64,000 bases of DNA from Leifsonia sp. 71-9. GTDB lineage: Bacteria > Actinomycetota > Actinomycetes > Actinomycetales > Microbacteriaceae. The position numbers and the translations under genes were made by a program. The stretch is taken from positions 520,255 through 584,254 of the forward strand of contig NZ_MKVJ01000017.1 in NCBI RefSeq assembly GCF_001898805.1, in the 5' to 3' direction. Position 1 is the first letter of the stretch; each line of letters begins with the position of its first letter. This document shows, piece by piece, positions 1 through 64,000 of this stretch. Below the pieces are notes generated by a model. The model made no database searches, was not told the DNA's origin, and worked only from the letters and a program-made list of their open reading frames with translations.

Positions 1-580
1 CGCCCTCTTCTACCGCCACGACGCACCCGCCGACTCGGTGCTCGGCCAGGCCGATGTGAGCACCAACCGCTTCGTCTACGGCGTCTTCGTCGAGACCTCC
101 TCCGTCACCCAGATCGCCTGGGAGGACGGGGTGCGCGCCACGATCTCCACCGGCCGCGAGCCGGCGACGCCGGTGCTCAACAGGGAGAACAACCTCGGGC
201 TGATCCTGCAGGGCACCCGCGGCCGCATCGTCGTGAACGGCCAGGAGGCCGTCGTGCAGCGCTTCGGCGCCGACGGGATGCGCTTCCCGACCCCGTTCGA
301 GACCGACGCGACGACATGGGACCACGGCATCGACCCGGCGATCTTCGCCTGCACCGAGGCGGCCGTCGCCGACCTGGTGGACGCGCTCCAGCGGGGCACG
401 GAGCCGGTGCTCGACGTGCGCCACGCGCTCGCCGGAGCGGAGATCATCTTCGCGACGTACGAGAGCGCGCGGTCGCGCGGTCGCGTCAGCCTGCCGCTCG
501 GCGTCTACGACAACGCCCTGACCACCGGGGTCGCCGACGGGCTGTGGTCGCCGGTCGGCGAACTGCGGTCGACCTGGTGA
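1..580 (+). CDS. Gfo/Idh/MocA-family oxidoreductase, C-terminal part (5' end outside window)
   Basis: The reading frame is open from base 2, so the gene starts upstream; a GTG at 38 lies in mid-domain and is not a credible start. The visible 192 residues look like the C-terminal beta-sheet domain of an NAD(P)-dependent Gfo/Idh/MocA sugar dehydrogenase: a GTRGRIVV segment, then a C-terminal helix with ALAGAEIIFATYESAR, the usual end of this family. The Rossmann half with the GxGxxG and EKP motifs is missing, so family assignment is less secure than for the five complete Gfo/Idh genes in this window. The next gene starts 11 bases downstream, so it heads or belongs to the importer operon. By analogy it oxidises a sugar or cyclitol hydroxyl in the cytoplasm; the substrate is unknown. 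Confidence 0.75.
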   Translation, partial: ALFYRHDAPADSVLGQADVSTNRFVYGVFVETSSVTQIAWEDGVRATISTGREPATPVLNRENNLGLILQGTRGRIVVNGQEAVVQRFGADGMRFPTPFETDATTWDHGIDPAIFACTEAAVADLVDALQRGTEPVLDVRHALAGAEIIFATYESARSRGRVSLPLGVYDNALTTGVADGLWSPVGELRSTW

Positions 581-591
581 AGGGGGACGTC

Positions 592-1308
592 ATGACGACG
601 GCGACGGTCGTCCTCACCGGGGACGACGTGTACGAGGATCTGTTCGGCGCGGGCGTCGAGCTCCAGGAGCTGCTGGCCGAGGAAGGCCTCGCGACGCGGG
701 TGCGCATCGGCTGCGGATCCCTCGCCTCCGGCGCACCCGGCGCACCCGGCGCACCCGGCGACGCCGTCATCGCCCTCTACCGCGCGGCCGGGGACCTGGG
801 ACCGCGCGAGCGCGCCGGGCTGCAGGATGCCGTCGCCGCCGGCACCGGCCTCCTCGCGGTGCACTCGACCGCGTACTTCGACGACGGCGCCGAGGCCGAC
901 GATGCCCTCGCCGGGCTGATCGGCGCGCGCTACCTCGACCACGGACCGCGCCCGCACGAGAGCCGCTACCGGGTGCACCTCGCCGAGCATCCCGTGACCG
1001 CCGGCGTCGAGCCGTTCGACCTCGAGCACGAGCACTACCGGCTCGCGCTGCAGCCCGGCGCCGACGTGCTCGCCTGGCGCGAGGCGCCGTACGGGCGGGA
1101 GCCGCTCGTGACGGCGCACCGCTACGGCCGGGGCCGCGTCTGCTACCTGCAGTTCGGCCACGATCTGCGCGCGTGGGCCTCCGAGGGCGTCCGCGCTCTG
1201 GTCGCCGGCGCCGCGCGGTGGCTCACCGAGCCGACCGCCGCCTCCACCCCCGCATCCACCACCGACCCCACCCGTCCGACCGAGACCGAGGACCGCATCC
1301 TGCCATGA
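592..1308 (+). CDS. ThuA-domain protein (first of four in window)
   Basis: This 238-residue cytoplasmic protein has the ThuA (class I glutamine amidotransferase-like) fold: an N-terminal VVLTGDDVYEDL strand, GTGLLAVHSTAYFDD near residue 85, and a C-terminal GRGRVCYLQFGHDLRAW, the standard ThuA ending. ThuA proteins usually sit beside Gfo/Idh dehydrogenases (ThuAB of rhizobial trehalose use) and are linked to keto-sugar metabolism, but the reaction here is unknown. ATG at 592 is preferred because an AAGGGGGA ribosome site lies just upstream. A 9-bp unit (GGCGCACCC) repeated three times at 730-756 encodes Gly-Ala-Pro repeats, a possible slippage site in a loop. The stop overlaps the next ATG (ATGA), so it is translationally coupled to the permease. 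The C-terminus is a Thr/Pro-rich tail not typical of the family. Confidence 0.85.
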   Translation: MTTATVVLTGDDVYEDLFGAGVELQELLAEEGLATRVRIGCGSLASGAPGAPGAPGDAVIALYRAAGDLGPRERAGLQDAVAAGTGLLAVHSTAYFDDGAEADDALAGLIGARYLDHGPRPHESRYRVHLAEHPVTAGVEPFDLEHEHYRLALQPGADVLAWREAPYGREPLVTAHRYGRGRVCYLQFGHDLRAWASEGVRALVAGAARWLTEPTAASTPASTTDPTRPTETEDRILP

Positions 1309-2279
1309 GAGTGCTCCTGAGACGAGCCGTCTTCTACCTGATCACCGCCTGGGCCGCGATCAGCCTCAACTTCCTGCTCCCGCGCATCATGCCGGGCAGC
1401 CCCGCCGACGCGTTGATCGCGAAGTTCCACGGCAAGCTGTCGCCGCAGGCCATCGAGGCGCTCCGCGTGCTGTTCGGCCAGAGCGACGCCAGCCTGTGGC
1501 AGCAGTACCTCGACTACTGGAAGAACCTGTTCAGCGGCAACTTCGGCATCTCGTACGCCTACTACCCGACGCCGGTGGCCGACGTGCTGGCGAGCAGCAT
1601 CGGCTGGACCCTGGTGCTCATCACCGTCTGCACCGTCCTGGGCTTCGTGATCGGCACGGGCCTCGGGATGATCGTCGGCTGGAAGCGCGGCAGCTGGCTC
1701 GACGGCCTCATCCCGGTGACGACGCTGCTGTCGAGCATCCCGTACTTCTGGTTCGCGATCTGCGTCGTGCTGATCTTCTCCATCGTGCTGCACTGGTTCC
1801 CGCTCTCGGGCGGCTACTCGGTGACCGAGACGATCGGCTGGAACATCGGCTTCATCGGCAGCGCCACGTACTACGCGATCCTGCCCGCGCTCACGATCGT
1901 GGTCGCCTCCATCGGGGGCTGGCTGATCGGGATGCGCAACATGATGGTCACCACCCTCAGCGAGGACTACGTGCGCCTGGCGGAGGCGAAGGGGCTCTCC
2001 AAGCGCCGGGTGATGGTCACCTACGCCGCACGGAACGCCATCCTGCCGTCGTTCTCGAGCTTCGCGATGTCGCTCGGCTTCGTGGTCGGCGGCTCCATCG
2101 TGACCGAGGTGGTCTTCAACTACCCCGGCATCGGCACGGTGCTCTTCAAAGCGGCGCAGGCGCAGGACTACCCGCTCATGCAGGGCATCTTCCTGGTCAT
2201 CACCATCACGGTGCTGATCGCGAACATGCTCGCCGACCTCATGTACGTCTTCCTCGACCCCCGCACCCGAGAGAGCTGA
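1305..2279 (+). CDS. Dpp/Opp-type ABC importer permease (DppB-like)
   Basis: A 324-residue inner-membrane permease of the binding-protein-dependent DppB/OppB type. It has the family hallmarks: an N-terminal membrane segment followed by [16 protein letters not shown], and near residues 215-255 the cytoplasmic EAA loop ([25 protein letters not shown]) that contacts the ATPase. It ends with the characteristic YVFLDPRTR. About six membrane helices are visible. ATG 1305 overlaps the ThuA stop. The importer is named for peptides, but in bacteria such as Thermotoga this subfamily also imports oligosaccharides; the neighbouring dehydrogenase, ThuA and isomerase genes favour a glycoside here. The partner permease is the N-terminal half of the next gene. 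A paralogue with the same N-terminal motif is encoded at 18,261-19,244. Confidence 0.92.
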
Positions 2280-2290
2280 GAGCGCATCCC

Positions 2291-4366
2291 ATGGCCATCG
2301 CAACCGCCACCGTCGCCGACGCCGAGTCCGGCGAGACGGACACCCCCACCTCCCGCTTCGCCTGGCTGCGCGCCTTCCGCCGGCCGTGGACGCTCGCAGG
2401 CGTCGTCATCGTCGCCGTGTTCTGCGTGCTCGCGATCATCGGACCCTGGATCGCGCCGTACGATCCGTCGGCCGTGAGCAAGCAGACCCTGGCGCCGCCG
2501 AGCCCGGAGCACTGGCTGGGCACGACCCAGACCGGCCAGGACGTGCTCTCGCAGATGCTGTACGGCACCCAGATCTCGCTGCTCGTCGGCGTGGGCGCCG
2601 CGATCGTCGCCACCGTGCTGTCGGTGATCGTCGGCCTCGCCGCCGGCTATCTGGGCGGTCTCTCGGACGAGCTGCTGTCCCTCCTCGCGAACGTCTTCCT
2701 GGTGATCCCGGCGCTGCCGCTGACGGTCATCCTGGCCTCGTACCTGCCGAAATCGGGATCGCTCGGCATCATCCTGGTCATCTCGATCACCGGGTGGGCG
2801 TGGGGCGCCCGGGTGCTGCGCGCCCAGACGCTCTCGCTGCGCAAACGGGACTTCGTGGAGGCGGCGCGCGCGACCGGCGAGCGCACGTCGAGCATCATCT
2901 TCCGCGACATCTTCCCCAACCAGATCGCGGTGATCGCGGCCAGCTTCCTCGGCACCGTCACCGGAGCGATCCTCACGCAGGCGAGCCTGGCGTTCCTCGG
3001 GCTCACCAACGTGACCGAGTGGTCGTGGGGCACCATCCTCTACTGGGCGCTGGTGTCGAGCGCGATGCTCACCGGGGCGTGGTGGTGGTTCGTCCCCGCC
3101 GGTCTCGCGATCGCGCTGCTGGGCACCGGCCTCTCGCTCGTCAACTTCGGCATCGACGAGTTCATCAACCCGCGGCTCCGTCAGGCCGGCATCGGCACCA
3201 GGAAGGCGCAGAAGGCCCAGGCCCGCGCTCAGCGCGCCAAGATCGTGCGTCGCCCGGCGCGGGGGCGGGGCGAGCGCGCGGCCCACCGCCCGTTCGACCC
3301 GGCGACCAGCGACGTCATCCTCCGCGTCGAGAACCTGCACGTCGACTACATCGGGGAGTCCTCGGTCACGCCGGCGGTCAACGACGTGTCGCTCGCGCTC
3401 CGCCGCGGCGAGGTGCTCGGCATCGCCGGCGAGTCCGGCTCCGGCAAGTCCACGCTGGCGTACGCCATCACGCGGCTGCACAAGCCGCCGGCGCAGATCA
3501 CCAGCGGGCGGATGCTCTACACGAACCCGGACGGCTCCGTGACCGACATCCTCGCGATGGGCGATTCCGACCTGCGGGACTTCCGCTGGGAGGAGCTCTC
3601 GATCGTGTTCCAGTCGGCGATGCACGCGCTCAACCCCGTGCTCACCGTCGGCGCCCAGATCGACGACGTCCTGCGGGCGCACCGGCCCGGGATGTCGCAG
3701 GCCGCGCGCGCGGCGCGGGTGGTCGAGCTGCTCGGGCTCGTCGGCATCCAGACCGACCGCGTGAACGCCTACCCGCACGAGCTCTCCGGCGGCATGCGCC
3801 AGCGCGCGATGATCGCGGTCGGACTCGCGCTCGACCCCGAGATCATCGTGATGGACGAGCCGACGACCGCGCTCGACGTGGTCATCCAGCGTCAGATCAT
3901 CGAGAAGATCATCGAGCTGAAGGACCGCCTGGGCTTCGCCGTGGTCTTCATCACGCACGACCTGTCCCTGCTCATCGAGCTGTCGGACACGATCGCGGTG
4001 ATGTACGCCGGCCGCGTGGTCGAGCTGGCGGACGCCTCGGAGTTCTACCGCAATCCGCGGCACCCGTACAGCCAGGGGCTGCTCGCGTCGTTCCCGACCC
4101 TGTCCGGCCCGAAGCGCGAGCTCGCCGGCATCCCGGGGTCGCCGCCCGACCTGCGCCGCCTGCCCGCGGGATGCGCGTTCGCCGAGCGCTGCCCGCTGGC
4201 CTTCGACCGCTGCCACGAGGTGGTCCCCGAGCTGCTGAAGCTCTCCGGACCCGCCGAATGGCGCCAGGCCGAGGCCGCCTGCCTGCTCTACGAGGGCGAC
4301 GGCACCGCGCCCGACCGCCCCGCCCAGGACGGCCGCGACGCCGTCGAGATGGAGGACGCCCGATGA
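2291..4366 (+). CDS. Fused ABC importer permease + ATPase (DppC-DppD fusion)
   Basis: One 691-residue chain joins two subunits that are separate in most Dpp systems. Residues about 1-300 are a DppC-like permease: N-terminal helix, [24 protein letters not shown] loop [23 protein letters not shown], and the C-terminal [13 protein letters not shown] basic Ala/Arg-rich linker (about 300-335) leads to a DppD-like ATPase with Walker [10 protein letters not shown] near 379, signature LSGGM near 498, Walker [11 protein letters not shown] near 518 and a C-terminal oligopeptide-type region with [15 protein letters not shown] near 627. Fused permease/ATPase proteins of this type are known in actinobacteria. 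The second Dpp system in the window keeps these subunits separate (17,271-18,251 and 16,402-17,274), so the two are not recent duplicates. ATG 2291 lies 11 bases after the previous stop; the stop overlaps the next start. Confidence 0.93.
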
Positions 4367-5532
4367 CCGCGATCGAGACGACGGCCGCCGCCGCGCCCGA
4401 GCAGCCCGACGTGCCGGTGCTGGAGGCCCTGCACGTCACCAAGCACTTCGCCGCACGCGGCGGGCTCTTCTCCCGGGGGCCGAAGCGGGTGGTGCACGCC
4501 GCCGACGACGTGTCGCTGGCCCTCCACGCGGGGCGCATCATGGCGCTGGTGGGGGAGTCGGGATCCGGCAAGTCCACCTTCGCCCGGCTGCTCGCCCAGC
4601 TGCACCCGGTGACGAGCGGGGAGATCCGGTACCGCGGCCGGACCGTGCGCGTGAAGGGCGGCCGGTCGCTGCGCGAGCACGTCAGCCGCGTGCAGCTGAT
4701 CCTCCAGGACCCGTTCGGGTCGTTCAACCCCGTGGCGACGATCGCCAGGACCCTCACGCGCGCCGTGCGCATCCATCACCCGCAGGCGTCGGCGAAGGAG
4801 CAGACCCGCATCATCGACGACCTGCTCGGCCAGGTGAGCCTGCGCCCTGCGCGCCAGTTCACCGCGAAATACCCGCACGAGCTCTCGGGCGGACAGCTGC
4901 AGCGCATCTCGATCGCGCGCGCCCTCGCGGCGAACCCGGACGTGTTCCTCGCCGACGAGCCCGTGTCGAGCCTCGACGTGTCGATCCGCTTGGGCGTGCT
5001 CAACCTGCTGCGCCGACTGGTCGAGGAGCGCGGCGTCGCCCTGCTCTACGTGACGCACGACATCGCCTCTGCACGCTACTTCGCCGAGGACACCAGCGTC
5101 ATGTACGCCGGGCAGCTGGTGGAGGCCGGACCGAGCGAGACGGTCACGCAGAAGGCCGCGCACCCGTACACCCAGCTGCTCATCGCCTCCGCGCCGGACC
5201 CCTCGAGGCCCGACGACGAGCGCCCGCGCGACATCGGGCAGCCGCCGAGCCTCATCGATCCGCCGAGCGGCTGCCGCTTCCACCCGCGCTGCCCGTTCGC
5301 CATGGAGCGCTGCCGCACCGACGCGCCGCCGGCCTTCGCGCTCGACGACGGCCAGTGGGCGAAGTGCTGGCTCTACGCGGACGACGCCGAGGCCGCGGCC
5401 GGCCGCGCCGACAACGCGGTCGCCTACGGCCTGGGCCCGGTGCGCCCGGCCGGCCGCCGCATCACCACCGGGCCCCACGCGGCCCCCTCAGACGCTCCAG
5501 CGACAACCGAAACCAAGGGAGACCAGCAATGA
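4363..5532 (+). CDS. Dpp/Opp-type ABC importer ATPase (DppF-like)
   Basis: This 389-residue cytoplasmic ATPase energises the importer with the ATPase half of the preceding fusion protein. Visible motifs are Walker [10 protein letters not shown] near residue 65, a Q-loop [11 protein letters not shown], signature LSGGQ near 174, Walker [12 protein letters not shown] and a switch histidine in [11 protein letters not shown]. The C-terminal cysteine-bearing region [15 protein letters not shown] near 305 is typical of Opp/Dpp ATPases. Length and motif order fit DppF. ATG 4363 overlaps the upstream stop, and its own stop overlaps the start of the binding-protein gene, so the import genes form one translationally coupled block. 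A paralogue is encoded at 15,473-16,405 in the second system, where the C-terminal cysteine region is absent. Confidence 0.93.
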
Positions 5533-7187
5533 ATCGCAGAAGGTCCGTGCGCCGCGCCGTCATCGGCGCGACGCTCGCCGCCTCACTCGTCGTACCGCTC
5601 GCCGCCTGCTCGTCGAACGGCTCGGGCTCGGGTGACGGACTGATCCTCAATGTGGCGAGTCAGTCCGACAGCCTCACCCAGTCCTTCAACCCGTACCTGC
5701 CGAACACGGCGCAGGGGGCGACCTACACGAACCAGGGCGCAGGCGGCTTCATCTACGAGCCGCTCGTGCAGATCAACAACGTCGACATCGGCAAGGACAT
5801 CCCCTGGCTGGCCAAGTCGTGGGAGTGGTCGAACGAGAACAAGACGCTCACCCTGCACCTGCAGAGCGGTGTGAAGTGGACCGACGGCCAGAAGTTCTCG
5901 GCCGACGACGTCGTCTTCACCTACGACATGCTGAAGAAGTACCCGGCGCTCAACGTGGGCGGCGTCGACTTCGACACCATCACCGCACCCGACCCCGACA
6001 CGGTGGTGATGACCTTCGCCTCCCCGTCGGAGACCAAGTTCACCTCGCTGGTCTCGGCCGCGATCGTGTCCAAGCACATCTGGTCGAAGGTCGGCGATCC
6101 CACCACCTACGTCGACAAGAACCCGGTCGGGACCGGCCCGTTCGTCCTCGACACGTTCTCGCCGCAGAGCTTCGTGCTCAAGACGAACAAGGACTACTGG
6201 CAGGACCCGGCGAAGATCGCGGGCATCCGGTTCATCCCGTACAAGGACAACCAGGGCCAGACGAACGCGCTCGTGCAGGGCCAGGCCGACTGGTCGGGCA
6301 CCTACATCGCCGACGCCGAGAAGACCTACCTCTCCAAGAGCAAGGACAACCACTACTGGGCGCCCGTGGTCGGTTCCGACGGCCTGATCCCGAACCTCGA
6401 GAAGTGGCCGCTCAGCGACATCGCCGTCCGCCGCGCGATCAGCCTGGGCGTCGACCGCGCGCAGGTCGGAGCCGCGACGGACTCGCCGCCGGCGACGAGC
6501 CAGACCGGGTTGCCGATGCCCGCGTTCGAGAGCGAGGTCGCCGCGAAGTACAAGGGCCTCGACTTCAAGCAGGACAAGCCGGCCGCCGAGAAGCAGCTGA
6601 CGGACGCCGGGTACACCAAGGGCTCCGACGGCTTCTACGAGAAGGACGGCAAGAAGGTCGAGTTCTCGGTGAGCTTCCCCGCGTCGTACACCGACATCGC
6701 CGCCCGCGCCCAGGTGCTCGTCTCGCAGCTGAAGGACATCGGGATCAAGCTCGACATCGACACCACGTCGGTGAACGACATCAACAAGATCACCGCCGAC
6801 GGCACCTTCCAGTCGACCATCGGCTACCCGGTCGGCCCCGCGCCCCGCGCGTTCAACATCTACGACTCGATGATGAACCCCAACAAGTACTACCCGGTCG
6901 GGCAGGCGACGCCGACGTTCGAGAACATCGAGCGCTTCAACGACCCGGTCGCGAAGGAGCTGTTCGCGCAGTACCCGCTCGCGACCACCGACGAGGAGCG
7001 CTCCGCGATCCTCGAGAAGCTGCAGGGGATCTGGATCGACCAGCTGCCGATGATCGTGATGTTCTACTGGGGCAACTACGGCGACTGGAGCAGCGCGAAG
7101 GTCACCGGCTGGCCCAGCGAGAAGGACCCGTACTTCGCGCCCTACCCCAACCCGGTGGTGGCGCTGAAGCTGAAGCCGGTCTCCTGA
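5529..7187 (+). CDS. Solute-binding lipoprotein of Dpp-type importer (SBP_bac_5 family)
   Basis: A 552-residue extracytoplasmic binding protein anchored by lipid. An Arg-rich start and hydrophobic stretch end in lipobox LAAC (residues 24-27; Cys27 is the predicted lipid site), followed by a Ser/Gly spacer. The mature part shows family 5 landmarks: [61 protein letters not shown] early on, and [14 protein letters not shown] mid-chain. The family binds oligopeptides, nickel or oligosaccharides; catabolic neighbours suggest a glycoside. ATG 5529 overlaps the ATPase stop. The following gap contains a strong hairpin, usual after binding-protein genes that need higher dosage. The paralogue is encoded at 19,309-20,994. 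Confidence 0.92.
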
Positions 7188-7214
7188 ACCTCCGGGAGCA
7201 TCGGGAATGACGAT

Positions 7215-7250
7215 CCGCGGGCGGGCCGGCGACCACCGGTCCGCCCGCGG
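7215..7250 (+). terminator. Intercistronic hairpin after the binding-protein gene
   Basis: A 15-bp stem (arms 7215-7229 and 7236-7250, one G-U wobble) with a 6-base loop sits between the binding-protein gene and the next ThuA gene. No T-run follows, so it is more likely a message-stabilising or partial-termination element than a full intrinsic terminator. It would let the upstream importer be expressed above the downstream enzymes. Confidence 0.65.
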
Positions 7251-7271
7251 TGTGGACAACGAGAAGACGAG

Positions 7272-7940
7272 ATGAGCCGAAACAGATCCGCACTCGTCGT
7301 CGTGAACGGCGACGACATCCACCACGACCTCCTCACCGCCTCGCAGGTGTACCAGCAACTGGGCATCGAGGCCGGCCTCGTGACCCGGCGCGGGATGGGG
7401 ATGAACCGCTTCGTCGACGCCCGGCCGGAGACCGCCGACGCCGACACCTACCTGCTCTACACCTCCGGCGGCCAGTTCCCGACGGCGCAGCAGGAGGCGC
7501 TCGCCGCGGCCGTCGCCGGAGGCAAGGGCCTCGTGGGCGTCCACGGAGCCAACATCCTCGGCTGGGAGGGCGACGGTCTCGACCCCGCCGACCGGCCGAT
7601 GTTCGGGCTGCTCGGCAACCGGTACCTGTCGCACGGACCGGGCCACCACGAGGGCCGCCACACGATCGAGATCGTGGGCGAGCATCCCATCACCGCCGGG
7701 ATGGCCGATTTCGACCTCTTCGACGAGTACTACGAGTTCGAGCTCGCGGACGAGGACGTGCAGGTGCTCGCCCAGCGCCATCGCGCCGACGGCGCCGTCA
7801 TCCCCGTGATGTACGCGCGCGAGGTCGGGGCGGGCCGGGTCGTCTACCTGGCCCTCGGCCACGACCTGCGGGCCTGGGGCGAGCCGCCCGTGCGGGAGCT
7901 CGTCCGCCGCGCCCTGCAGTGGACGGCGGGCGCGCTGTGA
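7272..7940 (+). CDS. ThuA-domain protein (second of four)
   Basis: A 222-residue cytoplasmic ThuA-fold protein: N-terminal ALVVVNGDDIHHDL, GKGLVGVHGANILGWE near residue 80, a His-rich GNRYLSHGPGHHEGRHTIEI segment near 120, and the closing GRVVYLALGHDLRAWG. It clearly resembles the protein encoded at 592-1308 in motif order, so one operon carries two ThuA paralogues, perhaps as partners or with different substrates. ThuA proteins are linked to 3-keto-sugar pathways through their Gfo/Idh partners; activity here is inferred only. ATG 7272 follows the hairpin at 7215-7250, and its purine-rich site is weak (GAGAAGACGAG). The stop overlaps the next GTG. Confidence 0.85.
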   Translation: MSRNRSALVVVNGDDIHHDLLTASQVYQQLGIEAGLVTRRGMGMNRFVDARPETADADTYLLYTSGGQFPTAQQEALAAAVAGGKGLVGVHGANILGWEGDGLDPADRPMFGLLGNRYLSHGPGHHEGRHTIEIVGEHPITAGMADFDLFDEYYEFELADEDVQVLAQRHRADGAVIPVMYAREVGAGRVVYLALGHDLRAWGEPPVRELVRRALQWTAGAL

Positions 7941-8725
7941 GCGCCGGGTCCGTCACGACGGCCGCGCCGATCGCCGTCATGGGATACACGATCCTGGAGC
8001 AGGGACTCGCCGATCTGGAGGGGACGTTCGCGAGGGTCGCCGAGATCGGCTACCTCGGCGTCGAGACGTACGGGCTGGTCGAGGAGTACGGACCGGAGCG
8101 CGTGCGCGCGGCCGCCGACTCCGCGGGGCTCGCCATCACGAGTGCCCACACGCCGTTCCCGGCGGGGGCGTCGGCGGACCGCATCCTGGACACGGCCGAG
8201 GCACTCGGGGCGGAGACGCTCGTCTGGTCGATGGAGCGGGAGGAGTTCGACTCGCCCGCCGCCATCGCCGCCGGGGTCCGGCGCATCAACGAGGCTGCCG
8301 AAAACGCGGCCGTGCGGGGGCTCACGATCGCGTATCACAACCACTTCGCCGAGTTCGCGAACGCGTTCGACGGGCGCCAGGCCTACGACCTCCTGCTCGA
8401 GCTGCTCGACCCCCGGGTCGTCATCGAGCTCGACGCGTACTGGGCGCGCATGGGCGGTGCCGACCCGGCCGAGGTGCTGACCCGCCTCGGGGACCGCGCC
8501 CGGCTCGTCCACATCAAGGACGGCCCCGCGGTCAGCTACGAGGACGATGTCATGGTCCCGATCGGAGCGGGCGCGATGGACTGGGAGCGCATCCTGACCG
8601 CGCCCTCCGGCCTGCGCTGGCACATCGTCGAGCTGGAGCGGCTGAGCGTCGACACCATCGACGCGCTCGAGCAGTCGTACCGCCACCTGGTCGGCGCCGG
8701 ACTCTCCACGGGGAGGACCGCATGA
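7937..8725 (+). CDS. Sugar phosphate isomerase/epimerase-like TIM-barrel protein
   Basis: A 262-residue AP-endonuclease-2/xylose-isomerase-like TIM barrel. Metal-site motifs visible are AYHNHFAEF, VIELDAYWARMGGADPAEVL and LVHIKDGPAV, with a late IVELE, in the order expected for the IolE/IolI/sugar-isomerase group. Such proteins isomerise, dehydrate or (as C-glycoside deglycosidases and levoglucosan-pathway enzymes) cleave keto-sugar intermediates made by Gfo/Idh dehydrogenases. GTG 7937 overlaps the previous stop (GTGA); ATG 7979 is an alternative that would drop 14 residues. The stop overlaps the next ATG. Reaction and substrate are not determinable from sequence. Confidence 0.85.
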   Translation: MSAGSVTTAAPIAVMGYTILEQGLADLEGTFARVAEIGYLGVETYGLVEEYGPERVRAAADSAGLAITSAHTPFPAGASADRILDTAEALGAETLVWSMEREEFDSPAAIAAGVRRINEAAENAAVRGLTIAYHNHFAEFANAFDGRQAYDLLLELLDPRVVIELDAYWARMGGADPAEVLTRLGDRARLVHIKDGPAVSYEDDVMVPIGAGAMDWERILTAPSGLRWHIVELERLSVDTIDALEQSYRHLVGAGLSTGRTA

Positions 8726-9720
8726 GCGGGCGCATCCTCTTCCTCGGCGGCAACGGGATGATCGGCTCGGCCGCCGCGCACGAAGCCGTCGCCTCGGGCG
8801 CGGAGCTCACGATCGTCACCCGCTCCGAGCCCCGGCGGCCGGTGCCGCCGGGGGCGCGCGTACTGAACGGCGACGTGCGCGATCCCGCCGCCCTCCGCGC
8901 GCTGCTCGGCGACGAGCGGTGGGACGCGGTGGTCAACTGGGTCGCCTTCACCCCGGCCGACCTCGACGGCCACGTCGAGTACTTCGGCGAGCGCACCGGC
9001 CAGTACGTGCTCATCTCCACCTGCTCGGTGTTCGGGCGGCCGGTGCCGCTCCTCCCGATCACGGAGTCGAGCCCGCGACGGCAGCCGGTGTTCGGCTACG
9101 CGCGCGACAAGATCGCGTGCGAGCTCGCGCTCGAGGAGGCCCACCGCGAGCACGGCTTCCCGGTCACCATCGTGCGCCCGTTCCACACCTACGACGAGAC
9201 GACCGTCCCGCTGCTGTCGGGCTGGACGGCGGTGGAGCGGATGCGGGCCGGCGAGCCCGTGGTGGTCCACGGCGACGGCACCTCGCTGTGGACCCTCATG
9301 CACTCCAGCGACTTCGCCCGCGCCTTCGTCCCCCTGCTCGGCGAGGGCCATGCGATCGGCGAGAGCGTGAACGTCGTGAGCGGCGAGGTGCTCACCTGGG
9401 ACCAGATCCACCTCGAGCTGGCGCGGGCCGCCGGCGTGCGCGACCCGCTGCTCGTCCATCGCTCGAGCCAGACGATCGCCGCGGAGATCCCGGGCTGGGA
9501 CGAGGTGCTCGAGCACGACTTCCGGCACACGATGCTGTTCGACACCACGAAGCTGCGGCGGCTCGTCCCCGGCTTCGCACCGCGGGTCTCGTTCGCCGAG
9601 GGGGCGCGGCAGGTGGTGCGTCACCACGACGCCCATCCCGCGGCGCGGGAGGTGAGCACAGAGCTCGCTGCGGCGTTCGACCGGCTTGCCTCGCCGCCTC
9701 ACGGTTCCCGAGTGGTATGA
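8722..9720 (+). CDS. NAD-dependent epimerase/dehydratase (extended SDR)
   Basis: A 332-residue Rossmann protein. The N-terminal LFLGGNGMIGS (residues 6-16) is the GxxGxxG NAD(P)-binding loop, ISTCSVFG marks the catalytic strand, and YARDK (Tyr126, Lys130) is the catalytic YxxxK pair. NVVSGEVLTWDQIH resembles substrate-domain motifs of NAD-dependent epimerase/dehydratase proteins acting on sugars or sugar nucleotides. It overlaps the TIM-barrel stop by ATGA and is the last enzyme gene before the regulator, so it likely processes the same imported sugar. Substrate unknown. Confidence 0.85.
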   Translation: MSGRILFLGGNGMIGSAAAHEAVASGAELTIVTRSEPRRPVPPGARVLNGDVRDPAALRALLGDERWDAVVNWVAFTPADLDGHVEYFGERTGQYVLISTCSVFGRPVPLLPITESSPRRQPVFGYARDKIACELALEEAHREHGFPVTIVRPFHTYDETTVPLLSGWTAVERMRAGEPVVVHGDGTSLWTLMHSSDFARAFVPLLGEGHAIGESVNVVSGEVLTWDQIHLELARAAGVRDPLLVHRSSQTIAAEIPGWDEVLEHDFRHTMLFDTTKLRRLVPGFAPRVSFAEGARQVVRHHDAHPAAREVSTELAAAFDRLASPPHGSRVV

Positions 9721-9756
9721 ATGAGGCACGCGATCGGCAAGGGGAGGATAGCCACT

Positions 9757-10530
9757 GTGACGCAGCCGGAGACACTCGGGGGTAGTGCGGTCGCCGCCAT
9801 CCGCCCCGACTACCCCGAACCCCTGTGGATCCAGGTCATCAACCTGATCACCAACGAGATCGCCGCGGGCGTGCTGAAGCCCGGGATGCGGCTGCCTCCG
9901 GAGCGCGAGCTCTGCCAGCAGCTCTCCATCTCGCGGGTCACCCTGCGCAAGGCCCTGAGCCAGCTGGTCGAGGACGGCGTGCTCAGCGCCTCCCACGGCC
10001 GTGGCTGGTACGTCGCGCAGACCCCGTCGGTCGGCAAGGACTTCCCGAACAGCCTCGAGTCGTTCACCGAGACGGCCACGCGGATGGGGCTGTCGGCGAC
10101 GTCGCTCGTCCTGCGCGCCGAGACCAAGCCGGCGACCCTCGACGAGGCGGAGGAGCTGGCTGTCGCCCCCGGCACGCCGCTCTTCCACCTGGAGCGCGTG
10201 CGGCTGCTCGACGGCGTGCCGATCGCGGTGGACGTCACCCGCATCCCGACCGCGCTCGCCCCGTCGCTCGAGCAGGTCGACTTCGCGACGGCCTCCTTCT
10301 ATCAGGCGCTCGCGGACGCGGGTGTCGAACCGCTGCGCGCGGACGCGACGATCGAGGCCCGCGAGTCGACGGAGACGATCGCCGAGCACCTCGGGCTCGA
10401 CCTCGCCAAGCCGGTGCTCGTGATGCGCCAGGTGGCCGTCGACCACAGCGAGCACCCGATCTTCGTCTCGACCATCACGTACGCGGGCGAGCGCTACCGG
10501 CTGCGCACGAACTTCGCCCGGGCCCGCTGA
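9757..10530 (+). CDS. GntR/HutC-type transcriptional regulator with UTRA domain
   Basis: A 257-residue regulator. Residues about 22-92 form the winged-helix DNA-binding domain (RLPPERELCQQLSISRVTLRKALSQL, then the wing ending GRGWYV); about 105-250 form the UTRA effector domain, which binds small sugars or related ligands. GTG 9757 is chosen over the in-frame ATG 9721 because GGGGAGG (9741-9747) lies 9 bases before it. It closes the 1-9,720 catabolic operon and probably represses it. A paralogue (22,196-22,990) shares the DYP-PLW start and NSLESFTETA-RMGL linker and sits beside the second Dpp system, so each Dpp importer appears to have its own GntR copy. Confidence 0.9.
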   Translation: MTQPETLGGSAVAAIRPDYPEPLWIQVINLITNEIAAGVLKPGMRLPPERELCQQLSISRVTLRKALSQLVEDGVLSASHGRGWYVAQTPSVGKDFPNSLESFTETATRMGLSATSLVLRAETKPATLDEAEELAVAPGTPLFHLERVRLLDGVPIAVDVTRIPTALAPSLEQVDFATASFYQALADAGVEPLRADATIEARESTETIAEHLGLDLAKPVLVMRQVAVDHSEHPIFVSTITYAGERYRLRTNFARAR

Positions 10531-10554
10531 CCCGCTGACCCGCTGACCCGCTGC

Positions 10555-10615
10555 GCACATTCGTGCCGAATGTCGACTATGCGAGCCGCATAGTCGACAT
10601 TCGGCACGAATGTGC
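10555..10615. terminator. Perfect 29-bp inverted repeat between convergent genes
   Basis: Arms 10555-10583 and 10587-10615 are exact reverse complements around a 3-base loop (AGC). The element lies 24 bases after the GntR stop and 12 before the M20 peptidase stop on the other strand, so it probably acts as a two-way terminator although no T-run follows. Each arm also contains a smaller palindrome (CATTCG-TGC-CGAATG), so it can refold in several ways. Sequence and symmetry are seen directly; termination is inferred. Confidence 0.75.
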
Positions 10616-10627
10616 CGGGGCACGGCC

Positions 10628-11956
10628 TCAGCGGGCGGCGGCGAACTCGCGGATGAAGAGGGTCTGCGCGTCGATCATCCGGCGGATCTCCTCCGGGTCG
10701 ACCGACTCGTCGGAGGCGTGGATGCGCGACTGCGCGGTGTCCTCCGCGCCCCAGAGCACGATCGCGGCGTCGGGCGACACCTTCTTCAGCGAGGCGACGA
10801 GCGGGATCGACCCACCGGCGCCGATCGACTCGGCCGGCACGCCGAAGGCCGTCCCGAGCGCATCCATCGCCGAGGTGATCGCCGGATGCGACTCGTCGAC
10901 CCGGAAGGCGTGGCCCACCTTCACCTTCTCGACCTCCACCTCGCAGTTCCACGGGCGCTGCGACCGCAGGTGCGCCATCAGCGCCTCGAGCTGGGCGTCG
11001 CCGTCCGAGCCCGGGACGATGCGCATGGACAGCTTCGCCGTGACCGACGGCAGGAGGACGTTCGACGCCTCGGCCGTGTTCGGCAGGTCCATCCCGAGCA
11101 CCGTGACCGAGGGCTTTGCCCAGATGCGGTCGGAGAGGGAGCCGGTGCCGAGGTAGTCGACGCCGGGCAGGATGGCGGAGCCGGCGCGGTAGGCGGACTC
11201 GTCCATGTCGGCGCCCGGCCAGGCGCCCGCATCCACGCCGGGGATGACCGTGTCGCCGTTCTCGTCGTGCAGGGAGTCGAGGATGCGGATCATCGCCGTC
11301 ATCGCATCCGGGGCCGCGCCGCCGAACTCGCCCGAGTGGACGGGGTTGGCGAGGGTGCGCACGGTGACGGTGCACGCGACGTCGCCGCGCAGGGCCGTGG
11401 TGAGCGCGGGGCGTCCGGCCTCCTGCGGTCCGAGGTCGGCGATAACGAAGGCGTCGGCGGCCATCAGCTCGGGGTTCGCCTCGACGAACTCCTCCAGGTG
11501 CGAGATGGTCTCCTCCTCGCCCTCGATCAGGATCTTGACCCGGCAGGGACGGTCGGGACCGAGCAGGCGCAGGGTGCCGTAGTGGATGACGAGACCGGAC
11601 TTGTCGTCGGCGGCGCCGCGGCCGTAGATGCGGCCGTCGTCCTTGCGGGTCGGCTCGAACGGTTCGGAGCTCCAGCCCTGGCTCGCGGGAGCGGGCTGCA
11701 CGTCGTAGTGCGCGTAGAGCAGCACCGTCGGCGCGCCCTCGGGCCCGGGGAGGTCGGCGTAGACGCAGGGGTAGCCTCCCGGCACGTCGAGCAGGCGCAC
11801 GCCGTCGGCGCCCGCCGCCTCGAAGAGCTCGACCACCGCGCGGCCCATCGCGTGGACCGGCTCGGCGTCGAAGCCGGGGAAGGCGATCGAGGGGATGCGC
11901 ACCAGCGCATCCAGGCGGTCGAGGACGTCGGGCATGAGGGCTTCGGCTTCGGACAC
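10628..11956 (-). CDS. M20-family metallodipeptidase
   Basis: A 442-residue cytoplasmic zinc peptidase. The M20 motifs are clear: LLYAHYDVQPA with metal His83 and catalytic Asp85, GRGAADDKSG with bridging Asp117, and EGEEE (147-149) carrying the general base and metal Glu; a lid domain with HSGEFGG (metal or substrate His) follows. The layout matches dipeptidases of the CNDP/PepV-like group. GTG 11956 is chosen because TAGGAG lies 6 bases upstream. Its start is 16 bases after the stop of the Dcu-type carrier, so the two are probably co-transcribed: the carrier could exchange acidic products released from dipeptides or acyl-amino acids. Substrate preference cannot be read from sequence. Confidence 0.9.
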   Translation of the reverse strand: MSEAEALMPDVLDRLDALVRIPSIAFPGFDAEPVHAMGRAVVELFEAAGADGVRLLDVPGGYPCVYADLPGPEGAPTVLLYAHYDVQPAPASQGWSSEPFEPTRKDDGRIYGRGAADDKSGLVIHYGTLRLLGPDRPCRVKILIEGEEETISHLEEFVEANPELMAADAFVIADLGPQEAGRPALTTALRGDVACTVTVRTLANPVHSGEFGGAAPDAMTAMIRILDSLHDENGDTVIPGVDAGAWPGADMDESAYRAGSAILPGVDYLGTGSLSDRIWAKPSVTVLGMDLPNTAEASNVLLPSVTAKLSMRIVPGSDGDAQLEALMAHLRSQRPWNCEVEVEKVKVGHAFRVDESHPAITSAMDALGTAFGVPAESIGAGGSIPLVASLKKVSPDAAIVLWGAEDTAQSRIHASDESVDPEEIRRMIDAQTLFIREFAAAR

Positions 11957-11972
11957 GGGCGCTCCTAACGGT

Positions 11973-13424
11973 TCAGGATGGGATGACGAGCTGGATGAGC
12001 AGCCCCGACACGACGACGGACACCCACGAGACCAGCATAGGAATCGTGAACGAGTGCCAGATCGGCACCGGGGTGAGCCGGGTGGATCCGGTGCGGTCGG
12101 TCTCCACCGCCGCGATCTGCGAGCCGTTGGCCGGGAAAAGCCAGACGCCGATCAGCGACGGCCACATGGCGGTGATGACGCCGGGCGCGAGGCCGGCGGC
12201 CAGGGCGATCGGGATGAGGGTGTTGGTCGTCGCCGACTGGCTGGTGGTCAGACCGGCGACGAGGAAGAGGGCGACGGCCAGCAGCAGCGGCTGCGCGGTG
12301 ATCAGCTGACCCAGCGGCTCGATGATCGTCTTCTGGTTGGCGGAGATGAAGGTGTCGGCCATCCACGCGATGCCGAACAGCGCGACCGCGGCGACGTAGC
12401 CGGAGCGCAGGAGGGGCTGCTCCACCACGAGCGACGGCTTGACCTTGCGCACCAGGATGATCGCCAGGGCGACCGTGAACATCACCATCTCGATCACCGG
12501 GGACATGCCGATCGGCACCGGCTTCCCGTCCGCATCGGGGAAGGCGGGGCGCAGGGCCGGGAACAGACCGAGCGCGACGACGAGGAGGGTGCCGACGATG
12601 AAGATCCAGGCCGCGGTCTGGCCGCCCGGCGGCACCGTGTGCTCGACGGGGGCGGCGCCGGCGCTCGTCCGCCGCGCGGCCTTCGTGGCTGAGTGGGGAC
12701 CGGAATCGGAACCGGCACCGGCCGCGGCCTCCGCGCCACCCGACGTCCGGGCGGCGAAGCTCGCCTCCAGCGCCGCGGGCACCTCGACCGTGCCGGCCTC
12801 GACCCGCTTGCGGAACACCGGGTCGGCGATCAGCTCCCTCCCGATCCGCTGCTGCACGAACGAGGTCACGATGCAGGCGACGATCGCGGACGGCACCGTG
12901 ATCGCCAGCACCTGCGGCAACCCGAACCCCTTGGCCTCCATCAGCACGAGGTACGCCGCCATCGCCGCCGAGACCGGGCTCGCCGTGATCCCGAGCCCGG
13001 AGGTCACGGTCGACGCCGCGAGCGCCCGCTCCGGCCGCTGCCCGTTGCGGTAGGCCGTCTCGTAGATCACCGGGATCAGGGCGAAGAAGATGTTCGACGT
13101 CCCCGACAGCACCGTGAACACGAACGCCACCAGCGGCGCCACGTACGTGAGCCGGCGGGGATTGCGCTGGATGATCCTCGACGCGATCGAGACGAGGAAG
13201 TCGATGCCGCCGGCGGCCTGCATCGCCGACGACGCCGTGATCACCGCGATGATGATGAAGAACGCGTCGACCGGGGGAGAGCCGGGCGGCAGCCGGAACA
13301 CGAACACCAGGATCGCGGTGCCCACCACTCCCCACAGCCCCAGCCCGATCCCGCCGACGCGCACGCCGAGCACGATCGCGCCGATGACGACGCATGCCTG
13401 CAGGATGACGAGAACGACTTCCAT
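11973..13424 (-). CDS. Dcu-family C4-dicarboxylate transporter
   Basis: A 483-residue membrane protein with at least ten hydrophobic segments. The pattern matches DcuA/DcuB: N-terminal VRVGGIGLGLWGVVG, VITASSAMQAAGGIDFLV, RNPRRLTYVAPLVAF, ITASPVSAAMAAYL, VFRKRVEAGTVE, and late TTSQSATTNTLIPIALA. Dcu proteins exchange aspartate, fumarate, malate and succinate across the membrane. It is longer than typical Dcu (about 430-450) because of a hydrophilic Ala/Gly/Ser-rich linker near residues 215-265. ATG 13424 has GGGGGAGG upstream. It leads the carrier-peptidase unit. Its upstream region now holds one copy of the 19-bp repeat bracketing the AbiE-like cassette, so its promoter region may have been altered by that insertion. 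Confidence 0.88.
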   Translation of the reverse strand: MEVVLVILQACVVIGAIVLGVRVGGIGLGLWGVVGTAILVFVFRLPPGSPPVDAFFIIIAVITASSAMQAAGGIDFLVSIASRIIQRNPRRLTYVAPLVAFVFTVLSGTSNIFFALIPVIYETAYRNGQRPERALAASTVTSGLGITASPVSAAMAAYLVLMEAKGFGLPQVLAITVPSAIVACIVTSFVQQRIGRELIADPVFRKRVEAGTVEVPAALEASFAARTSGGAEAAAGAGSDSGPHSATKAARRTSAGAAPVEHTVPPGGQTAAWIFIVGTLLVVALGLFPALRPAFPDADGKPVPIGMSPVIEMVMFTVALAIILVRKVKPSLVVEQPLLRSGYVAAVALFGIAWMADTFISANQKTIIEPLGQLITAQPLLLAVALFLVAGLTTSQSATTNTLIPIALAAGLAPGVITAMWPSLIGVWLFPANGSQIAAVETDRTGSTRLTPVPIWHSFTIPMLVSWVSVVVSGLLIQLVIPS

Positions 13425-13466
13425 GGCGACCTCCCCCTCGGCGACAGCATGCCCGACGGAGCGGCC

Positions 13467-13485
13467 GGTGTGAAGGCCCGGCGTC
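13467..13485 (+). repeat. 19-bp direct repeat, left copy
   Basis: The sequence GGTGTGAAGGCCCGGCGTC occurs here and exactly again at 15456-15474, in the same orientation, on either side of the two-gene AbiE-like cassette. Flanking bases differ (C/G before, C/A after), so 19 bp is the full match. This copy lies in the upstream region of the Dcu carrier gene. Confidence 0.9.
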
Positions 13486-13525
13486 CGGGATATTCCGTTA
13501 AATGCCTTGTTCCGGTGACAGTGGA

Positions 13526-13551
13526 ACGTGCCAATTTCCCGAATGGCACGT
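13526..13551 (+). promoter_or_regulatory. Inverted repeat upstream of the AbiEi-like gene (candidate operator)
   Basis: ACGTGCCA (13526-13533) and TGGCACGT (13544-13551) form an 8-bp inverted repeat with a 10-base spacer, 31 bases before the AbiEi-like start. AbiEi antitoxins are known to repress their own promoter through inverted repeats, so this is the natural candidate for autoregulation. A TAGAGT follows at 13551 as a possible -10. Function is inferred. Confidence 0.5.
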
Positions 13552-13582
13552 AGAGTGGAGCCGGGAGAACGGAGGGAGCGGC

Positions 13583-14656
13583 ATGTCACCGACGATCGAC
13601 GCGATGTCGCCGGCAGAAGCGCGACGGCTCGCGCTCGAACTCGTGGCCGCACGGCTTCCTGCCGGGTGGTCGCTCTCGCCAGCGTCCGGTCTGGATCTCG
13701 TGCTGACGTCCCCGGACGGCATCGCCACGAGCGTGATGGTCGACGCGAAGAACACCGTCGCGCGACGCGACCTGGCGGGCATCGAGGCGAACCTCCGGCC
13801 CTCGGCCGGACCATCGGACACCGATGGGGTCAGGCTGGTCACCGCCCGCTACCTCTCGCCCCCGGTGCGGGAGGAATTGCGTGGCCGCGGGCTCTCGTTC
13901 GCCGACACGACGGGCAACATCGAACTCTCGTCGGCGAGACCCGGCCTGTTCGTTCGTGACGTCGGTGCGGACGCCGACCCCTTCCGTCGCTCCGGGCGGC
14001 CGCGCGGCACTCTCAAGGGCGAACCGGCGGCGCGGGTGGTTCGTGCGCTGGTCGACCGGCGGAGGTCATGGAAGGCGACGGAACTGGTCGAAGCCGCTCG
14101 GACGTCCGTGGGCGCCACCTATCGCGTCGTCGACTATCTCGAGAGCGAGGGGTTGGTGACGATGCGGGATGACACGGGGACGTTCACCGTCCCGGATTGG
14201 CGGCGTCTTCTCGAGGCGTGGAGCGCCGACTTCAACACGTTCGAGGTCAATCGCGTCAGCGCGTGGATCGCACCGCGTGGCGTTCAGGAACTGACCGAGC
14301 GGGTCGGCGCGGCCGGTGCGCCCGTGCCGTACGCGGCCACGGCATCCGTCGCGGCGGCGACCTGGGCTCCGTACGCCCCGGTGCGTTCGGCCTTCTTCTA
14401 CGCCGAGGATGCGCGAGCGATCGCCGAGACGTGGGATCTGCGACGTGCGGACCAGGGTGCCAACGTCTTCCTGCTGGAGCCGACGAAGCTGGACGACGTC
14501 GCCTTGGTCGGGGCCCGGGCCCGCACCGATGGCCTCGTGGTCGCGGCGCCGTCGCAGGTCGCCGTCGATCTCCTGAACGGCCCCGGCCGGAGTCCCAGCG
14601 AAGCAGAGGAACTCCTGTCCTGGATGACTGATCACGAGGACGAGTGGCGCTCGTGA
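13583..14656 (+). CDS. AbiEi-like antitoxin/regulator with nuclease-like N-terminal domain
   Basis: A 357-residue protein of the actinobacterial type IV toxin-antitoxin AbiEi group. N-terminal residues (about 30-130) resemble a restriction-endonuclease-like fold: DLVLTSPDG followed by VDAKN gives a PD-(8)-DxK arrangement, and FADTTGNIELS is a further conserved-looking element. Next comes a winged-helix region (RRSWKATELVEAARTSVGATYRVVDYLESEGLV, about 175-215) and a C-terminal domain of about 140 residues. AbiEi proteins bind promoter DNA and counter the AbiEii nucleotidyltransferase. ATG 13583 has GGAGGGA at 13571-13577; an upstream in-frame start at 13502 lacks support and would run through the candidate operator. 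It overlaps the toxin-like gene by four bases. Whether the nuclease-like motif is active is unknown. Confidence 0.7.
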   Translation: MSPTIDAMSPAEARRLALELVAARLPAGWSLSPASGLDLVLTSPDGIATSVMVDAKNTVARRDLAGIEANLRPSAGPSDTDGVRLVTARYLSPPVREELRGRGLSFADTTGNIELSSARPGLFVRDVGADADPFRRSGRPRGTLKGEPAARVVRALVDRRRSWKATELVEAARTSVGATYRVVDYLESEGLVTMRDDTGTFTVPDWRRLLEAWSADFNTFEVNRVSAWIAPRGVQELTERVGAAGAPVPYAATASVAAATWAPYAPVRSAFFYAEDARAIAETWDLRRADQGANVFLLEPTKLDDVALVGARARTDGLVVAAPSQVAVDLLNGPGRSPSEAEELLSWMTDHEDEWRS

Positions 14657-15462
14657 CCGACGCGATTCTCGTCCGCGCGCGCCGAGCGCTGCTCGACGCT
14701 CTCGAGGCGCTCGGGCCGCATCGGGAGTCCGTGGTGCTCGTCGGAGCCCAGGCGGTCTACCTGCACACGGGCGCGGCCGACGTCGCGCTGGCGGAGTTCA
14801 CGATCGATGCGGATCTCGCGTTCGATGCACGGACGCTGGGAGACGATCCGCGGATCGAGGCGGCGATGATGTCGGCCGGCTTCGAGCACGGCGTCTCCAG
14901 GAATCCGGGCGTCTGGACATCGAAAGACGGGGTCCAGGTCGATCTGATGGTCCCAGCGGCTATCGCTGGGAGCGGGCGCCGATCCGTGCACGCTCCTCCG
15001 CACGATCGGAGCGCACTTCGGAAGAGTTCCGGGCTCGAAGCCGCGCTGGTGGACCAGTCGTCCCGCTCGGTCTCGTCGCTCGACTCGTCGGACTCCCGGA
15101 CCTTCGACATCGCGGTCGCCGGGCCCGCAGCCCTCCTCGTCGCCAAGCTCCACAAACTGGCGGACCGGATCGCCGGCGAGCGCGCCGTGGAGAACAAGGA
15201 CGCCCACGACGTGTACCGGATCCTGGTCGCGATCGGAACGACGGCCCTGGCCGACGATCTGCGCCTGCTCGCAGCCCACCCGCTGAGCGCGTCGACCACG
15301 ACGGAATCGATCGGATTCCTCGCCGAGTACTTCGCCGCCGGACCGGATGCCGCCGGCCCGCGGATGGCCGGTGCGGCGGAGGAGTTGGTCGGCGACCCGG
15401 CGACGGTCGGTCTGGCGGCGAGCATCCTCGCCTCCGACCTGCTCGCTGCGCTGAGGGTGTGA
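14653..15462 (+). CDS. AbiEii-like nucleotidyltransferase (toxin-like partner)
   Basis: A 269-residue nucleotidyltransferase-fold protein. The N-terminal VLVGAQAVYLHTG and TIDADLAFD supply the G-x-x and D-x-D core of the superfamily; LLVAKLHKLADRI and ENKDAHDVYRIL match the later Lys and Asp motifs of AbiEii/AbiGii-type proteins. The standard GG[ST] is changed to VGA, so catalytic competence should not be assumed. AbiEii toxins transfer nucleotides, in known cases to tRNA. GTG 14653 forms a GTGA overlap with the antitoxin stop; GTG 14644 is an alternative but lies only 3 bases from the GAGGA site. Its last codon and stop fall inside the right 19-bp repeat, and it converges on the Dpp ATPase gene with only 10 bases between stops. 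Confidence 0.7.
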   Translation: MTDAILVRARRALLDALEALGPHRESVVLVGAQAVYLHTGAADVALAEFTIDADLAFDARTLGDDPRIEAAMMSAGFEHGVSRNPGVWTSKDGVQVDLMVPAAIAGSGRRSVHAPPHDRSALRKSSGLEAALVDQSSRSVSSLDSSDSRTFDIAVAGPAALLVAKLHKLADRIAGERAVENKDAHDVYRILVAIGTTALADDLRLLAAHPLSASTTTESIGFLAEYFAAGPDAAGPRMAGAAEELVGDPATVGLAASILASDLLAALRV

Positions 15463-15472
15463 AGGCCCGGCG

Positions 15473-15474
<2 letters not shown>
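15456..15474 (+). repeat. 19-bp direct repeat, right copy
   Basis: Exact second copy of GGTGTGAAGGCCCGGCGTC. It contains the final Val codon and stop of the AbiEii-like gene, and its last two bases belong to the stop codon of the convergent Dpp ATPase gene (15473-15475). The boundary therefore sits exactly at the 3' end of that operon. Confidence 0.9.
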
Positions 15475-16401
<927 letters not shown>

Positions 16402-16405
<4 letters not shown>

Positions 16406-17274
16406 GCGCGCGCCTCCTCTCGTGGGGTGGCCGGGCCGCGATCCACATAGCGGGTGCCGGTGATCGGGGTGTCGCCGCGGAGGCTCGGGAACGAGCTCAG
16501 CAGGTGCCGGGTGTAGTCGTGGCCGGCGCCGTCGAGCAGCGCCTGCGGAGTGTTCTCCTCCACCAGCCGGCCCGACAGCATGACGCCGACCCGGTCGCTG
16601 ATCTCGAGCAGCAGCCCGAGGTCGTGGGTGATGAAGAGCACGGCGAAGCCGAATTCGCTGCGGAGGCGGTCGATCTCCTCCAGGATGTTGCGCTGCACCA
16701 CCACGTCGAGGGCGGTGGTCGGCTCGTCCATGATGATGAGGCGCGGCCGGAGGGCCAGCGCCATCGCGATCATGACGCGCTGGCGCATCCCGCCGCTCAG
16801 CTCGTGCGGGTAGCTGCGGAGGCGGTCGACCGGGATGCCGACCGTGCGGAGCAGCTCGGCGGCGCGCTCCCGGCGTTCCGCCTTGTTCAGGCCGGCGCGG
16901 TGGTCGAGGAAGACGTCCTCGATCTGCGGGCCGATGCGGTGCACGGGGTTGAGCGCGTTCATGGCGCCCTGGAAGACCATGGAGATCTCCTGCCAGCGGA
17001 AGGCGCGTAGCTCGCGGCCGCCGAGGCCGAGGATGTCGGTCGTCCCGCCGTCCTCGCGGCGCCACTCGATCGAGCCGCCGCTGATCTCGGCGGGCGCCTG
17101 CAGGAGGCGGGTGATCGTGTAGGCGAGGGTGGACTTGCCGCAGCCGGACTCGCCGGCCAGTCCCACGATCTCGCCGGGGTGGATGTCGAGGGAGACGCCG
17201 TCGACGGCGCGGACCGGCCGGTCGGTGGCGTAGTCGACGGTGAGGTCGCGGATGCGCAGCAGCGGCTCGCTCAT
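16402..17274 (-). CDS. Dpp/Opp-type ABC importer ATPase (DppD-like), short form
   Basis: A 290-residue ATPase: Walker A GESGCGKST near residue 40, FQGAMNALNPV, signature LSGGM near 157, Walker [11 protein letters not shown] and ITHDLGLLLEIS. It ends soon after the regulatory segment (HLLSSFPSLRGDTPITGTRYVDRG) and lacks the oligopeptide-type C-terminal cysteine domain found in most DppD proteins and in the first-system fusion. Both second-system ATPases lack this extension, so the loss looks like a shared property of the system, not a frameshift. ATG 17274 overlaps the permease stop. Confidence 0.9.
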
Positions 17275-18251
17275 GCGGCGGCTCCCTTCGGGCGGGACGA
17301 GCGGGAGCGCTTCGCGATGGCGGCGGTCCGCAGGCGCGGGTTGATGCGCTCGTCGATGGAGAAGTTGATCAGGCCGAGGGCCGCGCCGAGGATGGCGATG
17401 CAGAGGCCGGGCGGCACGAACCACCACCAGGCGCCGAGCGTGATCGCCTGGGCGTTCTGCGCGAAGAACAGGATGCTGCCCCAGCTCTTGCCGCCGGGGG
17501 CTCCCAGCCCGAGGAACGAGAGTCCCGCTTCGGCGAGGATGGCGCCCAGGGCGCCGAAGACGAACTGGGAGGCGATGATCGGCATGAGGTTGGGCAGGAT
17601 CTCGCGGAGCATGATGCGCCAGTTGGACTCGCTGGCGACGCGGGCGGCGTCGACGTAGTCGCGGGAGCGCACCGAGAGGGTCTGCGCGCGGAGGACGCGG
17701 GCCGCGCCGGCCCACGACACCAGGGCGATGACGACCGCGATGACGACGATGTCCCGCGACTCGACGTAATCGGTCACGATGATCAGCAGCGGCAGCCCGG
17801 GGATGACGAGGAACACGTTGCTGACCAGCGAGGACGCGTTGTCCCAGAAGCCGCCGAGGAAGGCGCCGCCGACGCCGAAGATCATCGACAGGACGACCGT
17901 GATCGCGCCGGCGACGACGCCGATGACGACCGAGCCGGAGGTGCCGGCGACCACCTGGCCGAAGACGTCCTGGCCGATGTTGGTCGTGCCGAACCAGTGC
18001 GCGGCGCTGGGCGGCTGGAGGCCGGCCGGGCTCGACTGGTTGGGGTTCGGGACGAGGAAGGGCGCGACGATCGCCACGACGGCGAAGAAGACGCACACCG
18101 CCAGCCCGACCCAGAACTTCCAGCCGCGGGACGTGCGCCGACGGCCGGTCGCGCGCCCGGTGGCGCGGAAGAACCCGGTGCGCGGCGGTCCCGCGTCCGG
18201 CTCGGAGCCCGAGAGGTCGGGGTCGGCGAGTTCTTGCTGCGTGAAGCTCAT
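17271..18251 (-). CDS. Dpp/Opp-type ABC importer permease (DppC-like), second system
   Basis: A 326-residue permease: a basic cytoplasmic N-terminus of about 45 residues, then a first helix, LVPNPNQSSPAGLQPPSAAHWFGTTNIGQDVFGQ (DppC landmark, NIGQDVF in place of the usual GRDVL), EAA loop YVDAARVASESNWRIMLREILPN, and the closing INFSIDERINPRLR. Six membrane segments are visible. In the first importer the equivalent subunit is fused to its ATPase; here it is separate. Start ATG 18251 has TAGGAGAG upstream, 9 bases after the DppB stop. It forms the translocation pore with the product of 18,261-19,244. Confidence 0.9.
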   Translation of the reverse strand: MSFTQQELADPDLSGSEPDAGPPRTGFFRATGRATGRRRTSRGWKFWVGLAVCVFFAVVAIVAPFLVPNPNQSSPAGLQPPSAAHWFGTTNIGQDVFGQVVAGTSGSVVIGVVAGAITVVLSMIFGVGGAFLGGFWDNASSLVSNVFLVIPGLPLLIIVTDYVESRDIVVIAVVIALVSWAGAARVLRAQTLSVRSRDYVDAARVASESNWRIMLREILPNLMPIIASQFVFGALGAILAEAGLSFLGLGAPGGKSWGSILFFAQNAQAITLGAWWWFVPPGLCIAILGAALGLINFSIDERINPRLRTAAIAKRSRSSRPKGAAA

Positions 18252-18260
18252 GATGCTCTC

Positions 18261-19244
18261 CTAGTTCGCCAGCCGGGTGCGCGGGTCGATGAAGCCGTAG
18301 ACGAGGTCGACGACGAGGTTCGCGCCGAGCACGGCGAGGGTGATGATGAGGAACAGCGCCTGCATCAGCGGGTAGTCGTTGTTCTGCACGGCGGTCAGCA
18401 GGGTGAAGCCGACGCCGGGATAGCCGAAGACGCTCTCGGTGACGACCGAGCCGTTGACGATGAAGCCGAGGGACATGGCGAACCCGGCCACCGACGGCAG
18501 CAGAGCGTTGCGCATGGCGTAGGAGCCGAAGACGCGAGTCGGCCGCAGGCCCTTGGCGCGGGCGGTGACCACGTAGTCCTCCGCCATCGTCGACACCATC
18601 ATGTTGCGGGTGCCGAGCAGCTGGCCGGAGACGGAGGCGAGGATGATCGTGATGGCCGGGAGCATTCCGTAGAGGAGGACGGAGCCGATGAACTCCGGTG
18701 TGAAGCCCGGAGTGATGTTGAGGTCGTAGCCTCCGCTCACCGGGAACCAGTGCAGGATCGACCCGAAGACGTAGACGAGGACGAGCGCGAGCCAGAAGTA
18801 GGGGATCGCCGAGAAGAACGTCGACGCGGGGAGGATGCCGTCGGTCCAGGTGCCGCGGCGCCAGCCGAGCCACGAGCCGAACACGATGCCGATGACGTAG
18901 CTGATGACGGTGGCGAGCCCGACCAGGCAGAGGGTCCAGGGCAGCGCCTGCATCACGACCTCGATGGCCGGGGTGGGGTAGTAGCTCACCGAGAGACCGA
19001 AGTTGCCGGTGAAGATGTTGTGGAGGTACTGGCCGTACTGCACGATCAGCGGATCGTGCGAGACGCCGAACTGCAATTCGAGCGCGTGGCGCGCCTCGGG
19101 CGGCATCGGGGCGACGCCCTGCGTCTTGGCGAGGATGACGTCGACCGGGCTCCCCTTGACCAGGCGGGGGAGCAGGAAGTTCAGGGTGATCGCGATCCAC
19201 GCGGCGATCAGGTAGAAGCCGAGCTTGTTCAGGTAGTAGCGCAT
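18261..19244 (-). CDS. Dpp/Opp-type ABC importer permease (DppB-like), second system
   Basis: A 327-residue permease with LNFLLPRLVKGSPVDVILAK at the N-terminus, YYPTPAIEVVMQALPWT, the EAA loop VTARAKGLRPTRVFGSYAMRNALLP and the C-terminal YGFIDPRTRLAN. It aligns by eye with the first-system permease (1,305-2,279) over its whole length, including the distinctive SYYPTP segment, so the two importers are related. ATG 19244 is chosen because the family's N-terminus begins there (MRYYLNKLGFYLI); its ribosome site is weak, consistent with lower expression than the binding protein. A hairpin lies in the 64-base gap before it. Confidence 0.9.
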   Translation of the reverse strand: MRYYLNKLGFYLIAAWIAITLNFLLPRLVKGSPVDVILAKTQGVAPMPPEARHALELQFGVSHDPLIVQYGQYLHNIFTGNFGLSVSYYPTPAIEVVMQALPWTLCLVGLATVISYVIGIVFGSWLGWRRGTWTDGILPASTFFSAIPYFWLALVLVYVFGSILHWFPVSGGYDLNITPGFTPEFIGSVLLYGMLPAITIILASVSGQLLGTRNMMVSTMAEDYVVTARAKGLRPTRVFGSYAMRNALLPSVAGFAMSLGFIVNGSVVTESVFGYPGVGFTLLTAVQNNDYPLMQALFLIITLAVLGANLVVDLVYGFIDPRTRLAN

Positions 19245-19269
19245 AGGAGGGTTCCCGCCGGTCGGGGCG

Positions 19270-19298
19270 CCCGGCGGCGGAAGGGATCCGCCGCCGGG
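19270..19298 (-). terminator. Intercistronic hairpin between binding-protein and permease genes
   Basis: Arms CCCGGCGGCGGA (19270-19281) and TCCGCCGCCGGG (19287-19298) form a perfect 12-bp stem with a 5-base loop, directly after the binding-protein stop. There is no T-run, so it fits an RNA-protecting or partially terminating element that raises binding protein over permease, comparable in position to the elements at 7215-7250 and 34,810-34,844. Confidence 0.65.
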
Positions 19299-19308
19299 CA
19301 CCGGGGAG

Positions 19309-20994
19309 TCACTTGACGGGCTTCAGCGACTTCGCGATGTAGCCGATGTTGCCGGAGAGCCAGTTGGACGGCGTCGCCCAGAGGTTCTCCGTCGTGGGCA
19401 TCCCGGTGAAGTACTGGTCGCGGTAGGTGGTGACCGCGCCGTTCTGGCTCAGGATGATGTACGGCTGGTTCTCGGCGAAGTAGGTGCCGAGCGCCTGGTA
19501 GGCGCTGGTCAGCTTAGCCGGGTCGTTGGTCCCGCCCGCCTCGGCGATGAGCCCGTCGACCGTCGGGTCGTCGAACCGCACGAAGTTGGCGTTCGCCGGC
19601 TTGCCGACGGGTGCGCTCTTGGCCGAGTCGAGGCTGTCGCTGAACTGCTGGAACGGGTTGGGGCCGGTCGGGATGCGGTCGTCCAGCAGGTCGAACGTGC
19701 CGTTCTGCCGGGCGGTGGAGTAGGCGCCGAGCGACAGCTCCTCCGGGGTCGCGGTGACGCCGATCTTGGCGAAGTCCTGCACGAGGAGCTGGTTGGCCGT
19801 GATGGTGTCGGTGTAGCCCGTGACGGTGCTGAGCTTGAAGGTCACCGGGCGGCCGTCCTTGCCGAGCAGCTTGCCGGAGCCGTCGTAGCTGTAGCCCGCG
19901 CCGGTGAGGATCTTCTTCGCCTGCTCGATGTCCTGGTCGAGCGTCTTCCCCTTGTAGGCGGCGGGGATGTACGCCTCGTCGCGCGGCTGGAGGAGGCTGG
20001 TCGGGTTGGCCGGGGTGTCGGTGCCGCCGAAGGCCTGCTTGATGATCGCGTCGCGGTCGATCGACAGGCTGAGGGCCTGGCGGAAGGCCAGGTCGTCGAA
20101 CGGCGCCTTGCTGAGGTTGGGCATGAGGACCTTGATGTCCGCGGGGATCGACGTGTACTTGTTGTACTTCGGGTCCTTGTCGACGAACGACTTCTGCACG
20201 TCCTGCAGGGCGATGCCGGCCCAGTCGATCTGTCCCGCGTTGAGCGAGTTGAGCGCCGCGGCGTTGCCCGTGGAGGTGACGAGGCGGATGCCGGGGATGC
20301 CCGGCTGGCCCTGCTGGTAGTAGTCCTTGTTGGCGGTCAGCGTCACCGACTGCGGCGTGAACTGGCCGAAGTCGAACGCGCCGGTCCCGACCGGCTTCTG
20401 GTTGGTCGTCTTGGACGGGTCCGGGATCGACTTCCAGATGTGCTCGGGCACGATGAACGTGAGCCCGAGGAGGCGGTACTCGTTCGGGTAGTCCGGCTGG
20501 GTGAGGGTGATGGTGGCGTGCGTGTCGTCCACGGCCTTCGCCTCGGCGATCTTGAGCCCGTAGAGGTTGATCGCCGGGTTCGCCTTGATCAGGTTGTACG
20601 TGTACGCGACGTCGGCGGCGGTGAACGGCTTGCCGTCCTGCCAGGTGACGCCGTCGCGCAGGGTGACGGTGTAGGTGAGGCCGTCGGGCGAGACGGTGTA
20701 CTCCGTGCCGAGCCAGGGCTGGGGCTTCTCGTTCTTGGCGGAGTTGAAGTAGAAGAGGGGCTCGTAGACGGCGCCCAGGATCGCGCCGTTCGCGCCGTAG
20801 GCGACGTCGGTGGCGAACGGGTTGAAGTTGTTGGTGAGGTTGCCCGGGTTGCCGGAATAGACGTTGATGTAGCGCGAGCTGCTGCTGGTGTTCGATGAGC
20901 CGTCGCCGGCGCATCCCGTGATGATCAGCGTGACGGCTGCCACGGATGCCAGCGCCGCAGCCACTCGCATCTTCATTGACCTGCGTGGGTGCAC
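19309..20994 (-). CDS. Solute-binding lipoprotein of Dpp-type importer, second system
   Basis: A 561-residue SBP_bac_5-type lipoprotein. The signal peptide ends at LIITGC (Cys28 lipid site), followed by a Ser/Asn-rich spacer. Family landmarks include NPFATDVAYGANGAILGAVYEPLFYFN, LGTEYTVSPDGLTYTVTLRDGVTWQDGKPFTAADVAYTYN and DDLAFRQALSLSIDRDAI. GTG 20994 is preferred over ATG 20976 because GAGGAGA (21001-21007) is well placed only for the GTG. First gene of the importer operon, transcribed divergently from the dehydrogenase gene at 21,159. Substrate is probably the compound processed by the 21-30 kb genes. Confidence 0.92.
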   Translation of the reverse strand: MHPRRSMKMRVAAALASVAAVTLIITGCAGDGSSNTSSSSRYINVYSGNPGNLTNNFNPFATDVAYGANGAILGAVYEPLFYFNSAKNEKPQPWLGTEYTVSPDGLTYTVTLRDGVTWQDGKPFTAADVAYTYNLIKANPAINLYGLKIAEAKAVDDTHATITLTQPDYPNEYRLLGLTFIVPEHIWKSIPDPSKTTNQKPVGTGAFDFGQFTPQSVTLTANKDYYQQGQPGIPGIRLVTSTGNAAALNSLNAGQIDWAGIALQDVQKSFVDKDPKYNKYTSIPADIKVLMPNLSKAPFDDLAFRQALSLSIDRDAIIKQAFGGTDTPANPTSLLQPRDEAYIPAAYKGKTLDQDIEQAKKILTGAGYSYDGSGKLLGKDGRPVTFKLSTVTGYTDTITANQLLVQDFAKIGVTATPEELSLGAYSTARQNGTFDLLDDRIPTGPNPFQQFSDSLDSAKSAPVGKPANANFVRFDDPTVDGLIAEAGGTNDPAKLTSAYQALGTYFAENQPYIILSQNGAVTTYRDQYFTGMPTTENLWATPSNWLSGNIGYIAKSLKPVK

Positions 20995-21030
20995 TTCACT
21001 TCTCCTCGGTATCGGGGTGGGTTGACCGAG

Positions 21031-21060
21031 AGCATACATAGCGGTCACTAGAGGTAGCAA
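21031..21060 (-). promoter_or_regulatory. Putative promoter of the second Dpp importer operon
   Basis: On the - strand, TTGCTA (21060-21055) and TATGCT (21036-21031) are separated by 18 bases and lie about 40-60 bases before the binding-protein start. The surrounding 100 bases are strikingly AT-rich for this genome, as expected of a divergent control region. Confidence 0.5.
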
Positions 21061-21091
21061 GAGGTATTTTGTTTCCAGAAGATTACGGCTT

Positions 21092-21105
21092 TAGGTATAG
21101 ACCAA
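21092..21105. promoter_or_regulatory. Candidate GntR/HutC operator in divergent control region
   Basis: TAGGTATAGACCAA contains GGTATAGACC, one base from the symmetrical GGTCTAGACC core recognised by HutC-subfamily GntR proteins such as DasR. It lies between the importer operon and the Gfo/Idh operon that encodes a GntR/UTRA protein, so that protein is the likely ligand-responsive binder. Binding is inferred, not shown. Confidence 0.45.
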
Positions 21106-21158
21106 ATGCGTACCACATGGCTACTATGACAAACACCCACCGCCCCACAGGAGGAAAT

Positions 21159-22199
21159 GTGATTCGAGTCGGTCTTCTCGGTTCCGGTTTCATCGCCGAC
21201 ACCTACGCTGACGCCCTGCAAGACGTCCGCGGAGCCGAGATCGTTGCCACCTACTCCCGCGACCTCGCCCGCGCCGAGGCCTTCGCGGAGAAGTGGGGGC
21301 CCATCGCGCGCCAGTACGACGACATCGCGGGGCTCTGCGCCGATCCGGAGGTGGACCTCGTCGTCATCGCCCTCCCCAACGAGGCGCACGTGGAGGCCGT
21401 CCGGATCGCCGCCGCGGCCGGCAAGGGCATCGTCTGCACCAAGCCCCTCGCGCGCACCGGCGCCGAGGCGGCCGAGATCGTGCGGATCGTGCGCGAGGCC
21501 GGTGTCTGGCACGGGTACGCCGAGAGCTCGGTCTTCTCGCCCAACATCGCCAAGGCCCACCAGATGGTCACCGCGGGCGCCATCGGCGCGCCCCTGACCA
21601 TGCGGGCGCGGGAGGCGCACTCCGGCCCGCACGCCCCGCACTTCTGGGACGCCGAGACGGCCGGCGGCGGCGCCCTGCTCGATATGGGGTGCCACACCGT
21701 CGAGTCGGCCCGCCACTTCTTCGGCAAGGACAACCCGGTCACCGAGGTCTTCGCCTGGGGGTCGACCATGGTCCACACCGACAAGACGACGGGAGAGGAC
21801 ACGGCGATCGCGCTCCTGAAGTTCGCCGGCGGCCAGCTCGCGCAGATCGAGTCGTCGTGGATCGAGAAGGGCGGGATGCAGCTGCGCCACGAGCTCGTCG
21901 GCACCGCCGGCCGCCTGGTGACCGACACCTCCCACACTCCGGTCTGGGGGTTCATCGAGAACCCCGCGGGCTACCTCGTCGAGAAGGCCGACGCCGAGAC
22001 CGGGTGGGTGTACCCGGTGCCGGAGGAGGCGCGCGCGTACGGCTTCAGCCAGGAGATGCGGCACTTCGTCGAGCGTTTCGCCGCCGGGACGACCCCGGAC
22101 GAGACCTTCGATGACGGCTTCATCGTGAACTGCATCCTCGACGCCTGCTACACCTCCATGCGCACGGGCGTCTGGGAGACGGTGAGCTTCGAGCGATGA
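21159..22199 (+). CDS. Gfo/Idh/MocA-family sugar dehydrogenase
   Basis: A 346-residue NAD(P)-dependent dehydrogenase. The N-terminal RVGLLGSGFIADTY is the GxGxxA dinucleotide loop. The usual EKP is TKP (VCTKPLARTG): the catalytic Lys is kept and Glu changed to Thr. GGGALLDMGCHTVESARHFFG supplies the C-terminal-domain DxGxH motif with the catalytic His. GTG 21159 follows AGGAGG (21149-21154); earlier in-frame starts lie in the control region. It heads an operon with a GntR regulator, copper amine oxidase and further sugar enzymes, divergent from the second Dpp importer. Substrate unknown. Confidence 0.9.
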   Translation: MIRVGLLGSGFIADTYADALQDVRGAEIVATYSRDLARAEAFAEKWGPIARQYDDIAGLCADPEVDLVVIALPNEAHVEAVRIAAAAGKGIVCTKPLARTGAEAAEIVRIVREAGVWHGYAESSVFSPNIAKAHQMVTAGAIGAPLTMRAREAHSGPHAPHFWDAETAGGGALLDMGCHTVESARHFFGKDNPVTEVFAWGSTMVHTDKTTGEDTAIALLKFAGGQLAQIESSWIEKGGMQLRHELVGTAGRLVTDTSHTPVWGFIENPAGYLVEKADAETGWVYPVPEEARAYGFSQEMRHFVERFAAGTTPDETFDDGFIVNCILDACYTSMRTGVWETVSFER

Positions 22200-22990
22200 C
22201 GCAGACGCCTGAAGCGGCCTCCCTGAGCATCGGCCAGGCGAGTGTCCGCACCGACTACCCCGACCCGCTGTGGGTGCAGGCCGCCGACTCCCTGCGGGGG
22301 CGGATCGCGAGCGGCGAGCTGCGGTCCGGCAGCCGCCTCCCGCCGGAGCGCGAGCTCTGCCAGCTCCTCGGCATCAGCCGGGTCACCCTGCGCAAGGCGC
22401 TGCAATCGCTCGTCGAGGACGGCGCGCTCGCTCCGTCGCACGGCCGCGGCTGGTACGTCTCGGGCGGGGGCGACACCCGCAACGAGTGGCCGAACAGCCT
22501 CGAGTCCTTCACCGAGACCGCCGCGCGGATGGGCCTCGCGGCCACGTCGCGCGTGCTGCGGGCGAGCACCGCGCCCGCGACCATCGACGACGCCGAGCTG
22601 CTCGGCATCGCGCCCGGGCTCCCGCTGTTCCGGCTCGGCCGCGTGCGCATGCTCGGCGGTGTGCCGATCGCGCTCGACTGGGCCCTCATCCCCGCGGCGC
22701 TCCTGCCGGACGCCGACCGGCACGACTTCGCGGTCGACTCCCTCTACGAGGCGCTCACCGCCGCGGGCAACGAGCTCGCGAACGCCGAGACGACGATCGA
22801 GGCGCGCGAAGCCGGGACCGACATCGCCGACCAGCTCGGCCTCGAAGCCGGCACCCCCACCCTCGTGATGCACCAGGTGGTGCGCAACCGCGCCGAGCGG
22901 GCCGTGCTCGCCTCGACCGTCCAGTACGCAGGCGACCGCTATCGCCTGCGCACCTACTTCGCCCGACACAACCGAACGGAGACCCTGTGA
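22196..22990 (+). CDS. GntR/HutC-type regulator with UTRA domain (paralogue of 9,757)
   Basis: A 264-residue regulator: winged helix (RLPPERELCQLLGISRVTLRKALQSL, about 48-75) with wing ending GRGWYVSGG, then a UTRA domain from about residue 110. Residues shared with the protein encoded at 9,757-10,530 run through both domains (NSLESFTETAARMGLAATSRVLRA), so they are close paralogues; the recognition helices are nearly identical, so they may bind similar operators and cross-regulate. ATG 22196 overlaps the dehydrogenase stop, and its own stop overlaps the next GTG. The nearest candidate site is the GGTATAGACC motif at 21,094-21,103. Confidence 0.9.
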   Translation: MTQTPEAASLSIGQASVRTDYPDPLWVQAADSLRGRIASGELRSGSRLPPERELCQLLGISRVTLRKALQSLVEDGALAPSHGRGWYVSGGGDTRNEWPNSLESFTETAARMGLAATSRVLRASTAPATIDDAELLGIAPGLPLFRLGRVRMLGGVPIALDWALIPAALLPDADRHDFAVDSLYEALTAAGNELANAETTIEAREAGTDIADQLGLEAGTPTLVMHQVVRNRAERAVLASTVQYAGDRYRLRTYFARHNRTETL

Positions 22991-25026
22991 CCGACACCGC
23001 CACGCCCGCGACGACGACCGTCGCCGCCGCCCTGGCCTCGCTCCGCCCGGAGGAGATCACCGCCGCGCGCGCCATCCTCGAACGCGACGGCCTGCTCGGC
23101 CCGGACACCCACGTGTCGTACTTCGGCCTGCTCGAGCAGGACAAGCGCACGCTGCTGGCGCCGGGCGCGGTGCCCGAGGCCCGCCGTTTCCGGGCGATGC
23201 TCGTGGACCTGGCCTCCGGCGCCTCGTTCGACGTCGTCGTGTGCCCGGCCGAGGACCGCGTCGTCTCCGCCGTCGAGCTCGACCCGGCGCAGGGGCAGGT
23301 CCCCGTCGTGCTGGCCGAGTTCGGGCTGGTGGAGGAGATCGTGCACCAGGACGCGCGCTGGCTGGCCGCCATGGCCAAGCGCGGGCTCACCGATCTGTCG
23401 ACGCTGCGGGTCAACCCGCTCTCGGCCGGAGTGCTCGCGCCCGAGGAGAGCGGCCGCCGCATCCAGCGCTGCTTCACCTTCGTGCAGAAGACCCCGGACG
23501 ATCTCGGCTGGGCGCACCCGGTCGACGGCGTCACCGTGATGGTCGACGTGGTCACCCGCGAGGTCCTCGACGTCATCGACTACGTCGACCTCCCGGTGCC
23601 GCAGGAGGACGGCAACTTCCACCTCCCGGAGTGGGTCGGCAAGCCCCCGCGGGCCGGGCTCAAGCCGATCGAGATCACCCAGCCGGAGGGACCGAGCTTC
23701 ACGATCGACGATGACGGCGTGCTGTCGTGGGCCGGCTGGAAGCTGCAGGTCTCGTTCGACCAGCGCGAAGGGCTGGTCTTCCACAACGTCTCGATCGACG
23801 ACGACGGCGAACAGCGTCCGGTGCTGTACCGGGCCTCCATCGCCGAGATGATGGTGCCGTACGGCGACCCGAGCCCGCAGCGCTGGTTCCAGAACTTCTT
23901 CGACTGCGGCGAGTACCTCCTCGGCGGCTTCGCGAACTCCCTCGAGCTGGGCTGCGACTGCGTCGGCGACATCACCTACCTCGACGCGACGCTGGCAGAC
24001 AACGCGGGCGAGGTGCGCGTGGTGCCGCAGGCGATCTGCATCCACGAGGAGGACACCGGGATCCTCTGGAAGCACTTCGACAACTGGAACGGCTCCAGCG
24101 ACTCCCGCCGCAACCGCCGCCTGGTGGTCAGCTTCTTCGTGACCGTCGGCAACTACGACTACGGCTTCTACTGGTACTTCTCGCTCGACGGCGCGATCGA
24201 GCTGGAGGTGAAGGCGACGGGCGTCGTGTTCACCTCCGCCTATCCCGGGCCCGGCTACGCGTACGCCTCCGAGCTCGCCCCCGGGCTGGGGGCGCCGTAC
24301 CACCAGCACCTCTTCTCCGCCCGGCTCGACATGATGGTCGACGGGACGAGGAACAACGTGGACGAGCTGGAGGCGGTGCTCGTGCCGCGCGGACCGGAGA
24401 ACCCGACCGGCACCGGCATCACCCAGACCGTCACCCGGCTGCGCACCGAGAAGGAGGCGCAGCGGATGGCCGACAACGCCCGCGGCCGCGTCTGGCTGGT
24501 CTCGAACCCGCACAAGCAGAACCGCCTCGGTCGCGACGTCGGCTACGTGCTCTTCCCCGAGGGCCGGCCGGCCCTGCTGGCGGACGAGCAGTCGGACATC
24601 CACGCGCGCGCGACCTACTCGGCCAAGCACCTGTGGGTCACCCCGTACGAGCCGGGCGAGCTGTACCCGGCCGGCGATCTCGTCAACATGCACCCCGGCG
24701 GTGCCGGACTGCCCGCCTGGACCGCCGCGGACCGCGACGTGGAGGACGCCGACGTGGTGCTGTGGCACACCTTCGGGCTCACGCACTTCCCGCGCATCGA
24801 GGACTGGCCGATCATGCCGGTCGACTCCGCCGGCTTCGTGCTGAAGCCGCACGGGTTCTTCGGCGCGAACCCGACCATGGACATCCCGGAGCCGGCGGCC
24901 CACTGCGCACCGGGCCAGCACGGGCACGGGCACGCGGCACCCGAGCACGCGAGCCACGGCCACGAAGGCCACGGCCACGACGGCCACGACCACGACGGCC
25001 ACGACCACGAAGGGCGCCACGCATGA
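22987..25026 (+). CDS. Copper-containing primary amine oxidase with His-rich C-terminal tail
   Basis: A 679-residue copper amine oxidase that converts a primary amine to an aldehyde, ammonia and hydrogen peroxide. Key residues are present: catalytic base Asp306 (NFFDCGEY), TPQ precursor Tyr390 in T-V-G-N-Y-D, copper ligands His439 and His441 (YHQHLF), and a third His in the HTFGLTHFPRIEDWPIMP segment (His600 best fits). No signal peptide is visible, so it is probably cytoplasmic. The last 40 residues are exceptional, with 14 His in GH/DH pairs, like copper or nickel chaperone tails. GTG 22987 overlaps the regulator stop. A deaminating oxidase among sugar dehydrogenases suggests an amine-bearing sugar or aglycone, and the aldehyde dehydrogenase at 28,861 could remove the aldehyde. 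Confidence 0.93.
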   Translation: MTDTATPATTTVAAALASLRPEEITAARAILERDGLLGPDTHVSYFGLLEQDKRTLLAPGAVPEARRFRAMLVDLASGASFDVVVCPAEDRVVSAVELDPAQGQVPVVLAEFGLVEEIVHQDARWLAAMAKRGLTDLSTLRVNPLSAGVLAPEESGRRIQRCFTFVQKTPDDLGWAHPVDGVTVMVDVVTREVLDVIDYVDLPVPQEDGNFHLPEWVGKPPRAGLKPIEITQPEGPSFTIDDDGVLSWAGWKLQVSFDQREGLVFHNVSIDDDGEQRPVLYRASIAEMMVPYGDPSPQRWFQNFFDCGEYLLGGFANSLELGCDCVGDITYLDATLADNAGEVRVVPQAICIHEEDTGILWKHFDNWNGSSDSRRNRRLVVSFFVTVGNYDYGFYWYFSLDGAIELEVKATGVVFTSAYPGPGYAYASELAPGLGAPYHQHLFSARLDMMVDGTRNNVDELEAVLVPRGPENPTGTGITQTVTRLRTEKEAQRMADNARGRVWLVSNPHKQNRLGRDVGYVLFPEGRPALLADEQSDIHARATYSAKHLWVTPYEPGELYPAGDLVNMHPGGAGLPAWTAADRDVEDADVVLWHTFGLTHFPRIEDWPIMPVDSAGFVLKPHGFFGANPTMDIPEPAAHCAPGQHGHGHAAPEHASHGHEGHGHDGHDHDGHDHEGRHA

Positions 25027-25727
25027 GTCTCGGCATCCAGCTCTACAGCGTCCGAGACGACATCGGACCGGACCAGCTGACCGCCACCCTCACCCGGCTC
25101 GCCGGCTTCGGGTTCACCCACGCGGAGCCCTACGACATCCTGAGCGACACCGAAGGCCTGAACGCGGCCCTCGACGCCGCCGGGCTGCAGGCCGAGACGG
25201 CGCACGCCAAGATCACCGAGCTCGACCACGAGCGCGTGCTCGACGCGGCGGAACGGCTCGGCATCGGCACGGTCATCGTCCCGTTCGTGCCTCCCGCGAG
25301 CATCGCGGATCGCGACGGGGTGCTCGCGCTCGCCGCGGCGATCAACGCCCTCGTCCCCGTGGCCGCCGACCGGGGGATCCGCCTCGGCTATCACAACCAC
25401 GACTTCGAGTTCGCGCAGCGCATCGGCGACCGCACGGTCTACGACGTGCTCGTCGACGCGCTCGACCCGGCCGTGGTCCTGGAGCTCGACACGTACTGGG
25501 CCGCCGTCGGCGGGGAGGACGTGAACACGCTCCTCCCGCGGCTGGGCGAGCGGGTGCGCTTCCTCCACGTGAAGGAGGACGGGACGAACCCGTTCGACGT
25601 CGCCGAGGTCGTCGGTCTCGCCTCCGCGCTCGAGCTGCCGGTCGTCGAGGTGGTCGTGCACGAGGGGGACGTGTTCCCGCTGATCGAGCGCAACGCCGAC
25701 TTCTTCTCCGGGCTGGTGCGGGCATGA
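25023..25727 (+). CDS. Sugar phosphate isomerase/epimerase-like TIM-barrel protein
   Basis: A 234-residue xylose-isomerase-like TIM barrel: GIQLYSVRDDI at the start, HAKITELD, LGYHNHDFEF, VVLELDTYWAAVGGEDVNTLL and VRFLHVKEDG are the ordered metal and substrate motifs of this family. It is short for the family but complete. ATG 25023 overlaps the amine oxidase stop, and the next dehydrogenase overlaps its own stop, so it is translated with both. The SVRDD and YHNHDFEF motifs resemble enzymes acting on keto-sugars from Gfo/Idh dehydrogenases. It is one of three such barrels in the window (others at 7,937 and 43,396). Confidence 0.87.
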   Translation: MSLGIQLYSVRDDIGPDQLTATLTRLAGFGFTHAEPYDILSDTEGLNAALDAAGLQAETAHAKITELDHERVLDAAERLGIGTVIVPFVPPASIADRDGVLALAAAINALVPVAADRGIRLGYHNHDFEFAQRIGDRTVYDVLVDALDPAVVLELDTYWAAVGGEDVNTLLPRLGERVRFLHVKEDGTNPFDVAEVVGLASALELPVVEVVVHEGDVFPLIERNADFFSGLVRA

Positions 25728-26881
25728 CGGCCACGGGCGTCGGCATCGTCGGGGCCGGCAACATCTCCGACGAGTACCTCAGGTCGCTGGCGACCTACCC
25801 GGACGTGCGCGTCGTCGCGATCGCCGACCTCGACCCGGACCGCGCCCGCGCCCAGGCCGAGCGCTTCGGGGTGCCGGAGGCGGTGACGGTGGAGCAGCTC
25901 CTCGCGCGCGACGACGTCGAGATCGTGGTCAACCTGACCATCCCGGCCGCGCACGCCGAGGTCGCGCTCGCCGCCATCGCCGCGGGGAAGCACGTGTGGG
26001 GCGAGAAGCCGCTCACCCTCGATCTGGCGACCGCCCGCGCGGTGCTCGACGCGGCGGCGGACGCGGGGGTCGTGGTCGCGAACGCGCCGGACACCATCCT
26101 GGGCGAGGGCATCCAGAACGCGCACCGGCTGCTCGCGGAGGGCGCGATCGGGGAGCCGCGCACGCTGCTCACCCTCATGCAGGGACCGGGACCGGACGCC
26201 TGGCATCCGCGGCCGCAGTTCCTGTTCGCGCGCGGAGCCGGCCCGCTCTTCGACATCGGCCCGTACTACGTGAGCACGATGATCCAGCTGCTCGGACCGA
26301 TCGCGTCGGTGGAGGCCGTCGGCCAGCGCCCGCGCGCCGAGCGCGTCGTCGGCTCCGGACCGGACGCGGGCACGCGGTTCCCGGTCGAGGTCGACACGCA
26401 CCTCAGCGTGCTCACGCGCTTCGCCTCCGGCGTCGTCGGGACCTCCGTCTACAGCTTCGACTCGCCCCGGCGCCGCCAGGCGTTCGAGATCACCGGGGCG
26501 GACGGCGTGCTGGAGGTTCCGGTCAGCGGCTTCGACGGAGCGACCCGCGTGCTCGCGGGCGACGACCGCGAGACCGACTGGGTCGAGGTGCCGCCGCCCG
26601 GCGTGCACCGCGAACGCGGCGTTGGCGTGCTCGAACTCGCCCGCGCCCTGCGCGACGGCCGCGCGCCGCGCGCCTCGGGGGAGCTCGCGCTGCACGCCCT
26701 CGAGGTGATGCTCGCGATCGAGCGATCGGCCGAGACGGGCACGGCCGTCGCGATCGAGAGCACCGCTCCCGTCGTGGAGCCGTTGCCGACAGAGTGGGAT
26801 CCGACGGCGTCGACGCCGCACGGGACCGCACCATCCACGTCGGGAGGAACCCTCCCGGCACCAGCTAGGGGAGTCCGATGA
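25724..26881 (+). CDS. Gfo/Idh/MocA-family dehydrogenase (GPYY subtype)
   Basis: A 385-residue dehydrogenase: GVGIVGAGNISDEYLRSL (dinucleotide loop), WGEKPLTLDLA (EKP with catalytic Lys), and PLFDIGPYYVSTMIQLLG, where a Tyr-Tyr pair replaces the classical DxGxHxxD histidine motif. The same PLFD-GPYY variant occurs in the protein encoded at 58,646-59,743, so these two form a subtype within the window. C-terminal EVMLAIERSAETG is usual. ATG 25724 overlaps the TIM-barrel stop. A long Thr/Pro-rich tail (about 25 residues) precedes the stop, which overlaps the SIS gene start. Probably NAD(P)-dependent oxidation of a sugar hydroxyl. Confidence 0.9.
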   Translation: MTATGVGIVGAGNISDEYLRSLATYPDVRVVAIADLDPDRARAQAERFGVPEAVTVEQLLARDDVEIVVNLTIPAAHAEVALAAIAAGKHVWGEKPLTLDLATARAVLDAAADAGVVVANAPDTILGEGIQNAHRLLAEGAIGEPRTLLTLMQGPGPDAWHPRPQFLFARGAGPLFDIGPYYVSTMIQLLGPIASVEAVGQRPRAERVVGSGPDAGTRFPVEVDTHLSVLTRFASGVVGTSVYSFDSPRRRQAFEITGADGVLEVPVSGFDGATRVLAGDDRETDWVEVPPPGVHRERGVGVLELARALRDGRAPRASGELALHALEVMLAIERSAETGTAVAIESTAPVVEPLPTEWDPTASTPHGTAPSTSGGTLPAPARGVR

Positions 26882-27897
26882 ACGGGTACATCACTTTCGC
26901 GTCCGCCCGCGCGACGCAGGCCGAGGAGCTCGGGCGCGCGATCCCGCAGATCGCCGACCAGATCGCGGCACGCGCCGACCGGGGCCAGCTCGCGGGACCG
27001 GGCCCGATCTTCGTGGGCATCGGCGCGAGCCTCGCCGCGGCGTGCGCACCGGTGTGGTCGCTGCGTTCGCGCGGCATCCACTCGTGGCGGCTCGGCGCGG
27101 GCGACTACCCGCTGCCGTTCCCGCACAGCGCGCACCCCATCGTCGGCATCTCGCAGAGCGGCCGCAGCGCCGAGACGCTCGCCGTGCTCGAATCCGTGCC
27201 CGAGGAGCTGCGGTTCGCCGTGGTCAACAGCGAGCCGTCCCCGATCGGCCGGATCGCGTCCAGCCTGTCGCTCGGCAACCTCGCCGACAGCTACGCGTCC
27301 ACGCTCGGCTACACGGCGACCATCGCCGCGCTCGGGATGCTCGCCGACGGCTGGGACGGCGGCCGACCGGACCAGGGCTGGTCCACCCTCGCCGAGACGT
27401 TCGCCGACGCGGAGGAGCGGCTCGCCGCACCGGTCGCGGCGCTGGCCGAGCTGTTCGCGACGGTCTCGTCGAGCGACTTCGTCGGTGCCGGTCCGGCCGT
27501 CGGCTCGGCCGAGGCCGGTGCCCTGCTGTTCCGCGAGGTCGCCCGCATCCCCGCGACCGGGATGAGCACGCGCCAGTACCTGCACGGCTCGATGGAGTCC
27601 GCCGGCGACGGCGTGCACGTGGTCTTCGGCGACAGCAGGGAGCTCGATCTGGCGACGACGCTCGCCGACGCGGGCCATCACGTCGTGCTGATCACGGGCG
27701 AGCAGGTCCCGGGATCGCGGACCCTGCACCCGGTGCGGCTCCCGAAGCTCCCGGCGCCCCAGCGCGCGATCCTGGAGGCCCTGGTGATGCAGCAGCTCGT
27801 GGGGGCCGTCGCCGACGTGCGCGGCGTCGACATCGAGGAGTTCGTCTTCCACAACGCGGACACGAAGGTGCCCGCGGACGCGGGAGGGGTCGCGTGA
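26878..27897 (+). CDS. SIS-domain sugar isomerase (GlmS/AgaS-like)
   Basis: A 339-residue protein with two SIS folds. The first contains IFVGIGASLAAACAPV and VGISQSGRSAETLAV, the phosphosugar-binding S-x-S-G-x-(S/T)-x-E/D pattern; the second has FVGAGPAVGSAEAGALLFREVARIPATGMSTRQYLHG, the layout of the GlmS isomerase domain and of AgaS-type deaminase/isomerases. No glutamine amidotransferase domain is present, so it would use or release ammonia or bind phosphosugars. ATG 26878 overlaps the previous stop. With the following kinase it suggests amino-sugar-phosphate processing, consistent with the amine oxidase upstream. Confidence 0.85.
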   Translation: MNGYITFASARATQAEELGRAIPQIADQIAARADRGQLAGPGPIFVGIGASLAAACAPVWSLRSRGIHSWRLGAGDYPLPFPHSAHPIVGISQSGRSAETLAVLESVPEELRFAVVNSEPSPIGRIASSLSLGNLADSYASTLGYTATIAALGMLADGWDGGRPDQGWSTLAETFADAEERLAAPVAALAELFATVSSSDFVGAGPAVGSAEAGALLFREVARIPATGMSTRQYLHGSMESAGDGVHVVFGDSRELDLATTLADAGHHVVLITGEQVPGSRTLHPVRLPKLPAPQRAILEALVMQQLVGAVADVRGVDIEEFVFHNADTKVPADAGGVA

Positions 27898-28793
27898 CGA
27901 CCACCACCCCCCTGATCGTGGGCTTGGATGCCGGAGGCACCAAGCTCGGCGCACGCGCGGAGGCCTTCGACGGCTCGCGCGTCGTCGACGTCGCTCTGCC
28001 GGCGGAGGAATGGAGCGCTTCGCCGGCGAGCGACGCCGCTCGATGGCTGCACGACCGCCTCCGGCGCGTGCTCCCCGACGGCTCGATCGTCGCCGCTCTC
28101 GGCGTCGGAGCCCAGGGGCTCGACACCGTCGAGCACGCCCACGAGCTGCGGGAGCAGCTCGCGGCCCTGGGCTATCGCGCCGTCGTCGTCAACGACGCCG
28201 AGCTGCTCGTGCCGGCAGCCGGGCGGAGGTCGGGCATCGGCGTCATCGCCGGCACCGGCTCGATCGCGGTCGGCGCCGACGCATCCGGCCGCACACTGTT
28301 CGCCGGCGGATGGGGATGGGTGCTCGGCGACGAGGGCGGTGCTCCGGCCGTGGTGCGCGAGGCCGCCGTCGCCGCTCTGCGCGCGGACGACGAAGGTGCG
28401 CCCGACGACGGACTCCTCTCCGCCCTGCAGACCGCCTTCGGCGTGACCTCGGCCCCCGCGCTCGCGCGCGCGGTCAACGACGACCCGACTCCGGAGAACT
28501 GGGGCCCGCGGGCGCCGGCCGTCTTCGCGGCGGCGGACGCGGGCTCGGCCCTCGCCATCGGCGTCGTCGAGGAGGCCGCGCACAGCCTCGCCGAGCTGGT
28601 CGACCGTCTTATCGCCCGGGGAGCCGCCGGGACCGACGTGGTGGTCGCCGGAAGCGTCTTCGCGCATCAGCCCCGCCTGCTCTCGGCCTTCTCCGGGGCT
28701 CTGGCGGTCGCGCATCCCGGTCTCGCCATGGTGCCGCTCACGGACGCGCCGGTCGCCGGCGCCGTCGAGCTCGCCCGGCGGCTCGTGGGCTAG
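27894..28793 (+). CDS. BadF/BadG/BcrA/BcrD-type ATPase, probable N-acetylglucosamine kinase-like sugar kinase
   Basis: A 299-residue ASKHA-fold kinase. Phosphate-1 loop IVGLDAGGTKLGAR, a catalytic-region NDAELLVPAA, phosphate-2 loop GVIAGTGSIAVG and GWGWVLGDEGG are the recognised motifs of eukaryote-like GlcNAc kinases in the BadF family; a late VVVAGSVFAH completes the adenosine site. It likely phosphorylates an amino sugar or related sugar in the cytoplasm. GTG 27894 overlaps the SIS stop (GTGA). The SIS/kinase pair resembles MurQ/MurK- or AgaS-type partnerships in amino-sugar catabolism, though the actual substrate is unknown. Confidence 0.85.
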   Translation: MTTTTPLIVGLDAGGTKLGARAEAFDGSRVVDVALPAEEWSASPASDAARWLHDRLRRVLPDGSIVAALGVGAQGLDTVEHAHELREQLAALGYRAVVVNDAELLVPAAGRRSGIGVIAGTGSIAVGADASGRTLFAGGWGWVLGDEGGAPAVVREAAVAALRADDEGAPDDGLLSALQTAFGVTSAPALARAVNDDPTPENWGPRAPAVFAAADAGSALAIGVVEEAAHSLAELVDRLIARGAAGTDVVVAGSVFAHQPRLLSAFSGALAVAHPGLAMVPLTDAPVAGAVELARRLVG

Positions 28794-28860
28794 CCCGCGA
28801 CACGCATCCCACCCCCTTCACATCGCAGTACAGCCGCACGCAGAACAAAGGAGTCAGCAC

Positions 28861-30237
28861 ATGGCCATCGCCACCGTCAATCCCGCCACCGGAGAGACCC
28901 TCGAGACGTTCGAGCCGCACACGGCCGAGCAGCTCGAGGGCATCCTCGCCGCCGCCGAGTCCGCGTTCCGCGGCCTCGCTCGCACCTCGTTCGAGGAGCG
29001 CGGAGCGTGGATGCGCGCCGCCGCCGACCTGCTCGACGCCGAGCTCGACGAGGTCGCGGCGCTCGTGACCACCGAGATGGGCAAGACCATCGGCACCGCG
29101 AAGTACGAGGTCGCCAAGTCGGCCCGCGGGATGCGCTGGTACGCCGACCACGCCGCCGAGTACCTCGCCGACGAGCACCCGGTCGCCGCGGGAGACGTGG
29201 GCGCCTCCGCCGTCAGCGTGCGGTACCAGCCCATCGGCACGGTGCTGGCCGTCATGCCGTGGAACTACCCGTTCTGGCAGGTGATCCGCTTCGCCGCCCC
29301 CGCGCTGATGGCCGGCAACACCGGCATCCTGAAGCACGCCTCCAGCGTCCCGCAGAGCGCCCTCTACCTGGGATCGCTGTTCGAGCGGGCCGGATTCCCG
29401 GCCGGCGCCTTCCAGACCGTGCTGGTCGAAGGCGGAGCCGTCGCCCCCTTGATCGACGACCGTCGCATCCGCGCCGTCACCCTCACCGGTTCCGTCGGCG
29501 CCGGTTCGGCGGTGGCCGAGGCCGCGGGCCGCAACATCAAGAAGTCGGTGCTCGAGCTGGGCGGCACGGACGTGTTCGTCGTGATGCCGAGCGCCGATGT
29601 CGCGGCCGCCGCGTCCGCCGGCGTGAACGCGCGGGTGCAGAACTCGGGCCAGAGCTGCATCGCGGCCAAGCGCTACTACGTGCACGCCGACGTCTACGAC
29701 GCCTTCGAGGAGGCCTTCGTCGCCGGGATGCGCGCCCAGGTGACGGGCGATCCGTTCGACGAGGCCACCTCGTTCGGCCCGCTCGCCACCGAGCAGGTGC
29801 GTCGCGACACCCACGAGTTGGTCGCCGACGCGATCGCCAAGGGCGCGACGGTGCTGACCGGCGGGGAGCTGCCGGACGGCCCCGGCTGGTTCTACCCCGC
29901 GACCGTCCTGCGCGATGTGACGCCCGAGATGCGGATCTACCGCGAGGAGTGCTTCGGCCCGGTCGCCTGCCTCTACCCGGTCGCGTCCGCGGAGGAGGCC
30001 GTGGAGCGGTCCAACGACTCTGACTTCGGGCTGAGCTCGAGCGTGTGGACCACCGACGACGCCGAGGCGGAGCTGTTCCAGCAGGGCATCGAGGCCGGCG
30101 GCGTCTTCGTGAACGGGCTCACCGCCTCCTTCCCCCAGCTGCCGTTCGGCGGCGTCAAGGACTCCGGCTACGGCCGCGAGCTGTCGGCGCTCGGCATCCG
30201 CGAGTTCACGAACGTGAAGACCGTCTGGCGCGCGTGA
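28861..30237 (+). CDS. NAD(P)-dependent aldehyde dehydrogenase (succinate-semialdehyde DH-like)
   Basis: A 458-residue aldehyde dehydrogenase: VMPWNYPFWQVIRF (cofactor domain), KHASSVPQSA, LTGSVGAGSAVA, KKSVLELGGTDVFVV with catalytic Glu, NSGQSCIAAKRYYV with nucleophilic Cys, and the ending PFGGVKDSGYGRELS. The short N-terminus and NSGQSCIAAKR match the GabD-like bacterial succinate-semialdehyde dehydrogenase branch. ATG 28861 has AAAGGAG 6 bases upstream; a 67-base gap separates it from the kinase gene, without an evident terminator. As the operon also encodes an amine oxidase, it may oxidise the aldehyde produced by deamination. Confidence 0.9.
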   Translation: MAIATVNPATGETLETFEPHTAEQLEGILAAAESAFRGLARTSFEERGAWMRAAADLLDAELDEVAALVTTEMGKTIGTAKYEVAKSARGMRWYADHAAEYLADEHPVAAGDVGASAVSVRYQPIGTVLAVMPWNYPFWQVIRFAAPALMAGNTGILKHASSVPQSALYLGSLFERAGFPAGAFQTVLVEGGAVAPLIDDRRIRAVTLTGSVGAGSAVAEAAGRNIKKSVLELGGTDVFVVMPSADVAAAASAGVNARVQNSGQSCIAAKRYYVHADVYDAFEEAFVAGMRAQVTGDPFDEATSFGPLATEQVRRDTHELVADAIAKGATVLTGGELPDGPGWFYPATVLRDVTPEMRIYREECFGPVACLYPVASAEEAVERSNDSDFGLSSSVWTTDDAEAELFQQGIEAGGVFVNGLTASFPQLPFGGVKDSGYGRELSALGIREFTNVKTVWRA

Positions 30238-30755
30238 GCACCGTCGGGGCCGTGTCGCGACCGCGACCCGCACCGGGTCGCGGGTCGCGGCACGGCCTCG
30301 CGCTCGCCCTCGCGCACGAGACGCCGCCGGCCGCGCTGATGATCGCCGGCTGCCTCGCGGGGAGCGCCGCCGCGCTCTGCGCCGCAGCGCTCGCGCTCGC
30401 CCTGCTCTCGGCGGGGTACGCGCGGGCCGCGCGGCGCTCGCCGTCCGCGCGCGAGCACGTGGTCGATCTCTGGGCGATGCTGCTCGTGATGGTGGGCATG
30501 GCGTTCGCGGGATCGGCCGTGCGGGGGTCGGCGGCCGTGAGCGCCGTCGAGGCCGCAGGCGGCGGGGGGACGGGGGCGGCGCCGCACCACCATGCCATCG
30601 CGGCCTCCGGCCCGCTCGCCACCGGCATCGTGGTGGTCGCGGTGGTGGGCTGGCTGGTCGCGCGCCTCCTCCTCGCGCGCCGCGTCGTGCGCCTCCACAC
30701 GGTCGTCTCCGCTGCGGTGTGCGGGGGGATGCTCGCCGCGATGGCCGTGATGTGA
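30234..30755 (+). CDS. Small hypothetical membrane protein
   Basis: A 173-residue protein that I do not recognise. It has about four hydrophobic stretches (roughly residues 33-63, 78-98, 122-142 and 150-172) rich in Ala, Leu and Val, basic patches between them, and a glycine run followed by HHH near 112-122. GTG 30234 forms a GTGA overlap with the aldehyde dehydrogenase stop, which is the main reason to accept it as a real gene; codon use also looks normal for the genome. It would be the last gene of the 21-30 kb operon. A role in copper or metabolite handling is conceivable given the His cluster and the upstream copper enzyme, but there is no direct evidence. Confidence 0.6.
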   Translation: MSTVGAVSRPRPAPGRGSRHGLALALAHETPPAALMIAGCLAGSAAALCAAALALALLSAGYARAARRSPSAREHVVDLWAMLLVMVGMAFAGSAVRGSAAVSAVEAAGGGGTGAAPHHHAIAASGPLATGIVVVAVVGWLVARLLLARRVVRLHTVVSAAVCGGMLAAMAVM

Positions 30756-30784
30756 CCGTGACGCCGCCGGGTGCGCCGACCCGC

Positions 30785-30824
30785 GGGGATGCGCATTCCC
30801 GTCGGCGTGCCGACCCGGTAGGGT
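30785..30824 (+). promoter_or_regulatory. LacI operator plus promoter, probable autoregulation site
   Basis: GGGGATGCGCATTCCC (30785-30800) is a 16-bp near-perfect palindrome with the central CG step typical of LacI-family sites. TAGGGT (30819-30824) is a -10 element ending 6 bases before the GTG at 30831, so transcription would begin at or next to the start codon. The operator covers the -35 position. The same motif recurs at 38,741-38,769. Confidence 0.65.
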
Positions 30825-30830
30825 GACTCT

Positions 30831-31859
30831 GTGGTCGAGGCACAGAGCGATGCGGCGCCGCGCCGTCCGGTGACTCTGACCGACGTCGCGCGGCACGCCG
30901 GAGTGTCCCAGCCGACCGCCTCCCGGGTCCTCAACGGCAGCGCCCGCACGGTGGCCGAGAACTACCGCAAGCGCGTGCTGGAGGCGGCGCAGGAGCTCGG
31001 GTACACGCCCAACCTCGCCGCGCAGGCGATCGCGCGCGGCACTTCCGGCACCATCGCGCTGGTCATCGGCGGCATCTCCGACCCGTACTTCTCCGCGCTG
31101 GCGGCCGCGCTGATGAAGCAGGCGGAGACCTACGGGCTGCGCGTCTCCATCGCGGTCACCGACCGGCGCGTCGACCGCGAGCTCGAACTCGTGCGCGAGC
31201 TGCGCGGGCAGCAGCCGCGCGCCATCGTCCTCGCCGGCACCGGCTACGTCGACCCGCCGAACGGCGACGAGCTGGTCGCCGAACTGCGGCGCTTCGAGGA
31301 GACGGGCGGCAAGGTCGTGCTGATCAGCCGCACCGACCTGCCGTTCGAGACCGTCACCTTCGACACCCACGAGGGCGCGCGCGAACTCGCGGCCGAGCTG
31401 GCCGGCCTCGGCTACCGGCGTGCCCTGGTGCTGGGCAGCGGGACGCCGCTGCTGTCGATGCAGCAGCGGGTCGACGGCTTCGTGGAAGGCTTCGGCGGCA
31501 CGACCACCGTCGCGTACCCGGAGTTCTCGTGGGCCGGCACGCGCGACTTCATCCGCGCCCTCCCCGACGACGAGCTCGCCGCCCTCGAGCTGATCTTCGC
31601 CATCACCGACGACATGGCGCTCGGTGCGATCGCCGGTCTGCGCGACCGCGGGCGGCGCATCCCGCAGGACGTCGCCGTGGCCGGTTTCGACGACATCACC
31701 ACCCTGCGCGACGTCGTCCCGCCGCTGACGACCGTGCACGTGCCCCTCGACCAGGTCGCGGAGGAGACGGTGCGCCGCGCCCTCGACGCCGACGGGGGAG
31801 GGCGCACGGTGCCGGCGCACCCGGTCATCCGCGCCTCCACGCCGCCGGTGCGCCGATAG
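30831..31859 (+). CDS. LacI-family transcriptional regulator (first of tandem pair)
   Basis: A 342-residue LacI protein: helix-turn-helix VTLTDVARHAGVSQPTASRVLNGSARTV (about 14-40), hinge helix GYTPNLAAQAIARG, and a periplasmic-binding-protein-like effector domain with ALVIGGISDPYFSALAAAL and AVAGFDDITTLRDVVPPLTTV. Such repressors release DNA on binding a sugar. GTG 30831 has no ribosome site but sits 6 bases after a -10 box, so the message is probably leaderless. The GGGAATGCGCATTCCC-type site in its promoter is repeated upstream of the - strand CUT1 importer operon (38,741-38,769), making that operon its predicted target. Confidence 0.92.
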   Translation: MVEAQSDAAPRRPVTLTDVARHAGVSQPTASRVLNGSARTVAENYRKRVLEAAQELGYTPNLAAQAIARGTSGTIALVIGGISDPYFSALAAALMKQAETYGLRVSIAVTDRRVDRELELVRELRGQQPRAIVLAGTGYVDPPNGDELVAELRRFEETGGKVVLISRTDLPFETVTFDTHEGARELAAELAGLGYRRALVLGSGTPLLSMQQRVDGFVEGFGGTTTVAYPEFSWAGTRDFIRALPDDELAALELIFAITDDMALGAIAGLRDRGRRIPQDVAVAGFDDITTLRDVVPPLTTVHVPLDQVAEETVRRALDADGGGRTVPAHPVIRASTPPVRR

Positions 31860-31862
31860 GTT
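31857..31862 (+). promoter_or_regulatory. -10 element for the second LacI gene (leaderless transcript)
   Basis: TAGGTT overlaps the stop codon of the first LacI gene and ends 6 bases before the GTG at 31869, the same spacing as for the first gene. It suggests an independent leaderless message. No convincing -35 was seen. Confidence 0.4.
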
Positions 31863-31868
31863 GGGCGT

Positions 31869-32849
31869 GTGAGCCTGAACACCCCCACCCTGACCGACGT
31901 GGCCGCGCACGCGGGCGTGTCGCTCGCCACGGCCTCCCGCGCGCTCAACGGCAGTGCCCGCAAGGTCAACCCCGAGCTGCAGGAGCGCGTGCTCGCCTCC
32001 GCGCGCACGCTCGGCTACAGCGCGAACGTGCAGGCGCAGGCGGTCGCGCGCGGCACCAGCAACGTCGTCGCGCTCGTCGTCGGCGACATCGCCGACCCGT
32101 ACTTCGCCTCGATCTCGTCCGGCGTCGTGCGGGTGGCCGACGAGCGGGGGCTGGTCGTGACGATCACCGCCACCGGCCCCTACGCCGGACCGGAGTCGAC
32201 GGCCAGGGAGGAGGCGGCGCTCGACGCCCTCCGCGGCCAGCGCCCGCGGGCCGTCGTGCTGGCCGGCAGCCGGGTCGTCGGCACGGACACCCGCCCCGGC
32301 GACGGCGGCCGCGTGGCCGCCATCGGCTCCGGCGCACGGGGACTGCGCACCGTCGACGTCGACAACAGGGGAGGCGCGGCGGCCCTCGCCACGGAGCTCC
32401 TCGCGCTCGGATACCGGGATGTCGCCGTGCTCGCCGGGCCGGAGGAGCTCGTGACCGTGCGCGACCGCGTGGACGGGTTCCGCTCGGTCCTGCCCTCGGC
32501 GCGGGTCGTGCACGCGGAGTTCACGCGGGAGGGCGGCCATCGGGCGATGACCGCCCTGCTGGCCGCGGGGGAGCGGCCCGACTGCGTCTTCGCGGTCAGC
32601 GACGTGATGGCGATCGGCGCGATGGCGGCGCTGCGCGAGGCCGGCATCGTTCCGGGCGAGGGGATCGGCGTGGCCGGCTTCGACGACATCCCGCTCGTGG
32701 CCGACGTGACCCCGGCCCTCACCTCCGTCGCGCTGCCGCTGGCCGACATCGGCGCGCGCGCCCTCGAGCTGGCCCTCGCGGACGACCCGTCGCCCGCGGA
32801 GCCGGTGCCGGCCGCGGTGCGCCTGCGCGCCTCCACGCCGCGTCGCTGA
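31869..32849 (+). CDS. LacI-family transcriptional regulator (second of tandem pair)
   Basis: A 326-residue LacI protein: LTDVAAHAGVSLATASRALNGSARKV helix-turn-helix at the very N-terminus, hinge GYSANVQAQAVARG, VALVVGDIADPYFASISSGV, and VAGFDDIPLVADVTPALTSVALPLADIG. It is paralogous to its upstream neighbour along its length, but recognition residues differ (SLATASRA against SQPTASRV), so a different operator is expected. The GGnAAGCGCTTTCC sites at 39.5-41.0 kb are possible targets. GTG 31869 again follows a -10 box by 6 bases. It converges on the importer operon, stops only 19 bases apart. Confidence 0.92.
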   Translation: MSLNTPTLTDVAAHAGVSLATASRALNGSARKVNPELQERVLASARTLGYSANVQAQAVARGTSNVVALVVGDIADPYFASISSGVVRVADERGLVVTITATGPYAGPESTAREEAALDALRGQRPRAVVLAGSRVVGTDTRPGDGGRVAAIGSGARGLRTVDVDNRGGAAALATELLALGYRDVAVLAGPEELVTVRDRVDGFRSVLPSARVVHAEFTREGGHRAMTALLAAGERPDCVFAVSDVMAIGAMAALREAGIVPGEGIGVAGFDDIPLVADVTPALTSVALPLADIGARALELALADDPSPAEPVPAAVRLRASTPRR

Positions 32850-32868
32850 CGGGCGCCCGAGCCCCGGC

Positions 32869-33768
32869 CTAGAGCTTGACGCCGCCGGAGATCAGGTCGA
32901 TCTTCCAGTAGCGCTGCAACGACAGGAAGAGGATCGCGAGCGGTACGATCGACACCAGCACGCCGGCGATGACGATGGAGTACTGGGCCGCCTGGCCGCC
33001 GGTGATGATCATCAGCCCGTAGAGGCCGAGCGTGAGCGGGTACAGCTGGTCGTTGTTGAGCATCACGAACGGCAGGAGGAAGTTGTTCCAGATCCCGATG
33101 AACTGGAGCAGGAACACGGTCACCAGCGCCGGCATCATCAGTCGCGACCCGACGGACCAGAAGATGCGCCACTCGCTGCCGCCGTCGATGCGGGCGGCCT
33201 CCATGATCTCGTCGGGCACCGAGGCCTCCGCGTAGATCTTGCACAGGTAGATCGCGAAGGGCGACACCAGCTGGGGGAGGATGACGGACGCGTAGTTGTT
33301 CGTCATCCCGAACTTCGCCATGAGCAGGAACTGGGGGATGGCGAGCATGATCTGCGGCAGCAGCACGGCGGCCACGATGAGGCGGAAGATCCATTTGGAC
33401 CCGGCGAAGCGGTACTTGCCGAGCGCGTAGCCGGCCGCACCCGCGACGACGGTGGAGAGGACCCCGCCGCCGATCGCGTAGATCACCGAGTTGAGCGCCC
33501 AGCGACCGAAGATGCCGCCGTTGTAGGTGAAGAGCGCCTGCAGGTTGGTCCAGAAGCCGCCGGTGAAGGAGGGGACGAACGGCGGGGTGGAGAACAGCTG
33601 ATCGTTGGTCTTGGTCGACGCGATGACGATCCAGAGCACGGGCAGCACGCAGTAGAGCGCGCCGACGATGAGGATGAGGGTGGGCACGATGCGCACACCG
33701 GTGCGGGAGCTCAGCGGGGCTCGTCCGGTGCGCGGGGCGGTGGGCCGCGGGGCGGTCAGGGTGGTCAT
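32869..33768 (-). CDS. CUT1 sugar ABC importer permease (MalG-like)
   Basis: A 299-residue inner-membrane permease with six helices. CUT1 MalG landmarks are VLPVLWIVIASTK near the N-terminus, YALGKYRFAGSKW, LLPQIMLAIPQFLLM, the EAA motif EIMEAARIDGGSEWRIFWSVGSRLMMPAL, and the final RYWKIDLISGGVKL. It pairs with the MalF-like product of 33,765-34,739; ATG 33768 overlaps that gene's stop. As the last gene of the operon it lies nose to nose with the second LacI gene. No ATPase gene is present, so a shared MsiK-type ATPase encoded elsewhere probably drives the importer, as is common in actinobacteria. Confidence 0.92.
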   Translation of the reverse strand: MTTLTAPRPTAPRTGRAPLSSRTGVRIVPTLILIVGALYCVLPVLWIVIASTKTNDQLFSTPPFVPSFTGGFWTNLQALFTYNGGIFGRWALNSVIYAIGGGVLSTVVAGAAGYALGKYRFAGSKWIFRLIVAAVLLPQIMLAIPQFLLMAKFGMTNNYASVILPQLVSPFAIYLCKIYAEASVPDEIMEAARIDGGSEWRIFWSVGSRLMMPALVTVFLLQFIGIWNNFLLPFVMLNNDQLYPLTLGLYGLMIITGGQAAQYSIVIAGVLVSIVPLAILFLSLQRYWKIDLISGGVKL

Positions 33769-34739
33769 CGGGTCTCCCTCCGGGCGATGCGCCGGCCGAT
33801 CACGTTGACGAGCACGGTGGCGCCGACCGTCATGACGATGAGGATGAACGAGGTGGCCGCTCCCTCGTAGATGCTGTTGTTGACGAACGCGTCGGTGTAG
33901 ACGCGCATCAGCGGCACCCAGGTGGACGAGATCGCGTTGGCGAGCGGCTTGAGCGTCGTGGGCTCGTTGAACAGCTGCAGCGCGCCGATCACCGAGAAGA
34001 GCGCGACCATCGTGATCGCCGGCGCGATGAGGGGCAGCTTGATGCGCAGCGCGATCTGCAGCTCGGTCGCGCCGTCGAGCTCCGCCGCCTCGAAGAGGTC
34101 CTTCGGGAGGCTGCGGACGGCGGTGTAGAGGATGACCATGTTGAAGCCGACCACGCCCCAGACCGCCACGTTGGCGACGGAGAAGAAGATCCCGGTGCTC
34201 CCGAAGTAGTCGATGACCTTGCCGCCGATGGGGCTGGTGGCGGGCAGGTACATGAACCCCCAGAGCAGCGAGGCGACGACGCCGGGCACCGCGTAGGGCA
34301 GGAAGATCGCCAGCCGGGTGACGCCGACGAGTCGCGCCCGCTTGACGTCGAGGCAGAGGGCGAACGTGGTGGCGAGCACGATGGTGAGCGGGACGCCGAT
34401 GACGGCGACGATCAGCATGCGCCCGAGGCCGGCCCAGAACTCGGGGTCGACGAGGGTGCTGACGTAGTTGGCGAAGCCGGCGAACACCTCGGTGGGTGCG
34501 CCGCCGCCGAGCAGGCCGCCGCCGACCTTCAGCTGCAGGAAGCTGAGGACCACCGCGTAGACCCCCGGTGCCACCGTGAACAGGAGCAGGAGGACGACGG
34601 CGGGCGTGACGAGGAGGACGGGCAGAAGGGTCGGCCCGCGGCGCGGGCGACGCCCGGTCCTGGGCGGGGTGGCGGCGGGGGCGCGGCGCCCGGAGCGCGC
34701 CGGCGCCGGTGGTGCGGTGCTGTCTCCGATGACGGCCAT
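33765..34739 (-). CDS. CUT1 sugar ABC importer permease (MalF-like)
   Basis: A 324-residue permease with a basic, Pro/Arg-rich cytoplasmic N-terminus, TPAVVLLLLFTVAPGVYAVVLSF first helix, FAGFANYVSTLVDPEFW, and EAA loop DLFEAAELDGATELQIALRIKLPLIAPA. ATG 34739 has GAGGAGA upstream; an in-frame start 32 codons earlier would run into the C-rich intercistronic tract and is rejected. A low-complexity tract and hairpin separate it from the binding-protein gene, consistent with reduced permease dosage. Confidence 0.92.
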   Translation of the reverse strand: MAVIGDSTAPPAPARSGRRAPAATPPRTGRRPRRGPTLLPVLLVTPAVVLLLLFTVAPGVYAVVLSFLQLKVGGGLLGGGAPTEVFAGFANYVSTLVDPEFWAGLGRMLIVAVIGVPLTIVLATTFALCLDVKRARLVGVTRLAIFLPYAVPGVVASLLWGFMYLPATSPIGGKVIDYFGSTGIFFSVANVAVWGVVGFNMVILYTAVRSLPKDLFEAAELDGATELQIALRIKLPLIAPAITMVALFSVIGALQLFNEPTTLKPLANAISSTWVPLMRVYTDAFVNNSIYEGAATSFILIVMTVGATVLVNVIGRRIARRETR

Positions 34740-34764
34740 GAGCTGATTCTCCTCGGACGGAGGT

Positions 34765-34803
34765 GGATGGGGGATGGGGGATGGGGGAAGGGGATGAGGG
34801 TGG
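34765..34803 (-). repeat. 7-bp tandem repeat / G-rich (template) C-rich (RNA) tract
   Basis: The + strand reads GGATGGG three times, then GGAAGGG and more G-runs. The operon runs on the - strand, so the message is C-rich and nearly G-free here: a possible Rho loading region, while the template strand could form a G-quadruplex. Similar tracts occur at 37,670-37,694 and 47,398-47,424, also in - strand intercistronic gaps. Confidence 0.5.
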
Positions 34804-34809
34804 AGCCGA

Positions 34810-34844
34810 GCGGGGACGACGGGGTTTGCGGGCATCGTCCCCGC
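34810..34844 (-). terminator. Intercistronic hairpin after the CUT1 binding-protein gene
   Basis: GCGGGGACGA (34810-34819) and TCGTCCCCGC (34835-34844) form a perfect 10-bp stem with a 15-base loop, directly downstream of the binding-protein stop. Its position matches the hairpins at 7215 and 19270; no T-run follows. Confidence 0.55.
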
Positions 34845-34863
34845 CCGGGCGGGTGGCAGCGGG

Positions 34864-36177
34864 TCAGCCGGCGACCTTGAAGCCGATCTTCTTCATGTCG
34901 GTGACCGTGTCGGACTGCATGGTGTCCAGCGCGGCCGACAGCTGCGACTTGTTCTGCAGGGCCGCGGCGAACGCGTTCGAGTACGAGTCGAACGTGACGT
35001 TCGCGTTGGGTCCCCAGATGTCGAAGGTCCGCACGCCCTTGGCGACCGACGCCATCAGCGTGTTGTAGTCCGGCTGGTTCGACATGAACGGCGGCGGGGT
35101 CTTCAGCTCGGGGGCCGACTGGTTCGACAGGCTGGCCGGGAAGACCTGCACGTTCGTGATCAGCGAGGCGACGCCCTCCTTCGAGGAGTTCATCCACTTG
35201 ACGAACTTGGCCGCCTCCGCTGGGTGCTTCGAGTTGGCCGTGACGGCCTCCGTCTCACCGCCCCAGATGCCGACCGTGTCGTCCCCCGCGGTCCAGGCGG
35301 GGAGCGCGACGGCCTCCCACTTGCCCGCGGTGTCCTTGGCGATCGACGGAAGCTGGTTGGGAGCCCACTGCGCCCCGACCCAGCCGACGAGCGTGCCGTT
35401 GTTCATGTCGGTGTTCCACTGGGCGGACCAGTTGGGCTCCGGGCTGACGACGCCCTGGTCGACCAGGCCGCCCCAGAAGTCGGCGACCTTCTTGCTGGCG
35501 GCGTCGTTGATGTTCACCTTCCAGGTGTCGCCGGAGGCGCTCCACCAGTTGGCGCCCGCCTGCTGCGCGAGGCCTGCGAACCAGCCCGGGTCGGCGGCGG
35601 TGAAGTTGCCGATGTACTTGGAGGGGTCGGCCGCGTGGATCTTGGCCGCGTCCGCCGCGTACTCGTCCCAGGTCTTCGGCGGGGTGAGCCCCATCGAATC
35701 CCAGATGTCCTTGCGGTAGAAGAACACCATCGGGCACACGTTCTGCGGAACGCCGTAGGTCTTGCCCTCGAACTGCACCTGGGCGAGCGTCGACTTCGAG
35801 AAGTCGCCCGAGAGGTCGCCGACGTACTTGTCGATCGGGATGACCACCTTGTTGGCGATCAGGGCCGGGAGGGCCTGGTACTCGACCTCGGTGACGTCGG
35901 GGTTGGTGCCGGCCTTGTTGTTGGTGATGAGCTTGTTGTACAGGGTGTAGCCGGTGCCGGACGGCTTGGTCAGCTTGACCTGGATGTCCGGATTGGCCTT
36001 GTTCCACTCGTCGACGACGGCCTGCATGCCGCCGTCCCAGTTGACGTAGGACAGGGTGACCTTGCCGCCGCTCGTCGAGCTTCCGCTCGGCGAGCTGGAG
36101 CAGCCGGTCAGGACCGTGGCGGTCGCGGCGGCGACGCCGACGATCGCGCCGATGGTCCTCAGCGTTGACTTCCTCAC
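34864..36177 (-). CDS. CUT1 sugar-binding lipoprotein
   Basis: A 437-residue family 1 solute-binding lipoprotein. Signal peptide with lipobox LTGC (23-26), Ser/Gly-rich spacer, then SYVNWDGGMQAVVDEWNKANPDIQVKL and TNPDVTEVEYQALPALIANKVVIPIDKYV, the usual start of CUT1 binding domains; VPQNVCPMVFFYRKDIWDSMGLTPPKTWDEYAADA and KHPAEAAKFVKWMNSSKEG follow. GTG 36177 is preferred over ATG 36186: AAAGGAG is adjacent to that ATG (no spacing) but 9 bases from the GTG. The substrate is probably an oligosaccharide or glycoside; the operon adds an aldehyde dehydrogenase and a hydroxyacid dehydrogenase. Confidence 0.92.
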   Translation of the reverse strand: MRKSTLRTIGAIVGVAAATATVLTGCSSSPSGSSTSGGKVTLSYVNWDGGMQAVVDEWNKANPDIQVKLTKPSGTGYTLYNKLITNNKAGTNPDVTEVEYQALPALIANKVVIPIDKYVGDLSGDFSKSTLAQVQFEGKTYGVPQNVCPMVFFYRKDIWDSMGLTPPKTWDEYAADAAKIHAADPSKYIGNFTAADPGWFAGLAQQAGANWWSASGDTWKVNINDAASKKVADFWGGLVDQGVVSPEPNWSAQWNTDMNNGTLVGWVGAQWAPNQLPSIAKDTAGKWEAVALPAWTAGDDTVGIWGGETEAVTANSKHPAEAAKFVKWMNSSKEGVASLITNVQVFPASLSNQSAPELKTPPPFMSNQPDYNTLMASVAKGVRTFDIWGPNANVTFDSYSNAFAAALQNKSQLSAALDTMQSDTVTDMKKIGFKVAG

Positions 36178-36233
36178 TGTGTGCATCTCCTTTGATGGGG
36201 TTCCGTGGTGCGGTGGTCGTGGTGCGGGGCGGT

Positions 36234-37655
36234 TCAGCCCTCGGCCCAGGCGGGGTAGCGCACGGGGGAGGTCTGGAGGCCGATCCACTGCCGGCGGGTG
36301 AAGCCGGCGAGCTGGCCCTCGCCGCCGTGGCGGGCGTAGCCGTCGTTCACGTGCACTTCGTTGCTCGACACGCGCTCGGCGAATGCGAGCCCGCGCATCG
36401 GGTCTCCGGTGAAGACCGAGTTCATCAGCGTCCGGTGGCGGTTGACGAGCGCGAGCGCCTCGGCTTCGTCGTCGACGACGGTGATGGGCATCACCGGGCC
36501 GAAGATCTCCTCGGTGAACACCGGAAGGTCGGGTGTGACGCCGGTGAGCACGGTGGGCTGGTAGAACAGGCCGTCGTGGGTGCCGCCGGTAGCGATCGTC
36601 GCGCCGCCCGCCACCGAGGGCGCGACGAGGCCGTCGGCGAAACGGCGCAGCTGGGTCTCGCTGACGATCGGGCCGAGGTCGACGTCGTCGCGCAGGGGGT
36701 CGCCCACCCGGAGGGCGCGGACGCGCTCCACGACGGCCTCGGTGAACGCGTCGGCCACCGCACGCTGCACGATGTGGCGGCCTGCCGAGATGCAGGTCTG
36801 CCCCTGGTACCAGAGGGCGGCCCACACCGCGCAGCTGGCGGCCTGGTCGATGTCGGCGTCGTCGAGCACGACGAACGCGTTGTCTCCGCCGAGCTCGGTG
36901 GCGACCGGGGTGAAGGTGCGGGCCGCGAAGGCGGCGATCTGGTGACCGACCTCGAACGAGCCGGTGAAGTGGATGAGGTCGAGCCCGGGATGCTCGCTGA
37001 GCGTGCGACCGGTGGTCGGGCCGTCGCCCGGGACGACCGCGAGCACGCCCGCCGGGACGCCGGCGGCCAGCGCCGCCTCGGCGAGGATCTGCCCTCCCGC
37101 CACCGGAGTCAGCTCCGCGGGCTTGAGCACGACGGCGTTGCCGTAGGCGAGGCCGGGGGCCAGGGCGCGCATCGCCAGGCTCATCGGGTAGTTCCAGGGC
37201 ACGATCAGGCCGATCACGCCGAGCGGGACCGCGCGCGAGAGCGACAGCTTGCCCTGCTTGTACGGCGGGAGGATGCTGCCCGCGTTCTCGGTCAGCTGCG
37301 TCGCCGAGTTGTTCAGCTGGGTGATCGACTGGCCGAGCTCCTCCTCCGCCTTCTCGAGGGTGCCGCCGGTCTCCCGGATGAGCAGGGTCAGCAGCTCGTC
37401 GCGCCGGTTCTCCAGCTCCTCGGCGAAGCGGCGGATGATCGCCGAGCGCGTGTTGGCGTCCACGTCGCCCCAGCCCGGCTGGGCACGGCGGGCCGCCTCG
37501 ACCGCCCGGTCGACCTGGGCCGGGGACGCGTTCCCGTACGTGGCGAACGGGATGCCGGCCGCCTTGTCGAGCACGGGCAGGCCGTCGCCGGCCTCCGGCC
37601 GTTCGAACCGGCCATCGATGAACACCTGGACGTCGTAGTCGCGCAGCTCGCGCAT
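36234..37655 (-). CDS. NAD(P)-dependent aldehyde dehydrogenase
   Basis: A 473-residue aldehyde dehydrogenase: VIGLIVPWNYPMSLAMRALAPGLA, KPAELTPVAGGQILAEA, HFTGSFEVGHQIAA, ATELGGDNAFVVLDDADID (catalytic Glu), QGQTCISAGRHIV (nucleophile Cys) and TEEIFGPVMPI. The pattern is closest to benzaldehyde/vanillin-type dehydrogenases, so an aromatic aldehyde from a glycoside aglycone is one possibility. ATG 37655 is chosen for its AGGAGG site; an ATG at 37715 would overlap the upstream gene and has no ribosome site. A G/C-biased tract (37,670-37,694) lies just before it. Confidence 0.9.
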   Translation of the reverse strand: MRELRDYDVQVFIDGRFERPEAGDGLPVLDKAAGIPFATYGNASPAQVDRAVEAARRAQPGWGDVDANTRSAIIRRFAEELENRRDELLTLLIRETGGTLEKAEEELGQSITQLNNSATQLTENAGSILPPYKQGKLSLSRAVPLGVIGLIVPWNYPMSLAMRALAPGLAYGNAVVLKPAELTPVAGGQILAEAALAAGVPAGVLAVVPGDGPTTGRTLSEHPGLDLIHFTGSFEVGHQIAAFAARTFTPVATELGGDNAFVVLDDADIDQAASCAVWAALWYQGQTCISAGRHIVQRAVADAFTEAVVERVRALRVGDPLRDDVDLGPIVSETQLRRFADGLVAPSVAGGATIATGGTHDGLFYQPTVLTGVTPDLPVFTEEIFGPVMPITVVDDEAEALALVNRHRTLMNSVFTGDPMRGLAFAERVSSNEVHVNDGYARHGGEGQLAGFTRRQWIGLQTSPVRYPAWAEG

Positions 37656-37669
37656 GGGGCGTGCCTCCT

Positions 37670-37694
37670 GGGTGGGGGTGGGGGACGGGGTGGG
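37670..37694 (-). repeat. G-run tract on template strand (C-rich in message)
   Basis: Five G-runs on the + strand (GGG-T-GGGGG-T-GGGGG-AC-GGGG-T-GGG) lie in the gap between the hydroxyacid dehydrogenase stop and the aldehyde dehydrogenase start. The message is a C-rich, G-poor stretch. It fits either a G-quadruplex in the template or a Rho-binding site. Confidence 0.45.
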
Positions 37695-37707
37695 TACGGA
37701 GACGGTC

Positions 37708-38718
37708 TCAGGCAACGGCGATCAGAGCTTCCTTCGTGACGGGATGTTCGGCCGGCCGGCCGGCGGCGAACCGTTGGACCTCGTGCAGGGCGCACTCGCC
37801 GAGGCGGCGCAGCTCGGTGCCGAGCGCGCCGGCCACGTGCGGGGTCAGGACGACGCCGGGCAGCGTGCGCAGGGGGTGACCGGCCGGAAGCGGCTCCGGG
37901 TCCGTCACGTCGAGCACGACGCGGAGGCCGGAGTCGCGCACGGCGGCGGTGAGGGCCTCCTGATCGACGATCGGGGCCCGCGCGGTGTTGATGAGCGTCG
38001 CCCCGTGGGGGAGCAGGGCGAGCTGAGCGGCGCCGATCATCCCGATCGTCTCGGGCAGGAGCGGCGCGTGCACGCTGACGATGGTGGAGCGCTCGAACAG
38101 CTCGTCGAGGCCGGCCTGGCGCGCCCGGCGAAGGATCGGGTCGCCCGGCTCCAGCGAGGGGTCGTAGAGCAGCACGTCGATGTCGAACGGATCGAGCAGC
38201 TCGATCACGCGGCGGCCGACCCGGGAGGCGCCGACGATGCCGACCGTGCGGTTGAAGTTGCCGATGGACGGGTCGGGCTCGCGCGTGTAGACGTCGGGGT
38301 CGGCCGCGTAGCCGCGGATGTAGTCGGGGACGCGCTTGCCCGCGAGGAGGATCATCGCCAGGGTGTACTCGGCGACCGGGTACGCGTTGGCGCTGGCCGC
38401 GCTGGTGACGAGCAGGCCGTGCTTCCAGACCGCGTCGTCGATGTGGCCCTTGACGGTGCCGGCCGCGTGGACGATGGCGCGCAGGCGGGGCATCCTGGCG
38501 AGCTCCTCCGCCCCGATGCGCGGTGCGCCCCATCCGGTGATGAGCACCTCCACCCGCTCGAGGAGGCCGGCGGGGGCCGACGCGAAGTCGGTGATCGTCT
38601 GCGTCGGGTCCAGGTCGGCGGCGCGGGTGAGCGCGGCCAGGTCGTCGGGGCCGAACAGCAGTCCGGGCAGGTCCGGCCGCATGGCGAATGCGGCGACGGG
38701 CGTGCGTCGTGCTGTCAT
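37708..38718 (-). CDS. D-isomer-specific 2-hydroxyacid dehydrogenase
   Basis: A 336-residue NAD-dependent dehydrogenase. Cofactor loop VGIVGASRVGRRV (a GxSxxG variant of GLGxIG), catalytic Arg in INTARAPIVDQEAL, Glu in DVTDPEPLPAGHPL and His in VVLTPHVAG form the family's R-E-H set. The N-terminal substrate domain contains VLITGWGAPRIGAEEL. ATG 38718 follows GAGGAG; an upstream in-frame start would include the operator DNA and is rejected. First gene of the CUT1 importer operon. It may interconvert a 2-keto and 2-hydroxy acid derived from the imported sugar. Confidence 0.9.
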   Translation of the reverse strand: MTARRTPVAAFAMRPDLPGLLFGPDDLAALTRAADLDPTQTITDFASAPAGLLERVEVLITGWGAPRIGAEELARMPRLRAIVHAAGTVKGHIDDAVWKHGLLVTSAASANAYPVAEYTLAMILLAGKRVPDYIRGYAADPDVYTREPDPSIGNFNRTVGIVGASRVGRRVIELLDPFDIDVLLYDPSLEPGDPILRRARQAGLDELFERSTIVSVHAPLLPETIGMIGAAQLALLPHGATLINTARAPIVDQEALTAAVRDSGLRVVLDVTDPEPLPAGHPLRTLPGVVLTPHVAGALGTELRRLGECALHEVQRFAAGRPAEHPVTKEALIAVA

Positions 38719-38740
38719 CGTCGACTCCTCGATCGGGTTG

Positions 38741-38769
38741 GATTGCGCATTCCCAGAATGCGCATTCCC
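38741..38769 (-). promoter_or_regulatory. Two LacI operators upstream of the 38.7-32.9 kb operon
   Basis: GATTGCGCATTCCC (38741-38754) and AGAATGCGCATTCCC (38755-38769) are two adjacent sites, centres 15 bp apart; the second contains the perfect palindrome GAATGCGCATTC. Both match the site in the first LacI gene's promoter (GGGGATGCGCATTCCC, 30785-30800), so that LacI protein is the predicted repressor. Confidence 0.7.
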
Positions 38770-38838
38770 AACTATGCGACGCGGATCGTCGTTCGTCAAG
38801 AAAAACTTCGGAGAGGAGTGCTGAGCGCCGGCCGGACG

Positions 38839-39501
38839 TCAGGAGACGAGCCAGCGGACCGCCCGCTCGAGGATCCGGCGGTGCGTGGGCGCGTCGTACG
38901 ACGCGGCGTCGTGGCCGAGCGCGTCGTAGAACACCTTCGCGTCGCCGTAGCGGCGCGCCCAGACGAGCGGGTGCTCCCGGCCCTCGTGCTCGTGCGAGGC
39001 GAGCGCCACCACGGCCGGGTCGACCCGCAGGTCCGTGTAGCGCTCGTCGACCACGGTGAAGTCGTCCAGCCCGGCGACGAGGGGGTCGCGCTCCGGGTGC
39101 ACCAGGATGGTCGCCGGCCCGCGGTCCGGATGGAAGGAGGTGCCGCGCGCCCAGACCCCGCCGAGGATCGCCTCCCACTCCGGGATGCCGCGGAGCGACG
39201 TCGAGGTGACGTGCGACACCAGCAGTGGGCGCCCGCGGCGGAGGTGCGCCAGCAGGCCGAGGCGGCCACGCGCCTCGGCCTCGGGATCGGGATCGCCGGT
39301 GTGCGCCGGGTCGCCGATGTTGAGGACCAGCAGGTCGGGGTCGTCGTCGGTCAGGGCGGCCATGCGCGCGTCGACCTCCTCCGAGGTCTCCACCTCCAGG
39401 CCCTGGTCGCGGACGATCGCGGCCAGCCGGGCCGAGGTCTCCGGGAAGGGGTGCCACGGGTCGGCGTAGCGGCCGGCGCCGCTCAGGATCAGTGCTCGCA
39501 T
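38839..39501 (-). CDS. ThuA-domain protein (third of four)
   Basis: A 220-residue ThuA-fold protein: RALILSGAGRYADPWHPFPETS at the start, DLLVLNIGDP near residue 55, RGRPLLVSHVTSTSLRGIPEWEAILGG, DFTVVDERYTDLRVDP, and the terminal KVFYDALGHDAASYDAPTHRRILERAVRWL, the standard ThuA ending (YxxLGH). ATG 39501 has AGGAGG upstream. It is divergent from the MFS gene at 39,699, and a LacI-type site (39532-39545) lies in its leader, so it probably belongs to that catabolic unit and not to the downstream importer operon, which has its own operators. Confidence 0.85.
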   Translation of the reverse strand: MRALILSGAGRYADPWHPFPETSARLAAIVRDQGLEVETSEEVDARMAALTDDDPDLLVLNIGDPAHTGDPDPEAEARGRLGLLAHLRRGRPLLVSHVTSTSLRGIPEWEAILGGVWARGTSFHPDRGPATILVHPERDPLVAGLDDFTVVDERYTDLRVDPAVVALASHEHEGREHPLVWARRYGDAKVFYDALGHDAASYDAPTHRRILERAVRWLVS

Positions 39502-39531
39502 GGGGTCCTCCTGCTGTTCACGCTACGGGAT

Positions 39532-39545
39532 GGTAAGCGCTCTCC
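39532..39545 (-). promoter_or_regulatory. LacI-type operator near the ThuA-like gene
   Basis: GGTAAGCGCTCTCC shares the AAGCGCT core and flanks with the sites at 39,646-39,660 and 41,024-41,037. It lies 31 bases before the - strand ATG at 39501, a typical repressor position. Confidence 0.55.
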
Positions 39546-39609
39546 GCTGCGCCGCGCCAATCCCGCGCCCCTCCCGCACGCTCCTGCACCCGCGGATTCC
39601 CCGCACGGG

Positions 39610-39660
39610 TTGACAGTCGCGCGGGGCGGTCTACGGTGACCCACCGGCAAGCGCTTTCTC
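39610..39660 (+). promoter_or_regulatory. Promoter and LacI operator for the MFS operon
   Basis: A consensus -35 TTGACA (39610-39615) and -10 TACGGT (39632-39637) are separated by 16 bases. The expected start of transcription falls just before GGCAAGCGCTTTCTC (39646-39660), a LacI-type palindrome around AAGCGCTT. A repressor there would block early transcription. Confidence 0.65.
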
Positions 39661-39698
39661 GCGCTCGAAACCGATCACCGTGGATCGTAAGGAGAACC

Positions 39699-40979
39699 GT
39701 GTCCGACACCGCCGTCGCCTCCCCGCGCCTCACCCCCGACCAGCGCAACGCGTTCGCCGCGTCCCTGCTGGGCTGGATGATGGATGCCTTCGACTACTTC
39801 ATCATCGTGCTCGTCTACGCCGACATCGGCGCCGAGTTCGGCGTCCCGCTGGAGCAGATGGCCTTCCTGACGACCATCACGCTCATCATGCGCCCCGTCG
39901 GCGCCTACCTGTTCGGGGTGTGGGCCGACCGGGTCGGCCGCCGCATCCCGCTGATCGCCGACGTGTGCTTCTACTCGGTCGTCGGCTTCCTCTGCGCGTT
40001 CGCGCCGAACTTCACCGTGCTGTTCATCCTGCGCCTGCTGTACGGCATCGGGATGGGCGGCGAGTGGGGTCTCGGCGCAGCGCTCACGATGGAGAAGGTG
40101 CCGCGCACCCGCCGCGGCCTGTACTCCGGCATCCTGCAGGCGGGCTACTCGGCGGGCTACCTGCTCGCGGCGCTCGCCTTCCTGCTCGTGCACTCGGTGT
40201 TCGGGCTGAGCTGGCGCTGGCTGTTCGCGCTGAGCATCCTCCCGGCGCTGATCTCGCTGATCATCCGCTCGCGGGTGCGCGAGTCCGAGGTGTGGGAGAC
40301 GTCGCGGGACAAGCTGCGCGCGAGCGGCAGCTCGATCCGCCGGGTCTTCTTCGACGGTGCGGTGCTGCGCCGGTTCGTCTACCTCGTGCTCCTGATGGCG
40401 GCCTTCAACTGGATGAGCCACGGCACGCAGGACATCTATCCGACGTTCCTCAAGGCCACCGACAACGGCGGTGCCGGGCTCGATGCGGCGACGGCGGGAT
40501 GGATCGCGGTCGTCTACAACGTGGGCGCGATCATCGGCTGCATCGTCCTCGGCTCGCTGTCCGACCGCTGGGGGCGCAAGGCGACGATCATCCTGGGCGC
40601 AGCACTGACCCTGCCGATCATCCCGATCTTCGCCTTCTCCACGACGGCGGGGATGCTGTGCCTGGGGTCCGCCCTCATCCAGTTCACGACCCAGGGAGCG
40701 TGGGGAGCCATCCCGGCGCATCTGAACGAGATGTCGCCGAACGCCATCCGCGGCTTCTACCCCGGCGTCACGTACCAGCTCGGCAACGTCATCGCGGCGT
40801 TCAACCTGCCGATCCAGCAGGCGCTGGCGCCGCAGCTCGGCTATCCCTGGGCGATGGCGTCGACGGTCGGGGTGGCGGCGATCGCCGTGATCGTGCTGAC
40901 CGCGATCGGCAAGCAGGCCCACGCGGTGTCGTTCACGGAAGAGAACGCGGGCGAGGCTCCCGCCGCCAGGGAGGCGTGA
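39699..40979 (+). CDS. MFS transporter of the sialate/carboxylate:H+ symporter (SHS-like) type
   Basis: A 426-residue major-facilitator carrier with twelve predicted helices. LLGWMMDAFDYFIIVLVYADIG at the start is characteristic of the SHS/aromatic-acid symporter groups (the DAFDYF motif), and GVWADRVGRRIPLIADV is the MFS loop 2-3 signature; LGSLSDRWGRKATIILG is its repeat in the second half. GTG 39699 follows AAGGAG (39689-39694). Substrate could be a sugar acid or related carboxylate, in line with the downstream glycerate kinase. It begins the five-gene operon ending at 45,506, although a second promoter lies after it. Confidence 0.88.
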   Translation: MSDTAVASPRLTPDQRNAFAASLLGWMMDAFDYFIIVLVYADIGAEFGVPLEQMAFLTTITLIMRPVGAYLFGVWADRVGRRIPLIADVCFYSVVGFLCAFAPNFTVLFILRLLYGIGMGGEWGLGAALTMEKVPRTRRGLYSGILQAGYSAGYLLAALAFLLVHSVFGLSWRWLFALSILPALISLIIRSRVRESEVWETSRDKLRASGSSIRRVFFDGAVLRRFVYLVLLMAAFNWMSHGTQDIYPTFLKATDNGGAGLDAATAGWIAVVYNVGAIIGCIVLGSLSDRWGRKATIILGAALTLPIIPIFAFSTTAGMLCLGSALIQFTTQGAWGAIPAHLNEMSPNAIRGFYPGVTYQLGNVIAAFNLPIQQALAPQLGYPWAMASTVGVAAIAVIVLTAIGKQAHAVSFTEENAGEAPAAREA

Positions 40980-40991
40980 AGTGGGAGGGGC

Positions 40992-41037
40992 TTGCGCCAC
41001 CCGGATCGGGCCGGTACCGTTCTGGTAAGCGCTTTCC
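40992..41037 (+). promoter_or_regulatory. Internal promoter and LacI operator before the Gfo/Idh gene
   Basis: TTGCGC (40992-40997), 17 bases, TACCGT (41015-41020), then GGTAAGCGCTTTCC (41024-41037) across the expected transcription start. The operator is the most symmetrical of the three AAGCGCTT sites. It gives the enzyme genes their own regulated promoter, independent of the transporter. Confidence 0.65.
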
Positions 41038-41084
41038 CGCATTGCGGAGCGCGAGCATCGCACGCAGAGCACAAAGGAGTACAC

Positions 41085-42245
41085 GTGTCGTCGATCGGCA
41101 TCATCATGAACGGCGTCTCCGGACGCATGGGCTACCGGCAGCACCTGGTGCGGTCGATCCTCGCGATCCGCGAGCAGGGCGGCGTGCTGCTCTCCGACGG
41201 CACGCGGGTGCAGGTCGAGCCGCTGCTCGTCGGCCGCAGCGAGGAGAAGCTCGCCGAGCTCGCGAAGCGCCATGACATCCCGGACTACACGACCGACCTC
41301 GACGCGGCGCTGGCCGACGACCGCTGGCAGATCTACGCCGACTTCCTGGTCACGAAGGCGCGCAGCACCGCGATCCGCAAGGCGATCGCCGCCGGCAAGG
41401 CCATCTACACCGAGAAGCCCACCGCGGAGTCGTTCGAGGAGGCGCTCGAGCTCGCCCGCCTCGCCGACGAGGCCGGCATCAAGAACGGCGTCGTGCACGA
41501 CAAGCTCTACCTGCCCGGGATGCGCAAGCTCAAGCGGCTCATCGACTCCGGCTTCTTCGGCCGCATCCTCTCGGTGCGGGGCGAGTTCGGCTACTGGGTG
41601 TTCGAGGGGGACTGGCAGGCGGCGCAACGCCCCTCCTGGAACTACCGCGCGGAGGACGGCGGCGGGATCGTCGTCGACATGTTCCCGCACTGGAGCTACG
41701 TGCTCGAGAACCTGTTCGGGCGGGTCGAGTCGGTCTACGCGCACGCGGTCACCGAGATCCCGCAGCGCGTCGACGAGCAGGGCCGGCCGTACGCCGCCAC
41801 CGCCGACGACGCCGCGTACGCCATCTTCCAGCTGGCCGGCGGCGTGACCGCGCAGCTGAACTCCAGCTGGACCACCCGGGTCAACCGCGACGAGCTGGTC
41901 GAGTTCCAGGTCGACGGCACGCACGGCAGCGCCGTCGTCGGGCTCTTCGGCTGCAAGATCCAGCCGCGCAACGCGACGCCCAAGCCGGTGTGGAACCCCG
42001 ACCTCGCCGACGAGCACGACTACGACGGCGACTGGATCGAGTCGCCCGCCAACGACGTGTTCGAGAACGGCTTCAAGACGCAGTGGGAGGAGTTCCTGCG
42101 CCACGTGCTGGAGGACGGCCCGAACGCGTTCGACTTCCTCGCCGGCGCGCGCGGCGTGCAGTTGGCGGAGGAGGGCCTCCGCTCGTCGCGCGAGGGCCGC
42201 CGCATCGACCTCGCCGAGGTGCGCCTTCCCGAGGTCGCCCGATGA
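41085..42245 (+). CDS. Gfo/Idh/MocA-family dehydrogenase
   Basis: A 386-residue dehydrogenase of a divergent branch: N-terminal IGIIMNGVSGRMGYRQHLVRSI is a variant dinucleotide loop (GVSGRMG), ADFLVTKARSTAIRKAIAAGKAIYTEKPTAES carries the EKP catalytic Lys, and GGGIVVDMFPHWSYVLENLFG places a His in the DxxPHW version of the DxGxH motif. C-terminal SPANDVFENGFKTQWEEFLRHVLE is typical. GTG 41085 has AAAGGAG at 41073-41079. It precedes a DUF993 gene and a TIM barrel with four-base overlaps. Probably NAD-dependent oxidation of a sugar or cyclitol. Confidence 0.88.
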   Translation: MSSIGIIMNGVSGRMGYRQHLVRSILAIREQGGVLLSDGTRVQVEPLLVGRSEEKLAELAKRHDIPDYTTDLDAALADDRWQIYADFLVTKARSTAIRKAIAAGKAIYTEKPTAESFEEALELARLADEAGIKNGVVHDKLYLPGMRKLKRLIDSGFFGRILSVRGEFGYWVFEGDWQAAQRPSWNYRAEDGGGIVVDMFPHWSYVLENLFGRVESVYAHAVTEIPQRVDEQGRPYAATADDAAYAIFQLAGGVTAQLNSSWTTRVNRDELVEFQVDGTHGSAVVGLFGCKIQPRNATPKPVWNPDLADEHDYDGDWIESPANDVFENGFKTQWEEFLRHVLEDGPNAFDFLAGARGVQLAEEGLRSSREGRRIDLAEVRLPEVAR

Positions 42246-43399
42246 CCGACGTCGCCGTGCGCGCCGTCACGCTGGTCCGCGCGGACGGCACCACCTCCAC
42301 CGCCGACCTCGCGGCGCCGGCCGTGACCGAGCGTCCCACCTCTCCGCTGCAGTCGCGCGTCGCCTACGCGGCGGCGCACGTCATCCCGAAGCCCTGGGCC
42401 GACAACGTGCCAGGCGCTCCGGCCGACATCGACTGGGATGCGACGCTCGCCTTCCGCCGGCACGTCTACGGCTGGGGCCTCGGCGTCGCCGACGCGATGG
42501 ACACCGCCCAGCGCAACATGGGGCTCGACGCCGCCGCGACCCGCGAGCTCATCCGCCGCAGCGCCGACGAGGCCCGCGCGGTGGGCGGCTCGGTCGTTGC
42601 CGGCGTGAACACCGACCACGTGGCGGACGAGGTCATCGGCCTCGACGCCGTGATCGACGCCTACGTCGAGCAGCTGCACTTCACCGAGGATGCGGGCGCC
42701 GGGGTCGTGCTCATGGCGAGCCGGCACCTCGCGCGCGCCGCGCAGACGCCGGCCGACTACGAGCGCGTCTACGGGGCGGTGCTCGCGCAGGCGGCCGCCC
42801 CGGTCGTCCTGCACTGGCTCGGCGAGGCGTTCGACCCCGCGCTGGCGGGCTACTTCGGCGACGCCGACACGGTCCTGCGGATCATCGAGGCGGGCGGTGA
42901 CAAAGTGGCGGGCATCAAGATGAGCCTCCTCGACGCGGACGCCGAGGTCGCGCTGCGCTCCCGGCTGCCCGAGGGCGTGCGGATGTTCACCGGCGACGAC
43001 TTCAACTACGTCGGGCTGATTGAGGGAACGGGGGAGGCGCACTCCGACGCGCTCCTCGGTGCGTTCGCCGCGCTCGCGCCCAGCGCCTCCGCGGCCATCC
43101 AGGCGCTCGACGCGGGCGACTCCGAGCGCTACCGCGCCATCCTCGGCCCGACGGAGGCGCTGTCGCGGCAGGTCTTCGCCGCGCCGACCTACTTCTACAA
43201 GACCGGCGTCGCCTTCCTCTCCTGGCTCAACGGCCACCAGGACGCCTTCGCCATGGTCGGCGGCCTGCACGCCGCGCGCAGCCTCCCGCATCTCTCGGAG
43301 ATCGTGCGGCTCGCCGGGGCGTGCGGGGCCCTCGAACGCCCCGACCTGGCCGCCCAGCGCTGGTCGGACCTGCTGCGCCTGAACGGGGTCGACGCGTGA
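42242..43399 (+). CDS. DUF993-family protein (TIM-barrel aldolase/dihydrodipicolinate-synthase-like)
   Basis: A 385-residue protein of the poorly characterised DUF993 family, which resembles dihydrodipicolinate-synthase-type TIM barrels. Recognisable parts are AAHVIPKPWADNVPGAPADIDWDATLAFRRHVYGWGLGVADAMDTAQRNMGLD at the start, VVAGVNTDHV, APVVLHWLGEAFDPALAGYFGD, KVAGIKMSLLD (Lys at the position where the Schiff-base Lys sits in the aldolase family), and FTGDDFNYVGLIEGTG. ATG 42242 overlaps the dehydrogenase stop and its stop overlaps the next GTG, so it is tightly co-produced with a Gfo/Idh dehydrogenase and a TIM-barrel isomerase. A retro-aldol or elimination step on a keto-sugar acid is an attractive but unproven role. 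Confidence 0.82.
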   Translation: MTDVAVRAVTLVRADGTTSTADLAAPAVTERPTSPLQSRVAYAAAHVIPKPWADNVPGAPADIDWDATLAFRRHVYGWGLGVADAMDTAQRNMGLDAAATRELIRRSADEARAVGGSVVAGVNTDHVADEVIGLDAVIDAYVEQLHFTEDAGAGVVLMASRHLARAAQTPADYERVYGAVLAQAAAPVVLHWLGEAFDPALAGYFGDADTVLRIIEAGGDKVAGIKMSLLDADAEVALRSRLPEGVRMFTGDDFNYVGLIEGTGEAHSDALLGAFAALAPSASAAIQALDAGDSERYRAILGPTEALSRQVFAAPTYFYKTGVAFLSWLNGHQDAFAMVGGLHAARSLPHLSEIVRLAGACGALERPDLAAQRWSDLLRLNGVDA

Positions 43400-44265
43400 C
43401 CGCCCCGGCCCGGCTGTCGCTCAACCAGGCCACGATCAAGTACGCGAACCTGGCCGACGCACTGCGGCTGACCGCGGCGGCCGGCATCGAGGCCATCGGC
43501 GTCTGGCGCGAGCCCGTCGCCGAGGTGGGGCTGGCGGAGGCGACCCGGATGGTCGCCGACAGCGGCCTCCGCGTCTCCAGCCTCTGCCGCGGCGGGTTCT
43601 TCACCCTGCCCGAAGGCCCCGAACGCCGCGCGGCCATCGACGAGAACCGGCGCGCGATCGAGGAGACGGCGGCGCTCGCCGCGGCCGGCGCTCCCGGGTC
43701 CGCCGCGGTGCTCGTGCTCGTCGCCGGCGGCCTGCCCGCGGGATCGACGGACCTCGTCGGCGCGCGCGGCCGGGTCGGCGACGCCCTCGCCGAGCTGGAG
43801 CCGGAGGCTCGCGCAGCCGGGGTGACCCTCGCCATCGAAGCCCTGCACCCGATGTACGCCGCCGATCGCGCCGTCGTGTCTACGCTCGGGCAGGCCCTCG
43901 ACCTGGCCGAGCCGTTCCCGGCCGAGTCGGTCGGCGTGGTGGTGGACACCTTCCACATCTGGTGGGACCCGCAGGTGCTCGAGCAGATCGCCCGCGCCGG
44001 CGCCGCCGGACGCATCGCGAGCTACCAGGTCTGCGACTTCCTCACCCCCATCCCCGCCGACGCACTGCTCGGCCGGGGAATGATGGGCGACGGCCACATC
44101 GACTTCGCCGGCCTGACCGCCGCGGTCGAGGCGACGGGATACGCGGGGGACGTCGAGGTGGAGATCTTCAACGCCGACATCTGGGCCGCCGATCCGGAGG
44201 AGGTCGTGGCCCGCACCGTCCGGGCGTTCGAGCGCAGCATCCCGCTGCGGTCTGTGCCAGTGTGA
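43396..44265 (+). CDS. Sugar phosphate isomerase/epimerase-like TIM-barrel protein
   Basis: A 289-residue xylose-isomerase-like barrel: LSLNQATIKYANLADALRLTAAAGIEAIGVWREP, VSSLCRGGFF, VTLAIEALHPMYA, VGVVVDTFHIWWDPQV and GDVEVEIFNADIW are the ordered motifs of the family, with Glu, Asp/His and Glu metal ligands. The CRGGFFTLPEG segment occurs in enzymes annotated only as sugar phosphate isomerases. GTG 43396 overlaps the DUF993 stop (GTGA). Likely the third enzyme of the 41-45 kb pathway, before glycerate kinase. Confidence 0.86.
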   Translation: MTAPARLSLNQATIKYANLADALRLTAAAGIEAIGVWREPVAEVGLAEATRMVADSGLRVSSLCRGGFFTLPEGPERRAAIDENRRAIEETAALAAAGAPGSAAVLVLVAGGLPAGSTDLVGARGRVGDALAELEPEARAAGVTLAIEALHPMYAADRAVVSTLGQALDLAEPFPAESVGVVVDTFHIWWDPQVLEQIARAGAAGRIASYQVCDFLTPIPADALLGRGMMGDGHIDFAGLTAAVEATGYAGDVEVEIFNADIWAADPEEVVARTVRAFERSIPLRSVPV

Positions 44266-45506
44266 GACGCGTGACCGCCCGCACCGTCGTCGTCGCCCCG
44301 GACTCGTTCAAGGGCTCCGCCACGGCCGCCGAGGTGGCGGAGGCGCTCGGCGCGGGCTGGCACAGCGTGCGGCCGCAGGACGCGGTGGTGCTCGCACCGA
44401 CGGCCGACGGCGGCGAGGGGACCCTGGACGCGTTCGCCGTGGCCGTGCCCGGAGCGCAGCGACGACCGGTGCGTGTGCTCGGCCCGTCCGGCGACACCGT
44501 GGACGCGGCCTGGCTGGCACTGCCGGACGGTTCGGCCCTCGTCGAGCTCGCCGCGACCAGCGGGCTGGGCCTCCTGCGATCTCCCGCCCCCTTCGACGCC
44601 CACACCGTCGGCTTCGGCCAGGCCATCGCCGCCGCGCTCGACGCCGGAGCGACCTCCCTCCTCCTCGCGATCGGCGGCAGCGCCTCGACCGACGGCGGCG
44701 CCGGGATGCTGACCGCGCTCGGCGCCCGGCTCCTCGATGCGGACGGGCAGCCGGTCGCCCCCGGCAATCGCGGCCTGGCGGACCTCGCCCGGGTGGATCT
44801 CTCCGGCCTCCGGCCGCTCCCCGCCGGTGGCGCGCACATCCTGAGCGACGTGACCAGCCCGCTGTCGGGGCCGGATGGCGCCGCCGCGGTCTTCGGACCG
44901 CAGAAGGGGGCGGCCCCCGCGGATGTCCCGGAGCTCGACGCCGGGCTCGCGCGGCTGGCGGCGGTGCTGGGGGCCGCGCTGGAGGCGGGGCAGGAGGGCG
45001 CGGATTGCCCGCACTCGGACGCAGGTGCTGCCTCCGCAGCCGTCACCGCGTCCGCTGTCGCACCGGCTTCCGCCGCCTCCGCTGTCGCACCGGCTTCCGC
45101 CGCCGCCTCCGTTGTCGCCGTCGACGAACCGGGTACAGGGGCCGCGGGAGGCACCGGGTACGGCCTGCGGGTGTGGGGCGCGACGATGGCTCCGGGTGCG
45201 GCGGCCGTCGCCGACGCGCTCGGACTGCCGGAGCGCATCGCGTCGGCCGACCTCGTCATCACGGGGGAGGGGCGCTACGACAGCCAGTCGGCCTCCGGCA
45301 AGGCGCCGGAGCACGTCGCCGCCCTCGCGCGCCGTGCCGGCATCCCGGTGCTGCTCGCCGCCGGAGCGATCACCGCGGAGCCGCACGGCTTCGCCGACGC
45401 CGTCGCCCTCACCGACCTGGCCGGCGGCACCGACGCCGCCCTGGCCGACCCGCTCCGCTGGGCCCGCGCCGCCGGCGCCGCCCTCGCCTCCCGCGCCGCC
45501 GACTGA
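44262..45506 (+). CDS. Glycerate kinase (GlxK/GarK type) with low-complexity insert
   Basis: A 414-residue glycerate kinase that phosphorylates glycerate with ATP. Family motifs are VVVAPDSFKGSATAAEVAEAL, PTADGGEGTLDAF, ELAATSGLGLL, AIGGSASTDGGAGMLTALGARLLD, SDVTSPLSGPDGAAAVFGPQKGA and ADLVITGEGRYDSQSASGKAPEHVA. An Ala/Ser/Val-rich insert of about 50 residues (roughly 246-296) interrupts the fold and contains an exact 27-bp tandem duplication (45051-45077 and 45078-45104, SAVAPASAA twice). GTG 44262 overlaps the upstream stop; GTG 44271 is an alternative. It implies the pathway yields glycerate, feeding 2- or 3-phosphoglycerate into glycolysis. Confidence 0.9.
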   Translation: MRRVTARTVVVAPDSFKGSATAAEVAEALGAGWHSVRPQDAVVLAPTADGGEGTLDAFAVAVPGAQRRPVRVLGPSGDTVDAAWLALPDGSALVELAATSGLGLLRSPAPFDAHTVGFGQAIAAALDAGATSLLLAIGGSASTDGGAGMLTALGARLLDADGQPVAPGNRGLADLARVDLSGLRPLPAGGAHILSDVTSPLSGPDGAAAVFGPQKGAAPADVPELDAGLARLAAVLGAALEAGQEGADCPHSDAGAASAAVTASAVAPASAASAVAPASAAASVVAVDEPGTGAAGGTGYGLRVWGATMAPGAAAVADALGLPERIASADLVITGEGRYDSQSASGKAPEHVAALARRAGIPVLLAAGAITAEPHGFADAVALTDLAGGTDAALADPLRWARAAGAALASRAAD

Positions 45507-45847
45507 CGCACCACCGCAGCCGCGGCCAACGGAGGAGATCCGCGCCCACCGCTCACGCATCCCCTCCGTTCCCTGCTCGACCCGGGCGCGTCGCGTGGAA
45601 CCTCCTCCGTTGCCCACGGCGTGGTCAAAGGAGGAGACTCGCGCCCACCGCTCACGCATCCCCTCCGTTCCCTGCTCGAGCCGGGCGCGTCGCGTAGAAC
45701 CTCCTCCGTTGCCCACGGCGTGGACAACGGAGGAGATCCCGCGCCCGAGGCGGCGTGTCGGAGGGGAACGGAGGGGATTCGGGGTGGGGAGGGGCTGGAT
45801 CTCCTCCGAAAGCGCTGCGGGCGCCGCGCGCCCTACGGCCGCGCGCC
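45507..45847. other. Gene-free stretch between convergent operons
   Basis: These 341 bases lie between the glycerate kinase and xylulokinase stops. They hold 2.1 copies of a 99-bp tandem repeat (45531-45740) with internal inverted repeats, a G-rich + strand tract (45762-45797), and GGATCTCCTCCG (45797-45808), the reverse complement of the repeat's start. Near the right end a 16-bp unit (CGCGCCCTACGGCCGC-like) is duplicated as it enters the 3' end of xylB. No credible open reading frame, promoter or RNA gene was seen. Confidence 0.7.
45531..45740. repeat. 99-bp tandem repeat with inverted-repeat ends
   Basis: Units begin with GGAGGAG at 45531 and 45630, and a third partial unit starts at 45729; the first two differ at only a few positions. 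Each unit carries CAACGGAGGAG-like sequence near one end and CTCCTCCGTTG near the other, so each can form a long hairpin. The position between convergent genes suggests a role in two-way termination or simply slippage expansion. Confidence 0.75.
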
Positions 45848-47305
45848 CTACGGCCGCGCGGCCGCGTACTGCGCGCGGATCACGGCGCGCGTGTCGACGG
45901 GCAGCCGCTCCGCCGCCTCCACCGTCCACACCGGGCGCTCGCCCGTCAGCGCCCACGCGGCCTGCACCGCACCGCCGTCGGCGACGTACTCCCCGGGGGC
46001 CGGGATGACGACGGGCGCGTCGAACACCTGCGCGGCGACCGCGGCGACAGCCGGGTTCTGCGCGGCGCCGCCGATGAGCAGGATGCGCTGCTCGGTCACG
46101 CCGACCCCGCGCACGGCGTCGAGCCCGTCGGCAAGCCCGCACAGCATCCCTTCGATCGCCGCGCGGGCGAGGTTGGCTGGGGTGGTGGAGGCGAGGGTCA
46201 GGCCGTGCAGGCCGGCCTTCGCGTCCGGGAGGTTGGGGGTGCGCTCGCCCTCGAAGTACGGCACGAGCACCACGCCGCCGGCACCGGGCTCGGCGGTGAG
46301 GGCCAGCTCCGCGAGGCCGTCGTGGTCGAGGTTCAGGAGGCGCGCGATCGCGTCGAGCACGCGCGCGGCGTTGAGCGTGGCGATGAGGGGCAGGGAGAGT
46401 CCGCTCGCGTCGGCGAAGCCGGCGACGGTTCCTGTCGGGTCTGCGGAGGGGGTGTCCGTGACGGCGAAGACCGTTCCGCTGGTGCCGATGGAGACGACCA
46501 CGTCACCGTCCGCGGCGCCGAGTCCCAGCGCAGCGCCGGCGTTGTCCCCGGCTCCGGGGCCCACGAGCACGCCGGACGGGGTGCGGCCCGCGGCCTCGCC
46601 CGGCCCGAGCACGCGGGGAAGCACCACGCCGGGTGCGCCGGCATCGGCTCCCGGATCGCCGTCCGACGTGCCGCCGGCCTCCCGGCCCGCCACGCCGAGC
46701 GCGCGCGAGAACAGGTCCAGGTCGTACTCTCCGGTGCGCGCGCTCCAGTAGGCGGTGCCGCTGGCGTCGGAACGGTCGGTGGTCAGCGCCTCCAGGTCCG
46801 GCCCGAGCGGGCTCTCGTCGGCGGGGCCGTAGCCGCGCAGCCGCCAGGTCAGCCAGTCGTGCGGGAGGGCGACGGCGGCGACGCGCGCGGCGTTCGCGGG
46901 CTCCGCCTCCCGCAGCCAGCGCAGCTTGGTGGCGGTGAAGGAGGCGACCGGCACGACCCCGACGCGCTCGGCGTACGCGTCAGCGCCGACCTCGTCGATC
47001 AGGTCGCGGGCGGCCTGCGCCGAGCGGGTGTCGTTCCAGAGCAGGGCGTCGCGGATGACGCGCCCCTCGGCGTCGAGCACGACCATCCCGTGCTGCTGGC
47101 CGGCGATGGAGATCGCGGCCACGTCGTCGAGTCCGCCGGCGGCGGCCAGCGCCTCCTGCAGGGCGTTCCACCAGGCGGCGGGCGCGACCTCGGTGCCGTC
47201 GGGGTGGGCGGCCCGGCCGCTGCGCACGAGGGCGCCGGTCTCCAGGTCGCGCACGACCACCTTGCAGCTCTGCGTCGAGGAGTCGACGCCGGCGACGAGT
47301 GTCAC
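45848..47305 (-). CDS. xylB: Xylulokinase
   Basis: A 485-residue FGGY-family kinase phosphorylating D-xylulose to xylulose 5-phosphate. N-terminal [18 protein letters not shown] (phosphate loop), [14 protein letters not shown] and [12 protein letters not shown] are xylulokinase motifs; [15 protein letters not shown] contains the catalytic Asp, and [23 protein letters not shown] the second FGGY signature. GTG 47305 has AGGA 9 bases upstream; the longer frame to 47338 runs into the adjacent palindrome. It lies downstream of xylA on the same strand, separated by 124 bases containing a 58-bp palindrome and a C-rich tract. The C-terminal codons overlap a short DNA duplication. Confidence 0.93.
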
Positions 47306-47328
47306 GTCACTGTGTCCTAACGATCGAT

Positions 47329-47386
47329 CGAGGTGCACGTCGTGGTCGTCATCCTCGCAGGGATGAGCGCCACGACGTGCACCTCG
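47329..47386. repeat. 58-bp palindromic element (family copy A)
   Basis: Outer arms 47328-47345 and 47370-47387 are an exact 18-bp inverted repeat; an inner 6-bp stem (TCATCC / GGATGA) follows after a small internal loop. A second 58-bp element at 63277-63334 has the same layout and matches at 42 of 58 positions, with paired changes that keep the stem. It sits between xylA and xylB, not at a convergent gene end. Confidence 0.75.
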
Positions 47387-47397
47387 ACGGGTGAAGC

Positions 47398-47424
47398 GGG
47401 GTGGAGGGGGAGGTGGGAGGGTGG
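47398..47424 (-). repeat. C-rich intercistronic tract after xylA
   Basis: The + strand has six G-runs within 27 bases, so the xylA message tail is almost all C, A and U just before the palindrome. This fits a Rho-binding region followed by a hairpin. It is immediately downstream of the xylA stop (47430). Confidence 0.45.
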
Positions 47425-47429
47425 GCGTC

Positions 47430-48620
47430 TCAGCGGGCGTTGAGGAGGTGCTCGAGCGCCAGCTGCTGCAGGCGCACGAAGCCGAAGCCCTTGCCGCCGA
47501 AGTAGGCGCTCGCGTCGAAGTCCTCGTAGGCGCTGCGGTCGGCGAGCAGGTCGTCGTAGCTCTCGCCGGCGCCGAGCGTCGTCTCCGACAGCTCGTTGAC
47601 CTTGGCGGCCTCGAGCGCCTCCTGCACGTCGGGGTCGGCGCGGAACGCGGCCGCGCGCTCCTTGAGCAGCAGGTAGGTGCGCATGTTCGCCGCGGCGGAG
47701 TCCCAGACGCCCGACGCGTCCTCGGTGCGCGACGGCTTGTAGTCGAAGTGGCGCGGACCCTCGTAGGCCTGGCCGCCGTTCGGGCCGCCGTTCTCGAGCA
47801 GGTCGACCAGGGCGAAGGCGTTCTGGAGGTCGCCGTGGCCGAAGACGAGGTCCTGGTCGTACTTGATGCCGCGCTGCCCGTTGAGGTCGATGTGGTAGAG
47901 CTTGCCGTGGTAGAGCGCCTGCGCGATGCCGGCGGCGAAGTTCAGGCCCGCCATCTGCTCGTGCCCGACCTCGGGGTTGAGGCCGACGAGCTCGGGGCGC
48001 TCCAGCGAGTTGATGAAGGCGAGCGCGTGGCCGACCGTCGGCAGCAGGATGTCGCCGCGGGGCTCGTTCGGCTTCGGCTCGATGGCGAAGCGGATGTCGT
48101 AGCCCTTGTCGGTGACGTAGTCGCCGAGCAGGTTGACGGCCTCCCGGTAGCGCTCGAGCGCGGCGCCGATGTTCTTGGCGGAGTCGTACTCGGCGCCCTC
48201 GCGGCCGCCCCACATCACGAACGTCTTGGCGCCGAGCTCGGCGGCCAGGTCGAGGTTGCGCAGCACCTTGCGCAGCGCGAAGCGGCGCACCGAGCGGTCG
48301 TTGGAGGTGAATCCGCCGTCCTTGAAGACCGGGGCGCTGAAGAGGTTGGTGGTGACCATCGGCACGATGAGGCCGGTGTCGGCGAGGGCCTGCTTGAGGC
48401 GGTCGATCTGGGTCTGGCGCTCGGCGTCGGTCGAGCCGAACGCGAACAGGTCGTCGTCGTGGAAGGTGAGGCCGTAGGCGCCGAGCTCGCTGAGCTTGGT
48501 CACGGCCTCGACCACGTCGAGCTGGGGGCGGGTGGGGCCGCCGAACGGGTCGGTGCCGTTGTAGCCGATCGTCCACAGTCCGAACGAGAACTTGTCGGCG
48601 CGGGTGGGGGTGAGGCTCAT
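47430..48620 (-). CDS. xylA: Xylose isomerase
   Basis: A 396-residue group I (actinobacterial-size) xylose isomerase that converts D-xylose to D-xylulose. Catalytic His54 and Asp57 are in LTFHDDDLF; Trp region FVMWGGREG; metal and ring-opening residues Glu181 and Lys183 in [28 protein letters not shown] and [18 protein letters not shown] supply the remaining metal ligands. Length and motifs are complete. ATG 48620 has AAGGAA 8 bases upstream. Its promoter overlaps the end of the GH3 gene. With xylB it delivers xylose released by the GH3 enzyme to the pentose phosphate pathway. Confidence 0.97.
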
Positions 48621-48650
48621 GGTTCTGTATTCCTTCAGCGTCGTCGGTGA

Positions 48651-48673
48651 TTTGTTGTTTCGATAAACTTATA
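48651..48673 (-). promoter_or_regulatory. xylA promoter/operator overlapping the GH3 stop codon
   Basis: On the - strand TATAAG (48673-48668) is a good -10 and contains the TAA stop of the GH3 gene; TGGACG 17 bases upstream could be the -35. Next follows GTTTATCGAAACAACAAA, with a GTTT-AAAC inverted pattern resembling XylR/ROK or LacI sites. The ROK protein at 59,805 is a candidate binder. Confidence 0.5.
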
Positions 48674-51011
48674 CCAGGCCGGACACGGCCTCGTCCAGTG
48701 CCAGCCCCTCGACCGACTCGCGCTCGATGGAGACGCCCACGAAGCGCTCGTGGTCGGGCGTGACCTCGTGCACGTCGCCCGTGACGACGACGGTCGCCGT
48801 CGTCGCGCGGTCCGCGCAGGAGGCGCCGACCCACAGGTCGACCGCACCCGGTTCCACGATCCGCCGGAATCGGCGATCCGTGAAGGCCAGCCGCGTCGAC
48901 GGCACGGTGAAGCGCACCACGGCCTCCTCGCCCGCCTCGAGCTCGACGCGCTGGTAGCCCAGCAGCTGGGCGACGGGACGGGTGACGCTCGCGCTCACGT
49001 CGTGGCCGTAGAGCTGCACGACATCCGTGCCCGCGCGGTCGCCGGTGTTGCGCACGCGGACGGTCGCGGTGAACGCGTCGCCCGCCGCGACCTCCGCCTC
49101 CACCTCGAGGCCGTCGTGCTCGAACGCGGTGTACGTCAGGCCGTGGCCGAAGGGCAGCGTTGGCGTGCTGTCCGCGCTCGTGATCTCGGTGGGGCCGCCC
49201 AGCCGGGGGTGGAGGTACGAGTAGGGCTGTGCGCCCGCGGAGCGCGGCAGCGACACCGGCAGCCGGCCCGAGGGGGAGACGCGGCCGGAGAGCACGGAAG
49301 CGATGGCCGCTCCGCCCTCCTCGCCCGGGAAGAAGGCCTGCAGCACGGCGGCGGGGGCGCCGTCGTCGGTGCGGTCGCCGCCGACGGCCCAGTCGAGCGC
49401 GTACGGCCGGCCCGAGAGCACGACCATCACCACGGGGGTCCCGGTGCGCACGACGGCCTGCACCAGTTCGCGCTGCACGCCCGGCAGGTCCAGGCTCTCC
49501 ACGTCGTTGCCCTCGCCGACGGTGCCGCGGCCGAAGAGCCCGGCACGGTCGCCGACCACGACGATCGCCACGTCCGCGGCCTCGGCCGCCTCGACGGCGT
49601 GTGCGAAGCCGGAGCGGTCGTCGCCCTCCACGTCGCAGCCGCGCACGTGGGTGATCGCGGCGTGCGGGAACTCGGCGGTCACCGCCTTCAGTAGCGAGGG
49701 GATCTCGAAGCCCAGCGGTACCTCGGGGTGGTGCGCCAGCACGTGGTTCGCGAACGAGTAGCAGCCCATCAGCGCCTCGGGGGCGTCCGCGTTGGGGCCG
49801 AGCACCGCGATGCGACGGGTCGCCGGCCGCGTGTCCAGGGGCAGCAGACCGCCGTTGGTCAGCAGCACCACCGACTCCTCGGCCAGCTCCCGTGCGATCG
49901 CGCGGTGCTCCGGGGTGTCGAGGTCGATGGAGGTGGGAGGCTCGGCGAAGGTCTCGTCGAGCAGCCCGAGCTCCTCCTTCTGCGCCAGGACGCGCAGCAC
50001 GGCCTGGTCGACGAGCGCCTCGTCGGTCAGCCCGGCGCGCACCCGTGCGGCGAGCGGCTCCAGGAACGCGTCCCCGGTCGGCAGCTCCACGTCGATGCCG
50101 GCGGCCAGCGCCAGCTCGGCCGCCTCGCCCCGGTCGGCCGCGACCGCGTGCATCGTGCGCAGGAAGTCGACCGAGAAGTAGTCGGAGACCACGACGCCGT
50201 CGAAGCCCCACTCGTCGCGCAGCACGCCGGTCAGGTACTCGGCGTTCGCGCCCACGGGCACGCCGTCGATCTCGGCGTACGAGTTCATCACCGACCGCAC
50301 CCCGCCGTCCCGGACCGCCATCTCGAACGGCGGGAGCAGCACATCCCGCACCTCCCGGGTGCCCGCGTGCACCGGGGCGTGGTTGCGGCCGGCCTGCGAG
50401 GCCGAGTAGCCGACGAAGTGCTTGAGGGTCGCGTGCACGCCCGAGGACTGCAGCCCGCGCACGTACGCCGTGCCGATCGTGCCGACCACGTACGGGTCCT
50501 CGGCGATGCACTCGTCCACGCGTCCCCAGCGCGGGTCGCGGATGACGTCGAGCACCGGGGCGAGGCCCTGGTGGATGCCCAGCTCGCGCATCGAACCGCC
50601 GATCAGGGCCGCCATCCGCTCCACCAGGCCGGGGTCGAAGGAGGCGCCCCAGGCGAGCGGCGTCGGGAAGGTCGCGGCCTTCCACGCCGCCAGCCCGGTC
50701 AGGCACTCCTCGTGCACGAGGGCCGGGATGCCGAGCCGGGTCTGCTCGACCAGCCGGCGCTGCTCGCCCCACAGCCAGGCGGCGCGCTCGGCCGGGTCCA
50801 CCGGGCGCGTGCCGTACACCCGGGTGAGCTGGCCGAGGCCGTGCTCGGTCGCCTCCTGGTACGACGTGGAGTTGCCCAGCTCGCCCGCCATCGGCGCGAC
50901 GACCTCGTCGCCTTTGTCCACCCAGTAGCCCACCAGCTGGGCGAGCTTCTCCTCGAGGGTCATCCGGGCGTGCAGGTCGCGCACGCGGTCGGTGGGGTCG
51001 AGAGGGGTCAT
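48669..51011 (-). CDS. GH3 beta-xylosidase/beta-glucosidase
   Basis: A 780-residue family 3 glycoside hydrolase. N-terminal TIM barrel with PALVHEECLTGL, QGLAPVLDVIRDPRWGRVDECIAEDP, ATLKHFVGYS and the nucleophile Asp277 in GVVVSDYFS; alpha/beta sandwich with ESVVLLTNGGLLPLD and VVMVVLSGRPYALDW; C-terminal fibronectin-III-like domain (VRNTGDRAGTDVVQLY). No signal peptide is visible, so it acts on imported oligosaccharides in the cytoplasm. Location between xylA and an oligosaccharide importer favours xylo-oligosaccharides; glucosidase activity cannot be excluded. ATG 51011 has an AGAAAGAAG site. Its stop codon forms part of the xylA -10 element. Confidence 0.92.
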   Translation of the reverse strand: MTPLDPTDRVRDLHARMTLEEKLAQLVGYWVDKGDEVVAPMAGELGNSTSYQEATEHGLGQLTRVYGTRPVDPAERAAWLWGEQRRLVEQTRLGIPALVHEECLTGLAAWKAATFPTPLAWGASFDPGLVERMAALIGGSMRELGIHQGLAPVLDVIRDPRWGRVDECIAEDPYVVGTIGTAYVRGLQSSGVHATLKHFVGYSASQAGRNHAPVHAGTREVRDVLLPPFEMAVRDGGVRSVMNSYAEIDGVPVGANAEYLTGVLRDEWGFDGVVVSDYFSVDFLRTMHAVAADRGEAAELALAAGIDVELPTGDAFLEPLAARVRAGLTDEALVDQAVLRVLAQKEELGLLDETFAEPPTSIDLDTPEHRAIARELAEESVVLLTNGGLLPLDTRPATRRIAVLGPNADAPEALMGCYSFANHVLAHHPEVPLGFEIPSLLKAVTAEFPHAAITHVRGCDVEGDDRSGFAHAVEAAEAADVAIVVVGDRAGLFGRGTVGEGNDVESLDLPGVQRELVQAVVRTGTPVVMVVLSGRPYALDWAVGGDRTDDGAPAAVLQAFFPGEEGGAAIASVLSGRVSPSGRLPVSLPRSAGAQPYSYLHPRLGGPTEITSADSTPTLPFGHGLTYTAFEHDGLEVEAEVAAGDAFTATVRVRNTGDRAGTDVVQLYGHDVSASVTRPVAQLLGYQRVELEAGEEAVVRFTVPSTRLAFTDRRFRRIVEPGAVDLWVGASCADRATTATVVVTGDVHEVTPDHERFVGVSIERESVEGLALDEAVSGLV

Positions 51012-51066
51012 GGTCAGATCACACTTCTTTCTGCGGCGCGCGGAGCGTCGCCAGGGGAGGGGCCGG

Positions 51067-51960
51067 TCAGCCCTTGACGGCGCCGGTCAGCCCGCCGACG
51101 ATGCGGCGCTCGAACAGGCTGAAGAAGATCAGCGCCGGGATCATGGAGAGGGAGGTGAACGCGAGCACCTGCGCGGTGTCGGTGGCGTACTGCGACGAGA
51201 ACGCCTGCACGCCGAGCGGCAGGGTGAACGTCGAGTCGTTGTTGAGGATGAAGAGCGGCAGCAGGTAGCTGTTCCAGCTGCCGATGAAGGCCAGGATGCC
51301 GGTCGTGATCACGCCGGGCAGCGACAGGCGCAGCACCATCCGGAAGAAGAAGCCCAGGCGGCTGCAGCCGTCGATGAAGGCCGCCTCCTGGATCTCGTCC
51401 GGGATGGCGCGCAGGAACGGCACCAGGATGATGATCGTCGTCGGCAGCGCGAACGCGATCTGCGGGATGATCACCCCGCCGAGCGAGTTCATCAGGCCGA
51501 GGTTGCGCACCACGAGGTAGAGCGGCGTGATGGCCACCGTGATCGGGAACATCAGCCCGGCGGCGAACAGCGCGTAGAGGGCGCCCCGGCCGCGGAACTG
51601 GTAGCGCGCGAGCACGTAGCTCGCCATCAGGCCGAGCCCCACGGCGCCGATCGTGGTCACCAGCGCGACGATCGTGGAGTTGAGCACCTGGCCCCAGAAC
51701 ACGCTGCCGCCGAGGACGTTCAGGTAGTTCTGCACGTTCCACGGGTTCGGGAAGCCGGCCGGATCGACCGTGATCTGCGAGTTGGTGCGGAAGCCGCCCA
51801 GGATGATGTAGATGATCGGCACGACCATCAGCGCGATCACGACGAACGCGATGAAGTAGACCGTCGGCGAGCCCCAGGGCAGCCGCTCCTTCGTGGAGCG
51901 CTTCGACGGGTTCGTGCCGCTCCCGCGGCGCCGGGTCCGCCCGGCGGTGAGCGCGGTCAT
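51067..51960 (-). CDS. CUT1 sugar ABC importer permease (MalG-like), xylo-oligosaccharide locus
   Basis: A 297-residue permease: basic N-terminus, VVPIIYIILGGFRTNSQITVDPAGFPNPWNVQNYLNVL, YVLARYQFRGRGALYALF, and EAA loop EIQEAAFIDGCSRLGFFFRMVLRLSLPGV, ending with the RRIVGGLTGAVKG family tail. ATG 51960 overlaps the stop of the MalF-like gene. As with the other CUT1 operon there is no dedicated ATPase gene. It probably imports xylo-oligosaccharides, in the style of the BxlEFG systems of streptomycetes, for the GH3 enzyme encoded next. Confidence 0.92.
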   Translation of the reverse strand: MTALTAGRTRRRGSGTNPSKRSTKERLPWGSPTVYFIAFVVIALMVVPIIYIILGGFRTNSQITVDPAGFPNPWNVQNYLNVLGGSVFWGQVLNSTIVALVTTIGAVGLGLMASYVLARYQFRGRGALYALFAAGLMFPITVAITPLYLVVRNLGLMNSLGGVIIPQIAFALPTTIIILVPFLRAIPDEIQEAAFIDGCSRLGFFFRMVLRLSLPGVITTGILAFIGSWNSYLLPLFILNNDSTFTLPLGVQAFSSQYATDTAQVLAFTSLSMIPALIFFSLFERRIVGGLTGAVKG

Positions 51961-52976
51961 CGGGTCTTCCTTTCGGTGAGGGCGCCTGCGGTGTCACGGC
52001 GGAGCACGAAGCGCTGGTAGATGAGCGCGACGACGAGGGAGATCAGGAAGATCACGACCGCGACCGCGTTGCCGTAGCCGTAGTTGCCCGCGTTGCGGCC
52101 GTTCGCGACCATGTAGGTCGCCATCGTCGAGGTGCCCGCCGTCGATGCGACGTACTGGCCCCAGATGATGTAGACGAGGTCGAACAGCTGCAGCGCGCCG
52201 ATGATCGACAGGAACGCCCAGATCCGCAGCGTCGGCCCGAGCAGGGGGAGGGTGATCCGGCGCTGCATCTGCCAGTAGGAGGCGCCGTCGAGCGCGGCGG
52301 CCTCGTACAGCTCCTCCGGGATGCCCTGGAGGCCGGCGAGGAAGAGGATGACGGCGAAGCCGACGTACTTCCAGGTCAGGATGCCCATCAGGGTCCAGAT
52401 GGCGATGTTCGGGTCGGAGAGCCAGTCGTGCGCGAGGCTGCCGAGCCCGAGGTTGTGCAGCATCCCGTTGAGCGCGCCGTTGGTCGAGAGCATCAGGCTC
52501 CAGCCCGTGCCGACCACCACCTCCGAGATAACGTAGGGGACGAAGATCAGGATGCGGATGATCGACTGGCCGCGCATCCGGCGGTTGAGCAGCAGCGCCA
52601 GCAGGATCGCGATCGGGCCCTGGATGACCAGGGACATCACGACGATGAAGGCGTTGTGCCCGATGGCCTGCAGGAACGCCGGGTCGGTGAGGATGACGAC
52701 GTAGTTCTGCAGCCCGACGAAGTCGGTGGGCGGGCCGTACCCGGCCCAGCGGTAGAAGCCGTAGTAGGCGGCCATCGCGACCGGGAGGATCACGAAGGCC
52801 AGGAAGACGATGACGGCCGGGCCGGCCAGAAGGGCGATCTCTGCGCGGCCGGACCAGCCGGCGCCGCGCCGGCGCGGCCGCGACGGGAGCGACGCCTTCG
52901 CGCCGCTCCCGTCGTGCTGCGCGAGATCCGACGTCGACACGGAGCCGGGGCGGGTGGTCTCGCGGGTGGTGCTCAC
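51957..52976 (-). CDS. CUT1 sugar ABC importer permease (MalF-like), xylo-oligosaccharide locus
   Basis: A 339-residue permease with a long polar N-terminus (about 55 residues), first helix IALLAGPAVIVFLAFVILPVAMAAYYGFYRW, FVGLQNYVVILTDPAFLQAIGHNAFIV, and EAA loop ELYEAAALDGASYWQMQRRITLPLLGPT. GTG 52976 has AGAGGA 6 bases upstream and lies only 11 bases after the binding-protein stop, with no hairpin in between, unlike the other three importers in the window. Confidence 0.92.
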   Translation of the reverse strand: MSTTRETTRPGSVSTSDLAQHDGSGAKASLPSRPRRRGAGWSGRAEIALLAGPAVIVFLAFVILPVAMAAYYGFYRWAGYGPPTDFVGLQNYVVILTDPAFLQAIGHNAFIVVMSLVIQGPIAILLALLLNRRMRGQSIIRILIFVPYVISEVVVGTGWSLMLSTNGALNGMLHNLGLGSLAHDWLSDPNIAIWTLMGILTWKYVGFAVILFLAGLQGIPEELYEAAALDGASYWQMQRRITLPLLGPTLRIWAFLSIIGALQLFDLVYIIWGQYVASTAGTSTMATYMVANGRNAGNYGYGNAVAVVIFLISLVVALIYQRFVLRRDTAGALTERKTR

Positions 52977-52987
52977 GGGTGGTCCTC

Positions 52988-54274
52988 TCAGCCCTTCTTG
53001 GCGGCGTCGTTCGCCGCCTGGATGAGGCCCTTCGGGTCGCTCTTGCCCGCCAGCATGTCGACGACCGCGACGTTCAGCGCGTTGCCGATGTTCTGGCCGA
53101 GCACGGTGTCGAGCCACTGCGAGACGTACGGCGCCTTGTTGTAGGCGGCGAGCACGTCCTGCAGGTAGGGCTCGGTGACCTGCTTCTGCGCCTCCGTGTT
53201 GACCGGCGGGGCGTTGAAGGCCTTGTAGTAGGCCTCCTGCACCGGGGTCGTCGCGATGTAGTTGAGGAAGTCGGCGCACTGCTTCGGCGCCTTGACCGAG
53301 CACGAGTAGCCGTCGACGCCGCCCATGATGGCGCCGGGCTCGCCCTTGCCGCCGGAGAGCTCCGGGAAGGGGTAGAAGCCGAGGTCGGGCAGCGGCTTCT
53401 GGTCGGGCGTCAGGGAGGCGATCACTCCCGGGTCCCAGGCGCCCATGAGCTCCATGGCCGCCTTGTGGTTGGCCACCAGGCCGGCCGAGCTGCCGGCGCC
53501 CTGCTGTGCCGAGGTGGTGAGGAAGCCGTCGTTGAACGGGTTCTGCGCGGCGAAGTCCTGCAGGTCCTGCGCGGCCTTCAGCCAGCAGCCGTCGGAGAAG
53601 TCCTTCGAGTCGGCGGTCTTCTCCATCGTCGCGGGCGAGCACTCGCGCAGCGCGAACCAGTAGAACCAGTGCGCGGCCGGCCAGGCGTCCTTCGCGCCGA
53701 GCGCGATGGGGGCGACGCCGGTGGCCTTGAGCTTCTGCACATCGGCGCTCAGGTCGTCGATGGTGGCGGGAGCCTCGGTGATCCCGGCGGCCTTGAAGAG
53801 GTCCTGGCTGTAGAACAGCCCGCCCGGCAGCACCGAGACCGGCATGGCCCAGACCTTGTCCTGGTACGTCTCGGCCTTGAAGGAGGCGTCGGAGACGACC
53901 TTCTTGGTGTCGGAGGAGACCTTGTCGGTGAGGTCCATCAGCTGGCCGGCCTGCACCATCGCCGCCATCTTGCCGCCGCCGCGCTGCAGGAAGATGTCAG
54001 GGGCGTCGCCGGAGTTCAGCGCGGTCTGGAGCTTGCCGTCGAGGTCCTCGTTCTGGATCGCCTGGACCTTGATGGTGACGTTCGGGTTCGCCTTCTCGAA
54101 GTCGGCGACCGTGGTCTTCCAGAACGCCGCACCGGGACCGGTGGTGGCGTTGTGCCAGAGGGTCATGGAGACCTTGCTGTCGCTGGAGCTGTCGGACGGA
54201 CCGCTGCAGGCGCTGAGCGCCAGCGATCCGAGAACCAGGACAGCCGCCCCCGTCAGGAGCTTCATGCCTTTCAT
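52988..54274 (-). CDS. CUT1 sugar-binding lipoprotein, xylo-oligosaccharide locus
   Basis: A 428-residue family 1 binding lipoprotein: lipobox LSAC (20-23), Ser/Asp spacer, VSMTLWHNATTGPGAAFWKTTVADFEKANPNVTIKVQAIQNEDLDGKLQTALNSGDAPDIFLQRGGG, then ALGAKDAWPAAHWFYWFALREC, a segment common in xylobiose/xylo-oligosaccharide (BxlE-like) and cello-oligosaccharide binders. ATG 54274 is chosen because the signal peptide starts there; longer frames run across the control region. It is first in the importer-GH3 operon, divergent from its LacI regulator, with tandem operators between them. Confidence 0.92.
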   Translation of the reverse strand: MKGMKLLTGAAVLVLGSLALSACSGPSDSSSDSKVSMTLWHNATTGPGAAFWKTTVADFEKANPNVTIKVQAIQNEDLDGKLQTALNSGDAPDIFLQRGGGKMAAMVQAGQLMDLTDKVSSDTKKVVSDASFKAETYQDKVWAMPVSVLPGGLFYSQDLFKAAGITEAPATIDDLSADVQKLKATGVAPIALGAKDAWPAAHWFYWFALRECSPATMEKTADSKDFSDGCWLKAAQDLQDFAAQNPFNDGFLTTSAQQGAGSSAGLVANHKAAMELMGAWDPGVIASLTPDQKPLPDLGFYPFPELSGGKGEPGAIMGGVDGYSCSVKAPKQCADFLNYIATTPVQEAYYKAFNAPPVNTEAQKQVTEPYLQDVLAAYNKAPYVSQWLDTVLGQNIGNALNVAVVDMLAGKSDPKGLIQAANDAAKKG

Positions 54275-54449
54275 GTGATTCCAACCTGTTCTCTTCGTTG
54301 AGTGGGGCGCCGCCGCGCGATGCCCCGTTTCGGGTGTCGTCTCGTCCGCCGTGCAACTGCCTCGTTCGCGAGCGGCGGGGTCGACCTCGCAGGACCCGGG
54401 GTGACCCGGACGGTGAGTGAAGTGTCGCAACCCCGCCCAGACGTGTCAA

Positions 54450-54493
54450 ACGTTTTCGATATCGTTTTCGAAACCGATTTCCGGTGCTAGGCT
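54450..54493. promoter_or_regulatory. Tandem LacI operators and -10 box between importer and LacI gene
   Basis: ATCGTTTTCGAAACCGAT (54461-54478) is an 18-bp palindrome matching at 8 of 9 half-site positions, with the central CG of LacI sites. A weaker site, ACGTTTTCGATATCGT (54450-54465), precedes it with its centre 12 bp away. TAGGCT (54488-54493) is the -10 for the LacI gene; the operator covers its -35. One protein could thus control both directions. Confidence 0.6.
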
Positions 54494-54501
54494 CGCGCTC
54501 C

Positions 54502-55500
54502 ATGGGACGCCGACCGACGATCAACGACGTGGCCGAGGCCGCGGGCGTCTCGGTCGCCACCGTGTCCAAAGCGGTCAACGGGCGCTACGGCGTCGCAGTG
54601 CAGACCGTCGAGCGCGTGCTGCAGGTGGTGCAGGAGCTCGGGTACGAGTCCAGCCTCGTCGCCAGCAGCATGCGGTCGCGGCAGACCGGCGTGATCGGCG
54701 TGCTCGTGGCCGACTTCGAGCCGTTCAGCGCCGAGATCCTGAAGGGCGTCGGCGCCGCCCTGCACGACTCGCGCTACGACCTCCTCGCGTACAGCGGATC
54801 GCGCCAGCTCTCGCCCGAAGGCTGGGAGCGGCGCTCGCTGAGCCGGCTCAGCGGCACCCTGATCGACGGCGTGATCATGGTCACGCCCACCGTGGTGAAC
54901 GTCTCGGCGGACGTGCCGATCGTCGCGATCGACCCGCACACCGGCCGCGCCGACCTCCCCACGGTCGAGTCCGACAGCTTCGGCGGCGCGCGTCAGGCCA
55001 CGGAGTTCCTGGTGCAGCTCGGCCATCGCCGCATCGGCTTCCTCGCCGGACGCCCGGACCTGCGCTCCTCCGGACTGCGCGACGCCGGCTACCGGCGTGC
55101 GCTGGGCGAGGCGGGCCTGGCCTACGACCCCGAGATCGTCGCCGTCGGCCGCTACGAGCCCGAGACGGTGCGGGAGGCTGCGCTGCGGCTCCTCGCACAG
55201 CCCGGCCGCCCGACCGCCGTGTTCGCGGCGAACGACCTCTCGGCCATCACCGTCATCGAGGTCGCGGCGGAGCTGGGCATCGACGTCCCCGGCGACCTGG
55301 CCGTCGTCGGTTTCGACGACGTGCCCGAGGCGTCGCAGTCGACGCCGCAGCTCACGACCATCCGGCAGCCCATCCAGGGCCTCGGCGCCGCCGCGGTCGG
55401 GATGCTGACGGCCCTCATGAACGACGAGACCCCCGAGAAGACGCACCTCGTCCTCCCCACGCGCCTCATCACCCGCGGCACGACCGCGCCCCCGCGCTGA
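54502..55500 (+). CDS. LacI-family regulator of the xylo-oligosaccharide operon (BxlR-like)
   Basis: A 332-residue LacI protein: RPTINDVAEAAGVSVATVSKAVNGRYGVAVQTVERV (about 4-40), hinge GYESSLVASSMRS, effector domain with GVIGVLVADFEPFSAEILKGV and VVGFDDVPEASQSTPQLTTIRQP. ATG 54502 follows a -10 box by 8 bases and has no ribosome site, so a leaderless or near-leaderless message is likely; an upstream start at 54484 would lie inside the -10 region. It is divergent from the binding-protein gene and next to tandem operators, and is expected to respond to xylobiose or a similar sugar. Confidence 0.92.
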   Translation: MGRRPTINDVAEAAGVSVATVSKAVNGRYGVAVQTVERVLQVVQELGYESSLVASSMRSRQTGVIGVLVADFEPFSAEILKGVGAALHDSRYDLLAYSGSRQLSPEGWERRSLSRLSGTLIDGVIMVTPTVVNVSADVPIVAIDPHTGRADLPTVESDSFGGARQATEFLVQLGHRRIGFLAGRPDLRSSGLRDAGYRRALGEAGLAYDPEIVAVGRYEPETVREAALRLLAQPGRPTAVFAANDLSAITVIEVAAELGIDVPGDLAVVGFDDVPEASQSTPQLTTIRQPIQGLGAAAVGMLTALMNDETPEKTHLVLPTRLITRGTTAPPR

Positions 55501-55510
55501 ATCGCCTGCG

Positions 55511-55584
55511 CCGCGACTGCGGTCCCGCGGGACGATTGCGGCGCGTCGACGGCGCGCAATCGTCCCGGGACGGCGCAGTCGCGG
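55511..55584. terminator. 74-bp complex inverted repeat between convergent genes
   Basis: Outer arms 55511-55521 and 55574-55584 are an exact 11-bp inverted repeat (CCGCGACTGCG). Inner arms GGGACGATTGCG (55529-55540) and CGCAATCGTCCC (55555-55566) add an exact 12-bp stem, and each side also carries a small palindrome (GTCCCGCGGGAC; GTCCCGGGAC). It lies between the LacI stop and the esterase stop, so two-way termination is likely. Confidence 0.7.
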
Positions 55585-55623
55585 GCGGCAGGGCGCAATG
55601 CGGAGCGCGGAGCGCCCGGCGCC

Positions 55624-56598
55624 TCAGAGGGCGAAGCGCTCCCGCAGCCAGACCGCCTGCTTCTGCCAGTGGACGGTGCCGCCGCCCTCGTGGTCGTTGA
55701 ACGCGTACACCTCGATCGTGCGATCCTCCGACCCGAGGTGGTTGTAGGCCGCGAAGGTCGTCGACGGCGGCACGACCGTGTCCATCAGCGCGACCGAGAA
55801 CAGCGCGGGCGCGTGGATGCGGCGGGCAAAGTTCACGCCGTCGAAGTACGACAGCGTGCGGAAGACCTCGTCCACCCGGTCGCGGTGCACCGACAGGTAC
55901 TGCGCCAGCTCGACGAACGGACCGTCCGCCGCCACGTCGGCGCCGCGCCGGTACGCGCACAGGAACGCGATGTCGGGCAGCACGGCCGATACGCCGTCCG
56001 CCAGCGCGCCGGCCGCGATCGCGATCCCGCCGCCCTGGCTGCCGCCGGTGACCGCGAGGCGCTCCGCGTCGACGAACGGCAGCGCGCGCGTGGCGTCGAC
56101 GGCACGCACCGCGTCGGTGAACACGCGGCGGTAGTAGTAGTCGCGCGGGTCCTCGATGCCGCGGGTCATGAAGCCGGGGACCGACGGGCCGGTGCCGTGC
56201 GGGTCCGCGGTGGAGCCTCCCGAGCCCCAGCGGCTGCCCTGTCCGCGGGTGTCGACCATCACGTGCACGTACCCCGCGAGCGCCCACAGGGCGTTGTCGC
56301 CCGGGAGGCCGCGCCCGCCGCCGTAGCCCTGGTACTGCACGACCGCGGGGAGCGGGCCGTCCGCGTCTTTCGGCCGGGTCACCCACGCGCTCACCGGTTC
56401 GCCCCCGAAGCCCGGGAAGGTGAGGTCCTCCACGATCAGCTGCGTGATCGGCGTCTCGGCCGGGACGAGCGTGGCGGCGCCGCCCGCAGCGCGCGCCTCC
56501 TCCAGCGTCCCGGTCCAGAACGCGTCGAAGTCGGCCGGTTCGTCGACCTCCGGGCGATAGGCGAGCAGCTCGGCGTGCGTGAGGTCGGAGAGGGGCAT
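55624..56598 (-). CDS. CE7 acetylxylan esterase / cephalosporin-C deacetylase family
   Basis: A 324-residue alpha/beta hydrolase of carbohydrate esterase family 7. Signature elements are YQGYGGGRGLP, VMVDTRGQGSRWGSGGSTAD (the RGQ oxyanion segment), the nucleophile Ser187 in VTGGSQGGG, Asp in VALMDTVVPPSTTFAAYNH and His303 in FNDHEGGG. CE7 enzymes deacetylate xylo-oligosaccharides and other small esters inside the cell; no signal peptide is visible. ATG 56598 is chosen; ATG 56607 is three codons earlier. A CACAAT 7 bases before 56598 hints at a leaderless transcript. It removes acetyl groups that would block the GH3 enzyme. Confidence 0.92.
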   Translation of the reverse strand: MPLSDLTHAELLAYRPEVDEPADFDAFWTGTLEEARAAGGAATLVPAETPITQLIVEDLTFPGFGGEPVSAWVTRPKDADGPLPAVVQYQGYGGGRGLPGDNALWALAGYVHVMVDTRGQGSRWGSGGSTADPHGTGPSVPGFMTRGIEDPRDYYYRRVFTDAVRAVDATRALPFVDAERLAVTGGSQGGGIAIAAGALADGVSAVLPDIAFLCAYRRGADVAADGPFVELAQYLSVHRDRVDEVFRTLSYFDGVNFARRIHAPALFSVALMDTVVPPSTTFAAYNHLGSEDRTIEVYAFNDHEGGGTVHWQKQAVWLRERFAL

Positions 56599-56610
56599 GG
56601 CCGACATTGT

Positions 56611-56651
56611 GGCACAGCGACCGGATGGCCCAGCGACCGGATGGCCCAGCG
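56611..56651. repeat. 16-bp direct repeats in the esterase promoter region
   Basis: GGCMCAGCGACCGGAT occurs at 56611-56626 and 56627-56642, followed by GGCCCAGCG. The 2.5 units lie just upstream of the esterase start and before the divergent dehydrogenase promoter, so they may be protein-binding sites; simple duplication is equally possible. Confidence 0.5.
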
Positions 56652-56699
56652 GGTGGCGGATGCGGGGCGCACGAAAGTTTTCCAATCCGCCGCGGCCAC

Positions 56700-56729
56700 T
56701 TGCGGGTCGCTCCGAGCCGCCGTTACCGT
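56700..56729 (+). promoter_or_regulatory. Putative promoter of the 56.8-59.7 kb operon
   Basis: TTGCGG (56700-56705) and TACCGT (56724-56729) are 18 bases apart, followed by GAGGGA and the ATG at 56763. The same TTGCGn/TACCGT pairing is seen at 40,992-41,020. Confidence 0.5.
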
Positions 56730-56762
56730 CACCAGGAGCCGAGCGCGAGGGAGCGGGACACG

Positions 56763-57950
56763 ATGACGGATGTGGTGGGCCGCCTGCGGGTGGCGATGAT
56801 CGGCTACGGCTTCATGGGGGCCGCCCACTCCCAGGGCTGGCGTGTCGCGCCGCGGTTCTTCGACCTCCCGGCCGAGCCCGTGATGCGCACGATCGTCGGG
56901 CGCGACGCGGAGCGCGTCGAGGCCGCCCGCGCGAAGCTCGGCTGGGAGCGGGCGGAGACCGACTGGCGTCGCGTGATGGACGACCCCGCGATCGACGTCG
57001 TCGACATCTGCTCGCCCGGCTCGTCGCACGCCGAGATCGCGATCGCGGCTCTGGATGCGGGCAAGCACGTGCTCTGCGAGAAGCCGCTCGCCAACACCGT
57101 CGCGGAAGCGGAGGCCATGGTCGCCGCCGCCGAGCGCGCCGGAGCCCGGGGTGTGCGGTCGATGGTGGGGTTCAGCTACCGGCGCGTGCCCGCGATCGGC
57201 TTCGCGCGGCGGCTGGTCGAGGAGGGGCGGCTCGGCACGATCCGTCAGGTGCGCGCCCTCTACCTCCAGGACTGGCTCACCGACGAGGACGGCCCGATGA
57301 CGTGGCGGCTCGACAAGGAGCAGGCGGGCTCCGGCTCCCTCGGCGACATCGGCGCGCACGCGATCGACCTCGTCGAGCATCTGACCGGCTCGCAGCTGTC
57401 GAGCGTGTCCGGCACGCTCGCGACGTTCGTCGAGGAGCGCCCGTTGCTCGGCGAGACCGTCGGCCTCTCCGGGACCGCCTCCGCGGAGCGCGGACGCGTG
57501 ACGGTGGACGACGCGGCCTGGTTCACCGCCCGCCTCGACGGCGGCGCCGCGGCGGGCGCGATCGGCGCCTTCGAGGCCACCCGCTACGCCACCGGCCGCA
57601 AGAACGCGCTCCGGATCGAGCTCTCCGGCTCCCGCGGCGCGATCGCCTTCGACCTGGAGGCGATGAACGAGCTGCAGTTCTACGACGCCACGGCGCCCGC
57701 GGGGGAGCAGGGCTTCACCCGCATCCTCGTGACCGAGCCGGAGCACCCGTACATGGCCAACTGGTGGCCGACCGGGCACGCCATCGGCTATGAGCACGCC
57801 TTCAGCCACGAGGTCGTCGACTTCGTCACCGCGATCGCCGCCGGCACCGACCCCGAGCCGTCGTTCGCCGACGGCCTCCACATCCAGCGCGTCCTCGCCG
57901 CCGTCGAGCGCAGTGCCGCCGCGGGAAGCGCCTGGACCCCGACCAGCTGA
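56763..57950 (+). CDS. Gfo/Idh/MocA-family sugar dehydrogenase (classical type)
   Basis: A 395-residue NAD(P)-dependent dehydrogenase with textbook motifs: VAMIGYGFMGAAHSQGW (dinucleotide loop), VLCEKPLANTVAEAEAM (catalytic Lys in EKP), and GSGSLGDIGAHAIDLVEHLTG (DxGxHxxD with catalytic Asp and His). MVGFSYRRVPAIGFARRLVEEGRLG is also typical. ATG 56763 has GAGGGA 10 bases upstream. First of a three-gene run with a ThuA protein and a second Gfo/Idh gene, 18 bases before the ThuA start. Its place next to the xylan genes suggests a plant-derived sugar, but the substrate is unknown. Confidence 0.93.
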   Translation: MTDVVGRLRVAMIGYGFMGAAHSQGWRVAPRFFDLPAEPVMRTIVGRDAERVEAARAKLGWERAETDWRRVMDDPAIDVVDICSPGSSHAEIAIAALDAGKHVLCEKPLANTVAEAEAMVAAAERAGARGVRSMVGFSYRRVPAIGFARRLVEEGRLGTIRQVRALYLQDWLTDEDGPMTWRLDKEQAGSGSLGDIGAHAIDLVEHLTGSQLSSVSGTLATFVEERPLLGETVGLSGTASAERGRVTVDDAAWFTARLDGGAAAGAIGAFEATRYATGRKNALRIELSGSRGAIAFDLEAMNELQFYDATAPAGEQGFTRILVTEPEHPYMANWWPTGHAIGYEHAFSHEVVDFVTAIAAGTDPEPSFADGLHIQRVLAAVERSAAAGSAWTPTS

Positions 57951-57968
57951 TCCACCTCGAAAGGCACC

Positions 57969-58661
57969 ATGACCAGACACGCCCTCGTCGTCCGCGGCGG
58001 ATGGGACGGGCACATGCCTGTCGAGACCACGGACCTCTTCATCCCCTTCCTCCAGGCCAACGGCTTCCACGTGCGGGTGGAGGAGTCGCCCGCGGTGTAC
58101 ACCGAGGCCGAGTACATGGACACCGTCGACCTCGTCCTCCAGATCAACACGATGAACACGATCGAGGACGCGGAGTTCGCCGGCCTGCAGCGGGCCGTCC
58201 TCAACGGCACCGGCCTGGGCGGCTGGCACGGCGGCATCGCCGACGCCTACCGCGACAACGCCGACTACCTCCACATGATCGGCGGCCAGTTCGCCCACCA
58301 CGCGGGCAAGGACCCCGCCGAGCGCACCGGCGAGCAGAGCGACAACTACCTCCCGTACACGGTCCACATCACCGAGTACGGCACGACCCACCCGATCACC
58401 GCCGGGATCGACGACTTCGACCTCGTGAGCGAGCAGTACTGGGTGCTCTCCGACGAGTACAACGACGTCCTCGCCACCACCACGCAGTCCGTGCGCCCGT
58501 GGGATGCGTGGAACCGGCCCGTGACGGCGCCCGCGATCTGGACCCGCCAGTGGGGCGAGGGCCGCATCTTCGTCTCCGCGCCCGGCCACCGCCTCGAGAT
58601 CGTGGCGAGCGAGCCCGTCCGCACCATCATCGAGAGGGGGCTGCTGTGGGCGGCGCGTTGA
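57969..58661 (+). CDS. ThuA-domain protein (fourth of four)
   Basis: A 230-residue ThuA-fold protein: ALVVRGGWDGHMPVETTDLFIPFLQANGFHVRVEESPAVYTEAEYMDTVDLVLQINTM is the long N-terminal block of one ThuA branch; GTGLGGWHGGIADAYRDNADYLHMIGGQFAHHAG contains the central motif, YTVHITEYGTTHPITAGIDDF and IFVSAPGHRLEI the ending. Its GWHGG motif differs from VHS/VHG in the 592 and 7,272 proteins, so it belongs to a different ThuA branch. Members of this branch sit beside Gfo/Idh genes, as here on both sides. The last codons overlap the next start. Confidence 0.87.
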   Translation: MTRHALVVRGGWDGHMPVETTDLFIPFLQANGFHVRVEESPAVYTEAEYMDTVDLVLQINTMNTIEDAEFAGLQRAVLNGTGLGGWHGGIADAYRDNADYLHMIGGQFAHHAGKDPAERTGEQSDNYLPYTVHITEYGTTHPITAGIDDFDLVSEQYWVLSDEYNDVLATTTQSVRPWDAWNRPVTAPAIWTRQWGEGRIFVSAPGHRLEIVASEPVRTIIERGLLWAAR

Positions 58662-59743
58662 ACATCGGGGTCATCGGAGTCGGGAACATCAGCCGGCAGT
58701 ACTTCGCGCAGTTCCCGGCACTGCCCGGACTGCGGCTGGAGGCCGTGGCCGATCTGGACCTCGCGCGCGCGTCCGCGGTCGCCGGCGAGCAGGGCGTGCG
58801 CGCCCTCTCGGTGGACGACCTGCTCGCCGATCCCGGCATCGACGCGGTGCTCAACCTCACCATCCCGCAGGCGCACGCCGACGTGGCGCTCCGCGCGCTG
58901 GAGGCGGGCAAGCACGTCTACGGCGAGAAGCCGCTGGCACTCGCCACCGCCGAGGCCGCCCCGGTGCTCGCCCGCGCCGCCGAGCTCGGCCTGCGCGTCG
59001 GCAGCGCGCCCGACACCGTCCTCGGCACCGGCATCCAGACGGCACGCGCGCTGATCGACGACGGCCGCATCGGCACCCCGGTCGCCGCGGCGGTGGCGTG
59101 GAGCGCACCCGGGCACGAGCTGTGGCATCCCGCGCCCGCGTTCTACTACCAGCCCGGCGGCGGCCCGCTCTTCGACATGGGGCCGTACTACCTCACCAGC
59201 CTCGTCACCTTCTTCGGCCCGGTCGTGCGCGTCTCCGGCGTCACCGGGCGCTCGTCGCGCGAGCGCACCGTCGCGGCCGGCCCGCTCGCCGGCACCGCCA
59301 TCCCCGTCGACGTCGACACTCACGTGACCGCCATCCTCGAGCACGCCTCCGGCGTCGCCTCCACCGTCACCATGTCGTTCGAGGTGTGGGCCACGCGCAT
59401 CCCCCTCTTCGAGGTGCACGGCACCGGCGGCACGATCGCGGTGCCCGATCCGAACCAGTTCTCCGAGCCGGTGCTCCTCGCCACCGCCGACGACCGGGAG
59501 TTCCGGGAGGTCCCCGTCGCCGCCGGCTACGCGGACGCCGGCCGCGGCGCCGGGCTCGCCGACCTGGCCCGCGCGATCGAGACGGACCGCCCGCACCGCG
59601 CCTCCGGCGACCTGGCCTTCCACGTGCTGGAGGTCATGGAGGCCGTCGTCACGGCCGGCCGCGAGCACACGGTCGTCACGCTCGCCTCGACGGTCGAGCG
59701 GCCGGCGCCGGTGCCGCTGGGGGCGCGGCCGGAAACGTGGTGA
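58646..59743 (+). CDS. Gfo/Idh/MocA-family dehydrogenase (GPYY subtype)
   Basis: A 365-residue dehydrogenase: LNIGVIGVGNISRQYFAQFPAL, VYGEKPLALATAEAAPVL and PLFDMGPYYLTSLVTFFG, the last sharing the unusual PLFD-GPYY motif with the protein encoded at 25,724-26,881; TIPQAHADVALRALEAGKHVYGEKP against TIPAAHAEVALAAIAAGKHVWGEKP shows how close they are. GTG 58646 has GAGGGGG 5 bases upstream; TTG 58658 is an alternative that would overlap the ThuA stop. Two Gfo/Idh proteins around a ThuA protein suggest two oxidation steps or a heteromeric enzyme. Confidence 0.9.
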   Translation: MGGALNIGVIGVGNISRQYFAQFPALPGLRLEAVADLDLARASAVAGEQGVRALSVDDLLADPGIDAVLNLTIPQAHADVALRALEAGKHVYGEKPLALATAEAAPVLARAAELGLRVGSAPDTVLGTGIQTARALIDDGRIGTPVAAAVAWSAPGHELWHPAPAFYYQPGGGPLFDMGPYYLTSLVTFFGPVVRVSGVTGRSSRERTVAAGPLAGTAIPVDVDTHVTAILEHASGVASTVTMSFEVWATRIPLFEVHGTGGTIAVPDPNQFSEPVLLATADDREFREVPVAAGYADAGRGAGLADLARAIETDRPHRASGDLAFHVLEVMEAVVTAGREHTVVTLASTVERPAPVPLGARPETW

Positions 59744-59788
59744 CGGGCGTTCCGCGGCATCGATCACGACCGTGCCGGACGGCGACGG

Positions 59789-59794
59789 TAATGT
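59789..59794 (+). promoter_or_regulatory. -10 element for the ROK gene
   Basis: TAATGT ends 10 bases before the ATG at 59805, leaving a leader of only a few bases. No clear -35 was found. Confidence 0.4.
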
Positions 59795-59804
59795 TGCGAC
59801 GACC

Positions 59805-60992
59805 ATGAACGGCAACACGACGGCGGGGACGAACCTCGACACGGTGCGACGGCACAACCTCTCCACCGTGCTCGGGATGGTGCACCGCGGCGGTCCGCTG
59901 GCGCGCTCGGCGCTCACCCAGGCGACGGGGCTGAACCGGTCGACGACGGGCGCTCTCGTCGCCGAGCTGGTGGAGTACGGCCTCGTGCGGGAGCGCGAGC
60001 CGGAGACCAGCAACCGCGTCGGGCGGCCGTCGCCGGTCGTCGCCGCGGACGGATGCGTGGTCGCGCTCGCCGTGAACCCCGAGATCGACGCGGTCACCGT
60101 CGGCGTCGTCGGGCTGGACGCCACGGTCCACCGCCGGGTGCGGTTCCCCACCGGCCATGTGCCGACCGCGCAGGAGGCCGCCGCCATCGCCGCCGCGGTG
60201 ATCGACGGTCTGCGGCCCGACCTGGCCGCAGCCTCCCGCGTCGTCGGCATCGGCGTCGCCGTCCCCGGGCTCGTGCGCGAGGAGGACGGCGTCGTGCGCC
60301 TTGCTCCCCACCTGGAGTGGGCGGAGGAGCCGTTCGCCGCCGAGCTCGCGGCCGCCACCGGCTACCCGGTGCTCGCCGCGAACGACGCGAGCCTCGGCGC
60401 CAACGCCGAGCGACTTTTCGGGGCCGGCCGCGGCGCCTCCGACCTGGTGTACCTCAACGGCGGTGCGTCCGGCATCGGCGCGGGGGTTATCGTCCGCGGG
60501 GAGCCGCTGACCGGCATCAGCGGGTACGCGGGCGAGCTGGGACACACACTCGTGAACTCGGCGGGCATCCGCTGCCACTGCGGCGCGATCGGGTGCCTCG
60601 AGACCGAGGTCAGCCAGCGCGCCCTGCTCGGCGTGCTCGGGATGCGCGCCGCCGACGGCGAGGAACTCTCGCGAGCGCTGAGCGCCGCCGTCGAAGCGGG
60701 GGATGCGGCGGTCACGGCCGAGGTCGACCGGCAGCTCGGCTTCCTCGCCACCGCGCTGCGGAACGCCACCAACGTCTTCGCCCCGGAGCTCATCGTGCTC
60801 GGAGGGTTCCTCGGCGCGCTGCACGCGCTGGCGCCCGAGCGGCTGCCGCAGCTGGTCGCGGCGCAGGCGCTCGCCGCCTCGAGTGAGCGCCTGCGGATCG
60901 TGCGCGCCGAGCTCGGCGGCGACATCCTCATGATCGGGGCGGCCGAGCTGGCCTTCGGCCCGCTCCTCGCCGCGCCCGCGCCCGCGCGCTGA
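59805..60992 (+). CDS. ROK-family transcriptional regulator (XylR/NagC-like)
   Basis: A 395-residue ROK repressor. The N-terminal winged helix TVRRHNLSTVLGMVHRGGPLARSALTQATGLNRSTTGALVAELVEYGLV is fused to a ROK sugar-binding domain with VVGIGVAVPGLV, ANDASLGANAERLFGAGRGASDLVYLNGGASGIGAGVIV, and the zinc motif HCGAIGCLETE. ROK repressors of this form respond to xylose, N-acetylglucosamine or related sugars. It follows the Gfo/Idh-ThuA run and is the best candidate to control that run or xylA, whose promoter has a GTTT-AAAC inverted site. ATG 59805 is the first start after the -10 box. Confidence 0.9.
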   Translation: MNGNTTAGTNLDTVRRHNLSTVLGMVHRGGPLARSALTQATGLNRSTTGALVAELVEYGLVREREPETSNRVGRPSPVVAADGCVVALAVNPEIDAVTVGVVGLDATVHRRVRFPTGHVPTAQEAAAIAAAVIDGLRPDLAAASRVVGIGVAVPGLVREEDGVVRLAPHLEWAEEPFAAELAAATGYPVLAANDASLGANAERLFGAGRGASDLVYLNGGASGIGAGVIVRGEPLTGISGYAGELGHTLVNSAGIRCHCGAIGCLETEVSQRALLGVLGMRAADGEELSRALSAAVEAGDAAVTAEVDRQLGFLATALRNATNVFAPELIVLGGFLGALHALAPERLPQLVAAQALAASSERLRIVRAELGGDILMIGAAELAFGPLLAAPAPAR

Positions 60993-61005
60993 GCGGCGCC
61001 TCCCG

Positions 61006-61032
61006 CACCCCCGGAATGCGGGGGATGTGCAC
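61006..61032 (+). terminator. Short hairpin after the ROK gene
   Basis: CCCCC-GGAATGC-GGGGG near 61011-61024, flanked by GCAC and GTGC, can fold into a small GC-rich stem-loop after the ROK stop. Weak as a terminator because no T-run follows. Confidence 0.4.
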
Positions 61033-61033
61033 G

Positions 61034-61148
61034 GTAACATCGGGCGCCCGCCTGCGATAGGATGAATGGTGTCGCCGAGTCGAATCGATTCGATTCCGGC
61101 TTCGAGCGACACCGGCACCGCGTGAACGCAAGCGCGGTGCTTCTTCGT
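61034..61148 (+). promoter_or_regulatory. Promoter, palindromic operator and attenuator-like hairpin before the efflux gene
   Basis: GTAACA (61034-61039) and TAGGAT (61058-61063), 18 bases apart, form a plausible promoter. TCGAATCGATTCGA (61080-61093) is a perfect 14-bp palindrome just past the expected start, a likely repressor site. GCACCGCG (61115-61122) and CGCGGTGC (61133-61140) form an 8-bp stem followed by TTCTTCGT, resembling an attenuator. The coding start is at 61210, so the leader is about 140 bases. Confidence 0.55.
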
Positions 61149-61209
61149 GCATTCGCCGCCCGTGCGCCACCTCACCCCCCGCACCTCCGACCCAGCAAGG
61201 ACCCTCTTC

Positions 61210-62439
61210 GTGACCACCGTCGTGCATCCCGGCGACTCCCTCTCCGGCCGTCAGCGTCTGGCGTACATCCTGATCCTCGGCGCGCTCACCGCGCTCGGGC
61301 CGTTCACGATCGACACCTATCTGCCGGCCCTGCCGACCCTGCAGTCCGACTTCGGCGTCTCGACGGCGGCCATCCAGTTGACGCTCACGGCGACGACGAT
61401 CGGGTTCGGGCTCGGTCAGCTGCTGGTCGGCCCGTGGTCCGACAAGATCGGCCGCCGCATCCCGCTCATCGCGTCGACGGCCGTGCACATCCTGGCCTGC
61501 CTCGCCGCCGCGGTGGCGCCGAACGTCGAGCTGCTCGGCGTCGCCCGCACGATGCAGGGCATCGGCGCGGCGGCGGGCGGCGTCGTCGCGATGGCGATGG
61601 TCCGCGACCTGTTCGGCGGCCGTCCCCTCGTGCGGATGCTGAGCCGCCTGGCCCTGGTGAACGGGCTCGCCCCGGTGCTCGCCCCCGTCATCGGCTCCTG
61701 GCTGCTGCTCGTGATGCCGTGGCGCGGGATCTTCGTCGTGCTCGCCTGCTACGGCCTGTTCGTCGTCGTCTGCGTCTCGCTCTGGATCGTCGAGACCCTG
61801 CCGAAGGCGCGTCGCCACGACGCCGGGCACTCCACCGTCCGCCAGCGCTACAAGGCGGTGCTCTCCGACCGGGTGTTCGTCGGCATCGCGATCGTCGGCG
61901 CCGCGAACTTCACCGGCCTGTTCGCCTACCTGTCGTCGAGCTCGTTCATCTTCCAGGAGATCTACAAGTTCAACGCGCAGGAGTACGGCCTGCTCTTCGC
62001 CGTGAACTCCATCGGCATCATCATCGGCGTGCAGTCGTCGTCGCGCCTCACGAAGTACGTCGGCCCGCAGTGGATCCTCGCGGTCTCCACGGTGGTCATG
62101 TTCGTGGCCTCCGTCGTGATCGTGGTGCTCGACCAGGCCCACGTCGGGCTGTGGGGCACGGCCATCCCGCTCTGGTTCTTCATCGCCGCCTGCGGGTTCG
62201 GGTTCCCGTGCGTGCAGGTGCTCGCGCTCAACAACCACGGCCACGAGGCCGGGACGGCGGCCAGCCTCCTGGGCGCGCTCAACTTCGGCACCGCGGGCAT
62301 CGTGTCGCCGATCGTCGGAATCCTCGGCGTCGGCAGCGCCGCACCGATGGGCTACGTGATGGCGGCCTGCGCGCTGGTCTCGATCGCCGCCCTCTGGCTG
62401 ATCGTCCGCCCCCGCACCGTCCCCGCGCTCGCGCACTAG
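61210..62439 (+). CDS. Bcr/CflA-family drug resistance MFS transporter
   Basis: A 409-residue, twelve-helix MFS exporter. LGALTALGPFTIDTYLPALPTLQSDFGVS is the Bcr/CflA N-terminal signature; GQLLVGPWSDKIGRRIPLI is the MFS loop; MQGIGAAAGGVVAMAMVRDLF and LAPVLAPVIGSWLL are family motifs of helices 4-5. Such proteins expel antibiotics, cysteine or sugars. GTG 61210 has AAGGAC 9 bases upstream. Its long leader carries a palindrome and an attenuator-like hairpin, so expression may be induced by the exported compound. It does not seem metabolically tied to the sugar genes. Confidence 0.9.
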   Translation: MTTVVHPGDSLSGRQRLAYILILGALTALGPFTIDTYLPALPTLQSDFGVSTAAIQLTLTATTIGFGLGQLLVGPWSDKIGRRIPLIASTAVHILACLAAAVAPNVELLGVARTMQGIGAAAGGVVAMAMVRDLFGGRPLVRMLSRLALVNGLAPVLAPVIGSWLLLVMPWRGIFVVLACYGLFVVVCVSLWIVETLPKARRHDAGHSTVRQRYKAVLSDRVFVGIAIVGAANFTGLFAYLSSSSFIFQEIYKFNAQEYGLLFAVNSIGIIIGVQSSSRLTKYVGPQWILAVSTVVMFVASVVIVVLDQAHVGLWGTAIPLWFFIAACGFGFPCVQVLALNNHGHEAGTAASLLGALNFGTAGIVSPIVGILGVGSAAPMGYVMAACALVSIAALWLIVRPRTVPALAH

Positions 62440-62452
62440 CCCGCCCGCCCTC

Positions 62453-62516
62453 TCGCGAGACGTGACTCGTCGCGGGTGCGGACCGCCCCGCACCCGCGAC
62501 GACTCACATCTCGCGA
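62453..62516. terminator. 64-bp inverted repeat after the efflux gene
   Basis: Arms 62453-62481 and 62488-62516 pair over 29 positions with two mismatches around a 6-base loop. It follows the efflux stop by 14 bases and lies just before the promoter of the PAP2 gene on the same strand. Termination is likely, but this stem is much longer than needed and has no T-run. Confidence 0.7.
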
Positions 62517-62530
62517 CCGGTTCGCCCGGG

Positions 62531-62536
62531 TACGGT
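62531..62536 (+). promoter_or_regulatory. -10 element for the PAP2 gene (leaderless transcript)
   Basis: TACGGT ends 6 bases before the ATG at 62543, so transcription should begin at the start codon. No ribosome site is present. Confidence 0.4.
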
Positions 62537-62542
62537 GGGGCG

Positions 62543-63274
62543 ATGGATGCGGACGACACCCCAGACGCCCCGGCCACCCGGCACCCGCAGCTGCGGCAGG
62601 CCGCGCGGATCAGCCGGCGCTGGCCGGTGATCTCGGCCTCCGTCGCCGTGCTCCTCGTGCTCGGCCTCGGCGCGATCATCGCGTTCCGCCCCACGGAGCC
62701 GTTCTCGCTCGACCTGGAGTGGATGCAGGAGATCGTCGAGCACCGCTCCCCGTTCTGGCTCGGCCCGGCGCTGTTCTTCAACTACGCGGGCGGCGGGATC
62801 GTCGGCTCGGCCGTCATCCCGGTGCTGATCGTCCTGCTGCTCCTCGCTTTCCGACGGCCGTGGGGTGCGCTGTTCTTCGCGTCGGCCAGCATCCTGTCCG
62901 TCGTGCTGGTGCAGGTGCTGAAGCACACGGTCGGGCGGGCACGGCCGACGGAGATCCTGGTGAACGCCGACGCGGGTTCATTCCCGTCGGGGCATACAGC
63001 GAATGCGGCGACCATGGTCGTCGTGCTGGCCATCCTCTTCCCGCGGGTGTGGGTCTGGTGCCTCGGCATCGCGTGGGCCCTGCTCATGGCCGTCAGCCGC
63101 ACCTATCTCGGCGCCCATTGGATGAGCGACACGGTCGGCGGGATGCTGCTGGGCGCCGCCGTCGCCGTGATCGTCTGGGCTCCGCTCGCGTACCGCCTCG
63201 CCCGCGAGCGAACGCTGCCGCACCCCTTCCTCCGCTCCCGCGCGCCCGGCACCCCGCCCTCCACCTCCCCCTGA
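62543..63274 (+). CDS. PAP2-family membrane phosphatase
   Basis: A 243-residue membrane phosphatase with five to six helices. The PAP2 active site is complete: KHTVGRARP (motif 1), PSGHT (motif 2) and SRTYLGAHWMSD (motif 3, catalytic His). Such enzymes hydrolyse lipid phosphates (phosphatidic acid, undecaprenyl pyrophosphate) on the outer membrane face. ATG 62543 is preceded by a -10 box at leaderless distance and no ribosome site. It has palindromic elements on both sides and appears to be a single-gene unit unrelated to the sugar genes. Confidence 0.92.
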   Translation: MDADDTPDAPATRHPQLRQAARISRRWPVISASVAVLLVLGLGAIIAFRPTEPFSLDLEWMQEIVEHRSPFWLGPALFFNYAGGGIVGSAVIPVLIVLLLLAFRRPWGALFFASASILSVVLVQVLKHTVGRARPTEILVNADAGSFPSGHTANAATMVVVLAILFPRVWVWCLGIAWALLMAVSRTYLGAHWMSDTVGGMLLGAAVAVIVWAPLAYRLARERTLPHPFLRSRAPGTPPSTSP

Positions 63275-63276
63275 CC

Positions 63277-63334
63277 CGAGGTTCAGGACGTGGCGCTCAT
63301 TCGCACCGGAATGGCCGCCACGTCGTGAACTTCG
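63277..63334. repeat. 58-bp palindromic element (family copy B)
   Basis: Arms GTTCAGGACGTGGCG (63281-63295) and CGCCACGTCGTGAAC (63316-63330) pair with one mismatch; an inner CATTC / GAATG stem follows. It starts three bases after the PAP2 stop. The full element has the same length as copy A at 47329-47386 and 42 of 58 identical positions, with paired stem changes (GTTCA/TGAAC here, GTGCA/TGCAC there). Confidence 0.75.
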
Positions 63335-63360
63335 CAGGCCCGGGAGGGCGCGCGGGGCAC

Positions 63361-63366
63361 TACTGT
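63361..63366 (+). promoter_or_regulatory. -10 element for the last gene (leaderless transcript)
   Basis: TACTGT ends 7 bases before the ATG at 63374, the spacing of a leaderless message. Confidence 0.4.
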
Positions 63367-63373
63367 GGCGGCC

Positions 63374-64000
63374 ATGAGGATTCTGCTGGTCGGCGCGGGC
63401 GGCGTCGGCGACGCCATCGCCAAGATCGCCGCGCGCCGCACGTTCTACGACACCATCACCGTGAGCGACTACGACGTCGCGCGCGCAGAGCGGACGGTCG
63501 GGTGGATCCGCGCCCGGCACGGCGAGGAGGTGGCGTCCCGCTTCCGCACCGCCGCGATCGACGCCTCCGACCCCGACTCGGTGGAGGCCGTGGCGCGCGA
63601 GCACCGCGCGACCCACGTCATGAACGCGGTCGAGCCGAAGTTCGTGCCGACCATCTTCGCCGGAGCGTTCGCCGCGGGAGCCGACTACCTCGACATGGCG
63701 ATGAGCCTGTCGGAGCCGCACCCCACCGATCCGTACGAGAAGACCGGGGTGAAGCTCGGCGACGACCAGTTCGCCCTTCGCGGCGACTGGGAGACGGCCG
63801 GCCGGCTCGCCCTGGTCGGCATGGGGGTCGAGCCCGGGCTGTCCGACGTCTTCGCCCGCTACGCCGCCGACGAGCTGTTCTCGTCCATCGACGAGCTCGG
63901 CACCCGCGACGGTGCGAACCTCGTGGTGCGGGATGAGGCCGGCAACGAGATCTTCGCCCCGTCGTTCTCGATCTGGACGACGATCGAGGAGTGCCTCAAC
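63374..64000 (+). CDS. Saccharopine dehydrogenase-like protein (3' end outside window)
   Basis: The first 209 residues are present and the frame is open to the window edge. RILLVGAGGVGDAIAKIAARR is the N-terminal Rossmann GxGxxG loop, ATHVMNAVEPKFVPTIFAGAFAAGADYLDMAMS the family's second block, and GRLALVGMGVEPGLSDVFARYAADEL the substrate-domain entry (GxxPG-like). This is the pattern of the Lys1/saccharopine dehydrogenase-like and carboxynorspermidine dehydrogenase group, which reduce or oxidise imino acids with NAD(P)H. ATG 63374 fits the leaderless promoter just upstream. Function in this organism is unknown. Confidence 0.85.
   Translation, partial: MRILLVGAGGVGDAIAKIAARRTFYDTITVSDYDVARAERTVGWIRARHGEEVASRFRTAAIDASDPDSVEAVAREHRATHVMNAVEPKFVPTIFAGAFAAGADYLDMAMSLSEPHPTDPYEKTGVKLGDDQFALRGDWETAGRLALVGMGVEPGLSDVFARYAADELFSSIDELGTRDGANLVVRDEAGNEIFAPSFSIWTTIEECLN

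Follow-up and report, generated by a model that had tools for sequence, protein, structure and literature searches.

A DUF993 protein of Leifsonia sp. 71-9 as a candidate aldolase-type lyase in a conserved gene trio with recurrent linkage to glycerate kinase

The DUF993 gene of Leifsonia sp. 71-9 was found in a window (the whole stretch of DNA analysed, 64,000 nucleotides) where it appears to belong to a LacI-controlled regulon that breaks down an imported sugar or sugar acid through cleavage by DUF993, the three-carbon piece ending as phosphoglycerate; this reading is given a probability of about one half. Its directly supported part consists of a three-gene core, a DHDPS-type fold, an invariant lysine and common operator-like sites, while DUF993 itself would be a putative class I aldolase-type lyase with a product that reaches glycerate. 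Four genes form the locus:

41085..42245, plus strand: Gfo/Idh/MocA dehydrogenase, GTG start (Pfam PF22725/PF02894/PF01408)
42242..43399, plus strand: DUF993 protein (PF06187), a divergent DHDPS/NAL-superfamily enzyme with K226 as putative Schiff-base lysine
43396..44265, plus strand: PF01261 xylose-isomerase-like TIM barrel, GTG start (Pfam 108 bits)
44262..45506, plus strand: glycerate kinase of the PF02595 family, start at GTG 44262 or GTG 44271

The sequence-only reading had named these four genes and linked them by four-base overlaps. The genes were confirmed, and the ATGA/GTGA overlaps at 42242 and 43396 are unambiguous, whereas the third hinges on the kinase start at GTG 44262; the gene caller picked GTG 44271, which leaves a 5-base gap instead. 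PF06187 matches the DUF993 protein at 546 bits (cut-off 24) over residues 10-383, and the kinase passes both PF02595 (342 bits, cut-off 23.3) and TIGR00045 (298, cut-off 168) and is the sole PF02595 gene found in a search of this genome. The nearest solved sequence to the Gfo protein is 3OQB (526 bits), and the solved relatives of the TIM barrel are 3JU2 (SMc04130), 3QC0 and 7VPF.

Among the genomes sampled, DUF993 was found in 120 of 394 from actinomycetes and 28 of 337 from alphaproteobacteria. Two sets of loci were compiled, of 148 loci and of 197 sequences, both enriched in relatives of the window because 80 loci are those most like it; neighbourhoods were fetched for 60 of the 120 DUF993-bearing actinomycete genomes, hand-picked for spread. 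Left out of the 148 were three loci with no called DUF993 gene (L042, L141, L170) and a duplicate (L149), and out of the 197 one locus that holds no DUF993 (L238), two duplicates and three short reads (L049, L051, L112), the short reads all being kinase-linked. The TIM barrel lies 3' of DUF993 in 144/148 loci and Gfo lies 5' of it in 140/148, 13 of the 14 congener loci fetched showed the four-gene form again, and a Glaciihabitans plasmid also carries the arrangement, so that it is not a product of chance. The conserved unit is Gfo-DUF993-TIM, the bare trio making up the entire directon in 69/148 loci, and glycerate kinase is a minority but recurrent partner. In the proteobacterial DUF993 clade Gfo is mostly missing and the neighbours are CoA-transferase and acyl-CoA genes, which suggests that the pathway may differ there.

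The aldolase idea had been raised from a lysine in the motif KVAGIKMSL, with structure prediction proposed as a check, and that prediction returned a DHDPS/NAL fold. The AlphaFold2 model (pLDDT 92.1, pTM 0.90) superposes on 4DNH with Z 54.6 and 48% identity in structure comparison, the 4DNH sequence itself matching at 364 bits (E 5.5e-108, residues 34-384), and on the DHDPS entries among the matches listed with Z 30.8-32.0 and rmsd 2.3-2.5 over ~290 residues at 12-18% identity. DUF993 is thus predicted to adopt a (beta/alpha)8 barrel of the DHDPS/NAL aldolase type. The motif lysine, K226, is kept in 197/197 DUF993 sequences, sits in a predicted barrel strand (222-228), and falls over the invariant Schiff-base Lys of strand 6 when the DUF993 profile is aligned to 12 DHDPS-family proteins (E 2.7e-6); alignment, conservation and predicted strand together make it a putative Schiff-base lysine. 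Beside it, H191, T88, D252, D253 and K320 are invariant in all 197. T88, in MDTAQR, resembles by eye the Thr of the carboxylate-binding GTTGE motif, though it lies outside the hhalign alignment, which begins at residue 95. Where strand 5 of DHDPS ends in a catalytic Tyr, DUF993 has instead an invariant HWLG at 191-194, with His191 on or beside the Tyr column of the profile alignment. At E 0.001 PF00701 did not match the protein, whose only hit was the DUF993 model, and a PF00701 search of the genome found two other genes and not this one. Because of the lost Tyr and the missing PF00701 match, DUF993 is regarded as a divergent branch of DHDPS/NAL.

The superfamily leaves room for another chemistry: as a Schiff-base dehydratase or hydratase (compare 5-dehydro-4-deoxyglucarate dehydratase), DUF993 would dehydrate an oxidised sugar acid, and glycerate would come from another enzyme; this is considered unlikely. 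Both kinds of enzyme occur in the DHDPS superfamily, the NCBIfam models KdgD, dapA and NanA all matching one and the same protein, and the position of His191 would suit an altered chemistry. However, in nine directons the KdgD-type 5-dehydro-4-deoxyglucarate dehydratase already stands directly behind the trio, in the kinase slot, which argues that DUF993 does not simply have the KdgD activity, and a dehydratase alone leaves the repeated recruitment of kinases unexplained.

That recruitment was followed as linkage. Glycerate kinase had been expected beside DUF993 elsewhere, and this holds far above chance and for two Pfam kinase families, but in a minority of loci. A PF02595 kinase lies within 10 kb of DUF993 in 12 of 120 actinomycete genomes against 0.43 expected (mean genome size estimated as 6.9 Mb; one position counted per kinase, second pieces of split matches omitted), and ~2 kb downstream in 14 of 15 DUF993-bearing congeners. 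Among the 197 distinct loci, 50 are kinase-linked (PF02595 within 10 kb, MOFRL within 15 kb), the fewest changes on the tree being 29; Rhizobium anhuiense (L040), with its kinase outside the fetched stretch, was scored unlinked. The second family, MOFRL, occurs close to several proteobacterial DUF993s, and tblastn with the PF02595 family failed to find it. The kinase shares the directon of the trio in 15/148 loci, is within 10 kb in only 2 of 29 alphaproteobacterial loci, and occurs in the stretches viewed of 11 of 18 annotated plasmid records, three of the 18 having been chosen because a kinase had already been found nearby. Co-occurrence at the genome level was rejected as evidence: it looked perfect, with PF02595 in 120/120 DUF993-bearing actinomycetes and PF02595 or MOFRL in 28/28 DUF993-bearing alphaproteobacteria, but DUF993-free controls carry the kinase too and made it uninformative. 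PF02595 is present in 28/28 congeners with or without DUF993, and MOFRL, found in 26/28 DUF993-bearing alphaproteobacteria versus 31/80 DUF993-free ones drawn from the sampled genomes without a DUF993 match, is present in 21 of the 26 DUF993-free genomes of 3.4 Mb or larger.

The proposed regulon extends the locus to genes upstream in the window and to three operator-like sites:

41022..41039, plus strand: LacI-type operator-like site, CTGGTAAGCGCTTTCCCG, upstream of the Gfo gene, score 23.6
39644..39661, plus strand: operator-like site in the divergent ThuA/MFS gap, score 19.7
38753..38770, minus strand: operator-like site upstream of the 2-hydroxyacid dehydrogenase operon, score 19.7
39636..40979, plus strand: MFS transporter, its true start probably at 39699, 3' of the operator-like site
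38839..39501, minus strand: ThuA-domain protein (PF06283)
37708..38718, minus strand: D-2-hydroxyacid dehydrogenase (PF02826/PF00389)
36234..37655, minus strand: aldehyde dehydrogenase (PF00171)
32869..36186, minus strand: carbohydrate-type ABC importer (permeases 32869-33768 and 33765-34739; solute-binding protein 34864-36186, PF01547)
31869..32849, plus strand: LacI-family regulator (PF00356), candidate regulator of the regulon

The 2-hydroxyacid dehydrogenase, aldehyde dehydrogenase and ABC importer form one operon behind the site at 38753..38770; the first reading frame is open to 38799, its ATG at 38718 falling downstream of that site. The MFS transporter is nearest to the sialate:H+ symport subfamily, below the cut-off (TIGR00891, 460 of 553 bits), and the aldehyde dehydrogenase reached no NCBIfam equivalog cut-off among the matches listed. 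At a matrix score of at least 16 the window contains these three sites only, and 60 resampled windows contained 0 sites scoring at least 19.0. When a consensus was searched for and up to two mismatches were allowed, the window gave eight matches versus 2.9 expected, so single weak matches mean little and the matrix was preferred. A site lies within 200 bases before Gfo in 94/141 loci against ~1.9 expected and at Gfo in 15/15 loci of the genus, while the 2-hydroxyacid dehydrogenase has one within 250 bases of its start in 6/6 genus loci having the gene (at least 50% identity); in L219 and L226 a single site is common to this gene and ThuA. The LacI-family protein at 31869..32849 is the top-scoring of the three LacI queries from the window in 115/197 loci, and in L223, L230 and L231 a LacI-family gene lies directly 5' of the trio.

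Linkage of the kinase through a shared predicted operator stood in some genomes, although in a minority: among 31 separately transcribed kinases of DUF993-bearing genomes (18 unlinked loci and 13 in-locus kinases outside the directon of the trio), four have their own operator-like site, all of the window's own family, and 27 have none. The 18 came from 20 fetched loci, tblastn with the window kinase having drawn no match in L282 and L286. No site was found at 15 control kinase copies (12 from 11 congeners that lack DUF993, the other 3 being second copies in congeners that have it), nor at the fetched unlinked kinases outside the window's family.

The sequence-only scheme of oxidation, isomerisation, cleavage and phosphorylation is thereby enlarged, since two enzymes absent from it, a 2-hydroxyacid dehydrogenase and an aldehyde dehydrogenase, belong to the regulon as predicted from these sites. 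The Gfo/Idh enzyme would oxidise one of the substrate's hydroxyls, the PF01261 barrel may shift or epimerise the keto group, and the resulting keto acid would form a Schiff base on K226 of DUF993 and undergo a retro-aldol split. Most economically, cleavage of a 2-keto-aldonate at its C3-C4 bond would yield an aldehyde and hydroxypyruvate. The latter would be reduced to D-glycerate by the co-regulated 2-hydroxyacid dehydrogenase and the aldehyde oxidised by the aldehyde dehydrogenase, while glycerate kinase would convert glycerate to 2-phosphoglycerate, a kinase elsewhere in the genome presumably serving loci without a linked one. It is possible, if doubtful, that DUF993 is a new type of aldolase with 3-hydroxy-2-keto-aldonates as substrates (2-keto-gluconate or 2-keto-xylonate, for example), from which it would release hydroxypyruvate and an aldehyde in a non-phosphorylative route; if so, a sugar-acid route via hydroxypyruvate and glycerate would run across many actinomycetes and some proteobacteria. 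The available text on 3C0J describes E. coli DHDPS solved with hydroxypyruvate.

An alternative of low probability has the trio acting on glycosides by 3-keto chemistry, in which Gfo oxidises C3, the PF01261 barrel eliminates or hydrates, DUF993 processes the keto sugar and the kinase is a loose helper. ThuA has been linked to 3-keto disaccharides, and one of the operator-like sites has a ThuA-domain gene next to it. In the portions available of PMC10628242 and PMC10066097, Gfo/Idh and PF01261 pairs do act so in characterised operons, but the word "dihydrodipicolinate" is absent from the main texts of both. The Gfo protein scores 53 bits against the levoglucosan dehydrogenase cut-off of 650 (NF052479), and 3-keto chemistry gives no reason for a glycerate kinase or a 2-hydroxyacid dehydrogenase.

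A D-xylose oxidation pathway, with Gfo as D-xylose dehydrogenase and DUF993 acting on a xylonate derivative, is improbable as well: the pAO1 plasmid, from which Mihasan in 2013 reportedly described a D-xylose dehydrogenase, has Gfo, DUF993 and glycerate kinase behind an AldH annotated 'D-xylose catabolic process', and xylA/xylB adjoin the trio in 20/197 loci, the window included, but the xyl genes are missing from most loci, the window's three matrix sites all lie away from them, xylB lacks an operator-like site in all 9 genus loci having it, and the literature search found no paper joining 'nicotinovorans' with 'xylose dehydrogenase'. The xylose operon was rejected as part of the system on the xylB result and retained merely as a rival.

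The preferred reading, cleavage by DUF993 within a LacI-controlled regulon, concerns a family whose names 'DUF993' and 'PF06187' appear in no paper of the literature searched, and searches of that literature by PDB codes, SMc/SMa locus tags and trio gene names gave nothing on its function, the SMa hit being a paper on another subject. A family member's structure was released in 2012, and the automatic name now given is 'dihydrodipicolinate synthase family protein'. The conserved trio, shared operator and two recruited kinase families offer a testable pathway hypothesis for this unnamed family; if confirmed, it would give the large DUF993 family a function sharper than its present automatic name.

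Among known systems, DHDPS and N-acetylneuraminate lyase (PF00701) share with DUF993 the barrel fold, the Schiff-base Lys position and a detectable profile similarity, whereas DUF993 has a longer chain, lacks the active-site Tyr and is 12-18% identical to them. The carbohydrate cluster of pAO1 (Paenarthrobacter nicotinovorans), for which a role in xylose use has reportedly been proposed, carries AldH-Gfo-DUF993-glycerate kinase in one run like the window set but without a TIM barrel in between. The structural-genomics protein 4DNH (SMc04132 of Sinorhizobium meliloti) is of the same family, and SMc04130 (3JU2) is the matching TIM barrel; no function for it was found in the literature searched, the sole paper with any of the codes 4DNH, 3JU2, 3OQB, 7VPF and 3QC0 being unrelated. 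In the available parts of the sources, SMc04132 and SMc04133 each have a single mention, in a regulon table (PMC12542648), and SMc04134 is mentioned solely as a regulator (PMC11387232). Levoglucosan and 3-keto-glycoside operons (LgdA-LgdB1-LgdC; the A. tumefaciens OGE operon) likewise place Gfo/Idh and PF01261 side by side in sugar catabolism, but DUF993 and glycerate kinase do not figure in the passages available, and the Gfo is just a distant relative. Although, in the passages of PMC6365646 at hand, the oxidative deoxyribonate pathways cleave by a beta-keto acid cleavage enzyme or thiolase and not by a DHDPS-fold protein, they too oxidise their substrate, cleave it to a C3 acid and use glycerate kinase to reach 2-phosphoglycerate, with a CoA-transferase in one version.

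The DUF993 set is probably a regulon for sugar-type catabolism, so far uncharacterised and centred on a divergent member of the aldolase superfamily; its reactions are inferred. The four genes claimed by the sequence-only reading were confirmed in the window, with family matches well above cut-off:

41085-42245, + strand, Gfo/Idh gene (Gfo)
42242-43399, + strand, DUF993 gene
43396-44265, + strand, PF01261 TIM barrel gene (TIM)
44262-45506, + strand, glycerate kinase gene

Two of the four-base overlaps said to link them are certain, but the third exists only if the kinase starts at GTG 44262 and not at the alternative GTG 44271. A genome search with PF02595 found one such kinase gene in the window's genome, that of the operon. 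A 27-base in-frame tandem repeat of 2.2 copies (45046-45104) lies within the kinase gene, in an Ala-rich part of the protein, and a 99-base unit in 2.2 copies with 92% match (45527-45746) directly follows its 3' end. Another Gfo/Idh gene (25724-26881) lies upstream in the window amid a sugar-type gene run.

At E 0.001 the only Pfam family to match the window DUF993 protein was PF06187, which scored 546 bits. Structure comparison of its predicted model (pLDDT 92.1, pTM 0.90) gave Z 54.6 with the one solved homologue, 4DNH (SMc04132 of Sinorhizobium meliloti), and Z 30.8-32.0 with rmsd 2.3-2.5 for dihydrodipicolinate synthases (DHDPS), with which Foldseek concurred. When the DUF993 profile was compared with 12 DHDPS-family proteins from the fetched loci (E 2.7e-6), K226, the lysine of KVAGIKMSL, fell over their invariant lysine. 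All 197 distinct DUF993 sequences retain K226, T88, H191, W192, T250-G251-D252-D253, Y319 and K320. The DHDPS tyrosine, however, is not retained, and His191 of DUF993 stands at or beside that column. Fold and lysine thus make the guess of a Schiff-base enzyme well founded, while the protein falls outside the DHDPS family proper. Public annotation already names such proteins 'dihydrodipicolinate synthase family protein'.

A PF02595 kinase is present in all 120 DUF993-bearing actinomycete genomes. Its distance from DUF993 is at most 5 kb in 7 genomes, at most 10 kb in 12 and at most 20 kb in 15, against a chance expectation of about 0.4 within 10 kb. Among 148 loci (one duplicate removed), 28 have it within seven genes of DUF993, and 15 have both genes in one directon. 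DUF993 is carried by 15 of 28 genomes of the window's genus. In 14 of these 15, one of them the window's own, the kinase gene follows some 2 kb downstream in the same orientation; the arrangement was present in 13 of the 14 genus loci fetched. Some proteobacterial loci have instead a PF13660/PF05161 (MOFRL) kinase, whose fold is unrelated to that of PF02595; the Pfam test identified it in Paracoccus yeei and Octadecabacter, and MOFRL kinases were not among the tblastn matches of the window kinase. Further examples, annotated as glycerate kinase, lie near DUF993 on S. meliloti pSymA and in Paracoccus ferrooxidans, Erwinia, Peteryoungia and Roseibium, and about 11 kb away in Rhizobium anhuiense. 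Of the first 11 plasmid loci viewed, five had a glycerate kinase within the stretch and the other six lacked one there, and the viewed Caballeronia and Rhizobium TH2 stretches around DUF993 had none. Kinase-linked proteins make up 50 of the 197 sequences (41 PF02595, 9 MOFRL), with a minimum of 29 changes on the tree, and in an even alphaproteobacterial sample just 2 of 29 loci had a kinase within 10 kb. The proposed linkage is therefore real and recurrent, but not obligatory. Genome-level co-occurrence was rejected as uninformative: MOFRL kinases occur in 26 of 28 alphaproteobacterial genomes with DUF993 vs 31 of 80 without, but also in 21 of the 26 DUF993-free genomes of at least 3.4 Mb.

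TIM follows DUF993 in 144 of the 148 loci and Gfo precedes it in 140, while the trio alone forms the entire directon in 69. DUF993 occurs in 120 of 394 actinomycete genomes and, in the even sample, in 28 of 337 alphaproteobacterial genomes; 20 of the 29 loci in this sample, which include some on short contigs, have Gfo beside DUF993. A Microbacteriaceae-like trio with a DUF993 71% identical to the window's is found in WNZI01000010.1 (L118), titled Vibrio cholerae strain 35D, an assembly probably mislabelled or contaminated. A 5-dehydro-4-deoxyglucarate dehydratase gene directly follows the trio in nine directons (L061, L063, L064, L066, L083, L161, L164, L176 and others), eight of which also encode a mandelate-racemase-type enzyme. 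In Paenarthrobacter strain LG01 (L181, NZ_JAQPPK010000003.1), xylA and xylB lie near the trio; this is the strain that was grown on levoglucosan in PMC10066097.

In 94 of 141 loci the 200 bp preceding Gfo contain a palindrome of the AAGCGCTT type, where chance would give about 1.9. We trained a matrix on 140 loci, with the window and the 14 genus loci left out. Across the 64 kb of the window it found just three operator-like sites (predicted LacI-type operators) scoring at least 16:

41022-41039, upstream of Gfo
39644-39661, in the gap between ThuA and MFS genes
38753-38770, before the D-2-hydroxyacid dehydrogenase gene

None of sixty resampled windows held a site scoring at least 19.0. A consensus search allowing two mismatches was less sharp, with eight window matches vs 2.9 expected. 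The site recurs at Gfo in 15/15 genus loci and near the 2-hydroxyacid dehydrogenase in all six that have this gene (at least 50% identity), and at xylB in none of the nine that have xylB. In two further actinomycete families (L088 and L091, 2 of the 8 surveyed) the 2-hydroxyacid dehydrogenase also has a site of its own. Among separately transcribed kinases in DUF993-bearing genomes, 4 of 31 have one, all in the window's family (L050, L126, L271, L272); the L271 kinase is about 12 kb from DUF993, and that of L272 is on a different contig with the site immediately before its ATG. No site was found in 7.2 kb around 15 control kinase copies, 12 of them from DUF993-free congeners, whose control stretches scored at most 5.4 anywhere. 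An ABC-aldehyde dehydrogenase-2-hydroxyacid dehydrogenase block precedes the trio in the window (32869-40979) and five congeners (L218, L219, L220, L225, L226), and a LacI gene takes its place directly upstream in L223, L230 and L231. An ABC permease of an NMT1-type importer in some actinomycetes (cluster c14; L069, L072, L075, L081, L139, L147, L153, L154 and others) likewise carries the site, as 11 of 13 loci show, and this importer, of a type unexpected for sugar, is a candidate for import of the pathway substrate.

The analysis shows the order of the genes, the fold, the lysine and the sites resembling operators, whereas every reaction, like the choice of regulator, is inferred. The proposed pathway would begin with substrate import via an ABC or MFS transporter and oxidation by Gfo, after which the PF01261 barrel would perform a keto shift or epimerisation and DUF993 a Schiff-base retro-aldol cleavage. 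The 2-hydroxyacid dehydrogenase would then reduce hydroxypyruvate, aldehyde dehydrogenase would oxidise the other fragment, and glycerate kinase would phosphorylate glycerate. The scheme assigns a role to every regulon gene except ThuA. A PF01261 enzyme able to move the keto group on a sugar acid is 2-oxo-tetronate isomerase, whose model NF043033 did not match the window barrel. The idea that the set oxidises, isomerises and cleaves a sugar and saves the three-carbon acid is supported in part, by the fold, the lysine and the recurrent kinase link, while its reactions stay putative.

Most DUF993 proteins whose neighbours include CoA-transferase, enoyl-CoA hydratase, acyl-CoA dehydrogenase, SDR, GMC, aldo/keto reductase or Dabb genes form one proteobacterial clade, mostly without Gfo. 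Thirteen loci have this context, with a MOFRL kinase in seven, PF02595 in one and neither in view in five. According to PMC6365646, deoxyribonate catabolism likewise pairs glycerate kinase with CoA-transferase, its C3 acid arising as glyceryl-CoA; the second context therefore again points to a C3 acid, though perhaps one reached via a different route.
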